64,000 nucleotides of DNA from an uncultured Oligoflexia bacterium (GCA_937120495.1 CAKZJW010000139.1:1-64000), one strand, 5' to 3'; positions 1 through 64,000 are shown, counted from the first letter of the stretch. The notes: generated by a model from the sequence alone, not told the origin. Numbers and translations are program-made.

Positions 1-302
1 CTTGTGTGGTGTCGGTCAATAATATAAAGCATGCAATTTGGACCAACAACTGCAGGAGCAAACTTCTCTTTTAAAAAATTTTCTATTTTATTTTTTTTAT
101 ATGCTTTGTGAATTTTTTTGATGTTTCTAGATATTGCTCGTTTTCCAAAAACTGATTGTGTTGGGTGAACTTTATCAAAAGTTGTAAAAAACTCAGATCC
201 CTCTGATAATTGAGAGCAATCAGAACCTTCATTATAGGAAGACCAACATGTATTAAGAGAGATTGCGGATACAAGAAGAATTAAAATTGAGAGAGTTTTC
301 AT
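1..302 (-). CDS. Secreted ParB-like (ParBc_2-type) protein, 3' end outside window
   Basis: This gene starts with ATG at 302 and runs off the left edge without a stop, so about 100 codons are visible. The N-terminus is a signal peptide (MKTLSILILLVSAISLNTCW), possibly with a weak lipobox at Cys19. A segment near the visible end (APAVVGPNCMLYIIDRHH) matches the core of the ParBc_2 'putative ParB-like nuclease' family, with its V-x-G-P-x-x-x-L-Y-I-x-D-x-H-H pattern. These proteins are ParB/sulfiredoxin-fold relatives and are often exported in proteobacteria; their biochemical activity is not settled. It is the last gene of a minus-strand run and is separated from its upstream neighbour by about 60 bases. 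The family call is by motif recall. Confidence 0.7.
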   Translation of the reverse strand, partial: MKTLSILILLVSAISLNTCWSSYNEGSDCSQLSEGSEFFTTFDKVHPTQSVFGKRAISRNIKKIHKAYKKNKIENFLKEKFAPAVVGPNCMLYIIDRHHT

Positions 303-362
303 ATTATAAAAATACCATATATTGAGATAACTCCCTCATATCTTGTAATTTTTATAGGTTAA

Positions 363-569
363 CTATCCCTCTAACTCTCTAATACAGTCTAATTCAAACT
401 GATTAGGGCGATAATTCTTCCCTTTAAGTCTAAGTTTTTGATCGATAAACTCTTCAACTTTGGAAGGATCTAGTGATAAGTTTAAAAGAACTTTATTATC
501 TTTTTCCATAAAGAACTTTTGTAAGTGTAAACGGTCAACAATTTCGACAACTTTAAATACAACACTCAT
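363..569 (-). CDS. Small hypothetical protein (68 aa)
   Basis: I do not recognise this 68-residue protein. It starts at ATG 569 with a good Shine-Dalgarno (AGGAGATAAAAATG), which supports it as a real gene. It is soluble, of mixed charge, with no signal peptide or membrane segment and no cysteine except one near the C-terminus. It lies 14 bases downstream of the TetR gene stop, so it is probably co-transcribed with that regulator. No function is proposed. Confidence 0.6.
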   Translation of the reverse strand: MSVVFKVVEIVDRLHLQKFFMEKDNKVLLNLSLDPSKVEEFIDQKLRLKGKNYRPNQFELDCIRELEG

Positions 570-583
570 TTTTATCTCCTAAC

Positions 584-1171
584 TTATACTTGAACTTTCT
601 CAAGTATGGATTTGTATAAATTTTGAAATTTAACTTTTGCATTTTTATCTTTAAGCAAACGATTATAAATATGAAATCCAATCATATTGGAATAAAGCTC
701 ATAGGCCAGTTGCTCACTTGAAGCAGAGCTTTTTATTTGGCTTTCTTCTTTTGCAATTTCAACTGATCTTGCAAAAGTTTCTACCATAGTGCCTTGTAGA
801 ACTTTTATGTGGTCTCTTACAGCTCCTGGTCTGTCATCGAATTCAACAATCGCAGATAGGAAAGGACAACCCCCTGGCAGGTAAGTGCCAGACCACTTCA
901 CCCAATTTTCCATCATTGCTTCTATTCTATCTATTCCACGACCTTTAGTTAGAGCAGGTTTCACTACTTTAAGGGTAAAGTTTTCTGCAGCGTAATCCAT
1001 AACCATAAGTTGTAATTTTTCTTTAGATTTAAAATGACTAAAAAGACCTGACTTGCTCATGCCGACAGACTTTGCAAGTTCGCCAATAGACAAACTTTCA
1101 AGCCCAAACTTACTCGTAAGTTCAAATGCAGTTTTTAGAATAGTTTCTTTTGTTGTAAAACCTTTGCTCAT
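584..1171 (-). CDS. TetR/AcrR family transcriptional regulator
   Basis: The protein has about 195 residues. An N-terminal TetR helix-turn-helix (residues about 8-50) shows the typical pattern: TKETIL, then SIGELAKSVGMSKSGLFSHF with the recognition helix. The C-terminal ligand domain contains GGCPFLSA, a motif I associate with YcdC/AcrR-like members. The frame extends upstream to 1207, but ATG 1171 (MSKGF) is preferred because the extension would run through a probable operator at 1189-1198. The gene follows crcB on the same strand with a 65-base gap, so it may have its own promoter and repress itself. The effector is unknown. Confidence 0.88.
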   Translation of the reverse strand: MSKGFTTKETILKTAFELTSKFGLESLSIGELAKSVGMSKSGLFSHFKSKEKLQLMVMDYAAENFTLKVVKPALTKGRGIDRIEAMMENWVKWSGTYLPGGCPFLSAIVEFDDRPGAVRDHIKVLQGTMVETFARSVEIAKEESQIKSSASSEQLAYELYSNMIGFHIYNRLLKDKNAKVKFQNLYKSILEKVQV

Positions 1172-1188
1172 ATAAATATAATAGCACG

Positions 1189-1198
1189 ACCGTTCGGT
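1189..1198. promoter_or_regulatory. Candidate TetR operator, ACCG-TT-CGGT
   Basis: The short dyad ACCGTTCGGT lies 18-27 bases upstream of the chosen TetR start codon. Arms ACCG and CGGT flank a TT centre in an otherwise AT-rich gap. TetR-family regulators often bind ACCG...CGGT-like dyads next to their own gene. The assignment to autoregulation is inference. Confidence 0.4.
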
Positions 1199-1236
1199 TT
1201 GGATCAAGAAATCTTTTTGACTCTAAGTCACTTGAA

Positions 1237-1611
1237 TTACGATAAAATTATGTTTTTCGCAATTTTGTTACCAATAAAAACGCAGATAACTCCAATACCG
1301 CACGATCCAGTTAGATAGATAAATGGTCTAAATAGATGGCCTTGTTGGATCATATTAAAGCTTTGAAGTGTTAAGCTTGAGAAGGTAGTAAGCCCTCCGC
1401 AGAAGCCAATAATAAGCGGAATATAGATTGTTGAGCTTGCTGTTTTTTCCAATGCGACTGTATATAGAAAACCAGCGAGTATAGAACCTATTAGATTAAC
1501 CAGTAATGTAGGGTAAGGAAAAAGGTATTCCTTGTTTGAGAGATACAAATCAATGGAGTACCGAGATAAAACACCAAGCACTCCAAAAATTGATATGTAC
1601 AATAAGTTCAT
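1237..1611 (-). CDS. crcB: Fluoride channel/exporter CrcB (FluC)
   Basis: This 124-residue protein has four predicted membrane helices. It exports fluoride from the cytoplasm as a dual-topology dimer. Family motifs are visible: GVLSRY near the N-terminus, NLIGSILAGF in helix 2, and the signature GFCGGLTTFS with its Thr-Thr-Phe-Ser. Length is typical for the family. It starts 13 bases after the stop of the preceding 72-aa gene. That gap is too short for a crcB-type fluoride riboswitch, so none is present here. Confidence 0.95.
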   Translation of the reverse strand: MNLLYISIFGVLGVLSRYSIDLYLSNKEYLFPYPTLLVNLIGSILAGFLYTVALEKTASSTIYIPLIIGFCGGLTTFSSLTLQSFNMIQQGHLFRPFIYLTGSCGIGVICVFIGNKIAKNIILS

Positions 1612-1624
1612 TAAAAAAATTTAA

Positions 1625-1843
1625 CTATTGAAGAGGTGTATTCACATAGAGTCTAAAGATCTTATCTTTAGTTCTTCTAATAGTAGAATTACCCTGTTCT
1701 TTTTGATCAATAAGAAATGTGTAGAAATCAGGATTCTCATCATTTACTTGTAGAACAGATTTTCCTTCGTGTTCTCCAAAATCAATAACTACTGTTTCTT
1801 CAGCTAAGATGCCTGTAAGCGGACTTTGCGGTAGAGCTGCCAT
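1625..1843 (-). CDS. Small conserved-looking hypothetical protein (72 aa)
   Basis: The gene starts at ATG 1843 behind a very strong Shine-Dalgarno (AGGAGG). The central pattern, FGEHEGKSVLQV followed by a hydrophobic stretch, resembles the FGK-x-KGK-x-hydrophobic motif of small DUF3820/exonuclease-X-C-terminal-type domains. The match is short and I do not assign a function. There is no signal peptide or membrane helix. It sits just upstream of crcB, 13 bases away, and is probably in the same transcript. A 6-bp stem (ATGCAA/TTGCAT, about 1894-1909) lies upstream, without a T-run on the gene strand. Confidence 0.6.
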   Translation of the reverse strand: MAALPQSPLTGILAEETVVIDFGEHEGKSVLQVNDENPDFYTFLIDQKEQGNSTIRRTKDKIFRLYVNTPLQ

Positions 1844-1951
1844 TTATTCCCTCCTTAGAATTCATAGGCCAAATTGAATATGCAATCCTTTGCATTTATT
1901 CTTTTTTTATTTTGAGATATTTAGAACACATTGAGAAGTAAAATCTTAACT

Positions 1952-2968
1952 TTATTTAAAAAAGTGTCTGAGGAAAACGACCAAGTTTTTAAACTCAGTA
2001 GGATACTCAGGTGATATAACTTTCTTAAGTAGCTCTAGAGCTTTGAATACGCTCATAGGCTCTCTATATGGACGTTTCGAGCTGACAGCTACGATGATGT
2101 CTATACTTGAAAGTAGGGTCGATTCAATGCCTGAGAGCATTTTATCTTGATCAATAACAAAAGAGTCAGATATTAAAGCTTGAATTTTATAATTTAAAAA
2201 ATGATGATTCTCTATAATGTTTAGTTGAGTCTTATTGAGTGGAATTCTACCATTTAAAAGTTTTCTCGAGTTCGCGGCATGCTCTGAGAAAAGTTTTTTA
2301 TCATAATCATTTAAATGGGCGAGTTCAAATTTCTCTCTAGGAATCAAACTCATTCCTATATCTTTAAAATAACTTGTTAGAAAATAATTTTGTATTTCTT
2401 TTTCCGAAAACATTCCTGTGTGCTGTAGAAAACTAACAAGCAAAATCGATGACAGTAGTGGCTGTGCCACTGTGTAGTGATGATTTTGTTTAACTAAATT
2501 TGTATAAAGAATTTTATGAATATCTTTATTTTGGTAAAGAAGATTAAAAAAATTCTTAGCAGATTGAAATTGATTTGTAAGAAGTTCGTCATTGAAAGGA
2601 TCTTTATAAAGGTTGGCCATCTGCATACTTAAAAGGTTTGTATGTTTAACTCCTTTAGACCTAGGGTCTCCGATTGAAAGAGATCTGGTAATTTTGATAA
2701 TTTCTTCATTTAATTTTTCATTTAGTCTTTTGTAATCAATCTTATGAAGAAAAATCTCTGATGATATCTCTTGAGCGTATTTTGAAATGAAATTTGTAGA
2801 AACACCTTCATTTGGTTCAAGCTCTTTTTGGAAAACACCTTGGCGATAACTATAAGCAGGTTTCTCTAATGAGTCTAACATCATCAGCTGCGCTATAAAA
2901 ACAGGCTTAAGCTTAAGGCTTAATCTTGATTTCTCAATTAAAGTTAATTTTCTAGAACGCTTAAACAT
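1952..2968 (-). CDS. Degenerate HD-GYP-like domain protein
   Basis: This 338-residue soluble protein has a C-terminal half that follows the HD-GYP layout but lacks key residues. Where HHD-type proteins have L-L-H-D-I-G it has YFKDIGM, so the metal-binding His is replaced by Lys. It keeps an EHA...LL segment, an ENHH segment and the RPYR-E-M-S-x-x-x-A-L tail typical of the family. No GYP triad is visible. HD-GYP enzymes hydrolyse cyclic di-GMP; with these substitutions it is more likely a binding or scaffold protein, which is inference. The N-terminal ~130 residues are unassigned. It starts 2 bases after the ddl stop and is clearly in the thrS-ddl operon. Confidence 0.65.
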   Translation of the reverse strand: MFKRSRKLTLIEKSRLSLKLKPVFIAQLMMLDSLEKPAYSYRQGVFQKELEPNEGVSTNFISKYAQEISSEIFLHKIDYKRLNEKLNEEIIKITRSLSIGDPRSKGVKHTNLLSMQMANLYKDPFNDELLTNQFQSAKNFFNLLYQNKDIHKILYTNLVKQNHHYTVAQPLLSSILLVSFLQHTGMFSEKEIQNYFLTSYFKDIGMSLIPREKFELAHLNDYDKKLFSEHAANSRKLLNGRIPLNKTQLNIIENHHFLNYKIQALISDSFVIDQDKMLSGIESTLLSSIDIIVAVSSKRPYREPMSVFKALELLKKVISPEYPTEFKNLVVFLRHFFK

Positions 2969-2970
2969 AC

Positions 2971-3963
2971 TTAAAGTATATCAGATATTATCCGTTGGGT
3001 CAGAAAATCTGAAAAAGGAACACCTGAGTTCTCCATCATTTGAGGAAATAGAGATATTGGTGTCATTCCGGGAAAAGTATTGATCTCGTTGATTAATATC
3101 TCTCCATGATCCGTTAGGAAAAAATCTATGCGAGATAGACCTTTAAGCGATAGCGCTTTGAAGACATCTTTTGCCATCGTCGTAATTTGTTTCGTTATTT
3201 CTGGGCTTAGGTTTTTGGCCAGGATATCAATTTGTGTTTGAGAATTATCTTTATATTTTTGATCAAAGTCATAGAAGTCACTAGGGCAATGAATTTCTCC
3301 AGGTTTTGTTGCATGAATTTTGTTATCAAATTCAAAAACCGCGACCTCTAACTCACGACCTTTAATAAAACTTTCTACGAGTACAAAATCAGAGAAGTTG
3401 AATGCATCTTTAATAGAGTCCCTAAGTTCTTCTTTAGTCAAAGCACTATAACATCCAATTGAGCTTCCTTGATTTGAGGCCTTGATAAATACTTTTGATT
3501 TCTTTTCTAGAAACTCTAAAGATCTTTCTTGGATTTGCTCATCATCCTTATTCGATATATTAAAAAATAAAAAATCAGCAGTCGGGAAGTTTAATTTCTG
3601 TAGCCATAATTTAGTTAGAACTTTATTAAAACAAATTTTACTGGCCTCAGCTCCAACGCCTAGGTAAGGGACACTAACTAAATCTAAATAGGATTGAATA
3701 TCTCCAGTCTCTCCTGGGTAACCGTGAATGCAGGGGATAACATAATCAATTTTACTTAAAGCTTTCCCATCTGAAACAAGTACTTTATCAAAGTTTAATT
3801 CAACAATTTTTTCATCAAGCTTCCATATGAAGCCTTTTGTTATTTCAACTTTTAAAATATTAAACTTACTTGTGTCGATCTGTGAGACTAAATAATCACA
3901 ACTGATCTTTGATATCTCATGTTCACTAGAGCCACCACCAAATAGGATTAATATATTCTTCAT
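2971..3963 (-). CDS. ddl: D-alanine--D-alanine ligase
   Basis: This 330-residue enzyme joins two D-alanines with ATP for peptidoglycan precursors in the cytoplasm. The N-terminal nucleotide-fold motif GGGSSEHEIS (residues 9-18) and the ATP-grasp metal-binding segment NEIN (292-295) followed by TFPGMTP are diagnostic. Length is at the short end for the family. The start ATG overlaps the thrS stop (TAATG at 3963), so it is translationally coupled to thrS, an uncommon pairing. Confidence 0.95.
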   Translation of the reverse strand: MKNILILFGGGSSEHEISKISCDYLVSQIDTSKFNILKVEITKGFIWKLDEKIVELNFDKVLVSDGKALSKIDYVIPCIHGYPGETGDIQSYLDLVSVPYLGVGAEASKICFNKVLTKLWLQKLNFPTADFLFFNISNKDDEQIQERSLEFLEKKSKVFIKASNQGSSIGCYSALTKEELRDSIKDAFNFSDFVLVESFIKGRELEVAVFEFDNKIHATKPGEIHCPSDFYDFDQKYKDNSQTQIDILAKNLSPEITKQITTMAKDVFKALSLKGLSRIDFFLTDHGEILINEINTFPGMTPISLFPQMMENSGVPFSDFLTQRIISDIL

Positions 3964-5717
3964 TACTGAGTAATCGCTTTAGGCATTTTCATCTCATCGA
4001 GTTCACTGAATAAAGTTAACATTTCTTGTTCGGTCATAACCTTTGTAAACTTTTGCCCATATGCTCTTAGGGCAGCGCTATTTGATTCCATTTCTTTATC
4101 TCCAATTACAATCATGTATGGAGCTTTTGATTTTTGAATTTGTCTGGTCTTTAGTCCCATTGTCTCATTTCTATCATCAACGCGAACTCTGTATCCTTTC
4201 ATTTGAAGATTAGCACAAAGCTTTTGGCAGTGTTCAAGATGGATATCGTTATTAACAGGAACTATTATAGCTTGCTCTGGAGCTAACCAGAATGGAAAGA
4301 TTCCTGCAATATGTTCAAGATAAACTCCAAAGAATCTCTCTAGTGAACCTAGAAGAGCTCTGTGAATAACAACAGGTCTTTCTTCTTCGTTATTAGCGTT
4401 TTTGAATTTTAAATCAAATCTCTCTGGAAGAACAAAGTCTAATTGAACTGTCCCAAGCTGGTGGCGTCTTCCAATTGCATCGGCAATTTGGATATCAACT
4501 TTTGGTCCATAGAATGCACCATCACCTTCGTTGATATGATATTCTTTTCCTGACTTATCAAGAGCACTCTTTAGAGCTTCTTCGGCCATATCCCAAATCG
4601 AATCATCTCCAGCTTTTTTATCAGGTCTTGTTGAGAGACCAATTTTTATATCGGTAAAACCAAAGTGGTCGTAACAAGTTAAAAACATATTTAACAAATG
4701 TAGAATTTCTTTTTCAATATCAGCTTTATCTAAAAATACGTGAGCATCATCCTGACAAAAAGTACGTACTCTTGTCAGTCCAGCAAGGGCCCCACTTCTT
4801 TCATTTCTATGAAGTCTTCCAAAGTCAGCAAAGCGAAGAGGAAGATCTCTATAAGAGTATTTTTTATGAGAGAACATAAGCATATGACATGGACAGTTCA
4901 TAGGCTTTACAGCGTATTCTCTTTTTTCTGAGTGAGAAAAGAACATATCATCTTTATAATGTTCGTAGTGCCCTGAAGTTTTCCAAAGAGATGTATCAAG
5001 GATCTGCGGAGTAACAACTTCTTTATAATCAAAAATATTGTAAATTCGTCTCATAAAGTTTGTTAGCTCGTTGTAAACAATTGCACCTTTTGGTTCAAAG
5101 AATGGAGAACCTGGAGCAACTGGATCAAAGTGAAATAGATCTAGCTCTTTTCCAAGCTTTCTGTGATCTCTTTTCTTTGCTTCTTCAAGAAAATTTAAAT
5201 GCAGCTTTAATTTTTTCCTATCATCAAAACACGCAGCGTACACTCTTTGAAGCATTGGTCTTTTTTCATCACCACGCCAATAAGCACCTGCTGTGTGAAG
5301 CAGCTTAAAGTGAGTCGGAAGTCTTCTTGTACTCTCAACGTGCGGTCCACGACAAAGGTCAATAAATTTATCACCTTGAGTATAGTAAGAGATTACTTCG
5401 TTATCAGGTAAATCTTTTATAAGTTCAATTTTATATTTTTGTCCTCTTTCAGCAAAAATCTCAAGAGCTTCCTCTCTTGGAACTTCAAATCTCGTGATGG
5501 GATCATCTCTTTTAATGATCTCTTTCATCTTCTCTTCAATATTTATTAAATCTTCATCAAGAATTCGAGATTCCATATCAATGTCGTAATAAAAACCGTG
5601 CTCAATTGTTGGACCAATTCCTAGTTGAACGGTTTCGGTTGGATACAACTCGCAAATAGCTTGTGCCATAACATGTGCAGTTGAATGTCTTAGTGTATCC
5701 AAATCGATTTTACTCAT
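3963..5717 (-). CDS. thrS: Threonyl-tRNA synthetase lacking the TGS domain
   Basis: This class II synthetase charges tRNA-Thr. The 584-residue protein begins directly at LRHSTAHVMAQ, the first segment of the SAD editing domain. The usual ~60-residue N-terminal TGS domain is absent. The editing domain (C-R-G-P-H-V), the catalytic core with Zn ligand Cys275 (MNCPCH), motif 2 (FGRLHRNE) and the C-terminal anticodon-binding domain are intact. ATG 5717 has AGGA eight bases upstream, and no upstream in-frame sequence encodes a TGS domain. It is followed by ddl with a one-base overlap. An intrinsic terminator lies upstream within the leader, suggesting attenuation. Confidence 0.95.
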   Translation of the reverse strand: MSKIDLDTLRHSTAHVMAQAICELYPTETVQLGIGPTIEHGFYYDIDMESRILDEDLINIEEKMKEIIKRDDPITRFEVPREEALEIFAERGQKYKIELIKDLPDNEVISYYTQGDKFIDLCRGPHVESTRRLPTHFKLLHTAGAYWRGDEKRPMLQRVYAACFDDRKKLKLHLNFLEEAKKRDHRKLGKELDLFHFDPVAPGSPFFEPKGAIVYNELTNFMRRIYNIFDYKEVVTPQILDTSLWKTSGHYEHYKDDMFFSHSEKREYAVKPMNCPCHMLMFSHKKYSYRDLPLRFADFGRLHRNERSGALAGLTRVRTFCQDDAHVFLDKADIEKEILHLLNMFLTCYDHFGFTDIKIGLSTRPDKKAGDDSIWDMAEEALKSALDKSGKEYHINEGDGAFYGPKVDIQIADAIGRRHQLGTVQLDFVLPERFDLKFKNANNEEERPVVIHRALLGSLERFFGVYLEHIAGIFPFWLAPEQAIIVPVNNDIHLEHCQKLCANLQMKGYRVRVDDRNETMGLKTRQIQKSKAPYMIVIGDKEMESNSAALRAYGQKFTKVMTEQEMLTLFSELDEMKMPKAITQ

Positions 5718-5719
5718 TC

Positions 5720-5881
5720 TTAATTCCTCGTTTCTTCCTTATAATGTCGTTTATAATCTAGAGATAAATCTAGCATAGGCATAAAAACATGACCACCTTT
5801 TTTCAATGCTTTAAAAGAGCCGTAAATAATTTCTATAAATTTTTTTGATGTAAGATTTTCAATTCTAAATGCGAAATACAA
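5720..5881 (-). CDS. Possible small ORF (about 53 codons, non-ATG start) just upstream of thrS
   Basis: An open frame with no ATG near its start runs from an in-frame stop at 5891-5893 to a TAA at 5720-5722, two bases before the thrS ATG. From a TTG at 5881 it would encode 53 residues; the middle reads IEIIYGSFKALKKGGHVF, and its composition looks protein-like. The first ATG (5782) would leave only about 20 residues. No clear ribosome binding site precedes the TTG, which sits at the end of a terminator T-run. It may be a real coupled gene, a leader feature or chance: 57 stop-free codons in this AT-rich DNA is unusual but not decisive. Confidence 0.25.
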   Translation of the reverse strand: MYFAFRIENLTSKKFIEIIYGSFKALKKGGHVFMPMLDLSLDYKRHYKEETRN

Positions 5882-5882
5882 G

Positions 5883-5910
5883 AAAAAATCTTACACCATT
5901 CTATGTAAGA
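5883..5910 (-). terminator. Intrinsic terminator in the thrS leader (attenuator candidate)
   Basis: Read on the minus strand this is a perfect 7-bp stem TCTTACA / TGTAAGA with an 8-base loop, followed immediately by six T residues. The nearest upstream gene points the other way, so the terminator can only act on a transcript starting in the 5911-6104 gap. It therefore either attenuates thrS or ends a short RNA. A second hairpin (TAACA / TGTTA with GAAT / ATTC flanks, 5910-5930) lies just upstream and shares a few bases with the 5' arm of the terminator. Confidence 0.6.
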
Positions 5911-6017
5911 ATTAACAAGTGTTAAATTCTAAGGTATTAATAATACTGCTATTTTGGCTAATAAAGTCTCTCTGAATTGTAAGGAAAATTATCAAAAATC
6001 ATCAATCTTACTCTCAA

Positions 6018-6045
6018 ATTATAGAATTTAAGAAATTTTACTTAA
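6018..6045 (-). promoter_or_regulatory. Candidate sigma-70-type promoter for thrS or a leader RNA
   Basis: On the minus strand TTAAGT, a 16-base spacer and a perfect TATAAT (-10 at 6018-6023) are seen. A transcript from here would run about 130 bases to the terminator at 5883. The 387-base gap 5718-6104 otherwise holds only this promoter, the leader hairpins and the weak ORF described above; I see no T-box motif and no tRNA. Confidence 0.4.
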
Positions 6046-6104
6046 TGCAAAACCTGTTGTAAGTTTTCGCTGAATTTGGGGAATCAACAATATAGGGAAA
6101 TCTT

Positions 6105-7394
6105 ATGGAAACAGTAGAACTTTCTAATGAAACGAATCTAAGTGACAAAGAGTTAAGAGAGCAGCTGCAAGAGCGCTTCATGGCTAGGTCATCTCTTTTA
6201 GAAGAGACTGATAAAACTTATGTCGACCTTGGGGACACTGAAAGAACACTTGGTCAGGGGTATTATAGACTTGCAAAAGTTTATTATGACAAAGCTGATC
6301 TTGAAAATGCAGAGGACTACTTTTTACGTGCTCTAGATAAGACGATTTATCCAAAAGATGCATTTGCAATGCTAAAGATTTATGGATTCTTAATTAGAAT
6401 CTACTCTGAGTCTCTTCAGGAGCAAGAGGCAAGTCGCTTTATTCTACTTGCAGAAGATTTAGTTGAAAAATTTGGTGGGGACCTTGGTTCTCTTGGAGCT
6501 GAATATTTTTATAATGTAGGAATGGTTTTCACATACAAAGGTGACTTTGATAGAGCGATTGAAAACTTTAAGCTTTCATATCAGAAAGCTCAAACGGAAA
6601 ATGAACCTGAGCTTATTGCGAAGGCCTTATTCTCTATTGCTAATGCTTGTTTTCAAGCAGAGAAGTACACCGAAGCTCTTAACCATGTTGACCAGTTAAA
6701 ACAACTTTTAAATATTCTAAAAAAAGGATTTTTAAAAGGAAGCATGCATATGCTTTATGGAAATATATATAGAGAAATGGGAAAACATGCTGAGGCGACT
6801 GAGCACTACGATCTATCTTTAACTCTTCTTCAACAGAAAAACTGTTGGAATTTATTCGGTTATATTCTTTTAGGTAAGGGGATTGTTCTTAAGAAAATGG
6901 GAGAGTTTAATCAAGCACTAACTTTCTTTAAACTTGGGCTCAATTCAATTAGTGCTGACTATGGAAGACTAAGAGAGCTATTTAGATCTCAGGTTGAAGA
7001 TGTAAACGATTCAAGTGTAGATTTATACCTTGATAGACATAATAGAGTTATTCACGAAAAATCTCTTGGAACAATTGATTTCAAACATAGATTTGTACTT
7101 CTTGAGATTCTATTCTTATTGGCAAAGAATCCGGGTTCATCTTTTAACAAAGATGACCTTGCTAGATCAATATGGAAAGATGAATACAACCCTTTGATTC
7201 ATGACAAGCTAATCTATACAAGTATTTCTAGACTTAGAAAGCTTATTGAGCCTAAAGGTGGAAATAGAAAGTATATTCTAAGAGGAAAAGACGGATATAC
7301 GTTTAACCCTCGTGTAAATGCAAGGTTTCATAAAGAAGATGAGTCTTCATCTAAAAAGATCATTGGAAACATTGAAATAAGCTCTCCAGTTTAA
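6105..7394 (+). CDS. TPR-repeat transcriptional regulator with C-terminal OmpR/PhoB-type winged helix
   Basis: This 429-residue cytoplasmic protein begins with several tetratricopeptide repeats (residues about 45-290). Examples are the helix pairs with KVYYDKADLENAEDYFLRAL and GNIYREMGKHAEATEHYDLSL. Residues about 320-412 form a trans_reg_C-type DNA-binding domain, with an LLEILFLLAKNPG helix, an SISRLRKLIEP recognition region and a final GYTFNP beta-hairpin. The order, TPR first and DNA-binding domain last, is the reverse of SARP regulators. There is no receiver domain or phospho-Asp pocket. ATG 6105 has GGGA seven bases upstream. The signal sensed and target genes are not visible. Confidence 0.8.
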   Translation: METVELSNETNLSDKELREQLQERFMARSSLLEETDKTYVDLGDTERTLGQGYYRLAKVYYDKADLENAEDYFLRALDKTIYPKDAFAMLKIYGFLIRIYSESLQEQEASRFILLAEDLVEKFGGDLGSLGAEYFYNVGMVFTYKGDFDRAIENFKLSYQKAQTENEPELIAKALFSIANACFQAEKYTEALNHVDQLKQLLNILKKGFLKGSMHMLYGNIYREMGKHAEATEHYDLSLTLLQQKNCWNLFGYILLGKGIVLKKMGEFNQALTFFKLGLNSISADYGRLRELFRSQVEDVNDSSVDLYLDRHNRVIHEKSLGTIDFKHRFVLLEILFLLAKNPGSSFNKDDLARSIWKDEYNPLIHDKLIYTSISRLRKLIEPKGGNRKYILRGKDGYTFNPRVNARFHKEDESSSKKIIGNIEISSPV

Positions 7395-7407
7395 TAAACT
7401 AATAATT

Positions 7408-8016
7408 ATGATAGTTAGATACTTAAGAGTCCTCCTATTTGGAGGACTTTTTATTTTCAGTTTTTCCGTTTTTTCTAAAACCCTAATCCAGGAAGTTTTT
7501 GTCTATAAGGTCGCATCGAGTATCTCCTCTTTGACAGACTTAAAGACGATGACAAAAAACCTGATAAACTTGAAGTGCATCTACCCAGACTCATTTTTAA
7601 CTTCTTTATTTGAGCAAGCTAGTTCAAAAAGAATTTTAAATCTTAGTGCGAGTAAAATTGAGATGAAAAAACTTGATCCTCAAACAAAAAAGCTTTTTGA
7701 GCATTTTCTGTCTCTAAGTAAGCTTGTGGCGTATACCCAGAGTCACAATATTTATGTTGATAAAAATCTTGTATCTGCCTTTTATAAATTATCCAAGAAG
7801 TGCAACAGAAAAGAGATGTTCAACCGGGATAAAGTCTTTTTTAAAGAGTTTGAACAAATAATGGCCACGGAGATTTTTTTAAGAAAAAGATTTCTAAGTC
7901 ATTCTAATAAAAAACGTTTGGGCCAAAAACAAAGAAAAGAGCTTATCAAAAACATAAAACTCCTAATCAAAACAATTAACAAGCAAATTGACTCTGAAGT
8001 ATTTTGGACAAAATGA
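7408..8016 (+). CDS. Exported hypothetical protein
   Basis: I do not recognise this 202-residue protein. It starts with an N-terminal hydrophobic segment of signal-peptide type (RYLRVLLFGGLFIFSFSVFS), followed by a Lys-rich, mostly helical region with two cysteines that could pair in the periplasm. It lies 13 bases after the TPR regulator. Its TGA overlaps the ATG of the next gene (ATGA), so it is probably translated from the same transcript as the acetyltransferase. Confidence 0.6.
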   Translation: MIVRYLRVLLFGGLFIFSFSVFSKTLIQEVFVYKVASSISSLTDLKTMTKNLINLKCIYPDSFLTSLFEQASSKRILNLSASKIEMKKLDPQTKKLFEHFLSLSKLVAYTQSHNIYVDKNLVSAFYKLSKKCNRKEMFNRDKVFFKEFEQIMATEIFLRKRFLSHSNKKRLGQKQRKELIKNIKLLIKTINKQIDSEVFWTK

Positions 8017-8492
8017 TTAAGTTAGGCACAACGAAAGAGCTTCTTTCAAATCCCTCAATTTTAGATCGACTATATTTTCTTGATCATCACTTTTTCCCAC
8101 AGCCTTGGACAAAAGAACAATGGGTGGAGTTAGTGGAGTCGGATGATTCTTTACTTGCACTTGTTTACGATAGTAAAAATATTGAGATTGCGGGCTTTGC
8201 ATTATTTGGTCTGAATGCTTATGACGAACTTGCTCATTTATACAAAATATCAATACAGCCCAAAAATCAAGGTGAAGGCTTATCTAGTCTACTTTTGAAT
8301 GAGGCGTTCTTATGGCTGTCTGCGGCAATGATAAAAAGAGTGTTCCTAGAAGTTTCTGTGCACAACGATGTAGCGCTCGGCTTATACAAAAAACTCGGAT
8401 TTGAAATTCTGTCGATAAAAAAGAAGTTTTATTCTAACTCTGATGACGCTTACGCAATGCAGAGAAGTATTGTTGGAAGCTTGTCAAGTTAA
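8013..8492 (+). CDS. rimI: GNAT acetyltransferase, RimI-like
   Basis: This GNAT-fold enzyme, about 159 residues, resembles RimI, which acetylates the N-terminal alanine of ribosomal protein S18. The acetyl-CoA segment is ISIQPKNQGEGLSSLLL, in place of the usual V-x-P-x-x-Q-G-x-G. The C-terminal VHNDVALGLYKKLGFE followed by YSNSDDAYAM matches the RimI N-x-x-A-x-x-L-Y-x-x-x-G-F...D-A-x-x-M pattern. Start ATG 8013 overlaps the upstream stop, and an in-frame TTG at 8004 is less likely. The G-E-G variant in the CoA loop is slightly unusual. Substrate specificity is inferred only. Confidence 0.8.
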   Translation: MIKLGTTKELLSNPSILDRLYFLDHHFFPQPWTKEQWVELVESDDSLLALVYDSKNIEIAGFALFGLNAYDELAHLYKISIQPKNQGEGLSSLLLNEAFLWLSAAMIKRVFLEVSVHNDVALGLYKKLGFEILSIKKKFYSNSDDAYAMQRSIVGSLSS

Positions 8493-8539
8493 GAGCTCTC
8501 TGATATAAATTCAATCTGTTATAAAAGTAGTTCAGTGTT

Positions 8540-8570
8540 GGGGTGGTTTTTTTTAACCGCCCCTTTTTTT
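8540..8570 (+). terminator. Strong rho-independent terminator after the rimI-like gene
   Basis: A 9-bp stem GGGGTGGTT / AACCGCCCC (one G-T pair) has a six-T loop and is followed by seven T residues. It separates the regulator/acetyltransferase unit from the rimP-nusA operon. It ends 17 bases before the first possible rimP start, so rimP transcripts must either begin inside the gap or read through. Confidence 0.9.
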
Positions 8571-8587
8571 AATATGCGTTTTATATT

Positions 8588-9106
8588 GTGCAGGGATTTG
8601 TGGAATTAGTTAAAAACCGAACAGGTGTTGAAGAAAAATTTTATAAAATTGTCGAAAAAGTTGTTGATGAAAATCAATATCAACTTTACGACTTTGAATA
8701 TATTTCTGGATCTTCAACTCTTAGAGTTTTTATTATGGATAAAGAAACACAAACAGCAGTAATAGAAGATTGTATTAAAGTTGATAGAGCAATGAGTCCA
8801 TATTTCGAAGAAGAATGGGTTCCAAACGATGTTGTCTTAGAGGTTTCATCTCCAGGAATGTATAGAAGTTTAAAGACTCTTGCACATTTTGAATTGGCTT
8901 TAAATAAAAGAATTGCATGTAGTATAAGAGGGAAACTTGATGAGCAACTTGTTGAAGGAGCTCCCAAGTCAGTAAAGAAGGGTAATGCCTTTATTGGTAT
9001 TTTAAAAAATATAAACGAAGAAAATATTATTATTGATATAGATGGGTTTGAACTTGCTTTAACATTTGAACAGATGAAAAAAGCAAATTTAGAACCAGAG
9101 TTATAA
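8588..9106 (+). CDS. rimP: Ribosome maturation factor RimP
   Basis: This cytoplasmic factor for 30S subunit assembly has 172 residues if it starts at GTG 8588. The N-terminal domain shows the typical hydrophobic-D-F-E sequence (LYDFEYISGSSTLRVFI), then C-x-x-x-S/D-R-A-M and LEVSSPGMYRSL, the RimP signature (V-S-S-P-G-x-x-R-x-L). A C-terminal SH3-like domain follows. A second GTG at 8600 is also possible; neither has an ideal ribosome binding site. It is the first gene of the rimP-nusA-infB-rbfA-truB operon, 13 bases before nusA. Confidence 0.93.
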   Translation: MQGFVELVKNRTGVEEKFYKIVEKVVDENQYQLYDFEYISGSSTLRVFIMDKETQTAVIEDCIKVDRAMSPYFEEEWVPNDVVLEVSSPGMYRSLKTLAHFELALNKRIACSIRGKLDEQLVEGAPKSVKKGNAFIGILKNINEENIIIDIDGFELALTFEQMKKANLEPEL

Positions 9107-9119
9107 AGAGGAGAACAAG

Positions 9120-10541
9120 GTGAATTTTTCAGAATTAGGAAAAGTAATTGAGCAACTTGGAAAAGACCGTGGAATTCAAAAAGAAGTTGTTGTTGGTGCG
9201 ATAGAGCAAGCATTCATGGTTACAGCAAGAAAGAAATTTGGAATTCAAGGTGAGTACGAAGCTCGTTATAACCAAGAAGATGGTGAAGTTGAAATTTTTC
9301 AATATAAAAATGTAGTAGACGCAGTTAAAGATCCAATCGTAGAGATTGAGCATGTTGCTGCAAAAGAACTAGATGAAGAATGTGTAATTGGAGATCAATT
9401 AGGTATTAAAATTGAAGACCCACATTTTTCTAGAGTTGATATTCAAACAGCTAAACAGATTATTTTTCAAAAAGTTAGAGACGCTGAAAGAGAAATTCTT
9501 TTTGCTGAATTTAAGCATAGAGAAGGTGATCTTGTTACTGGTATCGTTAGACGCTACGAAAGAGGAAATGTAATTATTGACCTTGGAAAGGCTGACGCAG
9601 TCTTAAATAGAAGAGAAATAATTTACGGTGAGCAATTTAAACCAGGCGATAGAGTTCAAGGTTATTTATCAGAAGTTGTAATGACGAATAGAGGACCAGA
9701 AATTAGAGTTTCTAGAACTAGTCCAATGTTTCTTGTTAAACTTTTTGAAGCAGAGGTTCCTGAAATTCAAGATGGAACAATTGAAATTAAAGCTGCAGCT
9801 CGTGAGCCAGGACATAGAGCAAAGGTTGCTGTTTATACAGTTGATCGCGACATTGATCCAGTTGGAGCATGTGTTGGTATGAAAGGTTCAAGAGTTCAAA
9901 ATATTGTAAATGAACTTCAAGGTGAGAAAATCGATATTGTTAAGTGGCATGATGACGTAAGTTTCTTTGTTAAAAATGCACTTGCACCTTCGGAAATCAC
10001 TTCAATCAATATGAATCATGAAGATCATGTTTTAGATGTAATTGTTGAGGAAGATCAGTTGTCTCTTGCAATTGGTAGACGTGGACAAAATGTTCGTCTA
10101 GCAGCAATGCTTTCTGGTTGGAAAGTAAACATTATCTCTAAAGCGAAACTTCAAGAAAAAGTTAAGCTTGCTGTTGAGAACCTAGTTCAACTTGATGAAG
10201 TTTCTGAAACAGCTGCTCAAATGTTTGTTCAGATCGGAATCATGTCGATCATTGATCTTTCAGCAACATCTGGGGAAGAAATTTCTAGAGCTATAGAGTG
10301 TTCTGCTGAAGATGCTCAGAAGTTTATTGATGCCGCGACAGCAGCTATTGAAAATGATGATATTCAAAACGAGCCAGAAGAAGAGTCTGAAATAATTTCA
10401 GCTTCTGCTGTACCGTCTCAGAGAATGGGAATGATTAAAGATTCTCGCCCAGCTTCAGCTGAAGGTGAGGAAGATGATGATAAATTCTCTGATGCTGAGA
10501 AGAGGCTTAGAGAAGAGCTTGCAGCATTTAAATTAAAATAA
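9120..10541 (+). CDS. nusA: Transcription termination/antitermination protein NusA
   Basis: NusA binds RNA polymerase and nascent RNA and tunes pausing, termination and antitermination. The 473-residue protein has the N-terminal RNAP-binding domain (FSELGKVIEQLGKDRGI), an S1 domain around residues 130-200 (HREGDLVTGIVRRYERG) and two KH domains with VGMKGSRVQ and IGRRGQNVRLA. A C-terminal helix-hairpin-helix region of about 60 residues and an acidic tail (EGEEDDDKFSDAEKRL) follow. Start is GTG 9120 behind GAGGAG. It carries one C-terminal HhH-type unit rather than the two acidic repeats of enteric NusA. Confidence 0.97.
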   Translation: MNFSELGKVIEQLGKDRGIQKEVVVGAIEQAFMVTARKKFGIQGEYEARYNQEDGEVEIFQYKNVVDAVKDPIVEIEHVAAKELDEECVIGDQLGIKIEDPHFSRVDIQTAKQIIFQKVRDAEREILFAEFKHREGDLVTGIVRRYERGNVIIDLGKADAVLNRREIIYGEQFKPGDRVQGYLSEVVMTNRGPEIRVSRTSPMFLVKLFEAEVPEIQDGTIEIKAAAREPGHRAKVAVYTVDRDIDPVGACVGMKGSRVQNIVNELQGEKIDIVKWHDDVSFFVKNALAPSEITSINMNHEDHVLDVIVEEDQLSLAIGRRGQNVRLAAMLSGWKVNIISKAKLQEKVKLAVENLVQLDEVSETAAQMFVQIGIMSIIDLSATSGEEISRAIECSAEDAQKFIDAATAAIENDDIQNEPEEESEIISASAVPSQRMGMIKDSRPASAEGEEDDDKFSDAEKRLREELAAFKLK

Positions 10542-10562
10542 TTAGGAAACTGGAGATAATAG

Positions 10563-13133
10563 ATGCCTAAAAAAGTATTCGAGTTGGCCAAAGAGATTGG
10601 TGTTGGAGCAATTGATTTAGTTGAGCAACTTAAAGGTATGGGACTTAACGTTAGAAATCACATGGTTTCTCTTTCTGATGAAGAAATAGAGAAGGCTATG
10701 GCGATGCTAGCACCAAAAGATGAAAAACCTACGAAGAAAAAAGTGACTAAGAAAAAAGTAGCGAAGAAAAAAGTTACTAAGAAAAAAGTCGTTAAAAAAA
10801 CTTCAGAAGGTGATGAGCCAGTTGGTGAGGTAAGTTCAGAGGAAGAGCCTAAGAAGGTTGTTGTTAAGAAAAAAACAGTAACTAGACGTAAGGTTATCAA
10901 AAAAGAAATCTATGAGGGTGATAAGCCTCAAGGTTTACAGGTTGTCTCTAAGGCCGATGTTGCAGCTCCAAAAGAAGAAAACACAGCAGCAGCCCCTAAT
11001 GAGAAAGAACCAGAAAAAGTATACAAAGAAAAGATGCATACTTTTACTCCAATTTTTGTTCCTGAAGGTGAAAAGAAATCTGCAACAGATAGCTCTGATT
11101 CAAAGGCCGCTCCAAAGAAACAATTCTCAAATGCTCCAGCAGATCCAGTTGCTGATAGTAAAAAGAGAATGGGAGATCTTGCCTCAATCGTTGCTAAGAA
11201 AGCAAAAACAAAAGATCTAACTCAAGTTAGAGCTGATGAAGAATTAAAGCTTGCTACTGTTGTTACTGGTAGACAAATTTATACGCCAATGAAGCGTAAG
11301 AAAATTTTCTCAGGAGCAACTAAGAAGACTGAGATAACAGAAGTAAAAGGTGCCAAAAGAATTGTTGATGTTTACGGAATTATAACTGCAAGTGACCTTG
11401 CGAATAAACTATCAGCTAAGTTTGCAGCTTTTCAAAATAAAGCATTAGAACTAAGTCTTCTTTTAAAGAAAGACGATTATATCGGTGTTCAACTGGCTTC
11501 AGAACTTGCAGCTCTTTATGATTATAGAGTTGAAAATAGAGCGTTCGATGAAGCAAAAGTTATTGGTAATGAACAAAAAGAAGATAAGTCACATCTTCCT
11601 GTTAGAAATTCTATTATTACAATCATGGGACACGTCGATCATGGTAAAACAACACTACTAGATCATCTTCGTAAATCAAAAGTTACTGAAGGTGAGGCTG
11701 GTGGAATCACTCAACATATTGGTGCTTACTCAGTAGATGTTGATGGTGCAACACTTACTTTCCTAGATACTCCTGGTCACGCGGCTTTTGGATCTATGAG
11801 ACAAAGAGGAGCAGACGTAACGGATATTGTTGTTCTAGTTGTTGCAGCTGATGATGGTGTAATGCCACAGACAAGAGAATCTATAAAATACGCGAAAAAA
11901 GCGGGAAGCCCTATCATCGTTGCTATGAACAAGATGGATAAAGAAGGTGCGAACCCAGATAAAATTAAACAAGAACTTACTGAATTTGAACTTGTTCCAG
12001 AAGATTGGGGTGGGGATACGATGTTTGTTCCAATCTCAGCTCTTAAGGGAGAAGGGACAGATGACCTTTTAGAGTCAATAAAACTTCAAGCTGAAATGAT
12101 GGACCTTCGTGAAGATCCAAAAGGAAAAGCAGAAGGGATGATTATTGAGTCTAAAATTGAAACAGGTAGAGGTGCTGTAGCAACTGTACTAGTTCAAAGA
12201 GGGACTCTTAAAAAAGGTGATGCAGTTGTTTGTGGTGAAAACTATGGACGAGCAAGAAGTTTAATGGATCCAACGGGTAAAAATGTTCAATCTGCAGGGC
12301 CATCAATTCCAGCTCAAGTTTTAGGGTTTAATACTGTTCCATCACCAGGTGATGTTTTAAACGTTGTTAAAAACGAAAGAGAAGCGAAGAAGATCGTTGA
12401 AAACAGAATTGCTGAAAGAAGAAAACTTGAAAACGTTAAGAAGCCACAGGTTGCAAGCTTAGAAGATTTCTTTGCGTCAGCTCCTAGTGATATGAATGAG
12501 AAGAAAATTTTAAATCTTGTAATAAGAACAGATGTTCAAGGTTCATTTGAAGCCATTAAAGATGCAGTTTCAGCTTTAGGTAATGATGAAGTTGGAGTTG
12601 AGGTTCTTACAGGTGGTGTTGGAGCGATAACTGATAATGATGTTCAGATGGCAAACAACTCAAATGGATATTTAATTGGATTCAATATGAGACCTGTTAC
12701 TTCGGCTAGAAAGATGGCTGAAACAATGGGGATTGAAGTTAGAACGTACTCAATTATCTATGAACTAATAAATGATGTTACTTTGGCACTTGAGGGAATG
12801 CTTGAGCCAGAGAAAATTGAAAAATATATTGGTAGAGCTGAAGTTCGTGACACTTTCTCTGTTCCAAAAATTGGAACAATTGCAGGTTCTGCTGTAATCG
12901 ATGGTAAGATCGAAAGAGGGTGTAATATTCGTCTTCTTCGTGAAGGGAAGATTATCTATGATGGTAAACTTTCAACTCTTAAACGCTTTAAAGATGAAGT
13001 TAAAGAAGTTACTAACGGTTATGAATGTGGTATGGCTCTTGAGAGCTTTAATGATATTAAGAATAACGATTTAATTGAAGCTTATATCTTGGAAGAGAAA
13101 AAACGTAAGCTTGAAGTTGATCAAACTTTCTAG
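10563..13133 (+). CDS. infB: Translation initiation factor IF-2
   Basis: This GTPase places fMet-tRNA on the 30S subunit. It has 856 residues. An N-terminal IF2_N module (residues 1-50, ELAKEIGVGAIDLVEQLKGMG) is followed by a long Lys/Ala/Glu-rich linker with a 15-base tandem repeat, then a second IF2_N-like segment. The G domain has G1 GHVDHGKT at 356-363, G2 GGITQHIG, G3 DTPGH, G4 NKMD and G5 SAL. EF-Tu-like domains and the C-terminal fMet-tRNA-binding domain follow. Start ATG 10563 has a GGAGATAAT spacer. It is in the conserved order after nusA. Confidence 0.97.
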   Translation: MPKKVFELAKEIGVGAIDLVEQLKGMGLNVRNHMVSLSDEEIEKAMAMLAPKDEKPTKKKVTKKKVAKKKVTKKKVVKKTSEGDEPVGEVSSEEEPKKVVVKKKTVTRRKVIKKEIYEGDKPQGLQVVSKADVAAPKEENTAAAPNEKEPEKVYKEKMHTFTPIFVPEGEKKSATDSSDSKAAPKKQFSNAPADPVADSKKRMGDLASIVAKKAKTKDLTQVRADEELKLATVVTGRQIYTPMKRKKIFSGATKKTEITEVKGAKRIVDVYGIITASDLANKLSAKFAAFQNKALELSLLLKKDDYIGVQLASELAALYDYRVENRAFDEAKVIGNEQKEDKSHLPVRNSIITIMGHVDHGKTTLLDHLRKSKVTEGEAGGITQHIGAYSVDVDGATLTFLDTPGHAAFGSMRQRGADVTDIVVLVVAADDGVMPQTRESIKYAKKAGSPIIVAMNKMDKEGANPDKIKQELTEFELVPEDWGGDTMFVPISALKGEGTDDLLESIKLQAEMMDLREDPKGKAEGMIIESKIETGRGAVATVLVQRGTLKKGDAVVCGENYGRARSLMDPTGKNVQSAGPSIPAQVLGFNTVPSPGDVLNVVKNEREAKKIVENRIAERRKLENVKKPQVASLEDFFASAPSDMNEKKILNLVIRTDVQGSFEAIKDAVSALGNDEVGVEVLTGGVGAITDNDVQMANNSNGYLIGFNMRPVTSARKMAETMGIEVRTYSIIYELINDVTLALEGMLEPEKIEKYIGRAEVRDTFSVPKIGTIAGSAVIDGKIERGCNIRLLREGKIIYDGKLSTLKRFKDEVKEVTNGYECGMALESFNDIKNNDLIEAYILEEKKRKLEVDQTF
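10731..10800 (+). repeat. 15-base tandem repeat encoding [T/A]-K-K-K-V units in infB
   Basis: Four to five copies of a 15-base unit (for example GTGACTAAGAAAAAA) encode Thr/Ala-Lys-Lys-Lys-Val repeats in the IF-2 linker. Copies differ at third positions, so selection appears to act on the protein. The array could expand or shrink by slippage. Confidence 0.8.
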
Positions 13134-13141
13134 AGAATATT

Positions 13142-13513
13142 ATGGCCAGACAAAAAAAATCTGGGGGAAACCCAAAAGATATTTATCAAGAACGTATAAA
13201 AAACGAAATTAATATTTTGCTTAGGCGAGATCTTGCAGATCCTCGTCTGAGCTTATGTTCTGTAACAAGAGTTGAACTTAATCAGGATTACTCTGTTGCA
13301 AAAGTTTACTGGGATACTTTCGACTCAGGTAAACGTGGTGATATAAAAGAAGCTATCGAAGGTATCGCTGGAAAGATGCGTGCGTTACTAGCAAAAAATT
13401 TAGATGTACGCCATACACCGATTATTACATTTAGCTATGACTCTCAATTTGAAGATGAAATGAAAATCTCTCAATTATTATCTAAGACTCAAGAAGATGA
13501 GTCAGACCTATAA
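13142..13513 (+). CDS. rbfA: Ribosome-binding factor A
   Basis: RbfA, 123 residues, is a cold-shock-related 30S assembly factor with a KH-like fold. The match spans most of the protein: RIKNEINILLRRDLADPRLSL, a VTRVELNQDYSVAKVY strand and a final PIITFSYDSQFEDEMKI. It begins 8 bases after infB, and its 3' end overlaps the start of truB by 17 bases. Confidence 0.95.
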   Translation: MARQKKSGGNPKDIYQERIKNEINILLRRDLADPRLSLCSVTRVELNQDYSVAKVYWDTFDSGKRGDIKEAIEGIAGKMRALLAKNLDVRHTPIITFSYDSQFEDEMKISQLLSKTQEDESDL

Positions 13514-14438
13514 TACACCTCTAATTTTTAATGCTTATAAACCTGTTGATGGTTCTTCTTATGATGTCGTAAGGCATTTTAAAAGAAACCTGCCTGAAGG
13601 CTTTGGGAAGATAGGCCATTTCGGAACACTTGACCCTTTTGCAGAAGGTGTTTTAATGATTGGGGTAAATGGGGCTGCCAGATTAAATAATTTTATTCAT
13701 GACTTTTTGCCAAAGACTTACCTTGCTGTTGGAAAACTTGGTGTTGAAACACCTACGGGAGATCTTACTGTAGAGCCGTCTCAAGTTGATGATAGTGAAT
13801 ATCTAACTACTACGATTAAAGATTTCTCAGACAAGTTTATTGAAAATATATGCAAAGAAAAGTTTCTTGGTGAATATTTTCAAGCACCTCATAAATATTC
13901 GGCTGCAAAGTTCGAAGGTAAAGCTCTTCACAAATGGGCCAGAGAGGGTGTTGAGATAAAAAAAGAGAAAAAAAGAAGAGAAGTTTATAAAGTAGAAGTC
14001 GTAAAATATGACTTTCCATATCTGGCAATGAGATTTGAAGTAAGCTCTGGAACATATATAAGAACTCTTTTTTCAGACTGTGCAAATGCTATTGGAACAA
14101 TTGGAACATTAAAAAACCTAATAAGAGAAAAAGTTGGTGGCTGTAATTTAGAAAATGCAATTGATCAAAAAAATTGGCCACAGCAAAAAGAATGGGATGT
14201 AGAAAAATACGGTATGCCTATGGACTCTGTTCTTGAATTTGGAAGCGTATACTTTGAACAAAAGGAAGCTGGCTTATATAAAAACGGAGTTGTTCTTAAA
14301 AAGGATCGAGCAAGTTCTATTGAAAACGGTAAAATATCTTCTGAGTACTATTGGGTTCGAGACACTAATGAAAATATCTTAGGCCTTGCTCTTGTTACAG
14401 ATGTGATAAAATCGCAGTTTAATTTAAGTTCGGTTTAA
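13497..14438 (+). CDS. truB: tRNA pseudouridine-55 synthase
   Basis: TruB converts U55 of tRNAs to pseudouridine. The 313-residue protein has the catalytic motif GHFGTLDPFAEGVL with the nucleophilic Asp; the usual GHTGTLDP Thr is Phe here. Later it has KYSAAKFEGKALHKWAREG and SSGTYIRTL, all expected for TruB. A C-terminal PUA-like extension of about 60 residues is present. ATG 13497 lies inside rbfA, which indicates translational coupling. It ends the operon, facing plsC tail to tail with 8 bases between. Confidence 0.95.
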   Translation: MSQTYNTPLIFNAYKPVDGSSYDVVRHFKRNLPEGFGKIGHFGTLDPFAEGVLMIGVNGAARLNNFIHDFLPKTYLAVGKLGVETPTGDLTVEPSQVDDSEYLTTTIKDFSDKFIENICKEKFLGEYFQAPHKYSAAKFEGKALHKWAREGVEIKKEKKRREVYKVEVVKYDFPYLAMRFEVSSGTYIRTLFSDCANAIGTIGTLKNLIREKVGGCNLENAIDQKNWPQQKEWDVEKYGMPMDSVLEFGSVYFEQKEAGLYKNGVVLKKDRASSIENGKISSEYYWVRDTNENILGLALVTDVIKSQFNLSSV

Positions 14439-14446
14439 TAATTTAC

Positions 14447-15220
14447 TTAAGAGAGTTTTTCTTTAAGATCGAAATAGCCAAGAGTTACTTTATCCCACAC
14501 AGCTTTAACAAATTCATCTTCATTTTCAAAATCTTTAGGAAAAATAGGTGCATGCATAATTTTCCCAACTTTTCTACCGTGTTGAATAAAGCCTTTAGGG
14601 CTTAGAACTTCAGTGGTCCCATACATACTGAAAGGACATACAGGTACATTGTTCTTATATGCAAAAACCATTAAGGGTTTTTTTATTTTATCAAGATCAC
14701 GAGGAGGCTTGTTACCTTTATTTCTCGTACCCTCTGGATAATATTGAAGGTTTTTATAATAAGAAAATAGTCTTTCTTGAGCTTGTTTAAATACTTTTCT
14801 ACGAGATTCCCCACGTTTTCTATTTACTATCATAGCTCCTGAGGAGTAGGCACAGATTCCAAAGACCGGTATGTAGAGGATTTCTTTTTTCATAATAGGA
14901 GCAATTTGACATGTACACAGCATCAAAGGAATATCTATAAAACTTTGGTGATTACCAACATATAGTCCTGGGGGATTGTGTAGCGATTGAACTTCCTCTG
15001 GGCGGTAATCCTCAAAGTGAACTTTACATAAGCACGCAATATAGATTGTTAGCTTTCCATAAAATTGCCAAAACGGAGCCGTAACCTTTAAGCGAAAACT
15101 CCAGTTAAATGGTAGGACTAAAATACTTATAGGAAAAATTATAAAAATTAAAAAAGCAGCTGGAATTAAAAAAGAAAAGGGTTGATATAAAAAGGATAAT
15201 ATCTTTTTGATTTTTTCCAT
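14447..15220 (-). CDS. plsC: 1-acyl-sn-glycerol-3-phosphate acyltransferase (PlsC-like)
   Basis: This 257-residue membrane-bound acyltransferase probably makes phosphatidic acid from lysophosphatidic acid. Acyltransferase motif I is NHQSFID (N-H-x-S-x-x-D variant of H-x(4)-D), and motif III is YPEGTRNKG. The first ~35 residues are strongly hydrophobic (one membrane hairpin). It is the last gene of the minus-strand group queD-like, carboxypeptidase, plsC, with 9 bases to the previous gene. Confidence 0.9.
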   Translation of the reverse strand: MEKIKKILSFLYQPFSFLIPAAFLIFIIFPISILVLPFNWSFRLKVTAPFWQFYGKLTIYIACLCKVHFEDYRPEEVQSLHNPPGLYVGNHQSFIDIPLMLCTCQIAPIMKKEILYIPVFGICAYSSGAMIVNRKRGESRRKVFKQAQERLFSYYKNLQYYPEGTRNKGNKPPRDLDKIKKPLMVFAYKNNVPVCPFSMYGTTEVLSPKGFIQHGRKVGKIMHAPIFPKDFENEDEFVKAVWDKVTLGYFDLKEKLS

Positions 15221-15229
15221 CTTGTATAT

Positions 15230-15916
15230 CTACTTCAACTTCTCAAGTAAGAGGTTACTTTGAATAAAGCTCTTTAAGCCTTCTTCGTTTTCATCCCAAA
15301 TACCCTTTAGAGAATTGTCATCATTTAAAACGGGACATTCAAAAGTTAGAACACCTGATTGATATTTTTCAGGAACAAAACAACCTAAAGATCCAGGAGT
15401 CGGGTACCCAATGTCAGGAACTGTTTCATACTCGTTATGGCTTGCAAGATAATCGGCAACATCTTCAATATCACCATTATAGTTTAACAGTGGCTTCCAA
15501 GAGTGAAATGAAAGAACAAGACCAGGAGGAAATTTATCCATTAGTTTTACTAGAAATTTATTTTCTGGCTCACTTAAAGCTTCTGGGCCAGGATTGTATT
15601 TTTCTTTTTTTGCTTCACCAGTCCAGTTCTCAGAAGGATAGTTTCTATTTAAATCTACAGCGTGAGAATTAACTCGAGTCGAATTCCTATAACCATCAGG
15701 GTTTAGAACCGGAACAACAACCATCGGTATTTCTCTTAAAGAATGCTCCTCTTTGAGCCATTCAAATAGTTTTTGTAATACGTAAACACCTTCCACTTCA
15801 TCACCGTGAGTTCCGGCCATAAGGTAGAGATATTTTTCAGCTTTAATATCTGTTTTAAAAGCAGGAATTTCCATGCCTTCAACAGATGTTCCTGAATCAA
15901 GTTCTACAAAGATCAT
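15230..15916 (-). CDS. M14-family zinc carboxypeptidase, MpaA-like
   Basis: This protein of 228 residues has no signal peptide. The zinc ligands of family M14 are visible: the H-x-x-E of HGDEVEG and the later His of SFHSW. The catalytic Glu in LTFECP is also present. The segments NPDGYRNSTRVN and DLNRNYPSENW fit the murein-peptide-amidase MpaA subgroup, which cleaves gamma-D-Glu-diaminopimelate bonds of recycled muropeptides. A cytoplasmic cell-wall recycling role is likely but inferred; predatory bacteria also use relatives on prey or own peptidoglycan. Its ATG overlaps the stop of the queD-like gene (ATGA). Confidence 0.82.
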   Translation of the reverse strand: MIFVELDSGTSVEGMEIPAFKTDIKAEKYLYLMAGTHGDEVEGVYVLQKLFEWLKEEHSLREIPMVVVPVLNPDGYRNSTRVNSHAVDLNRNYPSENWTGEAKKEKYNPGPEALSEPENKFLVKLMDKFPPGLVLSFHSWKPLLNYNGDIEDVADYLASHNEYETVPDIGYPTPGSLGCFVPEKYQSGVLTFECPVLNDDNSLKGIWDENEEGLKSFIQSNLLLEKLK

Positions 15917-16410
15917 AATTCTTCCTTGTGAATATAAACAGCTGACTGGCCAGGTGTCTCTTCTACTTCAATTTCAAAAGTAGAAAATTTGAAATTGAAC
16001 TTTTCTTGTGTCTTTAAACGAACTTGTTCGTTTATATAAATAGCCAATCTCTCAGCGCTTGTATTTAAAATAGGTAATAAAAGAACATCAGATTTTGGAA
16101 AACTAAAGCAAGACTCGTCAGGACATATAACCTTATAGTTATTATTATCCTCATGAACTTGAAGTTGTTTATTGTCTTTTGGGAGAAGCAACTTGTGGTC
16201 TAGGCTATCACAAACTTCTCTTACAATAGGTTTGATATCTAAAAAATCAAAAACCATGTCCGAGTTTAGACTAGGAGCTTCACCTTTAACCATAACTCTA
16301 TAATTATGCCCATGAAGGGGTTCTCTTGATCCGTCATCAAAAATTAAAAAATGAGATGATGCAAAATTAAAGTATTGCTTATAAACTTTAATCGAATATT
16401 GATTGTCCAA
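15913..16410 (-). CDS. 6-pyruvoyl-tetrahydropterin synthase/QueD family protein
   Basis: This 165-residue enzyme of the T-fold PTPS/QueD family converts dihydroneopterin triphosphate to a tetrahydropterin or to carboxytetrahydropterin for queuosine. The zinc-site histidines appear as FASSHFL and LHGHNY. MVFDFLDIK and LDHKLLL, then TSAERLAIYI and VEETPG, complete the signature. Start is a TTG (16408-16410) with GGAGTAAGT just upstream; no ATG fits. An insertion around residues 80-100 (VHEDNNNYKVICPDESC) is longer than usual. No other queuosine genes are near, so the exact product is open. Confidence 0.82.
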   Translation of the reverse strand: MDNQYSIKVYKQYFNFASSHFLIFDDGSREPLHGHNYRVMVKGEAPSLNSDMVFDFLDIKPIVREVCDSLDHKLLLPKDNKQLQVHEDNNNYKVICPDESCFSFPKSDVLLLPILNTSAERLAIYINEQVRLKTQEKFNFKFSTFEIEVEETPGQSAVYIHKEEL

Positions 16411-16503
16411 ACTTACTCCGACGTGTATCTTTTAAAGCAAGTAGATTATAATATTAGGCATGGTTTTGGAAAGAAAAATGCTAGACTTAGCAGGTGTGTC
16501 AAA

Positions 16504-17154
16504 ATGAAAGAAAAGTTACTTAAAAATTTAAAGAAAATAGAAAAAACACTCTCAAACACTGATCTGAATGATGCTTTTAGTCAAATTAAATCAGCTCTCG
16601 ACTTACTTCCTGAAGATGAAGTTAATAATAATAGCTTAGGGGAGTTCGTTATTCCTTCTTCTATTTCTTCTAACCCTGGTTCGTATGTAATTTATTCTGA
16701 TGGAGCCTGCCGTGGAAATCCTGGACCTGGCGCTTATGGCTGTATTGCTCAAGACTCAGAGGCAAAAGTTGTATTTGAGAAAGCAGCAGTTTCTGAGCAG
16801 ACAACAAACAATAGAATGGAGCTTTTGGGTGTAATTGAAGGGATAACAACCCTTGGTAAGCTTTTAAACGAAAAGGGCCAGTCTATATCGGATGTTGATA
16901 TTTTAGTTGTTACTGATTCAAAGTATGTTGTAGACGGAATTACAAAATGGATGGATGGCTGGAAATCTCGTGGTTGGAGAAAGGCTGATAAAAAAGCGCC
17001 AGAAAATGTAGAGATGTGGCAGAAACTAGATTTGATTAAACAAAAAATTGGAAAACGATTAAGTGTTGATTGGGTAAAGGGGCATGCTGGTCACCCTCAA
17101 AATGAATTTTGTGATCAACTTGCAAATAAAGCGTTAGATAATGAAGGTTTTTAG
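16504..17154 (+). CDS. rnhA: Ribonuclease HI with N-terminal helical extension
   Basis: This enzyme degrades RNA in RNA-DNA hybrids. From ATG 16504 it is 217 residues. The catalytic residues are all present: D66 (YSDGACRGNPGPG), E106 (NNRMEL), D138 (VTDSK) and D204 (NEFCDQLAN), plus the handle region WMDGWKSRGWRKADKK. Residues 1-58 form an extra helical N-terminus that is not the classic hybrid-binding domain. The open frame extends upstream to 16375, but that would overlap the QueD-like start region. The 3' end overlaps the next gene by 14 bases. Confidence 0.93.
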   Translation: MKEKLLKNLKKIEKTLSNTDLNDAFSQIKSALDLLPEDEVNNNSLGEFVIPSSISSNPGSYVIYSDGACRGNPGPGAYGCIAQDSEAKVVFEKAAVSEQTTNNRMELLGVIEGITTLGKLLNEKGQSISDVDILVVTDSKYVVDGITKWMDGWKSRGWRKADKKAPENVEMWQKLDLIKQKIGKRLSVDWVKGHAGHPQNEFCDQLANKALDNEGF

Positions 17155-17932
17155 CGTCCTATTTCTAGTATTTAGCTATAACTCCTATGGATGTCACCTC
17201 AATAAAAAGTTTGAGTATTACTCTTTAAGCTCACCTGTAACAATGCTACTAGAAGAACTAAGTCTTCTAGATCAAATAAAAGCTATCTCCGTTTTCCACC
17301 CAGTTAAGAGCAAAAAAATATCTAAAATAGCAGGTGGAATTTTTCTTACAAAAAGAGCATTTGATTCAAAGAAAAAGAAAATTATTTTTTTTGATGAATC
17401 AATCGAAGTTAGAAGAACATTAAAAAATATAGAAAATGCAGAGATACTTGAAGTCTTTACAAGAAAAATTGGGGCCTTTGAGGCTTACAAGGTCTCTAAA
17501 GAAATCCTCTCTTCCTTTACAAAAAATTGTGAAGCTAGGATCAAAGAAATTGATAAAAGAGTCAAAAAGATAAGACTCGGTCTTTCTCAAAAGAAATTTT
17601 TAAAGACATATTTATTTTATCTCGGAAAGTTTGAAAAGAATAAAAAAGACCCTGAACTTCTAATTGTGAATGATGGTTTTGTAAAAGATTTGATACAGCA
17701 TTCAAATATCAAGACTTATCCCAGTCCTTTAGAATATGTGACATGGTCTACTAAAATTCTTAAAACAATATCAAAGAATGCCATTAAACTCTCAATCTCG
17801 GATGGAAAGTTGGATAATATTGAAAAAAAAGAAATAGAACCCCTTAAATATTCTCTTTTTTATAGAGGAGCACTTTCTCCAGGAATAAGACAGGTGTACT
17901 TTTTAGAAGAATTTATTACAAAGTTCTTTTAG
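17141..17932 (+). CDS. Periplasmic binding protein of a BtuF/FecB-type ABC importer (probable)
   Basis: This 263-residue exported protein starts with a hydrophobic signal (MKVFSVLFLVFSYNSYGC). The next part, LLDQIKAISVFHP, resembles the N-terminal lobe of class III (TroA/BtuF-like) solute-binding proteins, and a long central helix (residues about 125-145) fits the inter-lobe helix. Sequence alone is weak; the call rests on the genes that follow, an ATPase and a FecCD/BtuC-type permease on the same strand. The ligand could be cobalamin, haem or a siderophore. It starts inside the rnhA 3' end. Confidence 0.6.
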   Translation: MKVFSVLFLVFSYNSYGCHLNKKFEYYSLSSPVTMLLEELSLLDQIKAISVFHPVKSKKISKIAGGIFLTKRAFDSKKKKIIFFDESIEVRRTLKNIENAEILEVFTRKIGAFEAYKVSKEILSSFTKNCEARIKEIDKRVKKIRLGLSQKKFLKTYLFYLGKFEKNKKDPELLIVNDGFVKDLIQHSNIKTYPSPLEYVTWSTKILKTISKNAIKLSISDGKLDNIEKKEIEPLKYSLFYRGALSPGIRQVYFLEEFITKFF

Positions 17933-17981
17933 CTTAAATGATCTTGGCATTTCCCTGAAAGATCTTCTAGAATATATATAA

Positions 17982-18572
17982 ATGAAAATTAAAAACCAAA
18001 CCCTCTTTTATGTTAACAGTTTGCCTGTGAACATCGATATTGACCTCGATCAACAGAACGGAATTTATCTTTTAACGGGAGAGAATGGTGTTGGTAAATC
18101 TTCACTCCTAAATCACTTTAAAATTCATAGATCTCTATTTCTTGAAAAGAAATGTGCCTTCATGGATCAATTTCCACTTACTCCGATAAATGAAATTCGA
18201 GTTAAAGACGTTCTGGATTTATTCGAAGATGGAATCGCTGACTTTGATAAGGCCCGTGCCCTTTCTCTTTTTAATCGATATGGCTTGGACTATATAATTG
18301 ACAGGTCCATATCCTTATTAAGTGGAGGTGAGAATCAGCTTCTAAAGTTTATTTTTTTACTTGGCCAAGAAGCGGATATTTATTTTCTAGATGAACCCCT
18401 GCAGTACATTGATGAAAAACGACTAGCTCTTTTGCTTGAAGATATTAAAAAACTATCTTATTCAAAATGTCTCTTAATCGTAGAGCACAGATCTTCTTTA
18501 TTTGAGAACTTAGAACTTGCTCAAATTCAAATGCAGAGAAACGAACAGGAGATCATTGTCAGTGGAATTTGA
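17982..18572 (+). CDS. ABC transporter ATPase, short (196 aa)
   Basis: This is the ATP-binding subunit of the importer. Walker A is GENGVGKSS, the signature is LLSGGENQ, and Walker B is IYFLDEP. The conserved switch His is in VEHRS. The subunit is short compared with the usual ~250 residues: the helical subdomain between Walker A and the signature is trimmed, and the C-terminus ends soon after the switch His. Its 3' end overlaps the permease start. Confidence 0.88.
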   Translation: MKIKNQTLFYVNSLPVNIDIDLDQQNGIYLLTGENGVGKSSLLNHFKIHRSLFLEKKCAFMDQFPLTPINEIRVKDVLDLFEDGIADFDKARALSLFNRYGLDYIIDRSISLLSGGENQLLKFIFLLGQEADIYFLDEPLQYIDEKRLALLLEDIKKLSYSKCLLIVEHRSSLFENLELAQIQMQRNEQEIIVSGI

Positions 18573-19425
18573 TTTTGTAAGAATATTACTGGCCTTTTTT
18601 AGCGGTTATTTCTTAACTGTCTCAGGAAGTCTCGCACAACTTTCAACAAACAATAAGCTCGCAAGTTCATCAACTCTTGGCTTCGATGGAGTAGGGGTTC
18701 TTTGTATTCTAGCTGCTCAATCACTAATTAGTTTTTTCTCTGTGAATTTGTCGATTGAAAATTTAAGCTTGCTAATCTTTGGGAGCATATTTGTTTTTAT
18801 TATTATCGTTATTAAATTCAAAAAAAGCTCAAGTGATATTTCAAAAAATATGAATAAAATTATATTGATTGGTCTCGGATTTAATCTTTTTATTGGAGGA
18901 GTCTTTTCAATAATTCAATTTTTGTTCATTGCACTTAATTATGAATTCCCTACAGGGATTTGGTTTGGAAACTTTAAGCAGTTTGAAATTGAAACCCTCT
19001 ACCTATTTGGAGTTCTCTTTTTAGTGAGCTTTGTTTTAGTATGGAGAATGTCTAAGAAGCTCTCTTTTCTTGCCTTGGGTCCAGACTTTGCTAAGGGATT
19101 GAATATTGATGTTTCAAAAGTTTTGAGAGGCTCTTTACTAGTATCTTTTTTTCTAACAGGACTTGTTGTTTCTTACTTTGGAGTATTTTCTTTCATTGGG
19201 CTTATTTTTCCTCACATATTGAGAAGTATTGGTTTTTTTAAGTACTCGATGAAAAATGAACTGATTATAGGATCTGTTTTTGCTGGAGTGTTTTTGTCGA
19301 CTATTGATTTTCTCTGCTATCATTTTACTTTCTTTGGGGCCGAAGTTCCTGTAGGAATGGTGTGCTCGGTAGTTGGATCATTTACTCTGCTTGCTCTTTT
19401 AATTCAAAGGCAAAGTATTAAGTAA
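18556..19425 (+). CDS. FecCD/BtuC-family ABC transporter permease
   Basis: This integral membrane subunit has about 289 residues and eight or so hydrophobic segments. The early RILLAFFSGYFLTVSGSLAQ and the late FIGLIFPHILRSIG fit the FecCD family, where the latter region contains the G-x-x-x-P-H-x-x-R coupling motif for the ATPase. No ATG fits. TTG 18556 follows AGGAG closely, and GTG 18562 is the alternative (spacing 10). The open frame reaches further upstream inside the ATPase gene but without a plausible start. Confidence 0.87.
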   Translation: MSVEFDFVRILLAFFSGYFLTVSGSLAQLSTNNKLASSSTLGFDGVGVLCILAAQSLISFFSVNLSIENLSLLIFGSIFVFIIIVIKFKKSSSDISKNMNKIILIGLGFNLFIGGVFSIIQFLFIALNYEFPTGIWFGNFKQFEIETLYLFGVLFLVSFVLVWRMSKKLSFLALGPDFAKGLNIDVSKVLRGSLLVSFFLTGLVVSYFGVFSFIGLIFPHILRSIGFFKYSMKNELIIGSVFAGVFLSTIDFLCYHFTFFGAEVPVGMVCSVVGSFTLLALLIQRQSIK

Positions 19426-19494
19426 AGTCTTGGCAAAAGACATTAAAATAATTATCGTTATAGGTATAATTTTTTAAACTAAGGATTAAAAAAC

Positions 19495-20196
19495 ATGAAA
19501 AAAACAATTGTTATCTTAGCAGCACTATTTCTAGTTTCTGCATGTAATCAAGGACAGAGTCCTGAGAGTGTAAAGTTAAAAACTGAAGAGGATAAAACAT
19601 TTTATGCTATGGGGTTTATGTTAGGTTCTAACCTTCAAAGACTTAACTTAAATGATAAAGAGTTATCTGCTCTATATAAAGGTTTAGTATCTTCAGCAAA
19701 AGGTGTTAAGCCAGAAATTGAATTACAGGTTTACCAACCAAAAATTCAAACAATGTTTAAGTCTAGAATGGAAAAAGTTGCTAAAAATGAAAAAGCATCT
19801 GGTTCTAAATTTATCGAAGACTACTTAAAGAAAAATAAAAATGCTAAGAAGACAGCTTCTGGTTTAGTTTATGAAGTACTTAAAGAAGGGAAGGGAGCTT
19901 CTCCGAAAGCAACTGACACTGTAGAAGTTCACTACCATGGAACTCTTACAAATGGTGATGTTTTTGATTCATCTGTTGATAGAGGAAAAACAATTTCATT
20001 CCCACTTAATCGAGTTATTAAAGGATGGACTGAAGGTCTTCAATTAATGAAAACAGGTGGAAAAATCAAACTTGTTATTCCACCAGAGCTTGGTTATGGT
20101 GACAATGGTGCACCTCCTAAAATTCCAGGTGGAGCAACATTAATGTTTGAAGTTGAGCTATTTAGCATCAACAAAGACGCAAAAAAGAAAAAATAA
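19495..20196 (+). CDS. FKBP-type peptidyl-prolyl isomerase lipoprotein (FkpA/Mip-like)
   Basis: This periplasmic folding catalyst has 233 residues. The signal peptide ends in lipobox LVSAC with the acylated Cys17. Residues about 30-105 form the helical dimerisation domain of Mip/FkpA proteins (FYAMGFMLGSNL). Residues about 115-227 are the FKBP domain, with VEVHYHGTLTNGDVFDSS, VIKGWTEGL and IPPELGYGDNGAPPKIPGGATLMFEVEL split across the domain. The tail is Lys-rich. It stands alone, with an upstream gap of 69 bases and its own terminator. Confidence 0.93.
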   Translation: MKKTIVILAALFLVSACNQGQSPESVKLKTEEDKTFYAMGFMLGSNLQRLNLNDKELSALYKGLVSSAKGVKPEIELQVYQPKIQTMFKSRMEKVAKNEKASGSKFIEDYLKKNKNAKKTASGLVYEVLKEGKGASPKATDTVEVHYHGTLTNGDVFDSSVDRGKTISFPLNRVIKGWTEGLQLMKTGGKIKLVIPPELGYGDNGAPPKIPGGATLMFEVELFSINKDAKKKK

Positions 20197-20208
20197 TTAA
20201 ATAAATGG

Positions 20209-20243
20209 AAAGGGTCAAAGCAGTTGCTTTGGCCTTTTTTTTT
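20209..20243 (+). terminator. Rho-independent terminator after the FKBP gene
   Basis: The hairpin AAGGGTCAAAGCA / TGCTTTGGCCTT, with a two-base loop and a small mismatch, is followed by a run of ten T residues. It ends only two bases before the ATG of the next gene. Confidence 0.85.
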
Positions 20244-20245
20244 GC

Positions 20246-21298
20246 ATGATAAAAATCTTAATTCTCTTATTCTCTTTTTCTAGTATTGCCTCCTACTCTA
20301 AGCTTGAGAAGTTTCTATTTCATCAAAATAATCCAAATATTGTGACTGAACAGTTTTTACTTTTTCACGATGGAGAAGTACGCTTTGAAAAATTTGAAAA
20401 AGGTTCGAGAGAAACACGGCATCTACTTTGGTCTATGTCTAAAAGTATTGGGTCATTACTTTTTGGTATCGCGGAACAGAAAGGCTACATTTCAAAAAGT
20501 GACTTGATTTCAAATATTTTTAAAGAGGAATTAAATAAACTTCCTAAAAGTCTTCAAAATAAACATAAAAATCTTAAAGTTAAAAATCTGCTTGAAATGT
20601 CTTCAGGCTTGAATTGGAATGAATTCTACGAGAGTTCGCCATTTAACTCTCATGTTGTAAGAATGCTTTATTTTGCAGCAAAAGAATCAGTTGTGGATTA
20701 CATACTACAGGTTCCTTATCGACATACTCCAGGAGAAAAATTTTATTATTCAAGTGGTGATTCAAATCTTTTAATGGGGGCTCTTCAAAAGAAACTTCCC
20801 AAAAATCTTAAACAAATATTTCCATGGAAGTTCTTATTTGATCCTCTTGAAATGGATGCAACGTTTGAAACAGATAAGAAAGGTGTCTTTATGGCATCTT
20901 CATATGCTTACTTATCCACTAAGGACTTGTTAAAGCTTGGACTGTTCATTCTTAATAAAGGATCTTATAAGGGAAAACAAATTGTATCTAAAGAGTATAT
21001 AGACTATGCCACAAGCATAAGCGAAGCATTTGCTATTCATAAAGATTGTAAAAATAAGCACAACTTAAGTTATGGCGCCCAGTTTTGGCTAAATAGAAGC
21101 TGTGATAAAAATAACAAGTTCATGCCGGATGCCCCAGAAGAATTAGTTATGCTTTTAGGTCATGGAGGACAGAGCGTATATATCTTTCCAAGTGAGCGAA
21201 TCGTTGCTGTGAGAATTGCAAGAGATAAGCATAATGCTTTAGATAAAAATACATATTCAAAATATATACTGAATGCGGTGAAAAATGCTAAAGAGTAA
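20246..21298 (+). CDS. Serine hydrolase of the beta-lactamase/class C (family S12) type, exported
   Basis: This 350-residue protein has a signal peptide (MIKILILLFSFSSIASYS). Catalytic motifs of the penicillin-binding fold are present: S63-M-S-K66, Y168-S-S170 (in place of Y-x-N) and H306-G-G308 (in place of K-T-G). Such proteins include DD-peptidases, esterases and 6-aminohexanoate hydrolases; the HGG variant is common among esterase-like members. The start ATG is two bases from the terminator T-run and no Shine-Dalgarno is visible, so the start or the way it is expressed is unusual. Its 3' end overlaps the next gene by 14 bases. Confidence 0.85.
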   Translation: MIKILILLFSFSSIASYSKLEKFLFHQNNPNIVTEQFLLFHDGEVRFEKFEKGSRETRHLLWSMSKSIGSLLFGIAEQKGYISKSDLISNIFKEELNKLPKSLQNKHKNLKVKNLLEMSSGLNWNEFYESSPFNSHVVRMLYFAAKESVVDYILQVPYRHTPGEKFYYSSGDSNLLMGALQKKLPKNLKQIFPWKFLFDPLEMDATFETDKKGVFMASSYAYLSTKDLLKLGLFILNKGSYKGKQIVSKEYIDYATSISEAFAIHKDCKNKHNLSYGAQFWLNRSCDKNNKFMPDAPEELVMLLGHGGQSVYIFPSERIVAVRIARDKHNALDKNTYSKYILNAVKNAKE

Positions 21299-21599
21299 AC
21301 TTTTTCTCATTCCAATGTTTATACTAGTCTGTCTGGGTGCAACTCACCAGATTATATTCTCTCAAACTCCCTTAAGACAAATGCCCGAACTTCTAAGTAC
21401 AATGCGTGCAAAAGAATTTTGCTCTTGTTTTTTTATGCTTGGAAAAGGCGAGAAGTACTGTTTGGACTCAGTAAAAAAAGGTTACCCCATTTTTACTTAT
21501 AAGCTTGATCAGAAAAATAAATCAGTAATCTTTGAAAATCCAATCGCAAGTTCAAGAGCATTTGTACAAAATCAAAAATACGGCTGCAACCTCGAATAA
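21285..21599 (+). CDS. Small membrane-anchored or exported hypothetical protein (104 aa)
   Basis: I do not recognise this protein. It has an N-terminal hydrophobic segment (LFLIPMFILVCLGA) and then a periplasmic region with four cysteines (CSC, C, C) that could form disulfides. It overlaps the preceding serine hydrolase gene by 14 bases, so the two are likely co-translated and may act together. It is convergent with the LysR gene, two bases away. Confidence 0.6.
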   Translation: MLKSKLFLIPMFILVCLGATHQIIFSQTPLRQMPELLSTMRAKEFCSCFFMLGKGEKYCLDSVKKGYPIFTYKLDQKNKSVIFENPIASSRAFVQNQKYGCNLE

Positions 21600-21601
21600 G
21601 C

Positions 21602-22420
21602 CTAGTTGGGAAGATTGGCCTTAATTGTATCCATAATATCTTTAATATGTTCAGGGTAAGTTTGGTAGTTAAGTGTACCTAAAAAGACTTGGTGTTTATT
21701 TGCTGATTTAACATCAATTGTTTTAAGCTTTTCTCCAACAATTGCATGAGAGGGGACAACTGCAATGCCAACACCTTCTTTGACAAGCTTAATTATAGAA
21801 GTGATCGATTTAACAGTAAGAATCTTATCCGATCTTTTCTTATAGAGACCAAAAATAAAATCACTATCTGAATATGTAATCCATCTGTGCTCATGAATCT
21901 TTTTGATATCTATTTCTTTTTTAGAAATAATAACAAGTTTTTCATCGAATAATCTTAGAGATGTAACAAGATCGCTTTGAACGTTTTCCGTTGTGAAAAT
22001 TATATCGACCTTTCCATCAACAAGATCTTTTTTTAAGTTTTCTGGAGTGTCACTTTCAATTTTTAATTCGTGATGAGAGTTTTGAGTAAATAATTTAATT
22101 ATTTTTAAAAACCAACTTTCAAGTAGGCCGTGTAGAATTCCAATTCGAATAAGTTTAGAGGGATTCTCTTGGGAGAGCTCGTTTGTCATTCCTTCAAAGA
22201 CTGATATCGCATGTAAAAGTGACTTTCCTTTATCAGTAAGGATGACTTTCTTTGAAGATCGAACAATAAGTTGTTCACCCATTGACTCTTCTAAGAGTTT
22301 TATTTGCCTTGATACTGCAGATTGAGCAATGTTTAGCTGTTCAGCAGCCTTTGAGAAGTTAAGATATTTAGCAGTGATTTGAAATGCTTTTAAATAACGA
22401 TAGTCTATATCAAAATTCAT
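21602..22420 (-). CDS. LysR-family transcriptional regulator
   Basis: This 272-residue protein has the LysR winged helix at residues 7-66 (YLKAFQITAKYLNFSKAAEQL, then AQSAVSRQIKLLEE) and a periplasmic-binding-protein-like effector domain to the end. It is slightly shorter than the usual ~295 residues. It lies 15 bases downstream of an IscA-like gene on the same strand. The usual divergent target would be across 22838-22903, which leads to the M61 peptidase; that link is inference. Confidence 0.93.
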   Translation of the reverse strand: MNFDIDYRYLKAFQITAKYLNFSKAAEQLNIAQSAVSRQIKLLEESMGEQLIVRSSKKVILTDKGKSLLHAISVFEGMTNELSQENPSKLIRIGILHGLLESWFLKIIKLFTQNSHHELKIESDTPENLKKDLVDGKVDIIFTTENVQSDLVTSLRLFDEKLVIISKKEIDIKKIHEHRWITYSDSDFIFGLYKKRSDKILTVKSITSIIKLVKEGVGIAVVPSHAIVGEKLKTIDVKSANKHQVFLGTLNYQTYPEHIKDIMDTIKANLPN

Positions 22421-22435
22421 ATCTTACTCTTTTGT

Positions 22436-22837
22436 TTAGTTATTTACTGTCGAGGGAAGTGGAGGAACATTTTCTCCATCTTTAAAAAATTTCCCGTGAT
22501 GTTTATGTTCATTTCTATTTGTAAAAAAGAATCCGTCTTCATTTTCATGTGGAATAAAATAATAGTCTAAAATACCTTCTTTGCAATAAAATGCACTAAA
22601 AGCATCTAGTAAAATATCAAGTTTTTGGTCTTTATTAGTAAAGCTTAATAGTAGGTCATCGCTTACGGGCTTTGAAAAGCCAGTCTCATAAGTAAAACCA
22701 TCACATCCTTTGCCACCAATCTTTAGGCGGAAAGTATGATCTTCTAGCGTAAAGTCATTGCTTTGGATTAGCTTTATTTGAGAGAATGCTGAGTCTGTTA
22801 AATCAATCTTTATGTCGTCGTTATTTATTGGATACAC
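22436..22837 (-). CDS. A-type iron-sulfur carrier-like (IscA/HesB fold) protein without the C-terminal Cys pair
   Basis: This 133-residue protein aligns with IscA/ErpA: DSAFSQIK at the start, then LKIGGKGCDGF (Cys45, equivalent to the first conserved Cys), and LLDAFSAFYCKEGILDYYF. Where the family has the C-G-C pair near the end it has N-E-H-K-H-H-G-K-F-F, with His111, His113 and His114. A short C-terminal extension follows. The fold is probably kept but not the normal cluster site. It could bind another metal or be a structural relative. It shares an operon with the LysR gene. Confidence 0.72.
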   Translation of the reverse strand: MYPINNDDIKIDLTDSAFSQIKLIQSNDFTLEDHTFRLKIGGKGCDGFTYETGFSKPVSDDLLLSFTNKDQKLDILLDAFSAFYCKEGILDYYFIPHENEDGFFFTNRNEHKHHGKFFKDGENVPPLPSTVNN

Positions 22838-22845
22838 TTCTAGCC

Positions 22846-22874
22846 TTATATTAGTTGTTCTTTTTTGCTATAAT
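22846..22874 (+). promoter_or_regulatory. Candidate promoter for the M61 peptidase gene
   Basis: A perfect TATAAT at 22869-22874 lies 30 bases before the chosen start codon. A weak -35 (TTATAT, 22846-22851) is 17 bases upstream. Confidence 0.45.
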
Positions 22875-22903
22875 TTAGCAAAAAATGAATGGAAAGGAAA
22901 AAG

Positions 22904-24622
22904 ATGAAGTTAATATACACTCTCGAAATTGAAAACCCTCAAAATCACATAGCGAAGATCAAAATTGACGCGACGAGACCAAAGGGAACGGAGCAGGTCA
23001 CTTTCTTTCTACCAAGCTGGTCACCAGGTTCTTACTTGATGCGCGAGTATGGAAAGAATATAAGATCTGTAAAAGCCTTAAATAAAACAGGTGAATTTTT
23101 ATTTTTTGAACAAACTTCAAAAGGCCAGTGGTGTATCGATTGGAGTAAAAGTGATGAAAAAAATTCAAGTGATGAGTTTAGCTTTGAATATGAGATCTAC
23201 TGTCACGACCTAACTGTTAGAACCAGTCATATTGATGAGTCTCATGCCTTTATTCATGGGCCAAGTGTTTTTATGGGAGCAGCTGATCAAAAGATGGCTA
23301 ATCCAGAACTATTAGTAAAGTTTCCTGCTCTATGGTCTAAACTTCATACGGGTTTAAAAGATATCTCAACAAAAAGAGAAGTATTTCACTACACAGCACC
23401 AAACTATGACGACTTTATTGATTGCCCAATTGAGATTGGCTGTCATGAGTCAGATGGTTTTATGGCTTTTGGTAAAGAACATCATCTAGCATTTTATGGT
23501 GATCAGTATCCTCATTCTTATGATTTAAAAGCAGATATAAAAAAAATTGTAGAAACAGTAGGAGAGCATTTTTCTGATATTCCTTATGAGTCTTATTTAT
23601 TTATTACTCATCTTGCAAAAAATAAGTTTGGAGGTCTTGAGCATAAAAATTCAACTGCACTTCAATTTGATGGAAGAAAATTAAAAAATAGAAAAGACTA
23701 TATCAATTGGCTTGCACTTGTGGCCCATGAGTACTTTCATACTTGGAATGTAAAACGAATTAGACCGATTGAACTTGGACCTTTTAATTATCTAGAGGAG
23801 TCTTATACGAGACTTCACTGGCTAACTGAGGGGCTTACAAGTTTTATGGATGAACTTTTTGTCTTGCGTTCTGGTTTGATTAATATTGATGAATATTTGA
23901 CGATGCAAAAACAAAATTTGATTCGTTATTATAGTATTCCGGGTAAGAAGTTTCACTCACTTGAGGAGTCCTCTTTTAATGCATGGATTAAGCTATATCG
24001 GCCTGATGAGAATAGTAATAACTCTTCAATTAGTTATTATCTAAAAGGTGGCTTGGTGTTTAGCACTCTTCATTTTGATCTACTGGAATGTGGTAAATCT
24101 ATTAATGATCTTTTAACTGCTCTTTGGGATAGGTACAAAGAAAACCCAGAAGTGGGAGTAACTAAAGAAGAAGTCTTAGGGATGATTGAGAAAATCTCAA
24201 CAAAAGAAATTGCACAGCGTTTTGAGATGAGAATCTCAACGACAGAAGATATTGATTTTGAAACATATTATGAACAAAACGGAATGAAATTTATTTGGGT
24301 TGAATCTAATAAGCCTTATCTTGGAGTCAACTGGGAGTTTAAAGGAACAAATGCTTTTATCTCGAAGGTGATTCTTGATGATCCCGCTTTTAAAGCAGGG
24401 CTTAATGCAGGAGATGAAGTCTTGGCCATAAATGGTCAACGATTTAATAAAACTGATGCCACAAGTTTGGATTCAATTTTAAGTGTTGATACAAGTTATA
24501 GGTTTACAATTGCAAGATTAGAAAAGATCTATGAGATTGATGTTACTGTCGCTCGAGAGCCAAGACGTCTAAAGGATATTCAAGTGTTCGATGAAGCAAA
24601 AGCGATGAGAGCTTTTAAGTAA
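22904..24622 (+). CDS. M61-family aminopeptidase with PDZ domain
   Basis: This is a zinc peptidase of the glycyl-aminopeptidase family, 572 residues from ATG 22904 (MKLIYT), which has GGAAAGGA upstream; the in-frame ATG at 22889 overlaps that ribosome binding site. The N-terminal M61 domain has FLPSWSPGSYLMREYG. The active site is H275-E-Y-F-H279, followed by WNVKRIRP, and the downstream Glu region is TEGLTSFMDEL. A C-terminal PDZ domain (about 465-550) contains YLGVNW and AGLNAGDEVLAING. There is no signal peptide, so it acts in the cytoplasm or leaves by an unseen route. Confidence 0.92.
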   Translation: MKLIYTLEIENPQNHIAKIKIDATRPKGTEQVTFFLPSWSPGSYLMREYGKNIRSVKALNKTGEFLFFEQTSKGQWCIDWSKSDEKNSSDEFSFEYEIYCHDLTVRTSHIDESHAFIHGPSVFMGAADQKMANPELLVKFPALWSKLHTGLKDISTKREVFHYTAPNYDDFIDCPIEIGCHESDGFMAFGKEHHLAFYGDQYPHSYDLKADIKKIVETVGEHFSDIPYESYLFITHLAKNKFGGLEHKNSTALQFDGRKLKNRKDYINWLALVAHEYFHTWNVKRIRPIELGPFNYLEESYTRLHWLTEGLTSFMDELFVLRSGLINIDEYLTMQKQNLIRYYSIPGKKFHSLEESSFNAWIKLYRPDENSNNSSISYYLKGGLVFSTLHFDLLECGKSINDLLTALWDRYKENPEVGVTKEEVLGMIEKISTKEIAQRFEMRISTTEDIDFETYYEQNGMKFIWVESNKPYLGVNWEFKGTNAFISKVILDDPAFKAGLNAGDEVLAINGQRFNKTDATSLDSILSVDTSYRFTIARLEKIYEIDVTVAREPRRLKDIQVFDEAKAMRAFK

Positions 24623-24626
24623 TCTT

Positions 24627-26090
24627 TTAAAATTGTAAGTTTTTTAAAGAAGGGTTCTTTTTAGAAAGCTCATCCCTAATTCGTTTCAGAATATAAAGCA
24701 TTTGTGCTCTAACTAAAAGCCATGTTTCTTGGTCAACTTGTTGATCGGGTTTTATGTGAGCAAGTTGTGGAGTTAGCTCTTCCATAATACTTTTATAGGA
24801 ATGAGATACTGCAAACTCTTGTCCTTTTAGAAAGTTCAAAAGAAGCTGATAGCGATAGATATTATTCAAAGACTTTATAAACTTAGACCCAATTAAAATA
24901 TTTTTTTGTTTAAGCGTTCTAAATTGCATAAATTCATGCATAAGAAATTGAATACATGCTTTTTCCATTTGTCTTTTTGGTATATCAAATTTGTATTTGA
25001 AATCTCGTAGAGAATGACATCGTTCAATTCTATAATAATATTCAAGAGGGTAACTAAATAGCACTTGCTCACATTTAATCTTAAGTAAACCAAATGTACT
25101 GAACTTAAAAACATACTTTGGATGGTCTTGATTGAGTTCAGATAGAAAATTATCAATTCCAACTTGCAAGTGATGTAATGAATCAGAAGTTAGTCGGTCT
25201 TCATTGTTTCTAAGAATAATATCTACAAATACTTTACCTTTCATAGAGTCAGTATCAAGTTGGATTAGTGCAGGTTTTAAAATTATATCTTCAACTATAG
25301 AGAACTCTAAAAGTGAATTACAAAAGTTAATAAAATCTTCTTCGTAAGAATCAATTTGTTCAATTTGAGTTTGAAGTGATGGTTCGCAAAAATCAAGCAT
25401 CTTGAGTGATTGAATTTTAAGTTTGTGATATTTACTTCTTGAGAAGAGAGTAAATCTAACTATCTTCTTTGCAAGCTCTTCCCAGCTAGTAGAGGCCTTC
25501 ACTTGGATTAAATTATATTTTATTAAACCTGCGAGACTAAAGTATACGCCTTTTCCAAAAGAGCGAATCCAGTGTCTATTAAGTAGTAAATCTTTTTTAG
25601 GATTTAAAAGAAGAAGTTCTAATTTTTTTACATAGTTAAACTGAATATTATGATGATCTTGTTCTTTTAGACGAAATTCAAAAAAATCTTTCGTCAGAAT
25701 TGACTGCCATTTTATATCCTCCGATTCAAAGCGTGTAAGCATCGTGCTTCTTATGAGAGGAGTTTTAAGCTCACTGGTTTTTAAGACGTTTAGGTTTTTG
25801 ATGTCGACAAGCATATTTGCTGGCCACATTCCTACTAGCTTCTTTCTCGTCTGTTCTAAAAATTCTTTAGGGTAGACATGATCTTTTACAACAAGAATTA
25901 AGTTTAAATCGCTACTTCCATATATAAAGTCATGATCTTTCATATTTGAGATTAGTAGGATGTCTAAAATATCTGAAGATGACTCTGAGGCTAGCAGACG
26001 CATCTTTTTTATTGCTGATTGATAAAGGTATTTAAGAATTATTCTAAAAAAGGGAATAAGACTAAATAAAAGGATTATTTTTTTTCTCAT
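24627..26090 (-). CDS. Nucleotidyltransferase-like protein, function unknown
   Basis: This protein has about 487 residues from ATG 26090 (MRKKIILLF); the open frame reaches 26186. After an N-terminal hydrophobic stretch it shows a polymerase-beta-type nucleotidyltransferase motif, YGSSDLNLILVV, where the second metal-binding Asp is Asn, and a later VDIKNL that could supply the third acidic residue. The remaining ~350 residues are helical and unassigned. A promoter-like TTTACA-N16-TAGAAT (26126-26099) ends only 8 bases before ATG 26090, suggesting a leaderless mRNA. Function is not assigned. Confidence 0.55.
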   Translation of the reverse strand: MRKKIILLFSLIPFFRIILKYLYQSAIKKMRLLASESSSDILDILLISNMKDHDFIYGSSDLNLILVVKDHVYPKEFLEQTRKKLVGMWPANMLVDIKNLNVLKTSELKTPLIRSTMLTRFESEDIKWQSILTKDFFEFRLKEQDHHNIQFNYVKKLELLLLNPKKDLLLNRHWIRSFGKGVYFSLAGLIKYNLIQVKASTSWEELAKKIVRFTLFSRSKYHKLKIQSLKMLDFCEPSLQTQIEQIDSYEEDFINFCNSLLEFSIVEDIILKPALIQLDTDSMKGKVFVDIILRNNEDRLTSDSLHHLQVGIDNFLSELNQDHPKYVFKFSTFGLLKIKCEQVLFSYPLEYYYRIERCHSLRDFKYKFDIPKRQMEKACIQFLMHEFMQFRTLKQKNILIGSKFIKSLNNIYRYQLLLNFLKGQEFAVSHSYKSIMEELTPQLAHIKPDQQVDQETWLLVRAQMLYILKRIRDELSKKNPSLKNLQF

Positions 26091-26228
26091 AAAGTTTAAT
26101 TCTATAAAATTTTTGGTCAATGTAAAGGAATTAGTCGAAAAACAAGGCTCTAAGTCACTGTAAATATTATGAAAACTTGGTCTCAATATTGCTTAATAAT
26201 TAAAGCTTTCAATTTTTAGGAGATTTAG

Positions 26229-27434
26229 ATGAAGTTAAGTGTATTTTTATTTTGCGTATTACTAAGTACTACTTTTATTCGTAGTTCTTTTTCCTCAGAA
26301 ATTATTTTAGAGATTAATGAGAATAAAGATGAATTAGTTTTAACAGCAAAACAGCTTGAAGATATTGCTTTTGATTTAAAGCATACAGCTTCGGAGCAAC
26401 CAGCAGATGTACAAAAGTCTCTTTTGAAGGTGAGTGATGGCTTTCTAAGTTTGGCCAACGACGTTGAAGCAGACACTAAAAAGAAAAAAAGAAGAATATC
26501 ATTTAAAAAGCTCTTATTAGAAACTGGAAAGGGAGCAAGTTTTTTATCAACTAATATGCTTCGTCCATTTGTAAATATCGCTAGTTTCTTTACTGGATTA
26601 TTTGAGAATCCTGGAAAAAATGCTGATTCAAAAGCTTTTTTAGAGTTCTTTTTAAACCATGAAAAGGAACTAAGAGATTCGTGGAGAAATACGGGAACAG
26701 TAATTTCTTTTGCAGAAAAACTAACTCTAAAAGTAGAAAATATTTTCTTAGAAAAACAAATAATTATGATTGGTGATATTTTTAATCACTACGTAAAAGT
26801 TGATCCAAGTAGAGAGTCTATTTTAAAGAGTATTGGTGTAGAACCATTTGTAGATGATGAAAAAATTAAAACTTTGCAAGAAATTGCATTTGAAAGTCTG
26901 GGACCAGAAGATATGTTCTTTGAAATCGATCCAGATTTGATTAATGAACACCCAGAATATCAAGAACTAAGACCACTTCTCGGTGATATTAGTGGTAGTG
27001 ACCTTGATTCAATAATGACATTTAGACCTGAATTTGATCTTTTAAGTCTTGGGAATAGATCAAGACTACAACTTCATGAAGGTTTACTTGCGTTTTCTGC
27101 AAAAATCTTTGCACCAAAAATTATAATTGGCCTTGTATCAAAGTCGATTTCATCAGTTGTAACCGGTGTAGGGCTTTTGGCTGACGCGACGACAGCAGCA
27201 TCTGTATTAATGTGTACTGTTAATAAGAAAGTGAAAAAGAAGCTAAAACAAAAAGATGAACAGCTCGTAGACTTTTGCTCTTATGTCGTGAATAAATCGG
27301 CGTATGTTTTATCTCGATCACGTGCTAGAGGCTATGTGAGTGGGAAGAACTTTAGACGAACTCTTATTAAAAAGACGGAAAAGATTAGAAGAAAACTGCG
27401 TAGAAAAAAGAAAAAGAAAAAAGATTTGAATTAA
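26229..27434 (+). CDS. Exported hypothetical protein with very basic C-terminus
   Basis: I do not recognise this 401-residue protein. It has a signal peptide (MKLSVFLFCVLLSTTFIRSSFS), an N-terminal helical region and a hydrophobic stretch around residues 292-325 (IIIGLVSKSISSVVTGVGLLAD). The C-terminus is extremely basic (RRKLRRKKKKKK). AGGAG is placed well before ATG 26229. It is divergent from the nucleotidyltransferase-like gene and 90 bases before topA. Confidence 0.6.
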   Translation: MKLSVFLFCVLLSTTFIRSSFSSEIILEINENKDELVLTAKQLEDIAFDLKHTASEQPADVQKSLLKVSDGFLSLANDVEADTKKKKRRISFKKLLLETGKGASFLSTNMLRPFVNIASFFTGLFENPGKNADSKAFLEFFLNHEKELRDSWRNTGTVISFAEKLTLKVENIFLEKQIIMIGDIFNHYVKVDPSRESILKSIGVEPFVDDEKIKTLQEIAFESLGPEDMFFEIDPDLINEHPEYQELRPLLGDISGSDLDSIMTFRPEFDLLSLGNRSRLQLHEGLLAFSAKIFAPKIIIGLVSKSISSVVTGVGLLADATTAASVLMCTVNKKVKKKLKQKDEQLVDFCSYVVNKSAYVLSRSRARGYVSGKNFRRTLIKKTEKIRRKLRRKKKKKKDLN

Positions 27435-27524
27435 TTGTAAAAAATTAATCGAGCTTTTTTTTGACTTTTATCTTAAATGGATTTACCTATTATAAAGACT
27501 ACTCATTATAAATAGGTTTAACGC

Positions 27525-30086
27525 ATGGAAAAATATCTCGTTATCGTCGAGTCCCCAACTAAAGCAAAAACAATTCGAAAGTTCTTACCAAAGAACTATA
27601 TAGTAGAGGCCAGTATGGGTCACGTTCGTGATTTACCTCAGTCTGCTACGGATATTCCTAAAGATCTTAAGAAAGAAGAATGGACAAAGCTTGGTGTAAA
27701 TACCGAGAAAAACTTTGAACCTCTCTATATTGTACCAAAGGGTAAATCTAAGATTGTAAGAGAACTCAAAAAGAAATTAAAAGAATGCTCTGGTGTATAT
27801 CTTGCGACCGATGAAGACCGTGAGGGAGAGAGTATTTCGTTTCATTTAATGGAACTTTTAAAACCAAAGGTTCCTGTTAAGCGAATGGTATTCCATGAGA
27901 TTACAAAAAAAGCCATCCTAGCTGCACTTGAAGATACAAGAGAGCTTGATGTTAAGCTTGTAAAAGCACAAGAGGCCAGAAGGATTCTTGATAGACTTTA
28001 TGGATATACTTTATCTCCACTTATTTGGAAAAAAATCGCTTACGGACTTTCTGCTGGACGTGTTCAGTCGACAGGTCTTCGCTTTATTGTTGAAAGAGAA
28101 AGAGAGAGAATGCGTTTTGTTCGCTCTGAGTACTGGGATATAAAAGCAAATCTTTTTGTCACAAATAAAGATAAAGATCTATTCGAAGCAAAGCTTACAA
28201 GTGTTGGCGGTAAGAAGATCGCTAAAGGTAGTGACTTTGAAGCTGAAACAGGAAAACTGATTCGCGATGTAGAACATTTAAAAAGTGAGCAGACAAAAAA
28301 ATTAGCTAAAGCTCTAGAAAATACTGAGTGGAAAGTGACTTCGATCGAAGAGAAGCAATCGACAATGAATGTTTCAAAACCTTTTATCACTTCATCTTTA
28401 CAGATGGAGGGGATTAGAAAATTAGGTCTTTCGGCTAAGAACACTATGAGAATGGCCCAAAGATTATATGAGGAAGGTTTAATTACATATATGAGAACCG
28501 ATTCACCAAACCTTTCAAATGAAGCAATTGAAGGTGCGAGACAATCTGTTGAGAAATTATATGGAAAAGATTATCTTTCGGATAAGCCAAGACAATTTGC
28601 TGCAAAATCAAAAGGTGCTCAAGAAGCCCATGAGGCAATTCGTCCCGCTGGTAGTGAATTTAAGCACCCAGATGAAATTGATTTTAAAGAACCAAAAGAG
28701 AAAGCTTTATATGAATTGATTTGGAAAAGAACACTTGCAAGTCAGATGAAAGAAGCTAAAAAAATGAATATGGCCATAAAGATTCAGGCCGATGATTGCG
28801 AGTTTACTGCAAATGGATCACGTATAACATTCCCAGGATTCTTAAGAGTCTATGTTGAGGGAAGTGATGATCCAGATCAAGCTCTTGATAATAAGGAAAT
28901 CATTCTTCCAAAATTATCTGAGGGTGACATCATCAAGCAAGATGAAGTTAATGCAAACTTTCACGAAACAAAACCTCCTGCTAGATTTACCGAGGCAAGT
29001 CTCGTTCAAAGACTAGAAAAAGAGGGCGTTGGTCGTCCATCAACTTATGCATCAATTATTTCAACAATCCAAGATCGTGGTTATGTAAGAAAAGAGGGAT
29101 CGGCATTGATTCCAAGCTTTACAGGTATGGCCGTGTGTCAGCTTCTTGAAAAATATTTTTCTCATTTAGTTGATTATGGTTTTACAAGTTCTATGGAAGA
29201 GAGCCTAGATGGTATTGCTGATGGATCAGTTCAGTTTCTTGAATATATGAAAAGTTTCTATAGCGGTGCTAAGGGACTTAAAAAAACAGTTGAAAAACAA
29301 GGCGAAAAAATTAAGCCTGAAGAGTCGCGTACAATTCATCTTGAAGGTGAGTATGGGGCTGTAGAAATAAAAGTTGGGCGATTTGGTCCTTACGTTATTA
29401 GTCCTGCCAGTGGTGATACTAAAGCGGAGGAAGTTCATGCTTCTATTCCTGAAGATATAGCTCCGGCAGATCTAAAGCCAAGTGATATTGATGACCTTAT
29501 TGAACTTAGTAAACGCGGACCAGTTCCAATTGGAGAGCATCCAAACTTTGATAACCAGCCTATTTACGTTCTGGTTGGAAGATATGGACCATACTTTCAG
29601 TTAGGGGAAGCTACTGAGGAGAATCCAAAGCCAAGAAGAGCTTCACTGCCAAAAGGTATGAACCCAAAGCAGGCGGACGTAGATCTCGCTATAAAGCTTT
29701 TAAACTTACCGAGGGAACTTGGTGAGCATCCTGAGACTAAAAAGCCTATACTGGCCAATGTTGGACGATTTGGACCATATATTATGCATGACGGAGACTT
29801 TAGATCGCTTAAAAAAGACGATGACTTATATACAGTTAAGCTAGATAGAGCACTTGAGCTTCTGAATGAGCCAAGAGGATCTCGTGGAGCTAAGAATATT
29901 AAGGACTTTGGTAGAATCGAAGAGCTTAAGAAGAAAGTTGGAATCTATGATGGAAAATATGGTGTGTATTTGAAGGCCGGAACAAAAAATATTGGACTGC
30001 CCGATGATTATAAGACAGTGGAGAAAGCAGTTAAGCTTACTGAGAAGCAAGCTATTGAAATTGTTAAAAAGGCATTTAAAAAATAA
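27525..30086 (+). CDS. topA: DNA topoisomerase I
   Basis: This type IA topoisomerase relaxes negative supercoils. The 853-residue protein has the N-terminal Toprim domain (LVIVESPTKAKTI; DEDREGE metal site). The catalytic Tyr322 is in LITYMRTDS, followed by the GRPSTYA segment of the central domain. Instead of C4 zinc fingers the C-terminal ~280 residues contain four Topo_C-associated repeats with G-R-F/Y-G-P-Y cores (VGRFGPYVI, VGRYGPYFQ, VGRFGPYIM, DGKYGVYLK). There are no Cys clusters. This C-terminal type is known in actinobacteria and several delta-group bacteria. Confidence 0.96.
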   Translation: MEKYLVIVESPTKAKTIRKFLPKNYIVEASMGHVRDLPQSATDIPKDLKKEEWTKLGVNTEKNFEPLYIVPKGKSKIVRELKKKLKECSGVYLATDEDREGESISFHLMELLKPKVPVKRMVFHEITKKAILAALEDTRELDVKLVKAQEARRILDRLYGYTLSPLIWKKIAYGLSAGRVQSTGLRFIVERERERMRFVRSEYWDIKANLFVTNKDKDLFEAKLTSVGGKKIAKGSDFEAETGKLIRDVEHLKSEQTKKLAKALENTEWKVTSIEEKQSTMNVSKPFITSSLQMEGIRKLGLSAKNTMRMAQRLYEEGLITYMRTDSPNLSNEAIEGARQSVEKLYGKDYLSDKPRQFAAKSKGAQEAHEAIRPAGSEFKHPDEIDFKEPKEKALYELIWKRTLASQMKEAKKMNMAIKIQADDCEFTANGSRITFPGFLRVYVEGSDDPDQALDNKEIILPKLSEGDIIKQDEVNANFHETKPPARFTEASLVQRLEKEGVGRPSTYASIISTIQDRGYVRKEGSALIPSFTGMAVCQLLEKYFSHLVDYGFTSSMEESLDGIADGSVQFLEYMKSFYSGAKGLKKTVEKQGEKIKPEESRTIHLEGEYGAVEIKVGRFGPYVISPASGDTKAEEVHASIPEDIAPADLKPSDIDDLIELSKRGPVPIGEHPNFDNQPIYVLVGRYGPYFQLGEATEENPKPRRASLPKGMNPKQADVDLAIKLLNLPRELGEHPETKKPILANVGRFGPYIMHDGDFRSLKKDDDLYTVKLDRALELLNEPRGSRGAKNIKDFGRIEELKKKVGIYDGKYGVYLKAGTKNIGLPDDYKTVEKAVKLTEKQAIEIVKKAFKK

Positions 30087-30110
30087 CAACACGCATTGTA
30101 TGAGAATTTA

Positions 30111-30139
30111 TTGACTTATTCTGAATAAGGTACTAAATT
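30111..30139 (+). promoter_or_regulatory. rpmE2 promoter with embedded 7-1-7 dyad (Fur/Zur-type site candidate)
   Basis: TTGACT (30111-30116), a 17-base spacer and TAAATT (30134-30139) form a plausible promoter. Most of the spacer is the perfect dyad CTTATTC-T-GAATAAG (30115-30129). The 7-1-7 geometry is that of Fur-family operators, and its position would block RNA polymerase. Type B L31 genes are repressed by Zur in many bacteria. Binding is inferred, not shown. Confidence 0.5.
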
Positions 30140-30203
30140 TCTTAAACATTTTTATACGAATTAATAATCTATTGTATATGAGCAATAAAAATAGGATTTA
30201 AAT

Positions 30204-30449
30204 ATGAGAAAAGACATTCACCCAGAGTACAGAGACGTTTTATTCCACGACATTTCAGTTGATTTTAAAGTAGTTGTTGGTTCAACAGTTACAACTAAAG
30301 ATACAATTGAGCACGAAGGAAAAACACTTCCATATTACAAAGTTGATATTTCTTCAGCTTCTCACCCTTTCTATACTGGAACTCAAAGAGTTCTTGATAC
30401 TGAAGGAAGAGTTGATAAATTCAATAAAAAATTCAGAAGAGGAAAGTAA
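30204..30449 (+). CDS. rpmE2: Ribosomal protein L31 type B (zinc-independent)
   Basis: This 81-residue L31 paralogue has the type B length and sequence ([16 protein letters not shown], then SHPFYTG and [10 protein letters not shown]). It lacks the four zinc-binding cysteines of type A L31. Type B L31 replaces the zinc form under zinc limitation where both exist; whether a type A copy exists in this genome cannot be seen here. It has its own promoter and terminator. Confidence 0.96.
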
Positions 30450-30474
30450 TCTTAATTACATTCTAAATATAAAG

Positions 30475-30503
30475 AAAGGGACTCATTTGAGTCCTTTTTT
30501 TTT
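30475..30503 (+). terminator. Rho-independent terminator after rpmE2
   Basis: The perfect stem GGACTCA / TGAGTCC, with a TT loop and A/T extensions, is followed by a run of nine T residues. Confidence 0.92.
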
Positions 30504-30573
30504 AGTTAAATTCACCTCTGCGTTGTTGTTTCTCTTCTTTTATTGAGCAATAATATAGCTAAGGGGTGTAATC

Positions 30574-31545
30574 GTGAAATCAACAGTATTCTTATTTATA
30601 ATTATTTTAGCACTTGAAGTTTCGGCAGCGAAAAGCTCAAACATTCCAGGAATGGCCACAAGGATTCTACAAGCCCAGCAATCTATTAAGGAAAAAAGAC
30701 ATCAATGTCACGACTCAAACTCATTACCAAAACTAGAAGAAAATAAAACATCTACAGTTAATACAGATTATTTTAATGCTCAAATAACATGTGAGTTTCA
30801 GTGCCGAAATAATAAGACGGTAAGTGAAAGTATTAAAGATGTATTTGAGCCAAAAAAATTATCTCTTTATGAAGGTGACGGGTCATCTAATGAAAAAATT
30901 ATGTGGAGGTCTTTAGGGATAACTCTTAGCACTTGGTCTCAAGAACTTTGTTTGAATAAAGCGCAAAAAAAATGTTCAAGCCTAAAAAATGTTGAAAAAA
31001 TTTCTGTTAAAAAAATTAAATCTGGAAATTGGTCTTTTGATGGAAAGCTAAAATGTTCGAGTTCAAAAACTGTTTATTCTCCTTTTGATAGTCAGTTTAA
31101 ATTAGATAACCAAGGCCTGTCAGCTTACAATCCTTTTGAAATGAAATTTAATCAATTCGAAAGTAAGACAATTAAAACTGTAAATAACTTAAGTGAATAT
31201 ATTGGATCTCGCTATACTGAAAAAGAAGTAGAGAAGTGGATCGATGCAAAAAGCTGCTCTAAAGCAATAAAAGTAAAAGCGTGCTTTGGAGATTGTGTTT
31301 GGGAGGAAGGAGCTGATAAAAATTGGCGTGAAACTCTAAGCACAAGTGAACCACTTGGGACTGATGAGTATAGTATTTGTGTCGATAAAATATTGACTAA
31401 AAATTCTTTCAAGGGGCTCTCTAAAGAGGTTGTTCAAGTCAAATGTGAAAAAATAGCTTGGGAATTGATTCGTAAACTCGAATTTTCTGGTGCAAGTTGT
31501 GCTGCGACTAGAGCTGACTATGATTGTTCTGCTTTAGTTGATTAA
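30574..31545 (+). CDS. Exported Cys-rich hypothetical protein
   Basis: I do not recognise this 323-residue protein. Start is GTG 30574 with AAGGGG upstream. A signal peptide (STVFLFIIILALEVSA) precedes a mature region with about 14 cysteines, many in close pairs (CEFQC, CFGDC), fitting a disulfide-bonded periplasmic or secreted protein. No enzyme motif is visible. It lies between rpmE2 and an unrelated minus-strand membrane gene. Confidence 0.6.
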   Translation: MKSTVFLFIIILALEVSAAKSSNIPGMATRILQAQQSIKEKRHQCHDSNSLPKLEENKTSTVNTDYFNAQITCEFQCRNNKTVSESIKDVFEPKKLSLYEGDGSSNEKIMWRSLGITLSTWSQELCLNKAQKKCSSLKNVEKISVKKIKSGNWSFDGKLKCSSSKTVYSPFDSQFKLDNQGLSAYNPFEMKFNQFESKTIKTVNNLSEYIGSRYTEKEVEKWIDAKSCSKAIKVKACFGDCVWEEGADKNWRETLSTSEPLGTDEYSICVDKILTKNSFKGLSKEVVQVKCEKIAWELIRKLEFSGASCAATRADYDCSALVD

Positions 31546-31586
31546 GGTCTGGCAAATAGTAACGTTTGATTTTTCTTTCATTTAAC

Positions 31587-31928
31587 TTAGTTGTCAGTAT
31601 ATCCCGTTAAGTGTTCAGCTTTAACATCAGAATACAAAGTATCGTCAGGTAAAACGACTTGTTCAAAGTTATTTTTCTTTATTTTAATCAATGCTCTAGA
31701 AATAATCATATTGAACATAAAAAAGAGAATTGCGAGACTAGACATTCCTAAAGCATTGTACTCTAGTGTCGTTAGTCCATTGCTTACTCTGGAATTGGAT
31801 ATAGTGACTAAAAAGATGCAGACTGTAATGAATATGAAAATTAGAGCGAGAATATTTAAAACCCTCTTAACTATTATGAGAGTATCCACTTTTTTTTGCG
31901 CGGAACTATAATTACTAATTTTATTCAT
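31587..31928 (-). CDS. Small membrane protein, unknown function (113 aa)
   Basis: This protein has two clear membrane helices (residues about 25-47 and 61-82) with short cytoplasmic tails. There is no family motif I recognise. A well-formed AT-rich upstream region is present but no strong ribosome binding site. It is followed on the opposite strand by the tail of the Cys-rich exported gene. Confidence 0.5.
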   Translation of the reverse strand: MNKISNYSSAQKKVDTLIIVKRVLNILALIFIFITVCIFLVTISNSRVSNGLTTLEYNALGMSSLAILFFMFNMIISRALIKIKKNNFEQVVLPDDTLYSDVKAEHLTGYTDN

Positions 31929-31991
31929 TCATAATCCTGATGCTTAATAATTTTATATGAATTCAAGCCATTTGTATTTTGGTCGTAAAGA

Positions 31992-32387
31992 TTAGTTTGA
32001 TCCACATTCTGTTGATTCACAACGACCGTGTCTAACTTTGATATTTCGGATATGAGCAATAATCAATAAGATTGAACCAGTAATTGTAAGACCGTGCTCA
32101 ATTACTTCACCGTAGTCATGGCCAAAGAAAAGAGCAACTACAATAAATGTTACTCCAGCTAGGGCAAAGGCTACAATATCCTTATGTCCATGACGTCTAC
32201 AATGAGGATATACGGCCATCAAAACCGAAGAGATTACCATAACTCCAAAGATTTGATGAAATAGCTCATTATGAAATAGAGAAGCTCTAAGTGTTGGAAA
32301 TAATATGATTATTACTGGAGTAATTAGGCAATGCACTAAGCAAAGGCCAGAGAGGCATATCCCAAATTTATCCAATAATCTATTCAT
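31992..32387 (-). CDS. MerC-domain membrane protein
   Basis: This protein has about 131 residues and four membrane helices. The N-terminal Cys motif CLSGLCLVHCLITP matches MerC, a membrane protein that can import mercuric ions; many chromosomal MerC-like proteins have other or unknown roles. A second Cys pair lies at the C-terminus (CESTEC). There is no mercuric reductase or MerR gene nearby, so resistance to mercury is not supported. ATG 32387 (MNRLLDKFG) is preferred over in-frame TTG 32408, though neither has a good ribosome binding site. Confidence 0.78.
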   Translation of the reverse strand: MNRLLDKFGICLSGLCLVHCLITPVIIILFPTLRASLFHNELFHQIFGVMVISSVLMAVYPHCRRHGHKDIVAFALAGVTFIVVALFFGHDYGEVIEHGLTITGSILLIIAHIRNIKVRHGRCESTECGSN

Positions 32388-32464
32388 TTCGCAGTTATAC
32401 ACACTCAAAGATAAATTTGCATCAAAAACCTTAATTTCTAGTCAATTTTACCGAAAAGCTACTG

Positions 32465-34639
32465 ATGATGAAAAATAATAAATATATGTATCTCTTTTCA
32501 ATTTTATCCCTCTTTGCCTTTGGAGGTTTGATCAGTTTTGTTGATTTGCCTGATAAGTCTAGGACAATTTCCTCTGTGGAAGTACTGGAGCCAGCTGAGT
32601 CTGGAATTCTTTGTGCTGATGAAATGGAAAGAATAGAGGTTGGGGATAAATGGCAATCAGACAAAGGGACTCAAGATGCAATTGAGAGCGCTTTTAAAGT
32701 TTGTTTAGCTGAGTATATAAAAATAAAGACTGTGAGTCCCGAAGGGAATGAGCACAAAGCAGTTGAATTTTTTGAACAAATTTTTCAGAGATTTGATTAT
32801 CCTTATAAAAAATTTGAAGTTGAGGACTTAACAGGAGTTGGGCAGACGAGACAAAATATCGTTGCAACTTTACCTCACGATCTATCAAACTCTTATGATT
32901 GGAGCAAAAAGCAGGAAGTAGAGTCTGTTATTTTATTAAATCATATGGATGTTGTTGATGCGAATGAGAGTCAGTGGGAAAGTCCTGATCTTGTTTGGAG
33001 TGGGAAGATAGCACCAAGTGAATCTGAGCCAGATAAAAATTTTATTTGGGGAAGAGGAGCTTTAGACATGAAATCGATAGCTATATCTGAGCTTTTCTCA
33101 ATGCATATTCTTAGGCTTAAAGGAAAAATGCTCAGCAGAGATGTTCACTTTTTGGCTGTTGCTGATGAGGAACAGTCTGGTTCTGGAGCGATCGGAGCAA
33201 TTCGAAAAATGCCAGAGGGTAAAGAACTTCACGCACTAACAAATGCCGCTTTAATTCTAAATGAAGGTGGTGGAGCTATTTCTGGAACACCAAATCCAAA
33301 GTGGAATTTGTTTTTAGTTGCAGTAGAAGAAAAGGGTGGAGCTTGGATGGATATTACTCATTCAACGCCACAAGATCTTTTGTTAGATTTAAACAGATCT
33401 AAAATTTTAGATGTAAAAGATTATTTAAATAAGAAAAGAAAAGAAAGAATATACACTGGGCATGGGTGTAAAATTGAAGAGATCTTCACTCCGAAATCTA
33501 AAGTTAATGTTGTAGCTTCAAAAATAATCATTACATTTGATTGTGATAGAACAGATAAAGACTATAGCGATTTCTTTGAAATGGTTTTTGCTAAAAAGTT
33601 TAAAAGTGTAACTGTAGAAACAAAAGCAGAGGGAAGAAAACAAATCGTAACAATTCAAACAGGTTCTTCTTCTCATGGTTCTTTAGGAATTAATGAATCG
33701 GCACTTGATGCAGTTGCAGTTGGTTTTCATAAAATGGGACTCGTTAGTTTAAAAAGAAAAGTACGAACACCAAAGTTTTTTAAATACGTAAGAACAAAAG
33801 CGACAAAAGTCTTTGTTAAAGCGCTTGCAAAAAGTATGTTTGTTCTTCAACTTGTTAAGGGACTTCAGTGGATTCCATTTGTTAAAAACCTTGTTCTTTC
33901 TTCGATTGAAGATGAATTTGGTGTAGATGGATTATTTAAAACAACTTGTCAGTTCTCAGCACTAAATTATAAAAATAATAAAGCTTCAGCTCTTGTAGAT
34001 TGTAGACTTATCCATACAGCAAAGAAGTTTCCTCACTCTCATGATCACTCTGGAGAGTTTAGAAAAGAGCTCCTTAGCTTAATCAAAGATCCTGATCTTG
34101 GTATCAGAATCATGGATGGGTGGAATGTTTCGCAAAGTGATGCAAAGTCTAAGGACTTTAAGAAATTGCAAGCGAGTTTAGAAAAGCTAGGGAAAGAAAC
34201 AGGAAGTAATAAGAAAGTAATGATACTTCCATATTTATTCCCTGCTGGATCGGATTCAACATGGTTTAGAAACCCTTGGTCAGCTGGAGTTTCAAATGTA
34301 GAACCTATTCCAAGTTATGGTTTTTTTCCTGCATTCATTACACCAGAACTACTAGCAAGTTTTCATGGATCAAATGAAAGATTTCCAGTCGAGCAGATCC
34401 ATGGAACGATTACAAGATATGAGGCAGTTGTTGACTCATTAACAAAGGCCGATAAAGGTTGGATTAAGCGTTTCTTAGAAAGAAGACGTGCTCGTAGAGA
34501 GCAAAGAGATCACGACCGAGAAAGCGATGATTCGACAAAGAGTGAAAGACCTACAAAGGCCGAAAGAAGAGATGCAAAAAAGGAGTCTAAAGACAGGCTT
34601 CGTGATTACAATCAAGAAATGTTTAAACCAAAAAATTAA
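32465..34639 (+). CDS. M20-family metallopeptidase with membrane anchor and charged C-terminal tail
   Basis: This protein has 724 residues. An N-terminal hydrophobic segment (YLFSILSLFAFGGLISFV) suggests a membrane anchor or uncleaved signal. The di-zinc site of M20 exopeptidases is visible: NHMDVVD, GRGALDMKS, ADEEQSGSG and LNEGGG. This layout resembles carboxypeptidase S/PM20D1. It is longer than usual, with an extra segment around residues 425-500. The ~60-residue tail is very rich in Arg, Lys, Glu and Asp (RRRARREQRDHDRE). ATG 32468 is an equally possible start. Confidence 0.85.
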   Translation: MMKNNKYMYLFSILSLFAFGGLISFVDLPDKSRTISSVEVLEPAESGILCADEMERIEVGDKWQSDKGTQDAIESAFKVCLAEYIKIKTVSPEGNEHKAVEFFEQIFQRFDYPYKKFEVEDLTGVGQTRQNIVATLPHDLSNSYDWSKKQEVESVILLNHMDVVDANESQWESPDLVWSGKIAPSESEPDKNFIWGRGALDMKSIAISELFSMHILRLKGKMLSRDVHFLAVADEEQSGSGAIGAIRKMPEGKELHALTNAALILNEGGGAISGTPNPKWNLFLVAVEEKGGAWMDITHSTPQDLLLDLNRSKILDVKDYLNKKRKERIYTGHGCKIEEIFTPKSKVNVVASKIIITFDCDRTDKDYSDFFEMVFAKKFKSVTVETKAEGRKQIVTIQTGSSSHGSLGINESALDAVAVGFHKMGLVSLKRKVRTPKFFKYVRTKATKVFVKALAKSMFVLQLVKGLQWIPFVKNLVLSSIEDEFGVDGLFKTTCQFSALNYKNNKASALVDCRLIHTAKKFPHSHDHSGEFRKELLSLIKDPDLGIRIMDGWNVSQSDAKSKDFKKLQASLEKLGKETGSNKKVMILPYLFPAGSDSTWFRNPWSAGVSNVEPIPSYGFFPAFITPELLASFHGSNERFPVEQIHGTITRYEAVVDSLTKADKGWIKRFLERRRARREQRDHDRESDDSTKSERPTKAERRDAKKESKDRLRDYNQEMFKPKN

Positions 34640-34644
34640 TATAT

Positions 34645-34682
34645 ACTCTTGAGGATTACTAAAGTCTTCAAGAGTTATTTTT
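34645..34682 (+). terminator. Rho-independent terminator after the M20 peptidase gene
   Basis: An 11-bp stem ACTCTTGAGGA / TCTTCAAGAGT (one G-T pair) with a 9-base loop is followed by TATTTTT. Confidence 0.85.
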
Positions 34683-34793
34683 CCTACCTAAAATCAATCA
34701 AAAATGAACTAAATACATGGGTGTCAAAAACATTGACAGTGTAAAAAAACGTTCAATTTCTTCAGTGTAAATTAGTGAAATATAGTTCTTTCT

Positions 34794-34822
34794 TTGGCAC
34801 ATATATTGCTTCTATATATATA
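34794..34822 (+). promoter_or_regulatory. Candidate promoter of the 1533-aa gene
   Basis: TTGGCA (34794-34799), a 17-base spacer and TATATA (34817-34822) lie 22 bases before the ATG; GGAG (34837-34840) is the ribosome binding site. Upstream, the 8-mer CAGTGTAA occurs twice in direct orientation (34737 and 34763), 26 bases apart, and could bind a regulator. Confidence 0.45.
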
Positions 34823-34844
34823 CTAATTTGTCTTTGGAGATAAT

Positions 34845-37800
34845 ATGTCAAAAGTTTTTACACTTTTAATTCTAACACTACTTTTTTCAAACTCGTTGTT
34901 TGCAGTTTGTTTAACACAAGAAGATGGTGAGTTTGAAGGTTGTATTCCAACAAAAAGTTCAAAGGCTGACAAGTGGTGTTCTAAACGCTATGGGAAAGAT
35001 TTTATCTCATTTTATACAACGGACACATGTTCTAAAGAAATAGCTTTTGGTTATAGAGATCAAGAATATAAGGCAAGTAAAAGAGAAAAGAATAAAGTTG
35101 TTGAAGCAAGTTGTATGTATTACGAAGATGGGGTTAAGAATTCTTGTGAACTATATAACTATGAGCCAGCAACAAAGTATTGTTTAGAGAGGTTTGGTGG
35201 TAAGTTTTTGGCTTTTATACCAAGTAAGACTTGTTCTTTATCTAAAGCATCTGCTCTTAGAGGTGAAGTAAATTCAAAAAGATTAGTTAAAGGACTAGCT
35301 TCATCAATTGAAGAGGCAGAAGCATTAATGACAATGCTTGATAAACAAGGTGTAAATTCATCTCTTGGTGGTGGATTCTACCATAAAGAGCTTGAAGTTA
35401 ACTATGAATTTTATACAAATAGTGTATTGACTCTTCTTGCAAAAATGAAAGGAATTAAAAATACTTTTGTTGATAATGGAAAAGCAAACGTAAAGATGAC
35501 TGGAAAATATGTTCCTCATTACTTAAAGTATGCATTTAGATACTTAAGTATTCTTTCTAGAGTTTATAAGCTTTATGCATATGTAGCTCATAAAAACCAT
35601 AATGTTTTAAAGACTTATTCATTTAAAAATTTTGAAGAGTTAAATTTAAAACTTAAGAAAAAGTACGGTCTAGAAATTTTGGCAAGAGTTAATTATAAAG
35701 TAATGACTGTTGATGAGGGGAAATATCTAGAATTTGCAATAGGTGAGCAAGATAAACAAACACTTGAATACATGGCAATGGAAAAGCCTAAGACAAAAGT
35801 GCAGTATGGAAAACTTGTACAATATCTTGGTGTTCGAGAAACGTTAACAAATCATTGGGCCGTGCAAAGACTTACAACATCTAAAATACCAAACCCAGCA
35901 GTTTCTGAGTGTGGAAAAGGCTTTCTATCTTTTAGACCTGATAGAAATGGTTCTATGAGTAACTCAAAAGCAATGAGTGACCTTTGGGAATATGATGCTT
36001 TTTATAATAGCTATACAAAGCAGTGGGATAAGTTAGTTGATTCATCAAGAAAAGTTTCTCTATTAACTGATTCTTCTGCAGCTGAGATGAACTATTATGT
36101 AATGACAAAAGTAAAAGCTCTTAACTCTTATATGAGAAACGATATGTATAATTCACTTTCTTCAGACTCTGAATTCAGATCAAGAGCTAGTGAAGATGCA
36201 CCAATAAGAGTATTGGCAGAGAACTACGCATGGGATGCATATAGTAATGATCATTTCTCTTCAATTGTTATGCCTAGTGATGGAATTTTGAAGAAAAATA
36301 ATATCGCAAATAGAATAGCTGAAGATGCATATAGAGTAAGAGTAGAAGGTATTATCGATAATATTCAAGGAACGTTCCCATACGTAAGTAAAACTGGAAT
36401 TAAAGGTATTAAAAGATATGTAGAAAGCTATATGAACAAAGTTCATAAAGAAAGATTTATGCAATCTTTAAGAACAAAACTTGTAAGTAGCCTTTCTAAT
36501 TACAATAACAAAACAAGCGTAAGAAGAAATAATAGAAAAGAAAAAGTAGATGCGACATTAGAAGTAGTAAAAAAGGCTGCTCAAGCTGCAAGAATACAAA
36601 AACAAATTGAAGATGAAAAAACACTATCTGGAATATTACACCTAGACCCAGAGAACGTAGAAGAGCTGATGATGTTTTTTGAAAGAAAACTTGAAAAAAA
36701 TTATGATGTTCAATTTGCTTTAGAGAATAACTCAAAGTGGGCAGAGGCCTTAAAAGGATTCTTTGCTGGAATCGCAAAGGACTTTAATAGTAAGTACCTT
36801 GTAGAAGTTGCTGGTAAATACCAATATAAAGGTTCTGCTGTAGAAAGAGCAAGAAAGCTTAGAGTAATTGCTAAAGAGCATGCGAAATCATTTTATAAAA
36901 AATACCCATTTAATATTCAAGGGTATATTCTTGATCAATACAAGAATAGATATGTAATTAATCCAAAAGACAATACAAGAGTTCAGAAGAGGTATATGCC
37001 AGTTTTTAAAGATGGTATGCCAGCACCTTTAACTAATTATGAAATGCAAAAAGAGCTTACTGAGCAAGAAAAGAAAGCTGTTATGGATTACGTGTCAAAG
37101 CTGAACGATGAGCAAAAAGATACATCTCCAAGTTCTTTATACACAGGAGTACCAAAGAATCTTAAAGCTGGTTGGAATGCAGATAAGATGTCTTCTGGAG
37201 AGCTCGCTATTCCAACATATATTGCTGAAACAGGACATATCGTGTCACCTAAAGGTGTTGTCGGAAAAGTTAATAATGAGCTTCTTCGGTTAGTTAAAAA
37301 TGCTGATGTTTTAAACAAGAAATCCGTTAAGAAACTTGAAAAAAATGCAAGCAAGATGTTGAACTATAAACGAGGAAAGACAATTTCTGAGTCTAAGAAA
37401 ATACATCATATTAATAAATTTGTTTATAGAGTATTAGCGATTCTAAACCTTGATATGGTTGCTTATTCTAAGGGAATAAAAACGGATAGGTTTGCTTGGA
37501 GAAAAGACGACCAAGCATATCTTGCAATTAATAAAACATCTCAAGCATACCAAATGGCACCGATTCTAAGAAACGACTATAGCTGGGTTGAAACTTATAA
37601 AAAATATGTACCTTCTATGAAAACATCTAGAATGCATACGTATACAGAAAGAAAAAAAATGTCTCAGCCACTATTAACGAGAATTTCTCTTGCTGCCTAT
37701 AATTCAAAAACAGGATACGTTGATACAAATAAAGCAAAAGAGATGATTAACTCTGTTATTGATGAAGGTATCAAAAATGCAGGTAGTAAGCTTTATAAGT

Positions 37801-39446
37801 TTTGTGTAGCAAACTTCTTAAACTATAAAAACGATCAATCTTTTAAAGATATATTCAATGCATCTAGCTTCTTAAGAGCAACTATAAAAAATCCAATTGG
37901 TGAAACAGAAGCACAAGTTAAAAATCTTCAAAGTTTTGATGATGCTATTAGAAAAGATATTAGATCTAAAATGGAAGCTTTAAATGAGGATTACTTTGAG
38001 CCAGCACTTAAGGTTCTTGGATATGCAGCCTTAGTTGCATTGGCAGTAGTTTTAATTATTGGTTCTGGTGGTGCTGCTACTCCAGGAATTGTTGGTGGTA
38101 TCTATGGATTTGCTTCACTTGCTCTTACAGCTGAATTTTTCATCTCATTTCCATTAGTTGTTGGATCATTATATTCGCGAATTAATACGCACTTTATTGA
38201 GATGCCGCATCAGTTAAAATTCCAAAGATCACTAGCTCAATCACAAGTAGACTTTTCTCAAGTTGTTGACTGGGATATGCTTCGCTCTGAAGAAGCTGCA
38301 TTAAAATCAAAACAAGCGTGGACTGTTGGACTTATGCCACTTGATTTTATCTATGCAGGAGCTCTAATTAAGCAAGTTAGAACAGCAACAGGGATTGTTG
38401 GTAAAACGGCATATAGAAGAATGACAGGAACAAAACTAAAAGGGTGGGGAGCACCTCCTCCAGGTACTTTTAATGTAGAAAGATTTAAAAGTCTTCGTCA
38501 AAAACTTGGACTTCCAAAAGCATTAATTGCTAAGTCTCATCAAGTTACAAGAAGAATTAGAGCTTATCAACCTAGATATCAAGCATTAGCTCCAGAGCTT
38601 CTACATGGTACTCCTCTTAGAGTTGGACTTGCTAAAGCGGCGAAAGAAGCGGGGGTTCACACGAAGCCATGGACTCTTGTTGATGAAATCAGAAAATATG
38701 AAGTTAAACTAAGATCAAGACTTTCTAAGTTCGATGACTTTGCTAAAACAGAAGCAAAGCTTATGGGAAAAGTTAAACTTAATGGAAACCTTGGTGTTAA
38801 AGAAGTTTTGGAAAATGGAATTCAGTATTCTAAACTTGGCTTCTTTCCTCAGTCATATCTAACAGCTTTAAAAGAGGGAAGATTGATTGAATTTATAACT
38901 AAAAACCAAGATCTTTGGAGTGAACTTAAACATATGCAAGGTGTAATGGTTAAGGGAAGAGCAGATAAAATTGGATCTATTGCTGACAAAATGATGGACT
39001 TTAAACAAGGTATCAAAGCCGGTACGATAGTAAAAGAAGGTGATAACTTAATGGCCCAAATGATGAAAACATTTAAAAACGAAGAAATTCTTGCTCTTCA
39101 AGAAATTGCTAAAAGATCATCAGGCACTATGAATGTTTTTAAGAAAACGTTTAAGGACTACGCAAAAGTTGTTGAAGGACTAAGACCGATGACTTACTTA
39201 TACGGTCCAACAAAACTAAGATTATTATCAAAAGCTTATCCTCAAAATGTATTTATGGGTGATGAGATTGTTGATGCTAAGTATTCATTTAAAACAGATG
39301 CGGAAGACCTTGTTAATTACTATGAGTCAATGATGAGTCAAAATGGAGTTCTAACGGAAGAGGCCAATAGAGCAAGACAGGCAATTGAAGAAAGAATTCA
39401 CCATGTTGTATCAGAAAAAGATGGTCAAAGAGTTTATAGAGACTAA
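34845..39446 (+). CDS. Very large exported orphan protein (1533 aa) with tandem 4-Cys modules
   Basis: I do not recognise this protein. A signal peptide (SKVFTLLILTLLFSNSLFA) is followed by two copies of a four-cysteine module: Cys22/33/45/62 and Cys90/101/113/130. Spacing (11, 12, 17) is identical in both, with shared E-D-G, R-[YF]-G-x-[DK]-F and T-C elements. Residues about 140-1050 are mostly helical, Lys/Tyr-rich, without enzyme motifs. Residues about 1054-1112 hold two strong hydrophobic segments (VLGYAALVALAVVLIIGSGG and following), then a basic C-terminal region of about 420 residues. It could be anchored in a membrane or act on another cell. It is monocistronic and convergent with the next genes. 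Confidence 0.75.
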   Translation: MSKVFTLLILTLLFSNSLFAVCLTQEDGEFEGCIPTKSSKADKWCSKRYGKDFISFYTTDTCSKEIAFGYRDQEYKASKREKNKVVEASCMYYEDGVKNSCELYNYEPATKYCLERFGGKFLAFIPSKTCSLSKASALRGEVNSKRLVKGLASSIEEAEALMTMLDKQGVNSSLGGGFYHKELEVNYEFYTNSVLTLLAKMKGIKNTFVDNGKANVKMTGKYVPHYLKYAFRYLSILSRVYKLYAYVAHKNHNVLKTYSFKNFEELNLKLKKKYGLEILARVNYKVMTVDEGKYLEFAIGEQDKQTLEYMAMEKPKTKVQYGKLVQYLGVRETLTNHWAVQRLTTSKIPNPAVSECGKGFLSFRPDRNGSMSNSKAMSDLWEYDAFYNSYTKQWDKLVDSSRKVSLLTDSSAAEMNYYVMTKVKALNSYMRNDMYNSLSSDSEFRSRASEDAPIRVLAENYAWDAYSNDHFSSIVMPSDGILKKNNIANRIAEDAYRVRVEGIIDNIQGTFPYVSKTGIKGIKRYVESYMNKVHKERFMQSLRTKLVSSLSNYNNKTSVRRNNRKEKVDATLEVVKKAAQAARIQKQIEDEKTLSGILHLDPENVEELMMFFERKLEKNYDVQFALENNSKWAEALKGFFAGIAKDFNSKYLVEVAGKYQYKGSAVERARKLRVIAKEHAKSFYKKYPFNIQGYILDQYKNRYVINPKDNTRVQKRYMPVFKDGMPAPLTNYEMQKELTEQEKKAVMDYVSKLNDEQKDTSPSSLYTGVPKNLKAGWNADKMSSGELAIPTYIAETGHIVSPKGVVGKVNNELLRLVKNADVLNKKSVKKLEKNASKMLNYKRGKTISESKKIHHINKFVYRVLAILNLDMVAYSKGIKTDRFAWRKDDQAYLAINKTSQAYQMAPILRNDYSWVETYKKYVPSMKTSRMHTYTERKKMSQPLLTRISLAAYNSKTGYVDTNKAKEMINSVIDEGIKNAGSKLYKFCVANFLNYKNDQSFKDIFNASSFLRATIKNPIGETEAQVKNLQSFDDAIRKDIRSKMEALNEDYFEPALKVLGYAALVALAVVLIIGSGGAATPGIVGGIYGFASLALTAEFFISFPLVVGSLYSRINTHFIEMPHQLKFQRSLAQSQVDFSQVVDWDMLRSEEAALKSKQAWTVGLMPLDFIYAGALIKQVRTATGIVGKTAYRRMTGTKLKGWGAPPPGTFNVERFKSLRQKLGLPKALIAKSHQVTRRIRAYQPRYQALAPELLHGTPLRVGLAKAAKEAGVHTKPWTLVDEIRKYEVKLRSRLSKFDDFAKTEAKLMGKVKLNGNLGVKEVLENGIQYSKLGFFPQSYLTALKEGRLIEFITKNQDLWSELKHMQGVMVKGRADKIGSIADKMMDFKQGIKAGTIVKEGDNLMAQMMKTFKNEEILALQEIAKRSSGTMNVFKKTFKDYAKVVEGLRPMTYLYGPTKLRLLSKAYPQNVFMGDEIVDAKYSFKTDAEDLVNYYESMMSQNGVLTEEANRARQAIEERIHHVVSEKDGQRVYRD

Positions 39447-39790
39447 AGTGGTTTATATATTGCCATGGCAACAGCTGTGGCAATTACAATCATCCAAGGC
39501 CAGATAAGTAGATGTGCATATTTCTTAAATCGCTTTACTACTAAAGGACTAATTATTCCAACAGCAAGCCATAAACCAAGCTTAACTAGTACCCAGGCCG
39601 GAAATGGTCCAGAGTGAGAAATTCCAAATCTACGAAGTAGAAGAACTCCAGAAGCAGCAACTAAGAGAGTAAAAATACCTGAAAGTATTTTATGAAGTTT
39701 GCCTTCAGGTTTGTATAAAGTAACTGTTATAGATAGAAACATCACAAATACAGAAATAATATGTAGAAATTTTGTATCAAAATAATTCAT
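39443..39790 (-). CDS. Small integral membrane protein (115 aa), SirB2-like topology
   Basis: The protein has four membrane helices. The N-terminal FDTKFLHIISVFVMFLSI, the central GVLLLRRFG and the WVLVKLGLWLAVG segment resemble small SirB2/YhhN-type integral proteins, but I cannot name a family firmly. Its stop lies inside the last codons of the 1533-aa gene (4-base convergent overlap). It is 6 bases downstream of the lipoprotein gene, so those two are likely one transcript. Confidence 0.6.
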   Translation of the reverse strand: MNYFDTKFLHIISVFVMFLSITVTLYKPEGKLHKILSGIFTLLVAASGVLLLRRFGISHSGPFPAWVLVKLGLWLAVGIISPLVVKRFKKYAHLLIWPWMIVIATAVAMAIYKPL

Positions 39791-39796
39791 TAGAAA

Positions 39797-40774
39797 TTAG
39801 TATACCTGACAAGGAGCTCTTTTAAGTCTTCTTACAGCAAGCTTTGCTTCTTCTCTTGTATAGTTTAATACTTTTTCAAAAGCTTCCTCTGTTGCCTCAT
39901 CAATTTCTTGAGTTGTTAGCCTTTTTGAAGTCGATATATCATCAAGCTTATCAAAGGGACCACCAGCTTTTCTGAAAGCCTTCTCTTCAATTAGTTTTGC
40001 TCTATAGATATCTAAGTTTGCTTTCATCTCTAGAACTTCAACGGAAGCTTTTGAGTTAAAAGTTTTACAACCTTTACCCATTCCAGAGTGTCCTGTTCTT
40101 TTTGTAACAGTCGTTGCACTTTCAAGAATCTCATCGATATTTGCGGCAATCGTAGGATCTGACTTAACTCTTTGACTATAAAGCTTGTAGTTGTCTTGAT
40201 AGATTTTTCTTATCTTAGAATTTTTCACAGCTCGAATTTCACCTTTAATAAAAACTTCTCTAACATGAGAAGATTCGAAAGGAGAGGAAGAACTTCTTTT
40301 TGCTACAGTAAGTGCATTTAATTCTTTCTTTGTTAATTTGTAAGGATTAAATTTTTTCCCTGTTTGATTAACAATGACTTTGTATGCATTAGCAGCAACT
40401 CTTGATTCAACTTTAATAATACTTGTAATATTTTGAGAAACCCACTTATGAACTTTATTCATATATGGAAGATCATCGTATAAACCATTTATGTTTTTTG
40501 CCTGATCATCCATGATTCCCATTTTGGACCAGTTACCATATGCCATATCTCTTTCTTTTCTTTTGATATAGGCAAGTACCTTCTTTTCAATTTGAGCGGA
40601 AGTCATTCTGTTTGCAGTACCTTGTGTTTGGCGTGCGATGTCATCAATAAAGCCTTTTAAAAAGCCAGTATTTGCAATCTCTCGCTTTGCGCTCATATCA
40701 GGTCCTTGAGAATTAAAAGACTGACAAGAACTCAATACTAAGACACTTAGTAAAACTGCTGAGAATTTAAACAT
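39797..40774 (-). CDS. Lipoprotein of unknown function (325 aa)
   Basis: The signal peptide ends in lipobox VLSSC with Cys17 as the lipid attachment site. The mature part is helical and basic, with only two further cysteines, and I recognise no family. Its ATG has AGGAAAT upstream. It is divergent from the aldehyde dehydrogenase gene and co-oriented with the small membrane gene. The convergent partner is the giant exported protein; a functional link is only a guess from position. Confidence 0.65.
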   Translation of the reverse strand: MFKFSAVLLSVLVLSSCQSFNSQGPDMSAKREIANTGFLKGFIDDIARQTQGTANRMTSAQIEKKVLAYIKRKERDMAYGNWSKMGIMDDQAKNINGLYDDLPYMNKVHKWVSQNITSIIKVESRVAANAYKVIVNQTGKKFNPYKLTKKELNALTVAKRSSSSPFESSHVREVFIKGEIRAVKNSKIRKIYQDNYKLYSQRVKSDPTIAANIDEILESATTVTKRTGHSGMGKGCKTFNSKASVEVLEMKANLDIYRAKLIEEKAFRKAGGPFDKLDDISTSKRLTTQEIDEATEEAFEKVLNYTREEAKLAVRRLKRAPCQVY

Positions 40775-40838
40775 ATTTCCTCCACTTTATATATTTCAAG
40801 ATACTTATCGGTCTTTTTAGGGATATTTTTAGTTTTTT

Positions 40839-40866
40839 TTGCAAGAGTTAATATTTTAACTATAAT
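40839..40866 (+). promoter_or_regulatory. Promoter of the aldehyde dehydrogenase gene
   Basis: TTGCAA, a 16-base spacer and a perfect TATAAT (40861-40866) are 27 bases before ATG 40894, which has AGGAGAATT as ribosome binding site. Confidence 0.6.
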
Positions 40867-40893
40867 ACGTGTATTCGGTAATTTAGGAGAATT

Positions 40894-42300
40894 ATGAGTA
40901 TTGAAAATCAAGTATTTGAAGTCCAAAAGAAACATAAGATTCAGATGAAAAATACATCTGCACTCTATAGACTTGAAAAGATCAAAAAACTTAAGTCACT
41001 CATTCTAGAAAAGAAAGATCAAATTAACGAAGCCTTAGCCCTAGATTTTCATAAACCACATCTTGAAACAGAGCTTGCAGAAATTATGCCTGTGCTGGGT
41101 ATGCTTAATCTTTTAGAAAAAGAACTCATTGATTGGATGAGTGATGAAAGAGTTGCATCTCCGCTTTTGTTCAAAGGAACTAAAAATTGGATTAGAAAAG
41201 AGGGAAAGGGAAATAGTTTAATTATTTCTCCTTGGAACTATCCTTTTCAGCTGACTGTTTATCCTGTTGTAACAGCATTTGCAGCTGGTAATACTTCGAT
41301 CGTTAAGCCAAGTGAATTTACTCCACATACTAACAAAATTATAATTGAAATTTTCAACGAAGTGTTTGAGCAAAAAGAAGTTTGTATCCTCGAGGGGGAA
41401 GTTGAACTTTCAACCAAACTTTTAAAGATGCCCTTTGATCATGTGTTTTTCACAGGAAGTACTTCGGTTGGAAAAATTGTTATGAAGGCTGCAAGTGAAC
41501 ACCTTGCAAGTGTTGTTTTAGAACTTGGTGGTAAATCTCCCGTTATTGTTGATAAAGGTTGTGATATTGAAAAAGCAGCTAAAAAAATCATGTGGGGTAA
41601 AATTCTAAATGCAGGTCAAACTTGTGTTGCTCCAGATTACGTACTTGTTCACAGTGATGATAAAGAAAAATTCATCAATGCTTCCAAAAAATTTGTTGAA
41701 GAAGTATATCAAAATGAACTTGAATCGTCGGATGACTATAGTCATATTATTACGCAAAGACATGCTGATCGTTTGAAAGACTTGATTGAAGATGCGAAAA
41801 AACTTGGAGCAAAGGTAGAGTTTGGTGATGCAGATTTTGAAAATCAAAGAGTAGTAGCACCAACAATTTTATCCGAAATAAATAGTGATATGAAGATCAT
41901 GCAAGATGAAATCTTTGGCCCAGTTCTTCCACTTATAACTTATGATTCCATTGATTCTGCAATTGAATATGTAAACCAATATGATAATGCTTTAGCAATG
42001 TATATATTTAGTAATTCTAAACCAGTCATGAATAAAATAATGGATAATACTTTTAATGGTGGCGTAACTGTTAATGATGTCTTGATAGGTGTTAGCCATC
42101 CAACATTGCCTTTTGGCGGGGCTGGAAAATCAGGGATAGGGAAGTATCACGGTAAGCATGGCTTTGACAGTTTCTCAAATCTTAGAAGTGTTACAAGAAG
42201 AGATATGGACCTTGGAACAAGTTATTTTTATCCACCATACACTCAAACAAAATATAAAATTGTTAATTCTTTATTAAAAAAATTCAGCTCATTGTTTTAA
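40894..42300 (+). CDS. Aldehyde dehydrogenase, class 3 (fatty-aldehyde) type
   Basis: This 468-residue NAD(P)-dependent enzyme oxidises aldehydes to acids. Motifs of the class 3 group are visible: SPWNYPF near residue 110, the TGSTSVGK cofactor loop, the catalytic Glu in LELGGKSP and the catalytic Cys in AGQTCVAPDYV. The short length and the hydrophobic C-terminus fit fatty-aldehyde dehydrogenases. A fatty-aldehyde-forming reductase may lie at the right edge of the window, but the genes are over 20 kb apart. The gene is monocistronic. Confidence 0.93.
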   Translation: MSIENQVFEVQKKHKIQMKNTSALYRLEKIKKLKSLILEKKDQINEALALDFHKPHLETELAEIMPVLGMLNLLEKELIDWMSDERVASPLLFKGTKNWIRKEGKGNSLIISPWNYPFQLTVYPVVTAFAAGNTSIVKPSEFTPHTNKIIIEIFNEVFEQKEVCILEGEVELSTKLLKMPFDHVFFTGSTSVGKIVMKAASEHLASVVLELGGKSPVIVDKGCDIEKAAKKIMWGKILNAGQTCVAPDYVLVHSDDKEKFINASKKFVEEVYQNELESSDDYSHIITQRHADRLKDLIEDAKKLGAKVEFGDADFENQRVVAPTILSEINSDMKIMQDEIFGPVLPLITYDSIDSAIEYVNQYDNALAMYIFSNSKPVMNKIMDNTFNGGVTVNDVLIGVSHPTLPFGGAGKSGIGKYHGKHGFDSFSNLRSVTRRDMDLGTSYFYPPYTQTKYKIVNSLLKKFSSLF

Positions 42301-42308
42301 GAGGTATG

Positions 42309-43343
42309 TTAAAAGCGATCAGTATATTCTTGTATACTTGAGAGTTGATTCTCTTTTAAAAAACGAAGCATGTCGTTTTGAATATTCACTAGAAGCTTGG
42401 GTCCGTGAAAAATAAAGCTTGAATAAACTTGTGTCATTTTTCCACCCTGTTGCCAAAATTCTAGTATATCTTCAAATGAGTCAATACCACCGACCCCGAT
42501 AACAGAAATATCTTTTGTCTCTTTTGTGAGTTCACAAACTTTCTTTCTTATATCTCTAGATATATTTCTTATATATGCTCCGGAGACACCACCTTTATCA
42601 TAAGAGTGTTGAATGGTTGTATTTGTTGCAATTATTCCTGAGAGGGAGAACTCTTTTGAAAGCTCAACCATATCTTTTATATCTTCGATATTTAAATCTG
42701 GAGCGATTTTTAAGTAAAGTGGTTTACTTAGCATTTTTCTTTTTTCATCAATCGCAATACAAATATCTCTGAATGCTTCTTTTGTTTGCAAGTTTCTTAA
42801 CCCCGGAGTGTTAGGAGAAGAAATATTAATAACTATATAGTCTCCATGAGGAGCAAACATCTCATAGAGTTTTGCATATTCACTAGGAGTATCAGCAGCA
42901 GAGGTATTTTTATTTTTACCGATATTTATTCCTAGGCAACAAGTATGGTTACTAGATTTAATATTCTCTAGTATAACTTTAGAGCCTGCATTGGGAAATC
43001 CCATTGCATTGCGAATGGAATTATTTTCTGGGTACCTCCATATTCTTGGCCTTTCATTACCTTGCTGCGGCTCAATAGTTACAGTGCCAACTTCAACTGC
43101 ACCGAAGCCAATTTTTTCGAAAAATTCTATTGCAACAGCATTCTTGTCAAAGCCTGCTGCAAGTCCGACTGGAGAACTCCACTTTGTGTGCGAATCTGTA
43201 ATAGATAGTTGTTCCGAGACTTTAGCGCAAGGAAAGAGGTGAGATATTCCCGGGTACTTCGAAAAATATTTCATTGAGAAGTCATGAACATTTTCAGGGT
43301 CCATGGTAAAGGCTAATGGCTTGAAAATAGAGAATAAATTCAT
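42309..43343 (-). CDS. pyrD: Dihydroorotate dehydrogenase (quinone), class 2
   Basis: PyrD is a membrane-associated FMN enzyme of pyrimidine synthesis that passes electrons to quinone. The 344-residue protein has the class 2 N-terminal helices and the FMN segment PVGLAAGFDKNA. The sequence GTVTIEPQQGNERPR and the catalytic loop NISSPNTPGLRNLQ, with its base Ser, are also present. The C-terminal phosphate-binding segment has GVGGI and YSSFIFHGP, where the family usually reads VQ-[LIV]-Y-[TS]. It is convergent with the aldehyde dehydrogenase gene. Confidence 0.95.
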   Translation of the reverse strand: MNLFSIFKPLAFTMDPENVHDFSMKYFSKYPGISHLFPCAKVSEQLSITDSHTKWSSPVGLAAGFDKNAVAIEFFEKIGFGAVEVGTVTIEPQQGNERPRIWRYPENNSIRNAMGFPNAGSKVILENIKSSNHTCCLGINIGKNKNTSAADTPSEYAKLYEMFAPHGDYIVINISSPNTPGLRNLQTKEAFRDICIAIDEKRKMLSKPLYLKIAPDLNIEDIKDMVELSKEFSLSGIIATNTTIQHSYDKGGVSGAYIRNISRDIRKKVCELTKETKDISVIGVGGIDSFEDILEFWQQGGKMTQVYSSFIFHGPKLLVNIQNDMLRFLKENQLSSIQEYTDRF

Positions 43344-43423
43344 ACTATTTTTATACAGTTATTCAACTTCTTTCACAATCACTATTTGCTGTTTATTTCT
43401 CAAGGAATTGCTACAATATAGGG

Positions 43424-43846
43424 ATGAAAATTAGATCCACCTTGTTGGTATTAACATTTATCCTATCCATGAGCTTTAAAACTCCTAAGAAAATTAGTAA
43501 TACAGATATGAGAGCAGTTCCTACTGTCCTATCTATTAAGAACAAAGAGGCTGAGAAGCTTACATTAAAAAAATCTATAAATGGTCAATACTTTCTAGAA
43601 AAATCAAACGATTCCGAGTTGGTCATGTTCAAGCTTTCAAGTAGTAAAGCTCGTAAAATAGATGAAGCATTTGTTGAGAGATTTATTAATTTAAAATATA
43701 TGATGACACCTTTTTCAGGGAAAAAATGTGATATTCAATATGAGTTGATAATGAGAGGAGAGAAATCTCAAGTTTGTAAGGTTGAATCTCTAAAAATTAA
43801 AGAAAGTGAAAAGTTAATCGTACTATTAAAAAAATATTTTATATAA
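43424..43846 (+). CDS. Exported hypothetical protein (140 aa)
   Basis: I do not recognise this protein. It has a signal-like N-terminus (MKIRSTLLVLTFILSMSF), Lys-rich mature sequence and two cysteines. It is 13 bases before the Prc-type protease gene on the same strand and probably shares its transcript, so it may be a substrate or partner; that is inference from position. Confidence 0.6.
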   Translation: MKIRSTLLVLTFILSMSFKTPKKISNTDMRAVPTVLSIKNKEAEKLTLKKSINGQYFLEKSNDSELVMFKLSSSKARKIDEAFVERFINLKYMMTPFSGKKCDIQYELIMRGEKSQVCKVESLKIKESEKLIVLLKKYFI

Positions 43847-43859
43847 AAAAGGAAATTTG

Positions 43860-46052
43860 ATGTTTAAGTTTAAATTAACCATTTTATGTTTTGTTGTTGC
43901 AGCTAATAGTTTTGCATTCCAAAATAAATCCTTAATGAGTAGTGAAAAGAAAAAGAAGCCTTCTACTTTAGGAGCTCTTGTTTCTGGTCAACTAACTTTA
44001 ACAAAGGAAAAAGTACTAGGTAATATTCTTAAAGGTGCTCTAGAGAATATGCACTATACTAAGAAAAGAATAAATGATGATCTCTCTGAGAATGCATTTA
44101 AACTTTTTCTCGAAAGAATTGATTATGGAAAACAATTTTTACTTAAGAGTGATGTAAGAGATTTGAGTAAATATGAAGAAGAGTTTGATGATGAGCTTAG
44201 GTCCGGAAACCTTGTTGCTGTAACAAAGGGAATGGACATCCTTTCAAGAAGAATCAAACTAATAGAAAAACATGTAAAAAAGATTCTTAGTAAGCCTCTT
44301 GATTTAAATAAAAAAGTTAAATTTGAAACAGATGCTAAAAAAAGAGAATTTGTAAGAACTGAAGCACAACTAAAAGAACGTTGGACAAAGATGTTAACTT
44401 TAGATGTCCTATCAGATTTTGTTAGCACAAAAGATGAGCAAGAAGGAAAAAATCTTTCAGACAAAAAGAAAAAAGAAATGGCTAAAAAAGCCAAGAAGAA
44501 AAAATCAAAAAAGAAAAAGAAACTTTCTGATAAAGAAATAGAAAAAGAGGCAAGAGAAACAATTGCGAAACGTTATGAAAAAGTCTTTAAAAGATTAAAA
44601 GAGATTGATGGTAACGATAAATATGACCGTTTCTACAACTCTATAACGAGAGTTTATGATCCACATACTCACTACTTAATTCCAGAAGAGAAAGAAGATT
44701 TTGATATCCAAATGAGTGGGAAACTTGAAGGGATTGGAGCTCTTCTTAGAGAGGAAAATTCTTATATCAAAGTAGAAAAAATTATTCCAGGTTCTGCTTC
44801 TTGGAAGGGAAAAGAGCTAAAGGCTGAAGATGTAATCTTGGCTGTTGGACAGGCGGATGATAAAGCCGTTGATATTGTCAATATGAGCCTTAAAGAAGCA
44901 GTTAAACTTATTAGAGGTAAGAAAGGGACGACAGTAAAACTTACAGTAAAGAGTCCTGATGGAACAAAGCGAGTAATTGCAATAGTTAGAGACGAAGTTA
45001 TTATTGAAGAGACTTATGTTAAAAGTGCTGTTCTTACAAATAAAAATCTTGGAGTCAAAATAGGCTATATTGTTGTTCCTGGCTTCTATAGAGATTTTGA
45101 AAATCCTAATGGAAGAAACTGTTCAACAGATGTAAAAATTGAGATTGAAAAACTTAAAAAGAAAAGTGTTGATGGGATTATTTTAGATCTTAGAAACAAC
45201 GGTGGTGGAGCTCTTGAAGATGCAAAACTTATGGCCGGATTATTTATTAAGAAAGGTCCAATTGTTCAGGTACAAGACTCTCAAGGTAATAGAGAAGTGC
45301 TTGCTGATACAGATGGGAAAATATTCTTTAAAAAGCCTGTTGTTGTTTTAGTAAATAGATTCTCTGCTTCAGCTTCTGAGATTGTAGCAGCAGCTCTTCA
45401 AGATTACGGTAGAGCCATTGTTATGGGATCTGGGGAGCAGACTCACGGTAAGGGGACAGTTCAAGCTGTAATCGGATTAGACAGATATGCAGGTCCTCCT
45501 GGTAAACAGTATTCTCCACTTGGAGCACTTAAGATTACGATTCAAATGTTCTATAGAGTTAATGGTGGCTCAACTCAGTTTAGAGGTGTAAGGCCAGATA
45601 TTATTCTTCCGGATCCATTTGGCTATATGGAGTCAGGTGAGAGGTCTCTTGATTACGCGATTCCTTATGGAGAGATTCAAAAGGTGCCATACAAGAAATG
45701 GACAGATAAAGGTTACAAGCTCAGTTCAATTGTTAAAAAGAGTCTTAAGCGTGTAGAGAAATCTGCTGAGTTTAAGAAAATTAGCAATGCCACAGCATGG
45801 TATAAAAAGAGAAAAGACGACTCTAAACGTTCTTTGAACTTAAAAGATTTTATTAAAAATAAAGAAGAAGCTTTTAAGAAGTCAGAGGAATATAAAGCTG
45901 AGACTATCAATGATAACTTAGTCGTATCAGGTCTTAAGAAGACTAGAGATGAAGATGAGAAAGAGACTCAGAAAGAATACATCGAAGACTTAAAGAAGGA
46001 TCCAGTTCTAGATGAAGCTCTTCATATTTTCCAAGATATTCTAAAAAAATAA
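43860..46052 (+). CDS. prc: Tail-specific protease Prc/Tsp, family S41
   Basis: This periplasmic serine protease recognises C-terminal tails. The protein has 731 residues, with signal peptide MFKFKLTILCFVVAANSFA. A helical N-terminal domain contains a Lys-rich insert (about residues 200-222). A PDZ domain follows (VEKIIPGSASWKGKELKAED, about 300-380). The catalytic dyad is Ser504 in FSASASEI and Lys531 in THGKGTVQ, with two extra residues between them compared with E. coli Prc. The C-terminal Prc domain is present. The start is ATG 43860, not the preceding TTG 43857. Confidence 0.93.
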   Translation: MFKFKLTILCFVVAANSFAFQNKSLMSSEKKKKPSTLGALVSGQLTLTKEKVLGNILKGALENMHYTKKRINDDLSENAFKLFLERIDYGKQFLLKSDVRDLSKYEEEFDDELRSGNLVAVTKGMDILSRRIKLIEKHVKKILSKPLDLNKKVKFETDAKKREFVRTEAQLKERWTKMLTLDVLSDFVSTKDEQEGKNLSDKKKKEMAKKAKKKKSKKKKKLSDKEIEKEARETIAKRYEKVFKRLKEIDGNDKYDRFYNSITRVYDPHTHYLIPEEKEDFDIQMSGKLEGIGALLREENSYIKVEKIIPGSASWKGKELKAEDVILAVGQADDKAVDIVNMSLKEAVKLIRGKKGTTVKLTVKSPDGTKRVIAIVRDEVIIEETYVKSAVLTNKNLGVKIGYIVVPGFYRDFENPNGRNCSTDVKIEIEKLKKKSVDGIILDLRNNGGGALEDAKLMAGLFIKKGPIVQVQDSQGNREVLADTDGKIFFKKPVVVLVNRFSASASEIVAAALQDYGRAIVMGSGEQTHGKGTVQAVIGLDRYAGPPGKQYSPLGALKITIQMFYRVNGGSTQFRGVRPDIILPDPFGYMESGERSLDYAIPYGEIQKVPYKKWTDKGYKLSSIVKKSLKRVEKSAEFKKISNATAWYKKRKDDSKRSLNLKDFIKNKEEAFKKSEEYKAETINDNLVVSGLKKTRDEDEKETQKEYIEDLKKDPVLDEALHIFQDILKK

Positions 46053-46074
46053 TCTTTAACAAATACCATAAAGC

Positions 46075-46113
46075 TTGCTACTCTTTTGAAATAATTTTTT
46101 AACGGAGTAGCAA
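46075..46113 (+). promoter_or_regulatory. Perfect 9-bp inverted repeat overlapping the ribosome binding site of the methyltransferase gene
   Basis: TTGCTACTC (46075-46083) and GAGTAGCAA (46105-46113) are exact inverted repeats around a 21-base AT-rich loop. The right arm includes the GAG of the GGAG Shine-Dalgarno (46104-46107). As RNA the hairpin would hide the ribosome binding site; as DNA it could be an operator. Confidence 0.5.
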
Positions 46114-46118
46114 TTCTT

Positions 46119-46904
46119 ATGGCACAGCCTTTTAATAAGTACGTTTATTATGAAAAAAGCGTACAGAACCCATCAAATGAAGTTGAATTTTTTAATGAGA
46201 AATACGAAGAATTGCGCGGAGCAAAAGCAAAAACTCTTAGAGAGGACTTTTGTGGAACTGCAGCTATTTCTTGTGAGTGGGTTAAGCAAAGTGCTGAACA
46301 TAAGGCGTGGGGGATTGATTTAGATCCAGAGCCAATTGATTACGGAATGAATAATCATTATGCCCAACTAGATGATGAAGCAAAAAGTCGCATGAAGTAT
46401 ATTGAGGGTAATGTTTTAAACTCAGGAACTCCAACTGTTGATATTTGTTTTGCATTTAACTTTTCATATTTTATTTTCAAAAAAAGAGACGAACTTCTTA
46501 CTTATTTTAAAGCCGCACGAGAAGCTTTAAATGATGGTGGGGTTTTCTTTATGGACCTTTTTGGAGGCCCAGATAGTATTCAAGAGAACACTGATATTAT
46601 ATCTCATGAAGGTTTTAAATACTTTTGGGAATGTCAGATGTTTAATCCAATGACAAATGACTGTCGTTTCGCAATACATTTCAAAAGAAAAGGTGAACAA
46701 AAAAGAAAAGATGTTTTTGTTTATAACTGGAGAATGTGGGGAATGATGGAGCTTCGTGATCTGCTCTTAGAAGCAGGATTCTCAAAAACTATCGGTTATT
46801 GGGAAGGCGAAGATGATGACGGTGGTGGAGATGGAGATTTCTTTGCAACTGACGAAGCCGAGCAATGTGAAGCTTGGGTTACGTATATCGCAGCTTTAAA
46901 GTAG
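46119..46904 (+). CDS. Class I SAM-dependent methyltransferase
   Basis: This 261-residue cytoplasmic protein has a Rossmann methyltransferase core. Motif I is degenerate (LREDFCGTAAISCEW), and motif II is WGIDLDPEPIDYG. The motif IV region is VDICFAFNFSYF, and GGVFFMDLFGG follows. Aromatic segments YFWECQMFNP and NWRMWGMMELRDLL make up the C-terminal part. The DFCGTA-type motif I is seen in a family of uncharacterised class I methyltransferases; the substrate is unknown. It stands alone after prc. Confidence 0.85.
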   Translation: MAQPFNKYVYYEKSVQNPSNEVEFFNEKYEELRGAKAKTLREDFCGTAAISCEWVKQSAEHKAWGIDLDPEPIDYGMNNHYAQLDDEAKSRMKYIEGNVLNSGTPTVDICFAFNFSYFIFKKRDELLTYFKAAREALNDGGVFFMDLFGGPDSIQENTDIISHEGFKYFWECQMFNPMTNDCRFAIHFKRKGEQKRKDVFVYNWRMWGMMELRDLLLEAGFSKTIGYWEGEDDDGGGDGDFFATDEAEQCEAWVTYIAALK

Positions 46905-46971
46905 ATTTAAAGTTACCAGTTGTTACATTCTTTTTATTTGATTAGCTCATAATTAAATTTAAGCTTTAGTG

Positions 46972-47715
46972 ATGAGGCTAATTTTATTTTTTGCGCTAAG
47001 CGTTTCGTTACATTTAATTTTCTTCTTACAGGCGTACTCTGATGAGGAGCCTCTTAGTCAGGAAAAGGTATTTCGAGTAAAAGTCCTAAAAGAAATCTCC
47101 TCGAATAAATTATTACAAAAAAAATATTTTTCAAAATTTAATAAATTAATTCATTCATTACCGTATTCTTTGGGAGAAAATCTAAATTCAACCAACAATA
47201 CGGGGTCTGCCCACGAAAATCTTTACCAGTTCATTAATAGTGGTCTAACCTTTCCTAGTGTTTTTCAAAAATTTAAAATAAAAGGAACTGTTCAAGCAAG
47301 ATTATTCTTTGATTCAAAAGGGAATTTTATCTTTAAAAACTCAACATTTTCTTCCTCTAATGGCTTTTTAAGATTTCACATTATGAGCTACTTAAGGAGA
47401 AGGTTACAAGGTTTTAAGTTCAGTGATGTAAAAAAATACGGCTATATTAATACATTCTTTTCATTTTCTTATACTACAACAACACTGAAGACTAAATCGA
47501 GTGCAAGCAGTGTCAATTTTGTTTTTGAGAGAATTGGATATGGAACTAATTCAAAAGTTGCAACTACTCTAAATGAGATTGGATTAACACTGATTAGCGT
47601 ACTAAACCTTCTTAAGTTTCGTCCAGAGTTCTTAAAAACTCAAAAAGAGCTAGTTCAAGAACAAGCAGCCTTTGACTATTTAGAAAAGATCAAAAAGCAT
47701 AAGTATTATAAATAG
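46972..47715 (+). CDS. TonB-like C-terminal domain protein, exported or membrane-anchored
   Basis: This 247-residue protein starts with one hydrophobic segment (ILFFALSVSLHLIFFLQAY), as in TonB. Residues about 90-150 resemble the TonB C-terminal fold: FPSVFQKFKIKGTVQARLFF, then a DSKGNF turn and a C-terminal helix. The usual Pro-rich linker is missing. It may be a periplasmic energy-coupling or envelope protein; no ExbB/ExbD genes are nearby. ATG 46972 is preferred; GTG 46969 is possible. Confidence 0.55.
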   Translation: MRLILFFALSVSLHLIFFLQAYSDEEPLSQEKVFRVKVLKEISSNKLLQKKYFSKFNKLIHSLPYSLGENLNSTNNTGSAHENLYQFINSGLTFPSVFQKFKIKGTVQARLFFDSKGNFIFKNSTFSSSNGFLRFHIMSYLRRRLQGFKFSDVKKYGYINTFFSFSYTTTTLKTKSSASSVNFVFERIGYGTNSKVATTLNEIGLTLISVLNLLKFRPEFLKTQKELVQEQAAFDYLEKIKKHKYYK

Positions 47716-47716
47716 C

Positions 47717-48202
47717 TTAATTTTTTGGAAGTTTATAATCGCCAGCGTTCATAATCTTAGCTACGGCTTTATGAACTCTCTCAAGAACTGAGCTTTTATT
47801 ATAGACTCTAAATACTTCATCTTCGTGATAAGAGGCCATCTCATCTTTTGCAATTTCATCTTCAAGCTTTTTGAGGTCAATGTTTTTTAAAATAGCATCT
47901 TTCCAATTACTAATTGCCTTCTTTTCTATTTCATCTAAACCATCAAGGTGAGAGATGACTCTCATTTGGTGGGCCAAAAATGCACGATCTGGTTTGTGAG
48001 TAACAAGTGGAACAATTTCATTAAAAGGAGTTTGAGCCTCGAGATCTTTTTGAATGATTTCTCGTTGCTGTTGATTGAAAGAGAGAGATGATAGCTTTTT
48101 ATTAATCCAATCAACTTCTTGGTCACTTAAAACACCATCGATCCATACAACAGAGAAGCTTGCTCTCCACATATTAAATTTACTTTCGCTAATTTCACTC
48201 AC
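47717..48202 (-). CDS. TerB-like domain protein
   Basis: This 161-residue helical cytoplasmic protein has an N-terminal WRASFSVVWIDGVLSDQEVDW. It matches the acidic D-G-x-x-[ST]-x-x-E motif of TerB-like (DjlA/TerB) domains, which bind metal ions. There are no other ter genes nearby, so tellurite resistance is not implied. It is convergent with the TonB-like gene and divergent from mutA. Confidence 0.65.
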   Translation of the reverse strand: MSEISESKFNMWRASFSVVWIDGVLSDQEVDWINKKLSSLSFNQQQREIIQKDLEAQTPFNEIVPLVTHKPDRAFLAHQMRVISHLDGLDEIEKKAISNWKDAILKNIDLKKLEDEIAKDEMASYHEDEVFRVYNKSSVLERVHKAVAKIMNAGDYKLPKN

Positions 48203-48325
48203 ATTGACTCCTAGGTCTGTATTCCTAATTAATTATACTCGAAATTGGAGAGAAATCCCTATGAAATTGGTTATATCACTTACTTTTTGCTAGAATTTCA
48301 GGGTAATTGAAGCATGGAGTTAAAA

Positions 48326-49675
48326 ATGATTGACGATTCAATCGGAATCAAAGGGATCTTTGATAATCCCAGTATAAAAAATTGGGAAGAGATCACCAAA
48401 AAAATGTTAAAGACTGATGACTTGGATAATAAGTTATTATTTAAATCAATTGAGCAAATTGATATTTACCCTCTACATACGGATAATAAATTTGTTGCTG
48501 AACTTGCAACTTTTCCAACTGATATTTCTATTTTTAATGATCAAAACCAGAAAAAAAATAGAGATGAATTTGATATCGATTTATGCAAAATTCATAATGC
48601 TGGGGCAAGCATATGCCAGGAGCTAGCATATCTGGTTCACTCTTTTATAAATGCCAAAAAAGAAACTCTAAATATATCTATAAGCCTTGATTCTCTTTAT
48701 TTTTCAAATATTGCAAAACTTCGAGCAGCTCGGTTCCTACTTGAAAGAATTAATGAAGAGTCTGAAGCCAGTACTAGTTTTAACTTCTACGCATTTAATT
48801 CCCTAAGAGAGCAAACTCTATTTGATCCATGGGTTAATATGCTTAGAAATGTTTCAAGTTCAATGTCAGCAATTATTGGGGGCGCAAACTTTATAAGCTC
48901 TTTTGGTTATGATGAACTTTTCTCTCATCTAACTTCTCAAGAAAAATCAAAGCTTGGTGAAAGACAAAGTTTAAATCACTTGAAAATCCTTCTTGAGGAG
49001 TCTCATCTATCAGATGTGAAAGATTACTCAAGGGGAAGCTATGCTATCGAAAATTTAACTTATCAATTTATTGATAAAGCTTGGAGCATGGCGAAGAAGA
49101 AGCCGCTTGATAATGAGGCTGACTTTTCAAAAGAGATTAAGGAAATATCATTAAAGAGATTTGAACTTATTAGAAAAGGTAAATCAACAATTACTGGGGT
49201 TAATAATTTTGCAAACCCTCAAGAGACGATTGAATCAATTTATAAATACAAAAACGAAGTTATTCAAAACACAAAAAGTGATGAGCTTTACCCTTTAAGA
49301 ACTGTGGCTTCAGAATTTGAAAACTTAAGATCTAAGTTTAATAGAGATAATAAAATTGCAGTAGTTCTATTTGGAGATGAATCGAAACTTTCAGCTCGAG
49401 CAAATTTTTGTCAGAATTATTTTGAGGTTCTAGGGGCTGAGGTTGTGCAGTTCTCAAGTATTGAAAAAGTCGATAAGGGGTCTCATATAGTTATCTGTTC
49501 AACAGATGATAAGTATGAGTCGCAGTTAAGTGATTTTATCGAATCAGCAAAAGATAAAAAAGCGAAGAGCATTTATGTCGCAGGTAAATATGAGCATAAA
49601 GATTCAAATGGGTGTCTGTATATGGGACAAAATATTTATGAAACACTTCACCGTTTTGTAGAGGAGAGTTGCTAA
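48326..49675 (+). CDS. mutA: Methylmalonyl-CoA mutase small subunit
   Basis: This is the non-catalytic partner of MutB. From ATG 48326 (GGAG six bases upstream) it is about 449 residues, shorter than the usual ~600. The TIM-barrel-like segment [11 protein letters not shown] corresponds to MRAARLLW of MutB, and [15 protein letters not shown] matches the substrate-domain helix. The C-terminal ~110 residues ([14 protein letters not shown], then a Rossmann-like repeat) are a degenerate cobalamin-domain-like fold without the DxHxxG motif, as expected for small subunits. The stop overlaps the MutB start. Confidence 0.9.
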
Positions 49676-51804
49676 TGAATATTTTTGAAATAGATATCTT
49701 TGCAAAAAAAGAGTTAACAAAAAAAACGCAAAAAACGTTTGCTACAGCAGAGGGGATTGAGCTTCACGAAAACTATAATAAAGAAGATATTAAAGATCTT
49801 GACCATGTAAACACATTGCCTGGAATAGCTCCTTTTATAAGAGGACCATATTCGACAATGTACCGAACTAAGCCTTGGACAATTAGGCAGTACGCAGGTT
49901 TCTCTACAGCAGAGGAGAGTAACGCCTTTTATAGAAGAAACTTGTCTAAGGGACAAAAAGGTTTATCTATTGCTTTTGACCTTGCTACCCACCGCGGTTA
50001 TGACTCGGATCATCCTCGCGTTGTAGGTGATGTCGGTATGGCCGGAGTTGCAATTGATTCAATCAAAGATATGAGAATTTTATTTGATAAGATTCCTCTT
50101 GATCAAATGAGTGTATCAATGACAATGAACGGAGCCGTTCTTCCAATCTTAGCTCTTTATATTGTAGCAGCAGAAGAGCAAGGCGTTTCTCAAGATAAGC
50201 TCGCAGGAACAATTCAAAATGATATATTAAAAGAATTTATGGTTAGAAATACTTATATCTATCCACCTGCTGCAAGCATGAAAATAATTGCAGATATCTT
50301 TGAATACACTTCAAAAAATATGCCTAAGTTTAACTCTATAAGTATCTCTGGCTATCATATGCAAGAAGCAGGAGCGACGGCAGACCTTGAACTTGCTTAT
50401 ACTTTAGCGGACGGACTGGAATATATTAAATCTGGAATAAGTGCAGGAATTGATATTGATAAATTTGCACCAAGACTTTCATTTTTCTGGGCCATTGGAA
50501 TGAACTATCCAATGGAGATTGCAAAAATGAGAGCCGCAAGACTTCTTTGGGCCAAAATTGTAAAGAAGTTTAATCCAAAACTAGAAAAATCAATGAGCCT
50601 TAGAACTCACTGTCAAACAAGTGGATGGAGCTTAACAGCTCAGGATGTTTACAATAATGTTACAAGAACATGTGTTGAAGCCATGGCCGCAGCTCATGGA
50701 CATACTCAATCACTGCATACAAATTCACTAGACGAAGCGCTAGCTCTTCCTACTGATTTCAGTGCAAGAATTGCAAGAAATACACAGCTCTTTATTCAAA
50801 ATGAAACTGATACATGTAAGCTAATTGATCCATGGGGAGGAAGTTTCTTTATAGAGAAGTTAACTCACGACCTAGCGGCGAAAGCTTGGGAACATATTCA
50901 AGAAGTTGAAGAGTATGGTGGAATGAGTAAAGCTATTGAGGCGGGCATTCCTAAAATGAAAATTGAAGAAGCCGCAGCAAAAACTCAAGCAAGAATTGAT
51001 TCAAAACAACAAATCATTATTGGTCTAAATAAAGATGCTCCTGACTTTGAAGAAGAGATCCCAGTTCTAAAGGTTGATAATACTAAAGTTCGTGAAGCTC
51101 AGCTTCAAAGACTAAAAGAGCTCAAAGAACAAAGAGATGAGTCAGAAACAAAGAAGTCTCTAGAGGCCCTAACAAAAGCTGCTAAAACTAATGAAGGGAA
51201 CTTATTAGACCTTGCAGTAAAAGCAGCAAGAGCAAGTGCAACTGTTGGTGAAATTAGTGATGCACTAGAGGCCGTTTATGGACGTCATCAAGCAACTATA
51301 AAATCTATCCAAGGTGTTTATAAGAATACACTTGGGCAGGAGAATCCGAACGTGGAAAAAATTAATGAGTTAATTTCTAAATTTGAAAAAGCCGAAGGAA
51401 GACGTCCTAGAATCTTAATTGCAAAAATGGGACAAGATGGTCACGATAGAGGACAAAAAGTTGTAGCAACTGCGTTTGCTGATCTGGGCTTTGATGTCGA
51501 TATTGGTCCATTATTTCAAACACCTGAAGAGACTGCAAAACAAGCAGTTGAAAATGATGTGCACTTTATTGCGGCAAGCTCACTAGCAGCAGGACACTTA
51601 ACTTTAATTCCAACTTTAAAGGCCGCACTTAAAAAATTAAATAGAGAAGATATAGCAATCGTTGTTGGTGGAGTTATTCCTCCTGATGACTATCAAATTC
51701 TATTTGATATGGGTGTAATGTCAGTATTTGGACCTGGAACTGTAATTAGTGAATCGGCAATAGAGTTAATTGAAAAGATCACAAAAGTTTTAGGCCATGA
51801 ATAA
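49675..51804 (+). CDS. mutB: Methylmalonyl-CoA mutase large, catalytic subunit
   Basis: This adenosylcobalamin enzyme interconverts methylmalonyl-CoA and succinyl-CoA, linking propionate and odd-chain or branched carbon to the TCA cycle. It has 709 residues from ATG 49675 (TAATG overlap with mutA). The substrate barrel contains [21 protein letters not shown] in pieces and the TQSLHTN region. The C-terminal cobalamin domain has D588-G-H590-D-R-G593, with His590 the cobalt ligand, then SSLAAGHL. Followed by meaB with an 8-base overlap. Confidence 0.97.
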
Positions 51805-52786
51805 AAGATCAACTCTTGATATTGATGATTTTGTTAAAGGTATTAAAAACCAAGATATAACAACTCTATCTCGAGCGATCACTCTTATTGAGAGCAAAAA
51901 TGAACAACATCAAACCCTTGCAAAAAAACTCCTAAAAGAAATTTTACCTTTGACGGGAAAATCAAAGAGAATTGGAATTTCAGGAACACCGGGAGTTGGT
52001 AAATCAACCTTTATCGAATCCTTTGGAAACTTTCTTATTGATCAAGGTTTGAAAGTGGCCGTTCTTGCAATTGATCCCACAAGCTATAAAAGTGGGGGCT
52101 CTATTCTTGGTGATAAAACAAGAATGAATAAACTCTCATCTAATCCGATGTCATTTATTAGACCAACACCTAGTGGAACAAACCTAGGTGGAGTTGCTTC
52201 AAAGACCAGAGAAAGCTTACTTCTTTGTGAGGCTGCTGGATTTGATATTGTAATAGTTGAAACAGTGGGAGTGGGGCAATCTGAAGTTACTGTTTCTAAG
52301 ATCGTAGATTTTTTCTTAGTATTAATGCAGCCAGGGGGAGGAGATGACCTTCAGGGGATTAAGAGAGGTATTTTAGAGCTTGCTGACCTTGTAGCAATTA
52401 ACAAAGCTGACGGAGAGGGACTTGGCATGGCCAAGCTTGCAAAGTCTGAATACGAGTCGGCATTAAATATATTAAGGCATAATGAGTACTGGGAACCTTC
52501 GGTAAAGCTTTGCTCTGGTTTAAAGGGCGAGGGTCTTGATGATATATACGCTACAATTAATGCTTATTATAAAAAAATGAATAAAGATGATCATTTAAAA
52601 AATAAAAGAAATGAACAACTTTTAAAATGGCTTCAAGAATTATTTTTTGAAAAAGTAAATCAACAGATTTCAAAAGATAAAGACTTTGAGAAAGGTTTAG
52701 AGGAAAATTATAAAGAAATCTTAGAGCATAAGATCTCTATTATTGAAGCAGCAGAGAAACTTTTTAATAAGGTTTTAAAAAAATGA
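51797..52786 (+). CDS. meaB: MeaB/ArgK G3E GTPase, methylmalonyl-CoA mutase chaperone
   Basis: MeaB protects and reloads cobalamin in the mutase. The 329-residue protein has Walker [10 protein letters not shown] (63-71), DPTS and [12 protein letters not shown], the ETVGVGQSE switch and the NKADGEG base-recognition motif, all typical of MeaB. The order mutA-mutB-meaB with overlapping ends is the standard operon. Its end overlaps the nth start by 4 bases. Confidence 0.97.
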
Positions 52787-53451
52787 CTGCTATTGATTAT
52801 ACAACTTCTAAAAAGAAAAGAGCCCAGTATATTTTAGAAGAACTAGAAAGAAGATATCCTAAGACTCCAGTTCCATTGGATCACACAAGTCCATATACAT
52901 TATTAATTGCAGTTCTTCTCTCGGCACAGTGTACAGATGAAAGAGTGAATAAAATAACTCCTGCCTTATTTGAAAAAGCAGATAATCCTTTTGATATGGT
53001 TAAGCTTTCTGTTGATACAATTAAAGCAATCATTAGACCTTGTGGTTTATCACCAAGAAAATCAAAAGCTATTTGGGAGTTGTCCCATATGATTATTAAT
53101 GAACACGGTGGATTAGTTCCTGAGAGTTTTGAAGAGCTTGAAAAGTTTCCTGGAGTAGGACATAAAACGGCAGCAGTTGTAATGAGTCAGTCATTCGGAC
53201 ATCCGGCTTTTCCTGTCGATACACATATTCACAGACTCGCTCAAAACTGGAAATTAACTAGTGGAAAGAATGTAGAACAAACTGAAAAAGACTTAAAAAG
53301 ATTATTCCCTGAAGAGTCATGGAATAAGCTTCACTTGCAAATTATCTTCTATGGAAGAGACCATTGTACTGCTAGAGGTTGTAGAGGAATTGTCTGTCCT
53401 ATATGTAGAACTCTCTATCCAAATCGCAAAAGAGCTATTGTTAAAAAATAA
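52783..53451 (+). CDS. nth: Endonuclease III with atypical Fe-S cysteine spacing
   Basis: This DNA glycosylase/AP lyase removes oxidised pyrimidines. The 222-residue protein has the helix-hairpin-helix FPGVGHKTA with catalytic Lys128, and catalytic Asp146 in FPVDTHI. LLSAQCTD near residue 45 is typical. The C-terminal cysteines are at 195, 200, 205 and 208, so the spacing is 4-4-2. The usual [4Fe-4S] pattern is C-x6-C-x2-C-x5-C. The cluster may be bound differently or lost. Translationally coupled to meaB, an unrelated partner. Confidence 0.93.
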   Translation: MTAIDYTTSKKKRAQYILEELERRYPKTPVPLDHTSPYTLLIAVLLSAQCTDERVNKITPALFEKADNPFDMVKLSVDTIKAIIRPCGLSPRKSKAIWELSHMIINEHGGLVPESFEELEKFPGVGHKTAAVVMSQSFGHPAFPVDTHIHRLAQNWKLTSGKNVEQTEKDLKRLFPEESWNKLHLQIIFYGRDHCTARGCRGIVCPICRTLYPNRKRAIVKK

Positions 53452-53638
53452 GTTATATTATCTTACATTTCAAATGAAAGAACTTATTAAATCTTGAATA
53501 AAGTCCAATCAAAATAGATACTTATCACTATGATGCAATCCGCATCTGTGCATACGTATTACCTTTCCCGGTTGTTTCATTTTTTTTAAGAGATTATCAT
53601 TTAAGTACTTGTACTTTCGAAATAAGGAGCTTAGTATC
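53452..53638. other. Intergenic region upstream of the endonuclease I gene
   Basis: This is a 187-base gap with no gene. It holds a less AT-rich patch around 53530-53575 with a small dyad (GATGC-AATCC-GCATC, 53531-53545) and ATACGTAT. There is no T-run after either. I see no tRNA or known riboswitch. Confidence 0.35.
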
Positions 53639-54466
53639 GTGCCCATGAATATATTAGTAAAAGTTATAGTTGTTATTAGTTTTTCTTTGTCCGCTTACTC
53701 TTATGATAATAAATCAGGGTTCTACAGCGAAGTTGATACCGAGTCAGGTTACAAACTTAAGACTGCATTAAAAAATATCGTTAAGCGAACTCATAGAAAT
53801 AGAGGTTATGGCGCTTTAATGAATGTTTACTTCAAAAGTGATGCTGATAAGACTTATGACAATGACGGATCAATTGTTGATATGTACTCAGAGAATCCAA
53901 CTTCATACGATAGTTACAAATTTGCTACAAAAGGTAAAAAATGTGGTTCTTATAAAAAAGAATCAGATTGTTTTAATAGAGAGCACCTATTTCCTCAAAG
54001 TATCTTTGGTAAAGCTGCTCCAATGAGATCTGACTTTTTCCATGTTTATCCAACTGATGGATATGTTAATGGTAGAAGATCAAACCATCCATTTGGAGAA
54101 GTTAATAAGGCTTCATGGACATCTAAAAATGGCTCTAAGCTTGGATCAAATACAACACAAGGTTATAGAGGAAAAGTTTTTGAACCAATAGACGAGTTCA
54201 AAGGTGATATCGCTAGAGCATTATTCTATTTTGCTACAAGGTATGAAGATAGAATTTCTTCTTGGTCGCATCCAATGCTTAATGGAACAAAAGATCAGGT
54301 TTATCAAACTTGGTTTGTTAAGCTTCTTCTTAAGTGGCATAAAATGGACCCAGTAAGTGCACACGAAATTAGAAGAAATGAAATTGGTTCTAAATACCAA
54401 GGAAATAGAAATCCATTTATCGACAATCCAGAGTGGATTGAAAGTATCTGGGGTCATGTAAAGTAA
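53639..54466 (+). CDS. Secreted endonuclease I family nuclease (EndA/Dns-like)
   Basis: This enzyme probably cuts DNA (and perhaps RNA) non-specifically in the periplasm or outside. GTG 53639 follows AAGGAG by nine bases and gives 275 residues; the in-frame ATG at 53645 is the alternative. The signal peptide is NILVKVIVVISFSLSAYS. The beta-beta-alpha metal motif is clear: NREHLFPQS with catalytic His, then SDFFHVYPTDGYVNGRRSN, where Asn/Arg residues hold the metal. FYFATRYED lies in the C-terminal half. A predator could use it on prey DNA, which is inference. Confidence 0.92.
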   Translation: MPMNILVKVIVVISFSLSAYSYDNKSGFYSEVDTESGYKLKTALKNIVKRTHRNRGYGALMNVYFKSDADKTYDNDGSIVDMYSENPTSYDSYKFATKGKKCGSYKKESDCFNREHLFPQSIFGKAAPMRSDFFHVYPTDGYVNGRRSNHPFGEVNKASWTSKNGSKLGSNTTQGYRGKVFEPIDEFKGDIARALFYFATRYEDRISSWSHPMLNGTKDQVYQTWFVKLLLKWHKMDPVSAHEIRRNEIGSKYQGNRNPFIDNPEWIESIWGHVK

Positions 54467-54490
54467 TTTAAATAAAAATGTATATATAAG

Positions 54491-54518
54491 AAAGCTCCTA
54501 ATTTAGGAGCTTTTTTTT
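54491..54518. terminator. Bidirectional terminator between endonuclease I and P450 genes
   Basis: The near-perfect palindrome AAAGCTCCTAA / TTAGGAGCTTT is followed by eight T residues on the plus strand. On the minus strand the A-rich left flank gives a weaker T-run. Confidence 0.88.
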
Positions 54519-54521
54519 GGT

Positions 54522-55850
54522 TTATTTTTGATTATGTTCTTCTAGTTTTATATTAAATCCATTTTTTGAAAATAGAGTTACTCTCGCATCCATTATTGGA
54601 TGATGGCCATCCAGAGTAAATTTGTAATTCTTAAGGATAGTTATAAGAATAATTCTCATCTCCATCATTGCAAATTGCATCCCGATACACACTCGTGGCC
54701 CCGAGCTAAATGGAAAAAAGTTATATCTTCCAAATTGAGCTGGTGTTTTTTCAAGCCATCTCTCTGGATAAAATGAATCGTGTTTTTCCCAAAGTGTGGA
54801 AGTTCTTTGAGTAAGAAAAGGAGAGATCAAAACTGTTTGATCGGCTTTTAGATGATAGCCACAAAGATCTGTTTCTTTTATATTTGCTCGCGTAAATGCC
54901 CACCCTGGAGGATAGAGACGTAAACTTTCATTAATGACAGCATCAATATATTTTAAATCTTTTAGATTCTCGTGATTAATCTCTTTTGAGTTTGAAAAGT
55001 TAATAGCTTCTTCAATGCAGAGATTTTGCCACTTTTTATTTTGAGATAAAAGATAGCTAAGCCATGAAAGAGTTTGAGAAGTTGTTTCGTATCCGGCAAA
55101 AATAAGTGTAAAGACATTATCATTAATGAAATTCTTATTTCTTCGCAAAAGCTCTGGAGCATTTTTAGTCGCTTTGATAAGAACATTTACTAGTGAGAGT
55201 GAATCTTCGTTTTCTTTTGCCAGATCTATGCCTTCTTTAATGATCTCTCTCATTACAAAGTGAGAATTTTCTAGTCTTTTCTGTCCTGGATTTAGAAACT
55301 TTGGCATATTTACGGGAAGATAATTTTTATTAGTCGCTGAATTTGAAATCTCAACAAGGGCTTTGTCCACTTTCTCAAATTGATGATAGGAGTTAAGACC
55401 AATAATACATTTTAAAATAATATCAAACGTTATCTTTGAAAAAAAGACATTCATATTTGAAAAGTTTGGATTTGAATCATAATTTTCTAGATTACTTTGA
55501 GTAAGGTTTTCAAAATGCACTAGAGATTCTTTTAAAAATGCAGACGAAAAAAGAGGCTGAAGCATTGAGCGCTGCTCTTTCCACGATTCAGCATTTGCTG
55601 AGGCTAAGCTATCTCCAAAAATATCTTTTGTATTATTTCTTTTTACAAAGTTATCAAATTCCGTTTGAAGAACTTGTTTGATCATCTCGGGAGAGTTGAT
55701 TACCACAAGATGTCTAGGCCCAACTTTAAGTTCAAATATCTCACCATGCTTTTGTCCAAGCTCAACAAGCATCTTTAAACGATCTTTTTGATAGGGAAGA
55801 AGATGTCCTATTAATGGGAGTCCGAGATCTTTTGGTATTGATTTACTCAT
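54522..55850 (-). CDS. Cytochrome P450
   Basis: This 442-residue soluble haem monooxygenase has the oxygen-binding helix I motif FAGYETT, the ExxR motif in NESLRLYP, and a P-E-R-W segment. The haem loop is FSSGPRVCIG with Cys388 as axial ligand. The CYP102/CYP4-like pattern suggests a fatty-acid or lipid substrate, which fits the surrounding genes; exact family is not assigned. There is no redox partner gene nearby. Its ATG overlaps the end of the DUF3419 gene by 8 bases, so the two are translated together. It is the last gene of the cluster. Confidence 0.94.
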   Translation of the reverse strand: MSKSIPKDLGLPLIGHLLPYQKDRLKMLVELGQKHGEIFELKVGPRHLVVINSPEMIKQVLQTEFDNFVKRNNTKDIFGDSLASANAESWKEQRSMLQPLFSSAFLKESLVHFENLTQSNLENYDSNPNFSNMNVFFSKITFDIILKCIIGLNSYHQFEKVDKALVEISNSATNKNYLPVNMPKFLNPGQKRLENSHFVMREIIKEGIDLAKENEDSLSLVNVLIKATKNAPELLRRNKNFINDNVFTLIFAGYETTSQTLSWLSYLLSQNKKWQNLCIEEAINFSNSKEINHENLKDLKYIDAVINESLRLYPPGWAFTRANIKETDLCGYHLKADQTVLISPFLTQRTSTLWEKHDSFYPERWLEKTPAQFGRYNFFPFSSGPRVCIGMQFAMMEMRIILITILKNYKFTLDGHHPIMDARVTLFSKNGFNIKLEEHNQK

Positions 55851-56940
55851 TGGTCAGAACCTCTATTCTATACATTTGAACCTTTTCTTCTCGAATTTCT
55901 TTTTCAAATGAATTTGTTATCTCTTTATAACCAGCTTTATTAGACTTTGGTATTCTTAAGTAATTTCTATTAACAACCAACGCTTCAGCAGATAAAGACG
56001 GCTTTATCTCTTGATAGAAATTTGTTTCAATTTCACCACTAAAGTAAGAGGGGACATCAGATAGTGATATATAATCTAAATCTTCGTATTTCTTGATAGC
56101 TTCAATTAGATCACAGTTCTCATAGGTTACCTTGCAACCTTTAAGTCGTTCTTTTATTTCTAAAAAATTTTCTTCTTTTGCTTCAATAAGATTTCCACTA
56201 TCCCAAACTATTTCTCCATAGAAACAAAGTTGTAGGAAAAAGCTATTTTTAATAAGACCATTATAGAAAAGGTTATTAAAAGCTTTTGAGTAATATTGAA
56301 GATAAGAGTCTTCAACATTTTTTTGTATAAAGTCACCCTTGTACAAAAGAGCATTAAACATACTTTTATTACCGATTATTGCGACAAGAAGTTTCCACCT
56401 AAAAGTAGGAAATTCATTCATCATATATTTTCGTTGTTCATCAAGATCATCAAAGCTAAACATTTTTGTACGAACATTTTTTCCCATGACTTTTGAGACG
56501 ATTTTACTAAAAAGAGAAAAGGTCTTTTCCCACTTTCCAATATATAAAACAGATTCCCATTTAAGCTCGGTAAATACGTTTTTAAAATAATTTGAGACTT
56601 CGCTCTCTAATTTCACGGATTCAAATAGGCTCTGCCTTTTATCTGTGAAGTCTTTTGCACTAAAAGGGGGATATCCCCAAAAGAGACAAAAATCTTCATA
56701 GCTAAATTCTTTATGTGTTTGCTCTCGAAGTTTAGCAAGATAAATTTGCTCAATCGAGAGATCAACACAAATAAGCTCTTCGGTTTGTTCCGCTATAAGA
56801 GGGAAGCAACGTGAGCCAGAGCCACAAACACTGAGAATTCTCTTTGGGTTTGATTTACTTGTTAAACGACACTCAAATTCAGTATCTTCATTTGCTAGAG
56901 TGTAGTTTAGTTTTGAGAAAAATTTATTCGGTTTACTCAT
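55843..56940 (-). CDS. DUF3419 protein, BtaA-like 3-amino-3-carboxypropyl transferase (probable)
   Basis: This 365-residue protein begins at ATG 56940 (MSKPNKFF); the longer frame to 57000 would run across the divergent promoter. The nucleotide-fold segment RILSVCGSGSRCFPLIAEQ followed by LICVDLSIEQIYLAKLRE matches the SAM-binding core of DUF3419/BtaA proteins. BtaA moves the aminocarboxypropyl group of SAM to diacylglycerol, the first step of betaine lipid synthesis. No BtaB methyltransferase is adjacent. It could act on a different lipid or alcohol. Followed by the P450 gene with overlap. Confidence 0.75.
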   Translation of the reverse strand: MSKPNKFFSKLNYTLANEDTEFECRLTSKSNPKRILSVCGSGSRCFPLIAEQTEELICVDLSIEQIYLAKLREQTHKEFSYEDFCLFWGYPPFSAKDFTDKRQSLFESVKLESEVSNYFKNVFTELKWESVLYIGKWEKTFSLFSKIVSKVMGKNVRTKMFSFDDLDEQRKYMMNEFPTFRWKLLVAIIGNKSMFNALLYKGDFIQKNVEDSYLQYYSKAFNNLFYNGLIKNSFFLQLCFYGEIVWDSGNLIEAKEENFLEIKERLKGCKVTYENCDLIEAIKKYEDLDYISLSDVPSYFSGEIETNFYQEIKPSLSAEALVVNRNYLRIPKSNKAGYKEITNSFEKEIREEKVQMYRIEVLTNE

Positions 56941-56962
56941 TAAGCTTGCCTCGAATTTTAAA

Positions 56963-56974
56963 AATAGTACTATT
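56963..56974. promoter_or_regulatory. 12-bp perfect palindrome in the divergent spacer
   Basis: AATAGTACTATT is self-complementary. It lies in the middle of the 39-base gap between the DUF3419 start (56940, minus) and the 217-aa gene start (56980, plus), a good position for an operator acting on both. Confidence 0.45.
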
Positions 56975-56979
56975 AAACA

Positions 56980-57633
56980 ATGAACTATATGACTCAGCAT
57001 TTACTCGAAGCTATTGAAATCAATAAGCATCGACTCAGCCTCTACAGTGATCTTACTGGTAAAAGATCCCGCAAAGTCTCTAGAGCACTTATATATAGTG
57101 AAAGCTTTAGTTTATTATCGGCATTTACTCTCGATAATATAGCTAAATTTTGGCAAAAACGTGGTGTTCCAGTGATGGTTCATGAGTTTATATCAATGGA
57201 GGAGATTCCTGAGTTTTCTAGCTCCTTTACTGATCAAATTGGAATCACTGAGCAGTTTCCTAAGTTAAATACTCTTTCTATTCAGAATGATATTATGAAA
57301 CTTTATCTAAAAAGTGAGTATAAGAAACTTGATATTTATATTGAAAAGATATTGATGGATATGCAGGAGTTTTCAAAGCATTATTGTATGATCAGACATA
57401 TCTTAGAGTCGGTTAGACGCTCTAATAATCTCGCTCAAATGCATATTGTAAAGGCAAAGGAACTTGGAGTATTAAGTCCAAAACTATTTTGTCATACTTT
57501 AATGCTTAGCCAGATTCTTATTATTCACAGTTCAAAGTTTCTCGATAAATGGGCCCATCCTATTCAAAAAGATGGTGTACCTATAATTTACCAAGATGTA
57601 CCTTATATTGCTCCTACTCCAATTTCTTATTAA
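56980..57633 (+). CDS. Hypothetical helical protein (217 aa) inside the lipid cluster
   Basis: I do not recognise this protein. It is soluble and predicted helical, with many His and Met (VMVHEFISMEEIPEF, KHYCMIRH), so a metal or haem-oxygenase-like helical fold is conceivable but unproven. It is the only plus-strand gene in the cluster, divergent from the DUF3419 gene and overlapping the 3' end of the GNAT gene by 20 bases. There is no Shine-Dalgarno before ATG 56980; ATG 56989 is the alternative. Confidence 0.6.
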   Translation: MNYMTQHLLEAIEINKHRLSLYSDLTGKRSRKVSRALIYSESFSLLSAFTLDNIAKFWQKRGVPVMVHEFISMEEIPEFSSSFTDQIGITEQFPKLNTLSIQNDIMKLYLKSEYKKLDIYIEKILMDMQEFSKHYCMIRHILESVRRSNNLAQMHIVKAKELGVLSPKLFCHTLMLSQILIIHSSKFLDKWAHPIQKDGVPIIYQDVPYIAPTPISY

Positions 57634-58627
57634 GTAATTTATAAAAATTTGTAGTTTGATTTTTTAATGAGAAAAATTTAATAAATCGACCGGAAGTATT
57701 ACCTTCTCGAATACAGGCTCCACAAAAGCGTCTAATTCCATCAGAATATCCATCAAAGAAGCTTTTAAAGATTAAAGCTGGAGCGAAATACATCTTTCTG
57801 GCGCTAAGGCTTAAAACGAGTGTTTTTAGGACTAAAACGTCATTGTCTAATATACTAAAGCAGTAACCTTGAAGCTTACCGTCTGGATCAAATAAAAGGT
57901 AGCTATACTTAGAGTCAACTTGTTTTGAAAAAGAGTAGAGAGTCTTTTGATATTGCTCTAGAGTTATATCCTCATAGAGGTCATTTCTAGAGAAACCAGA
58001 TTTATTAAGCTCATAAAAGCTCTCAAGGAGAGCGTCGTCTTTAAAGTCAATTCTCTCAAGTCTCCAGCCTTGCTTTTTTGCCATGAGAATTGATGCATGT
58101 CCAATGAGATGTGTTTTTAAATTCATTGGAGCAATAGTACTTAAAAACTTCTTGTAATCGCTATATCCAAGATCTTTTGTGTGCTGGTAATACTCAATAG
58201 GCGTGTGGGGTTCCCAAAAATAGTTTTTTTCAAAACCTTCAACTTTAAAACGATTACTAAACCATATATTGATATCAATAGGGCCATAAAGATTGCTTAA
58301 TTTATTTTCTTTTGACCACTTCTCTGAATGATCTAGTAAGGTCTTCAATATTTCTTTATTAGAAATGTCGTATTCAAGCATACCAAAAAAAGATGAATCC
58401 TCTCTGGCTTCTGTCTTATTGATTAGGATTCTTCCAGAGTCAATGCCATCAATACTTACAATAAATAACTCTTTTAATAATTTGGGAAAAAGAGCTAAAA
58501 AGCTTTTCTCATAAGAAGAGGGGGATAGCGTTCTCGTCTGATTGTGGGAGAGCTTCTTTGGAAGCGTTGTAAAGCGCTCAATAAAAAGATCTTTGTCTAC
58601 AGTGCTAGAGAAGCTTTCAATCTTCAT
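57614..58627 (-). CDS. GNAT-fold N-acyltransferase-like protein (YghO-like)
   Basis: This protein has 337 residues. The central region NLYGPIDINIWFSNRFKVEGF and a later PIEYYQHTKDLGY recall the YghO-type group: a G-P pair, a long substrate segment and P-x-Y-Y...L-G-[FY]. The C-terminal half looks like an acetyl-CoA N-acyltransferase fold without the strict acetyl-CoA loop. The substrate is unknown. The start (ATG 58627 or GTG 58630) is inside the end of the dikinase gene. The call is moderate. Confidence 0.6.
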   Translation of the reverse strand: MKIESFSSTVDKDLFIERFTTLPKKLSHNQTRTLSPSSYEKSFLALFPKLLKELFIVSIDGIDSGRILINKTEAREDSSFFGMLEYDISNKEILKTLLDHSEKWSKENKLSNLYGPIDINIWFSNRFKVEGFEKNYFWEPHTPIEYYQHTKDLGYSDYKKFLSTIAPMNLKTHLIGHASILMAKKQGWRLERIDFKDDALLESFYELNKSGFSRNDLYEDITLEQYQKTLYSFSKQVDSKYSYLLFDPDGKLQGYCFSILDNDVLVLKTLVLSLSARKMYFAPALIFKSFFDGYSDGIRRFCGACIREGNTSGRFIKFFSLKNQTTNFYKLLNKKLE

Positions 58628-61337
58628 CACAAACCCTTACTTCACCTGTTGTAGCATTTAATTCGACAGTATCACCGGTATTAAGTCTATCAATAAGCTC
58701 AGAGTCTATACCAACAATTGTCGGAACACCAAGCTCTCTTGCTATAACGGCAGAGTGAGAAAGGAGACTTCCTCTTTCTATAATCAATCCACCACAAAGT
58801 GGAAATAGAGGAACCCAACCGGGATCTGTTCTTTTTGTGACAAGAATTTCTCCGTTCATATTATTGGCTTCTTCAATTGTCTTTGCGACAACAACTTTTT
58901 TCTTTATTACACCAGGGCAACAAGAAGTTCCGTAGTATAAATTGGGATCGTCACTCTTTTTGAATTTATTTTTAAGTAGATCTCCACTCATGATAACTTG
59001 AGTGTTGCTTAGACTTACACCATTTGCACCGAAGGTAATAAATCGATCAGGTGGATCTTGTTCTTCAAAATATTGAGCGTATTCTTTTTTTCTGATCTTT
59101 GCGACTTCTTTGAAATTTAGGTATTCACTTTTTCCTTCAATAAAATCAAAAATCTCTTTTGCTGTTAAGTAAAAGGCATCTTCAGATTTTTCAATAATAT
59201 CCAAAGCCTCTAGGTGACTTGCGATTGTTTTAAAAATACGTCTTGAAATCCCAAAAGATTTACTACGCAAGAAACGAAGGTTTTCTCTATTTTTAACAAA
59301 AAAACGAGCTTTATTTAAAACCCAATAAAAGATAATCCTCTTTAAGCCTGAGAGTTGAGAGTTAACAATTGATTCTGCTTTTTCCTTTATCTCTACTTCA
59401 TTCTGATGCATTTTTTCAACACTATAACTTTTAGTCTTAATATAATTTCTTATATTATCGATTATAAAGCTTGGATTAGAATGAAGATCTTCTCCTTCAA
59501 GTTTTTGTTCATGATTACATCTAAAACCATATTTGATTAAATAGTCTTCCAGATCATTTTTAAATTTAAAAGGTAACTTATTTTCTTTTTTGTGAATTAA
59601 GATTTCTTCTGTTGATGTATTTGCAAAATATTCTTTAAGTGTTGCATCTTGATCATACTCAGAAGCAATCTTCATCAAAGTAAGAGTTGGAAGGGTAGAG
59701 TCAACCTCTCCTTGACCACAAAGAAGGTCATTTTGAAGATGGGCAGAGTCACCATCCGTTTTTATCCACTTCTCAACGAGACTTTTAAGTGTACCAAAAA
59801 AGACCATAACGAGAAAGTCATTTATGATAGGAGCATTCCAATTATAAGAAACCGTGTCATTCCATCTTTCAAAATAGGCTTTTAATTCTCTTAAGCTTTT
59901 CTTTGAAAAATCTATTGAGAAGTACTCATTATAAATCGTATCAAACATTAAACGAAAGTCTTTGGTGATTGTTTTTATATAAAGAAAGTTTTTAAAAAAT
60001 CCACCAAATACAAATAGCTTTCTAAAAAATGTGTATTTTGGAGATTTATCAACAAAATCAAGAAGTCCTTGTTGCTCTTGGCTCAACTCCTCTTGAACTC
60101 CCATCATCGTCTCCATGAAACCTTTGTTTGAGGAAGAACCAGGGAAAAGAAATAAAAGCTTATACCAGTTTATTAAATTATAATAAACTCGACCTCTAAT
60201 ATGGCCAAGCATATTTACAAACGCTTCATCGTTGTCAGTAATAATATTTTCTGGAACACCAATAAGGCGACAAGTTTGACGATAAACGATTGCATAGGCT
60301 TCTTTAGTCAGAGAGAAGGTTAGTGGAAGGGTAATTCCAGCAAAAGATTCAACAATATTTGAGTTGTCCCACAGAGTGGCTTCATCTCCATTAATCTTTG
60401 AATCGTAAAAAGATAGAGGAGGACAATTTGTTATTGGCCTCATTTGTACAAGATAGAGTTCATGGTCTTCAATGGCCCATTCTAGATCTAGAGGACAACC
60501 TTGTTTTTTTTCAAGCTCTATTGCAAGACTAGCTAACTTTTGAATATTTTTTTCATCTATACTGAGTTTTGTCTGTCTTTCATCTTCAAGTTCTTTTTTT
60601 AAGATTCCAGATTGATCATTTTTAATAAAGTAAGATTCTTTTTGTGCAATATCGGCTTCAAAGCTATTTTTAAGACGGCTAAAAAGGATTTTGTCTGAAT
60701 CTAGCTCCCCACTAACAAGACCTTCACATTGCCCATACACTGATTCAATAATAATATTGTCTCTATCTATGAAATCAATTGGGTTTCTTGTGAATAAAAC
60801 ACCTGATGAGTCTGAGTTTATCATCTTTTGGACAATGACACCCATTTGAATATTAGAGCTGAGTCCATTTTTTAAACGATAACTTAAACATCTTTCTGAA
60901 AATGCAGAAGCCCAGCAATTTATAATTGATCTTTCAATTTGAGCATCTGTTTTTTGAAAAAGAAAACTAGAGAACATTCCCGCAAAAGAATGATCAGCAG
61001 AGTCTTCATCAAGGCCAGAGGAGCGAACAGCAACATTGAGGTTTGATAGACCATTTTCTTTTAAAAAGCTCGAGAGTTTTTCTTTTTGCTCGTTTGAAAA
61101 GGAAATATTTTCAAATACAGATTGTATTCTTTTCGCATCATCACTTGGAGACTCAGTTAATTTTAATTTTGTCCCCAAATTGTTTTGTGAGATAAAATCT
61201 TGAAAAAAATCATCTGCTATTACTAGAAATTGAGGAATAGGGCAGCCCTGATCGAGAAGCTTTTTGAGGTTTTTTGCTTTACCTCCACCTTGTTGTTCAA
61301 TTTCTAAAAAACTGTCATTTTGAGTAAGTATTTTCAC
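58617..61337 (-). CDS. PEP-synthase/rifampicin-phosphotransferase-like dikinase
   Basis: The protein has 906 residues. The N-terminal ATP-grasp domain of PEP synthase (residues about 1-310) has GGGKAKNLKKLL, VAVRSSGLDEDSADHSFAG, VIVQKMINSDSSGVLFTRNP and LYLVQMRPIT. A middle domain of about 450 residues follows. The C-terminal swivel domain carries the phospho-His: H861 in GSLLSHSAVIARELGVP. The PEP/pyruvate TIM barrel of true PEP synthase is absent. This is the architecture of rifampicin phosphotransferases, which pass the beta-phosphate of ATP to an alcohol. The substrate here is unknown. GTG start overlaps the fusion-gene stop (GTGA). Confidence 0.88.
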   Translation of the reverse strand: MKILTQNDSFLEIEQQGGGKAKNLKKLLDQGCPIPQFLVIADDFFQDFISQNNLGTKLKLTESPSDDAKRIQSVFENISFSNEQKEKLSSFLKENGLSNLNVAVRSSGLDEDSADHSFAGMFSSFLFQKTDAQIERSIINCWASAFSERCLSYRLKNGLSSNIQMGVIVQKMINSDSSGVLFTRNPIDFIDRDNIIIESVYGQCEGLVSGELDSDKILFSRLKNSFEADIAQKESYFIKNDQSGILKKELEDERQTKLSIDEKNIQKLASLAIELEKKQGCPLDLEWAIEDHELYLVQMRPITNCPPLSFYDSKINGDEATLWDNSNIVESFAGITLPLTFSLTKEAYAIVYRQTCRLIGVPENIITDNDEAFVNMLGHIRGRVYYNLINWYKLLFLFPGSSSNKGFMETMMGVQEELSQEQQGLLDFVDKSPKYTFFRKLFVFGGFFKNFLYIKTITKDFRLMFDTIYNEYFSIDFSKKSLRELKAYFERWNDTVSYNWNAPIINDFLVMVFFGTLKSLVEKWIKTDGDSAHLQNDLLCGQGEVDSTLPTLTLMKIASEYDQDATLKEYFANTSTEEILIHKKENKLPFKFKNDLEDYLIKYGFRCNHEQKLEGEDLHSNPSFIIDNIRNYIKTKSYSVEKMHQNEVEIKEKAESIVNSQLSGLKRIIFYWVLNKARFFVKNRENLRFLRSKSFGISRRIFKTIASHLEALDIIEKSEDAFYLTAKEIFDFIEGKSEYLNFKEVAKIRKKEYAQYFEEQDPPDRFITFGANGVSLSNTQVIMSGDLLKNKFKKSDDPNLYYGTSCCPGVIKKKVVVAKTIEEANNMNGEILVTKRTDPGWVPLFPLCGGLIIERGSLLSHSAVIARELGVPTIVGIDSELIDRLNTGDTVELNATTGEVRVCDED

Positions 61338-63598
61338 TTAACAAGCTCCGATAGTGGAATAAGCCAAAGGCCGTAAATAATATTAAGAGTAATGATTCCT
61401 TCAAACACTTTGTATTTGTTTTCATTTTTATAAATATAAAGTTGTCCGAGTGTTAGAAGAATATAAGGGATAAGAACCCATAGACATTTGTCTAACGCAA
61501 TTCCTGCTATAACACCCATAATTAATAGTAAGTTTATAGCAATATGTGTTTTTAGCTTTTTGTAATGAACGAGATAAGTTCCAAGTATTGGGTCTGCTTC
61601 TGGGTTCATTTTTCTTCCAACTTCAAAAGAAAAGAACGTACTTAGTATCAGAATTGAAAAATATATTGCTCGAGAAGAAAAAGCATCCTCTGGGCTTATT
61701 AGAGCAATCATAAATAAAGCTGCCGGTATAATAATAATTTGATGGCTAATTGCATAGATAAAAGGAAACTTTGCAAGATTTGGTATGAAAAACTCTTTAT
61801 ACATTAAAAATAGCCATAGGGTTGCTAGTAGAAACATACCACCTGCGATTGGATTAAAAATCGTAAAGCTTAAAATACTGATGAGAACAAGCGCAGCAAA
61901 GAAAGATGAGATTAGTTTTTTTACAGTTGTGACTGATATTAATCCTCTTGGAAGGGGTCTATCTGGATGTGCTATCTTATCCTTTTCATAATCTTTATAC
62001 TCATCCATAAATCTAAGTTCCATAATAAATATAATAAATGAAACGCAAATAAATATTTGTCCAACTAGAGATGCCTGCTTTTCAATTAAAAACTGTGTAC
62101 TCATTAATAGACCAATTGCTAAGATTATATTAGGGACTAGGGGGGTACGTTCATTAATAAACTTTATTATATCTTTCATGTAAACACCTCTTTCTATGCT
62201 TTGTTCTCTATCGATTCTGGCACGATGCCTTGGATCTCGAATGATTTTTCGATTTATTATGTTTTTTATACTTGGAAATTTATTTTGTATTTCTTCTTTA
62301 TGCTCAAGAACGCTTTCACCATAAAGAGTAAGTACACCTTCTTCATTTTTAATAAAAGAGTGACTCGACTGAGTGATATTATAAACTCCTTGCTCGGTTT
62401 GAAATTCTTCTCCACTTTGAAAGTCTCGTCCTTGATAGAGTAGCCCCTCAGCTGTTGTGTGAATCTTATCTCCCATATTATGCCAAGTGACTCCGTCTAT
62501 GAGCTCTTTATTCTTTTTATTTGCGATTGGGTCATTCTCATACATTGGAGAGACGTGCATACCACTAACCCAGAGTATCTCTTCTTTTGTTTTAAGAGTG
62601 ATTTCTTTTATCGGTTCCCCAAGATAGAGAGTCTGAAAATAATTGTTTTTTTCACTAAGCTTGACTGCAGTATCTAGATCAATCATTGAAACTGGTTCTG
62701 CTTCAGTCGATCCATAAAGTAGTGTCATTTTTGTATTGGGCCACTTATTTAACGCTTTTTTATAAAGCTTATTATCACCTAAAGCTCCACCGACAAATAA
62801 AAAATCGAGATCTATATTATGGGTGTTTTTTATCAGCCTCTCTAGAAAATTAGGTCCACAAGCTGAAGTATCTACTTTAAATTCTTCTGGAAGCTTGTCT
62901 AAGCTTTTTAAAATCTTCTTATCCCAAGAAGAGGGGATAATCATGCTTCCTTTTCCAAGTGTAATATTTAAAAGTACAACATTTGTGAATACTGTTAAGT
63001 CTAGTTTGTTTGCTTTATCATACGAGACATACTTGCTAAGGATTTCAGCTTGGTCTACTAAATACTGATGCTTTCTATGAACCCCTTTAGGCTCTCCTGT
63101 CGTACCTGTCGTAAAGGTAAGTATTGCGTGAAAATCTTCTTCAACATCTAAAACTTCTAAGGAATCATTTTTATTGAGTTTAATACTCTCAAGAGAGCTT
63201 GAAGAAAATTTATGTTTTATACTTCTAAATTCCTTCGATTTAAGAAGAACTAGCTTTCCCAGAGTGCCTGTAATAACTCCTTTTGGAGGAGTTCGTCTCA
63301 TAAGAGCATTTATATTATTCGCTTTCATCCATGGCTCAATAATCATGAGCTTTATACCAAGCCCTAAAGCACCTAGAATATATGCATAGAGATTCGCTGA
63401 TGGTTGTTCAAATAATAGAAGAATATCTCCAGTTTTATATCCCTTTGATAATAAGTGTTTTTGTGCCTTTATCGAATTATTATGAAGATCTTTAAAACTA
63501 GTTGCTTTATCTAAAGAGGAGAGGCCTTTGTAAAAAATTATTGCAGGCTTATCACTTTGACAGTCTTTATTATTTAAATAACGATTTAAACAATTCAT
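61334..63598 (-). CDS. Fusion: OleC-like acyl-adenylating domain + UbiA-like membrane domain
   Basis: This is a single 754-residue frame. Residues about 1-470 are an AMP-forming ligase: P-loop TFTTGTTGEPKG (161-172), YGSTEAEPVS (295-304), GDKIH (376-380) and DPRHRARIDRE (455-465). The last resembles the DPRHNAKI-type A10 of OleC and related acyl ligases. Residues about 485-754 have eight or so membrane helices. Between helices, D532-x3-D536-x3-D540 followed by HPDRPLPRGLIS matches the first Asp-rich motif of UbiA prenyltransferases, with Asp in place of the usual Asn. The second motif is weak (FEVGRKMNPEAD). I know of no such described fusion. It overlaps the dikinase gene by 4 bases. Confidence 0.85.
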   Translation of the reverse strand: MNCLNRYLNNKDCQSDKPAIIFYKGLSSLDKATSFKDLHNNSIKAQKHLLSKGYKTGDILLLFEQPSANLYAYILGALGLGIKLMIIEPWMKANNINALMRRTPPKGVITGTLGKLVLLKSKEFRSIKHKFSSSSLESIKLNKNDSLEVLDVEEDFHAILTFTTGTTGEPKGVHRKHQYLVDQAEILSKYVSYDKANKLDLTVFTNVVLLNITLGKGSMIIPSSWDKKILKSLDKLPEEFKVDTSACGPNFLERLIKNTHNIDLDFLFVGGALGDNKLYKKALNKWPNTKMTLLYGSTEAEPVSMIDLDTAVKLSEKNNYFQTLYLGEPIKEITLKTKEEILWVSGMHVSPMYENDPIANKKNKELIDGVTWHNMGDKIHTTAEGLLYQGRDFQSGEEFQTEQGVYNITQSSHSFIKNEEGVLTLYGESVLEHKEEIQNKFPSIKNIINRKIIRDPRHRARIDREQSIERGVYMKDIIKFINERTPLVPNIILAIGLLMSTQFLIEKQASLVGQIFICVSFIIFIMELRFMDEYKDYEKDKIAHPDRPLPRGLISVTTVKKLISSFFAALVLISILSFTIFNPIAGGMFLLATLWLFLMYKEFFIPNLAKFPFIYAISHQIIIIPAALFMIALISPEDAFSSRAIYFSILILSTFFSFEVGRKMNPEADPILGTYLVHYKKLKTHIAINLLLIMGVIAGIALDKCLWVLIPYILLTLGQLYIYKNENKYKVFEGIITLNIIYGLWLIPLSELVK

Positions 63599-63599
63599 A

Positions 63600-64000
63600 T
63601 TAAGCTCTTTTCTTTAATGCATGTTCTTTGCAAAGCTCAATTTCTTCATCTGTTATTTCTGACTTGTGACCCATAATTGATGAAAGCTTTAACCCATGCT
63701 TTCGAGCGAGCTCATCAATTTTATAAACGTTTTTATAGCTTATTTCACGAGACATACTGAAGGATTCAAAGAGATTTTCCATCGCAAGAAGTGCCGTCTC
63801 AGCTAAACAGGCATAAACTGTTTTCCCCTGAAGCCCAATATCGATATTAAATTCCACATCACCGGGAAGTTCAACCTCTCCACTTGCTATAACTAAAACA
63901 TCAGGACGTTTTCTTGCGTCCTCTTGTGAAATATCAAAGGGTCTTGATACATCACAAATTACACAACCTGGTTTTACTTTTTCAATATCAAGAATCTTCT
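63600..64000 (-). CDS. Acyl-ACP reductase (AAR)-like dehydrogenase, 5' end outside window
   Basis: The frame is open at the right edge, and about 132 C-terminal residues are visible. KPGCVICDVSRPFDI followed by VLVIASGEVELPGD fits the end of a Rossmann NAD(P) domain. The segment VYACLAETALLAMENLF, then ARKHGLKLS, matches the C-terminus of cyanobacterial-type long-chain acyl-ACP reductase (LFACFAE...LE...L; KHGFRPLL). Those enzymes make fatty aldehydes from acyl-ACP. The stop is one base before the fusion gene start, so the two are co-transcribed. Confidence 0.65.
   Translation of the reverse strand, partial: KILDIEKVKPGCVICDVSRPFDISQEDARKRPDVLVIASGEVELPGDVEFNIDIGLQGKTVYACLAETALLAMENLFESFSMSREISYKNVYKIDELARKHGLKLSSIMGHKSEITDEEIELCKEHALKKRA

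Follow-up and report, generated by a model that had tools for sequence, protein, structure and literature searches.

A conserved gene cluster of Bdellovibrionota, probably for an unusual amino-acid-headed envelope lipid

Introduction

The gene cluster described here shares with the BtaA/BtaB pathway of betaine lipid (DGTS) synthesis an enzyme of the DUF3419/BtaA family, for which SAM is expected to be the 3-amino-3-carboxypropyl donor. It differs in lacking BtaB, in the divergence of its DUF3419 subfamily and in the addition of a ligase, a UbiA-like protein and a dikinase, and its amine is apparently acylated or formylated rather than methylated. The prodigiosin enzymes PigE and PigC are the best-described homologues of the acyl-ACP-reductase-like (AAR) domain and the full-length dikinase of the cluster, respectively, although the AAR studied here has no aminotransferase domain, no pyrrole pathway accompanies it and the scores fall far under the family cut-offs. 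Rifampicin phosphotransferase (RPH) has the same ATP-grasp and phospho-histidine architecture as the dikinase and provides its nearest solved structures, whereas the cluster dikinase scores below the family cut-off, has a different middle (substrate) region and lies in a lipid-type setting. The Ole pathway (OleC, OleBC and OleD) has in common with the cluster an OleC-like ligase, a hydrolase–ligase fusion in relatives and an extended SDR. However, the cluster lacks OleA, the hydrolase is a serine hydrolase, the SDR is nearer to thioester reductases and the A10 lysine is replaced by arginine in the ligase studied here. Archaeal DGGGP synthase shares the first Asp motif and the RPLP.G motif of a lipid-diphosphate transferase with the UbiA-like protein, but the relationship is remote and the second Asp motif is replaced. 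Finally, the catalytic cysteine and the NAD-binding region of cyanobacterial AAR (6jzu) align with those of the cluster AAR, which is 677 aa long as compared to about 340, and carries an extra N-terminal Rossmann-like domain. Membership in the betaine-lipid, Ole, RPH and prodigiosin systems was considered and rejected, as the cluster departs from each of them in at least one tested feature.

Many Bdellovibrionota are predators of other bacteria, and odd membrane lipids are said to have been described in the phylum by Muller et al. in 2011, a study that PMC7529429 cites. To our knowledge, UbiA, a PEP-synthase-like dikinase and DUF3419 are not known together in one pathway. Our searches of the open-access literature turned up no account of these genes as a set; the one hit that joins UbiA and Bacteriovorax, PMC12419801, covers a different neighbourhood.

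Here, we analysed the first 64,000 bases of an 82.5-kb contig from an uncultured Oligoflexia bacterium, hereafter called the window. Its end carries the greater part of a biosynthetic cluster, probably for an unusual amino-acid-headed envelope lipid.

Results

From low to high coordinates, the cluster comprises the genes for a P450, a DUF3419 protein, a 217-aa protein on the plus strand, a GNAT-like protein, a dikinase, an OleC-like/UbiA fusion, the AAR, an SDR and a lipid kinase. The sequence-only reading had proposed six minus-strand reading frames in the window, and all six are real and lie where it placed them; profile searches bore out five of its family assignments, and the GNAT assignment needed the relatives and the predicted fold. 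It had also taken the six genes for a single continuous set of overlapping or nearly touching frames, which does not hold: a plus-strand gene at 56980–57633 intervenes, and the gap between the DUF3419 and GNAT genes is 673 bp if DUF3419 starts at 56940. Since this conserved gene, which is convergent to the genes from kinase to GNAT and divergent from DUF3419–P450, parts the DUF3419 and P450 genes from the remainder, we read the cluster as two putative minus-strand transcription units, kinase-to-GNAT and DUF3419–P450. The spacings from GNAT to kinase, in order, are −14, −4, +1, −4 and −4 bp (negative values are overlaps), and the P450 and DUF3419 genes overlap by 8 bp. As the same reading had advised, we looked beyond 64000 for the rest of the operon. 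The cluster extends up to contig position 67641, with the minus-strand genes of an extended SDR (65630–66673; NAD_binding_4), upstream of AAR, and of a YegS-like lipid kinase (66670–67641), upstream of the SDR.

The plus-strand gene, which had been overlooked, encodes a conserved hypothetical protein of 217 aa without a Pfam match above the cut-off. Its homologues occupy the same position in L025, L029 and L030, and lie upstream of the lipid kinase in L056–L061; the start of a relative in L031 (18380–19120) resembles a signal peptide. Beside the cluster, at 49669–54466, lie the genes for methylmalonyl-CoA mutase, a MeaB-like GTPase and endonuclease III. The latter two recur in L153, directly before a dikinase–UbiA pair, possibly marking a common insertion site.

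The C-terminal part of the AAR gene lies in the window (63600–64000, minus strand), and the full gene extends to contig position 65633. The full 677-aa frame matches AcACP_reductase with 65 bits and, better, PigE with 156 bits, its top NCBIfam match; it does not reach the cut-off of TIGR04058 (65.2 bits as against 449.7). Cys609 (about 63807–63809) is invariant and aligns with the active cysteine of 6jzu and 4ppm. The Rossmann/NAD-binding motifs likewise have counterparts in PigE (4ppm) and cyanobacterial AAR (6jzu), so that both the active-site cysteine and the NAD-binding fold of the AAR/PigE type are present. In PigE, the N-domain acts as a thioester reductase, and the cysteine corresponding to Cys609 is Cys296/Cys294 (PMC8341465). 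The extra N-terminal domain (residues 1–310, L002:4705–5634) is conserved in all long AARs. Its predicted structure (322 aa, pLDDT 90) gave only weak matches to Rossmann-type folds, including that of AAR itself (TM 0.44), and the domain is perhaps a degenerate duplicate. The nearest solved relative of the SDR is the MxaA thioester reductase. In three Pseudomonadales loci (Ketobacter; L101, L106 and L107), the long two-domain AAR occurs alone, with the rest of the cluster absent, flanked by genes that by eye resemble polyphosphate kinase (708 aa) and exopolyphosphatase (503 aa).

The dikinase (58617–61337, minus strand; 906 aa; PF01326, PF00391) consists of an ATP-grasp domain (PPDK_N, 3.6e-67) and a phospho-His domain (PEP-utilizers, 7.8e-19; ERGSLLSHSA, His861), and the ATP-grasp and His residues are invariant. 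Its nearest solved relatives are the RPH structures 5fbs and 5hv1. Despite these shared domains, identity with rifampicin phosphotransferase was rejected on the family cut-off (260.5 bits as against 999). Among the subfamily models, the PEP-synthase-named one scores 796 bits, PigC 331 (cut-off 1300) and RedH 306, and the PigC and RedH matches span the full length.

These full-length matches, together with the top rank of PigE for the AAR and the thioester reductase activity of the PigE N-domain, would suit a natural product that is secreted, prodigiosin-like or otherwise amphiphilic, and not a structural lipid. The AAR would furnish its aldehyde, like PigE, and the dikinase would join two pieces in the manner of PigC/RedH. 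Aminotransferase–AAR fusions accompany UbiA and the dikinase in L156 and L168, and a PKS megasynthase adjoins the pair in Ketobacter (L171). We nevertheless consider such a product unlikely, as the dikinase matches the PEP-synthase-named subfamily much better than PigC, the window's cluster has no pyrrole-forming partners, and retention across the phylum next to Lol/LolA genes better fits an envelope component.

Next to the dikinase, a single 754-aa frame joins AMP-binding (1.5e-24) and UbiA domains. The UbiA-like membrane transferase domain forms the C-terminal half (61334–62203, minus strand) and scores 31.5 bits against PF01040, just below the Pfam cut-off of 34.2 bits; its nearest solved relative is archaeal DGGGP synthase, at a remote E of 2.6e-4. 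The first Asp motif is kept (DEYKDYEKD...RPLPRG) and the second is replaced by FEVGRK, and both are invariant across the relatives. The domain thus has only one of the two Asp-rich motifs of a UbiA prenyltransferase, the other being FE..RK, and the donor may accordingly not be a prenyl diphosphate.

The OleC-like AMP-forming ligase domain forms the N-terminal half (62219–63598, minus strand; PF00501 87 bits, PRK09274 140 bits). It scores 47 and 41 bits against the OleC models, with cut-offs of 850–900, and lacks the alpha/beta hydrolase found in other clades. Its A10 lysine is replaced by arginine (DPRHRARIDR). Among the ligases with a readable motif, lysine occurs in clusters with a formyltransferase and arginine in those with a GNAT, the exceptions being L132 (formyltransferase-type; the motif match is probably spurious) and L063 (GNAT-type). 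The arginine suggests that the ligase step of the window and of the GNAT-type clusters may not be ordinary adenylation. A variant of the Ole-type long-chain olefin or beta-lactone pathway could be suspected from this ligase, which belongs to the PRK09274/OleC group and is fused to a hydrolase in formyltransferase-type clusters, giving an outwardly OleBC-like protein. Such a variant is extremely improbable: no OleA thiolase is among the recurrent neighbours, the SDR scores 45.5 bits against OleD (cut-off 580), and the hydrolase of the relatives has the serine motif G[YF]SxG, whereas OleB hydrolase uses aspartate. Moreover, the window's ligase is without any hydrolase.

The GNAT-like protein (57614–58630, minus strand; 338 aa) has no significant Pfam match of its own. 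We assigned it as a tandem-GNAT-fold acyltransferase from its homologue L036, which matches Acetyltransf_1 at 2.4e-8, and from an AF2 model (pLDDT 92) with a tandem GNAT fold, for which the top PDB match is 2wpw (E 2.9e-14). Among 47 dikinase loci, 24 have a GNAT and 20 a formyltransferase, and none has both. In a larger set of loci, the alpha/beta hydrolase is fused or adjacent in 30/30 formyltransferase loci and in 0/25 GNAT loci, counts that are not statistically independent because the swap traces to only two independent switches on the dikinase tree. Amines are the usual targets of formyltransferases and GNATs alike, from which we infer that the two most simply share as substrate the amine that DUF3419 would install.

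The DUF3419 protein (55843–56940, minus strand) is a relative of BtaA and resembles SAM:3-amino-3-carboxypropyl transferases; it matches PF11899 with 96.5 bits (E 2.5e-27), above the cut-off of 28.2. The frame is open up to 57000, but the alignment shows Met21 to be invariant, which places the probable start at 56940. Searching by sequence gave no solved structure related to the cluster DUF3419. The cluster proteins score 46–225 bits and canonical BtaA 380–393 under the same model, a divergence suggesting that the acceptor may differ or that the reaction may have changed. Membership of the BtaA family is what speaks for canonical DGTS synthesis with unrelated neighbours, which we regard as highly improbable. 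Three genomes of the phylum (L162–L164; Pfam checked in L162) carry canonical BtaA separately, with a methyltransferase next to it, whereas the cluster-type protein has no methyltransferase partner and a far lower score, and the co-occurrence counts given below indicate that its neighbours are not unrelated.

The cytochrome P450 (54522–55850, minus strand; 442 aa; PF00067, E 7.4e-77) has both the haem Cys motif FSSGPRVCIG and ESLR. It occurs in 13 of the 24 GNAT-type loci and in none of the 20 formyltransferase-type loci, so its placing among the core members is not supported, and we regard it as an accessory.

We then compared neighbourhoods among 20 related loci, 80 named AAR loci and further families. 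The named relatives, which are Bacteriovoracaceae/Halobacteriovoraceae MAGs, were retrieved with the AAR alignment; the fusion protein alone, as a query against named genomes, gave no matches. From these relatives, the host of the window most likely belongs to the same group of Bdellovibrionota. One and the same set, made up of kinase–SDR–AAR(–DUF3419) and ligase–UbiA–dikinase with a GNAT or a formyltransferase, recurs in Bacteriovoracaceae, Bdellovibrio MAGs, Oligoflexia and Silvanigrella-type genomes, often with rearranged order and strand. AAR, SDR and lipid kinase adjoin each other in most loci. Most of the remaining genes that recur nearby look by eye like housekeeping genes, and the cluster block therefore stands out.

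Among 290 Bdellovibrionota genomes, AAR is present in 90 and DUF3419 in 109: 88 have both, 2 only AAR, 21 only DUF3419 and 179 neither (Fisher p 5e-51, uncorrected for phylogeny). The two genes lie within 15 kb of each other in all 79 genomes with both on the same contig, and on different contigs in 9 more. Cluster-type UbiA, defined by a threshold of at least 126 bits chosen after the scores were seen, is present in 95 of the 290 genomes; 94 have it together with cluster-type DUF3419, and 7 have one of the two alone (1 and 6). By these statistics, the neighbourhood exceeds chance, and the genes behave as one unit in inheritance, loss and arrangement. The only other genome of the window's genus in the sample is without AAR, DUF3419 and UbiA, which suggests that the block is gained or lost as a whole.

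The composition varies among the relatives. Several complete clusters (L030, L159 and L160) have neither AAR nor SDR. In L156, an aminotransferase–AAR fusion (6749–9451) stands beside UbiA, dikinase and GNAT genes and DUF3419 was not found in the genome, so an amine source appears to be kept. PigE-like aminotransferase–AAR proteins of about 900–960 aa (L168:1032–3917 and L156:6749–9451) adjoin UbiA and dikinase genes, and L168 has two dikinases, with a CarS-like CDP-archaeol synthase nearby (L150).

Beyond Bdellovibrionota, 4 of the 143 Gammaproteobacteria genomes that were sampled, a small number, have UbiA. UbiA, dikinase, DUF3419, GNAT and ligase genes lie together in G400, where the first three overlap by 4 and 23 bp. 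G381 encodes a 1184-aa dikinase–DUF3419 fusion (L148:6118–9672), with UbiA adjacent, the ligase and GNAT near and HMG-CoA reductase next; the dikinase part is 32% identical to that of the window over 811 columns, and the DUF3419 part scores 207.9 bits. For the GC-rich L149, the gene order was taken from the profile search. The presence of the five genes together in two Gammaproteobacteria marks the ligase, UbiA, dikinase, GNAT and DUF3419 as the core, with AAR, SDR and kinase as additions typical of Bdellovibrionota and the P450 as an accessory. Since AAR and SDR are missing from this core as well as from several complete clusters, the predicted fatty aldehyde branch is not essential. UbiA and dikinase occur in other settings in G310 and G349, the latter including a CDP-archaeol-synthase-like CarS protein. 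In eight Gammaproteobacteria/Desulfobacterales genomes carrying only AAR, DUF3419 was not found in a search run without a positive control, which suggests that AAR alone is no marker of the cluster.

The CarS-like protein of G349, the DGGGP synthase relationship of UbiA and the adjacency of AAR, SDR and lipid kinase in most loci are consistent with an ether-linked glycerolipid, in which a fatty alcohol from AAR and SDR would be phosphorylated by the kinase and the dikinase, and joined by UbiA to glycerol or a similar alcohol, in the way of DGGGP synthase in archaea. The remoteness of the UbiA match, its replaced second Asp motif (FE..RK) and the missing AAR and SDR in the Gammaproteobacterial five-gene core make this a doubtful reading. 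In addition, known UbiA chemistry makes poor use of saturated alkyl diphosphates as donors.

The opposite-strand gene between the two units and the variable order and strand might instead suggest an accidental neighbourhood of at least two unrelated gene sets. This is very unlikely given the proximity in 79/79 same-contig genomes, the UbiA–DUF3419 association in 94/101, the Gammaproteobacterial cores and the dikinase–DUF3419 fusion. The sequence-only reading had proposed an undescribed, functionally coupled cluster, and a search for scattered homologues, across the 290 genomes and the two Gammaproteobacteria, did not overturn this claim, which is well supported.

Discussion

What does the cluster make? 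It is a lipid biosynthesis locus in our reading, and we put the probability at about 0.45, slightly below even odds, that it serves the dedicated biosynthesis and export of an unusual amino-acid-headed envelope lipid, with steps deduced from family chemistry.

Lipid precursor: AAR and SDR would convert an acyl thioester into a fatty aldehyde or alcohol, and the lipid kinase would phosphorylate a lipid alcohol.

Head group: The DUF3419 enzyme would transfer the 3-amino-3-carboxypropyl group from SAM to a lipid hydroxyl, which would yield a homoserine-type lipid with a carboxylate and a free amine. Capping of the amine would fall to the tandem GNAT, or to the formyltransferase in other clades, and the OleC-like ligase would activate or otherwise handle the carboxylate. 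A BtaB-type methyltransferase was not among the recurrent cluster genes. One more lipid-phosphate group may be attached or made ready by the dikinase, through its phospho-histidine domain, and the UbiA-like enzyme of the membrane.

Export: Lol-type or MMPL transporters would carry the product to the outer membrane. Of 96 loci, 28, or only about 3 in 10, have export genes adjoining the cluster (Lol parts in 25, MMPL in 3), and a LolA_like protein and an FtsX/MacB permease were confirmed by Pfam; it is from this adjacency that we infer the outer-membrane destination. The unusual membrane lipid that had been suggested from the window is thus a reasonable proposal, which the Lol/MMPL neighbours now back, and the product itself remains a prediction.

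There is a real chance that the product represents a new lipid class. More specifically, and more tentatively, the Bdellovibrionota and scattered Gammaproteobacteria might possess an outer-membrane lipid class new to bacteria, with a SAM-derived aminocarboxypropyl head that is N-acylated or N-formylated and modified by UbiA and the dikinase. The dikinase–DUF3419 fusion makes the link between those two families directly testable, and the cluster, co-inherited across the phylum, offers a concrete genetic handle on a missing component of the envelope.
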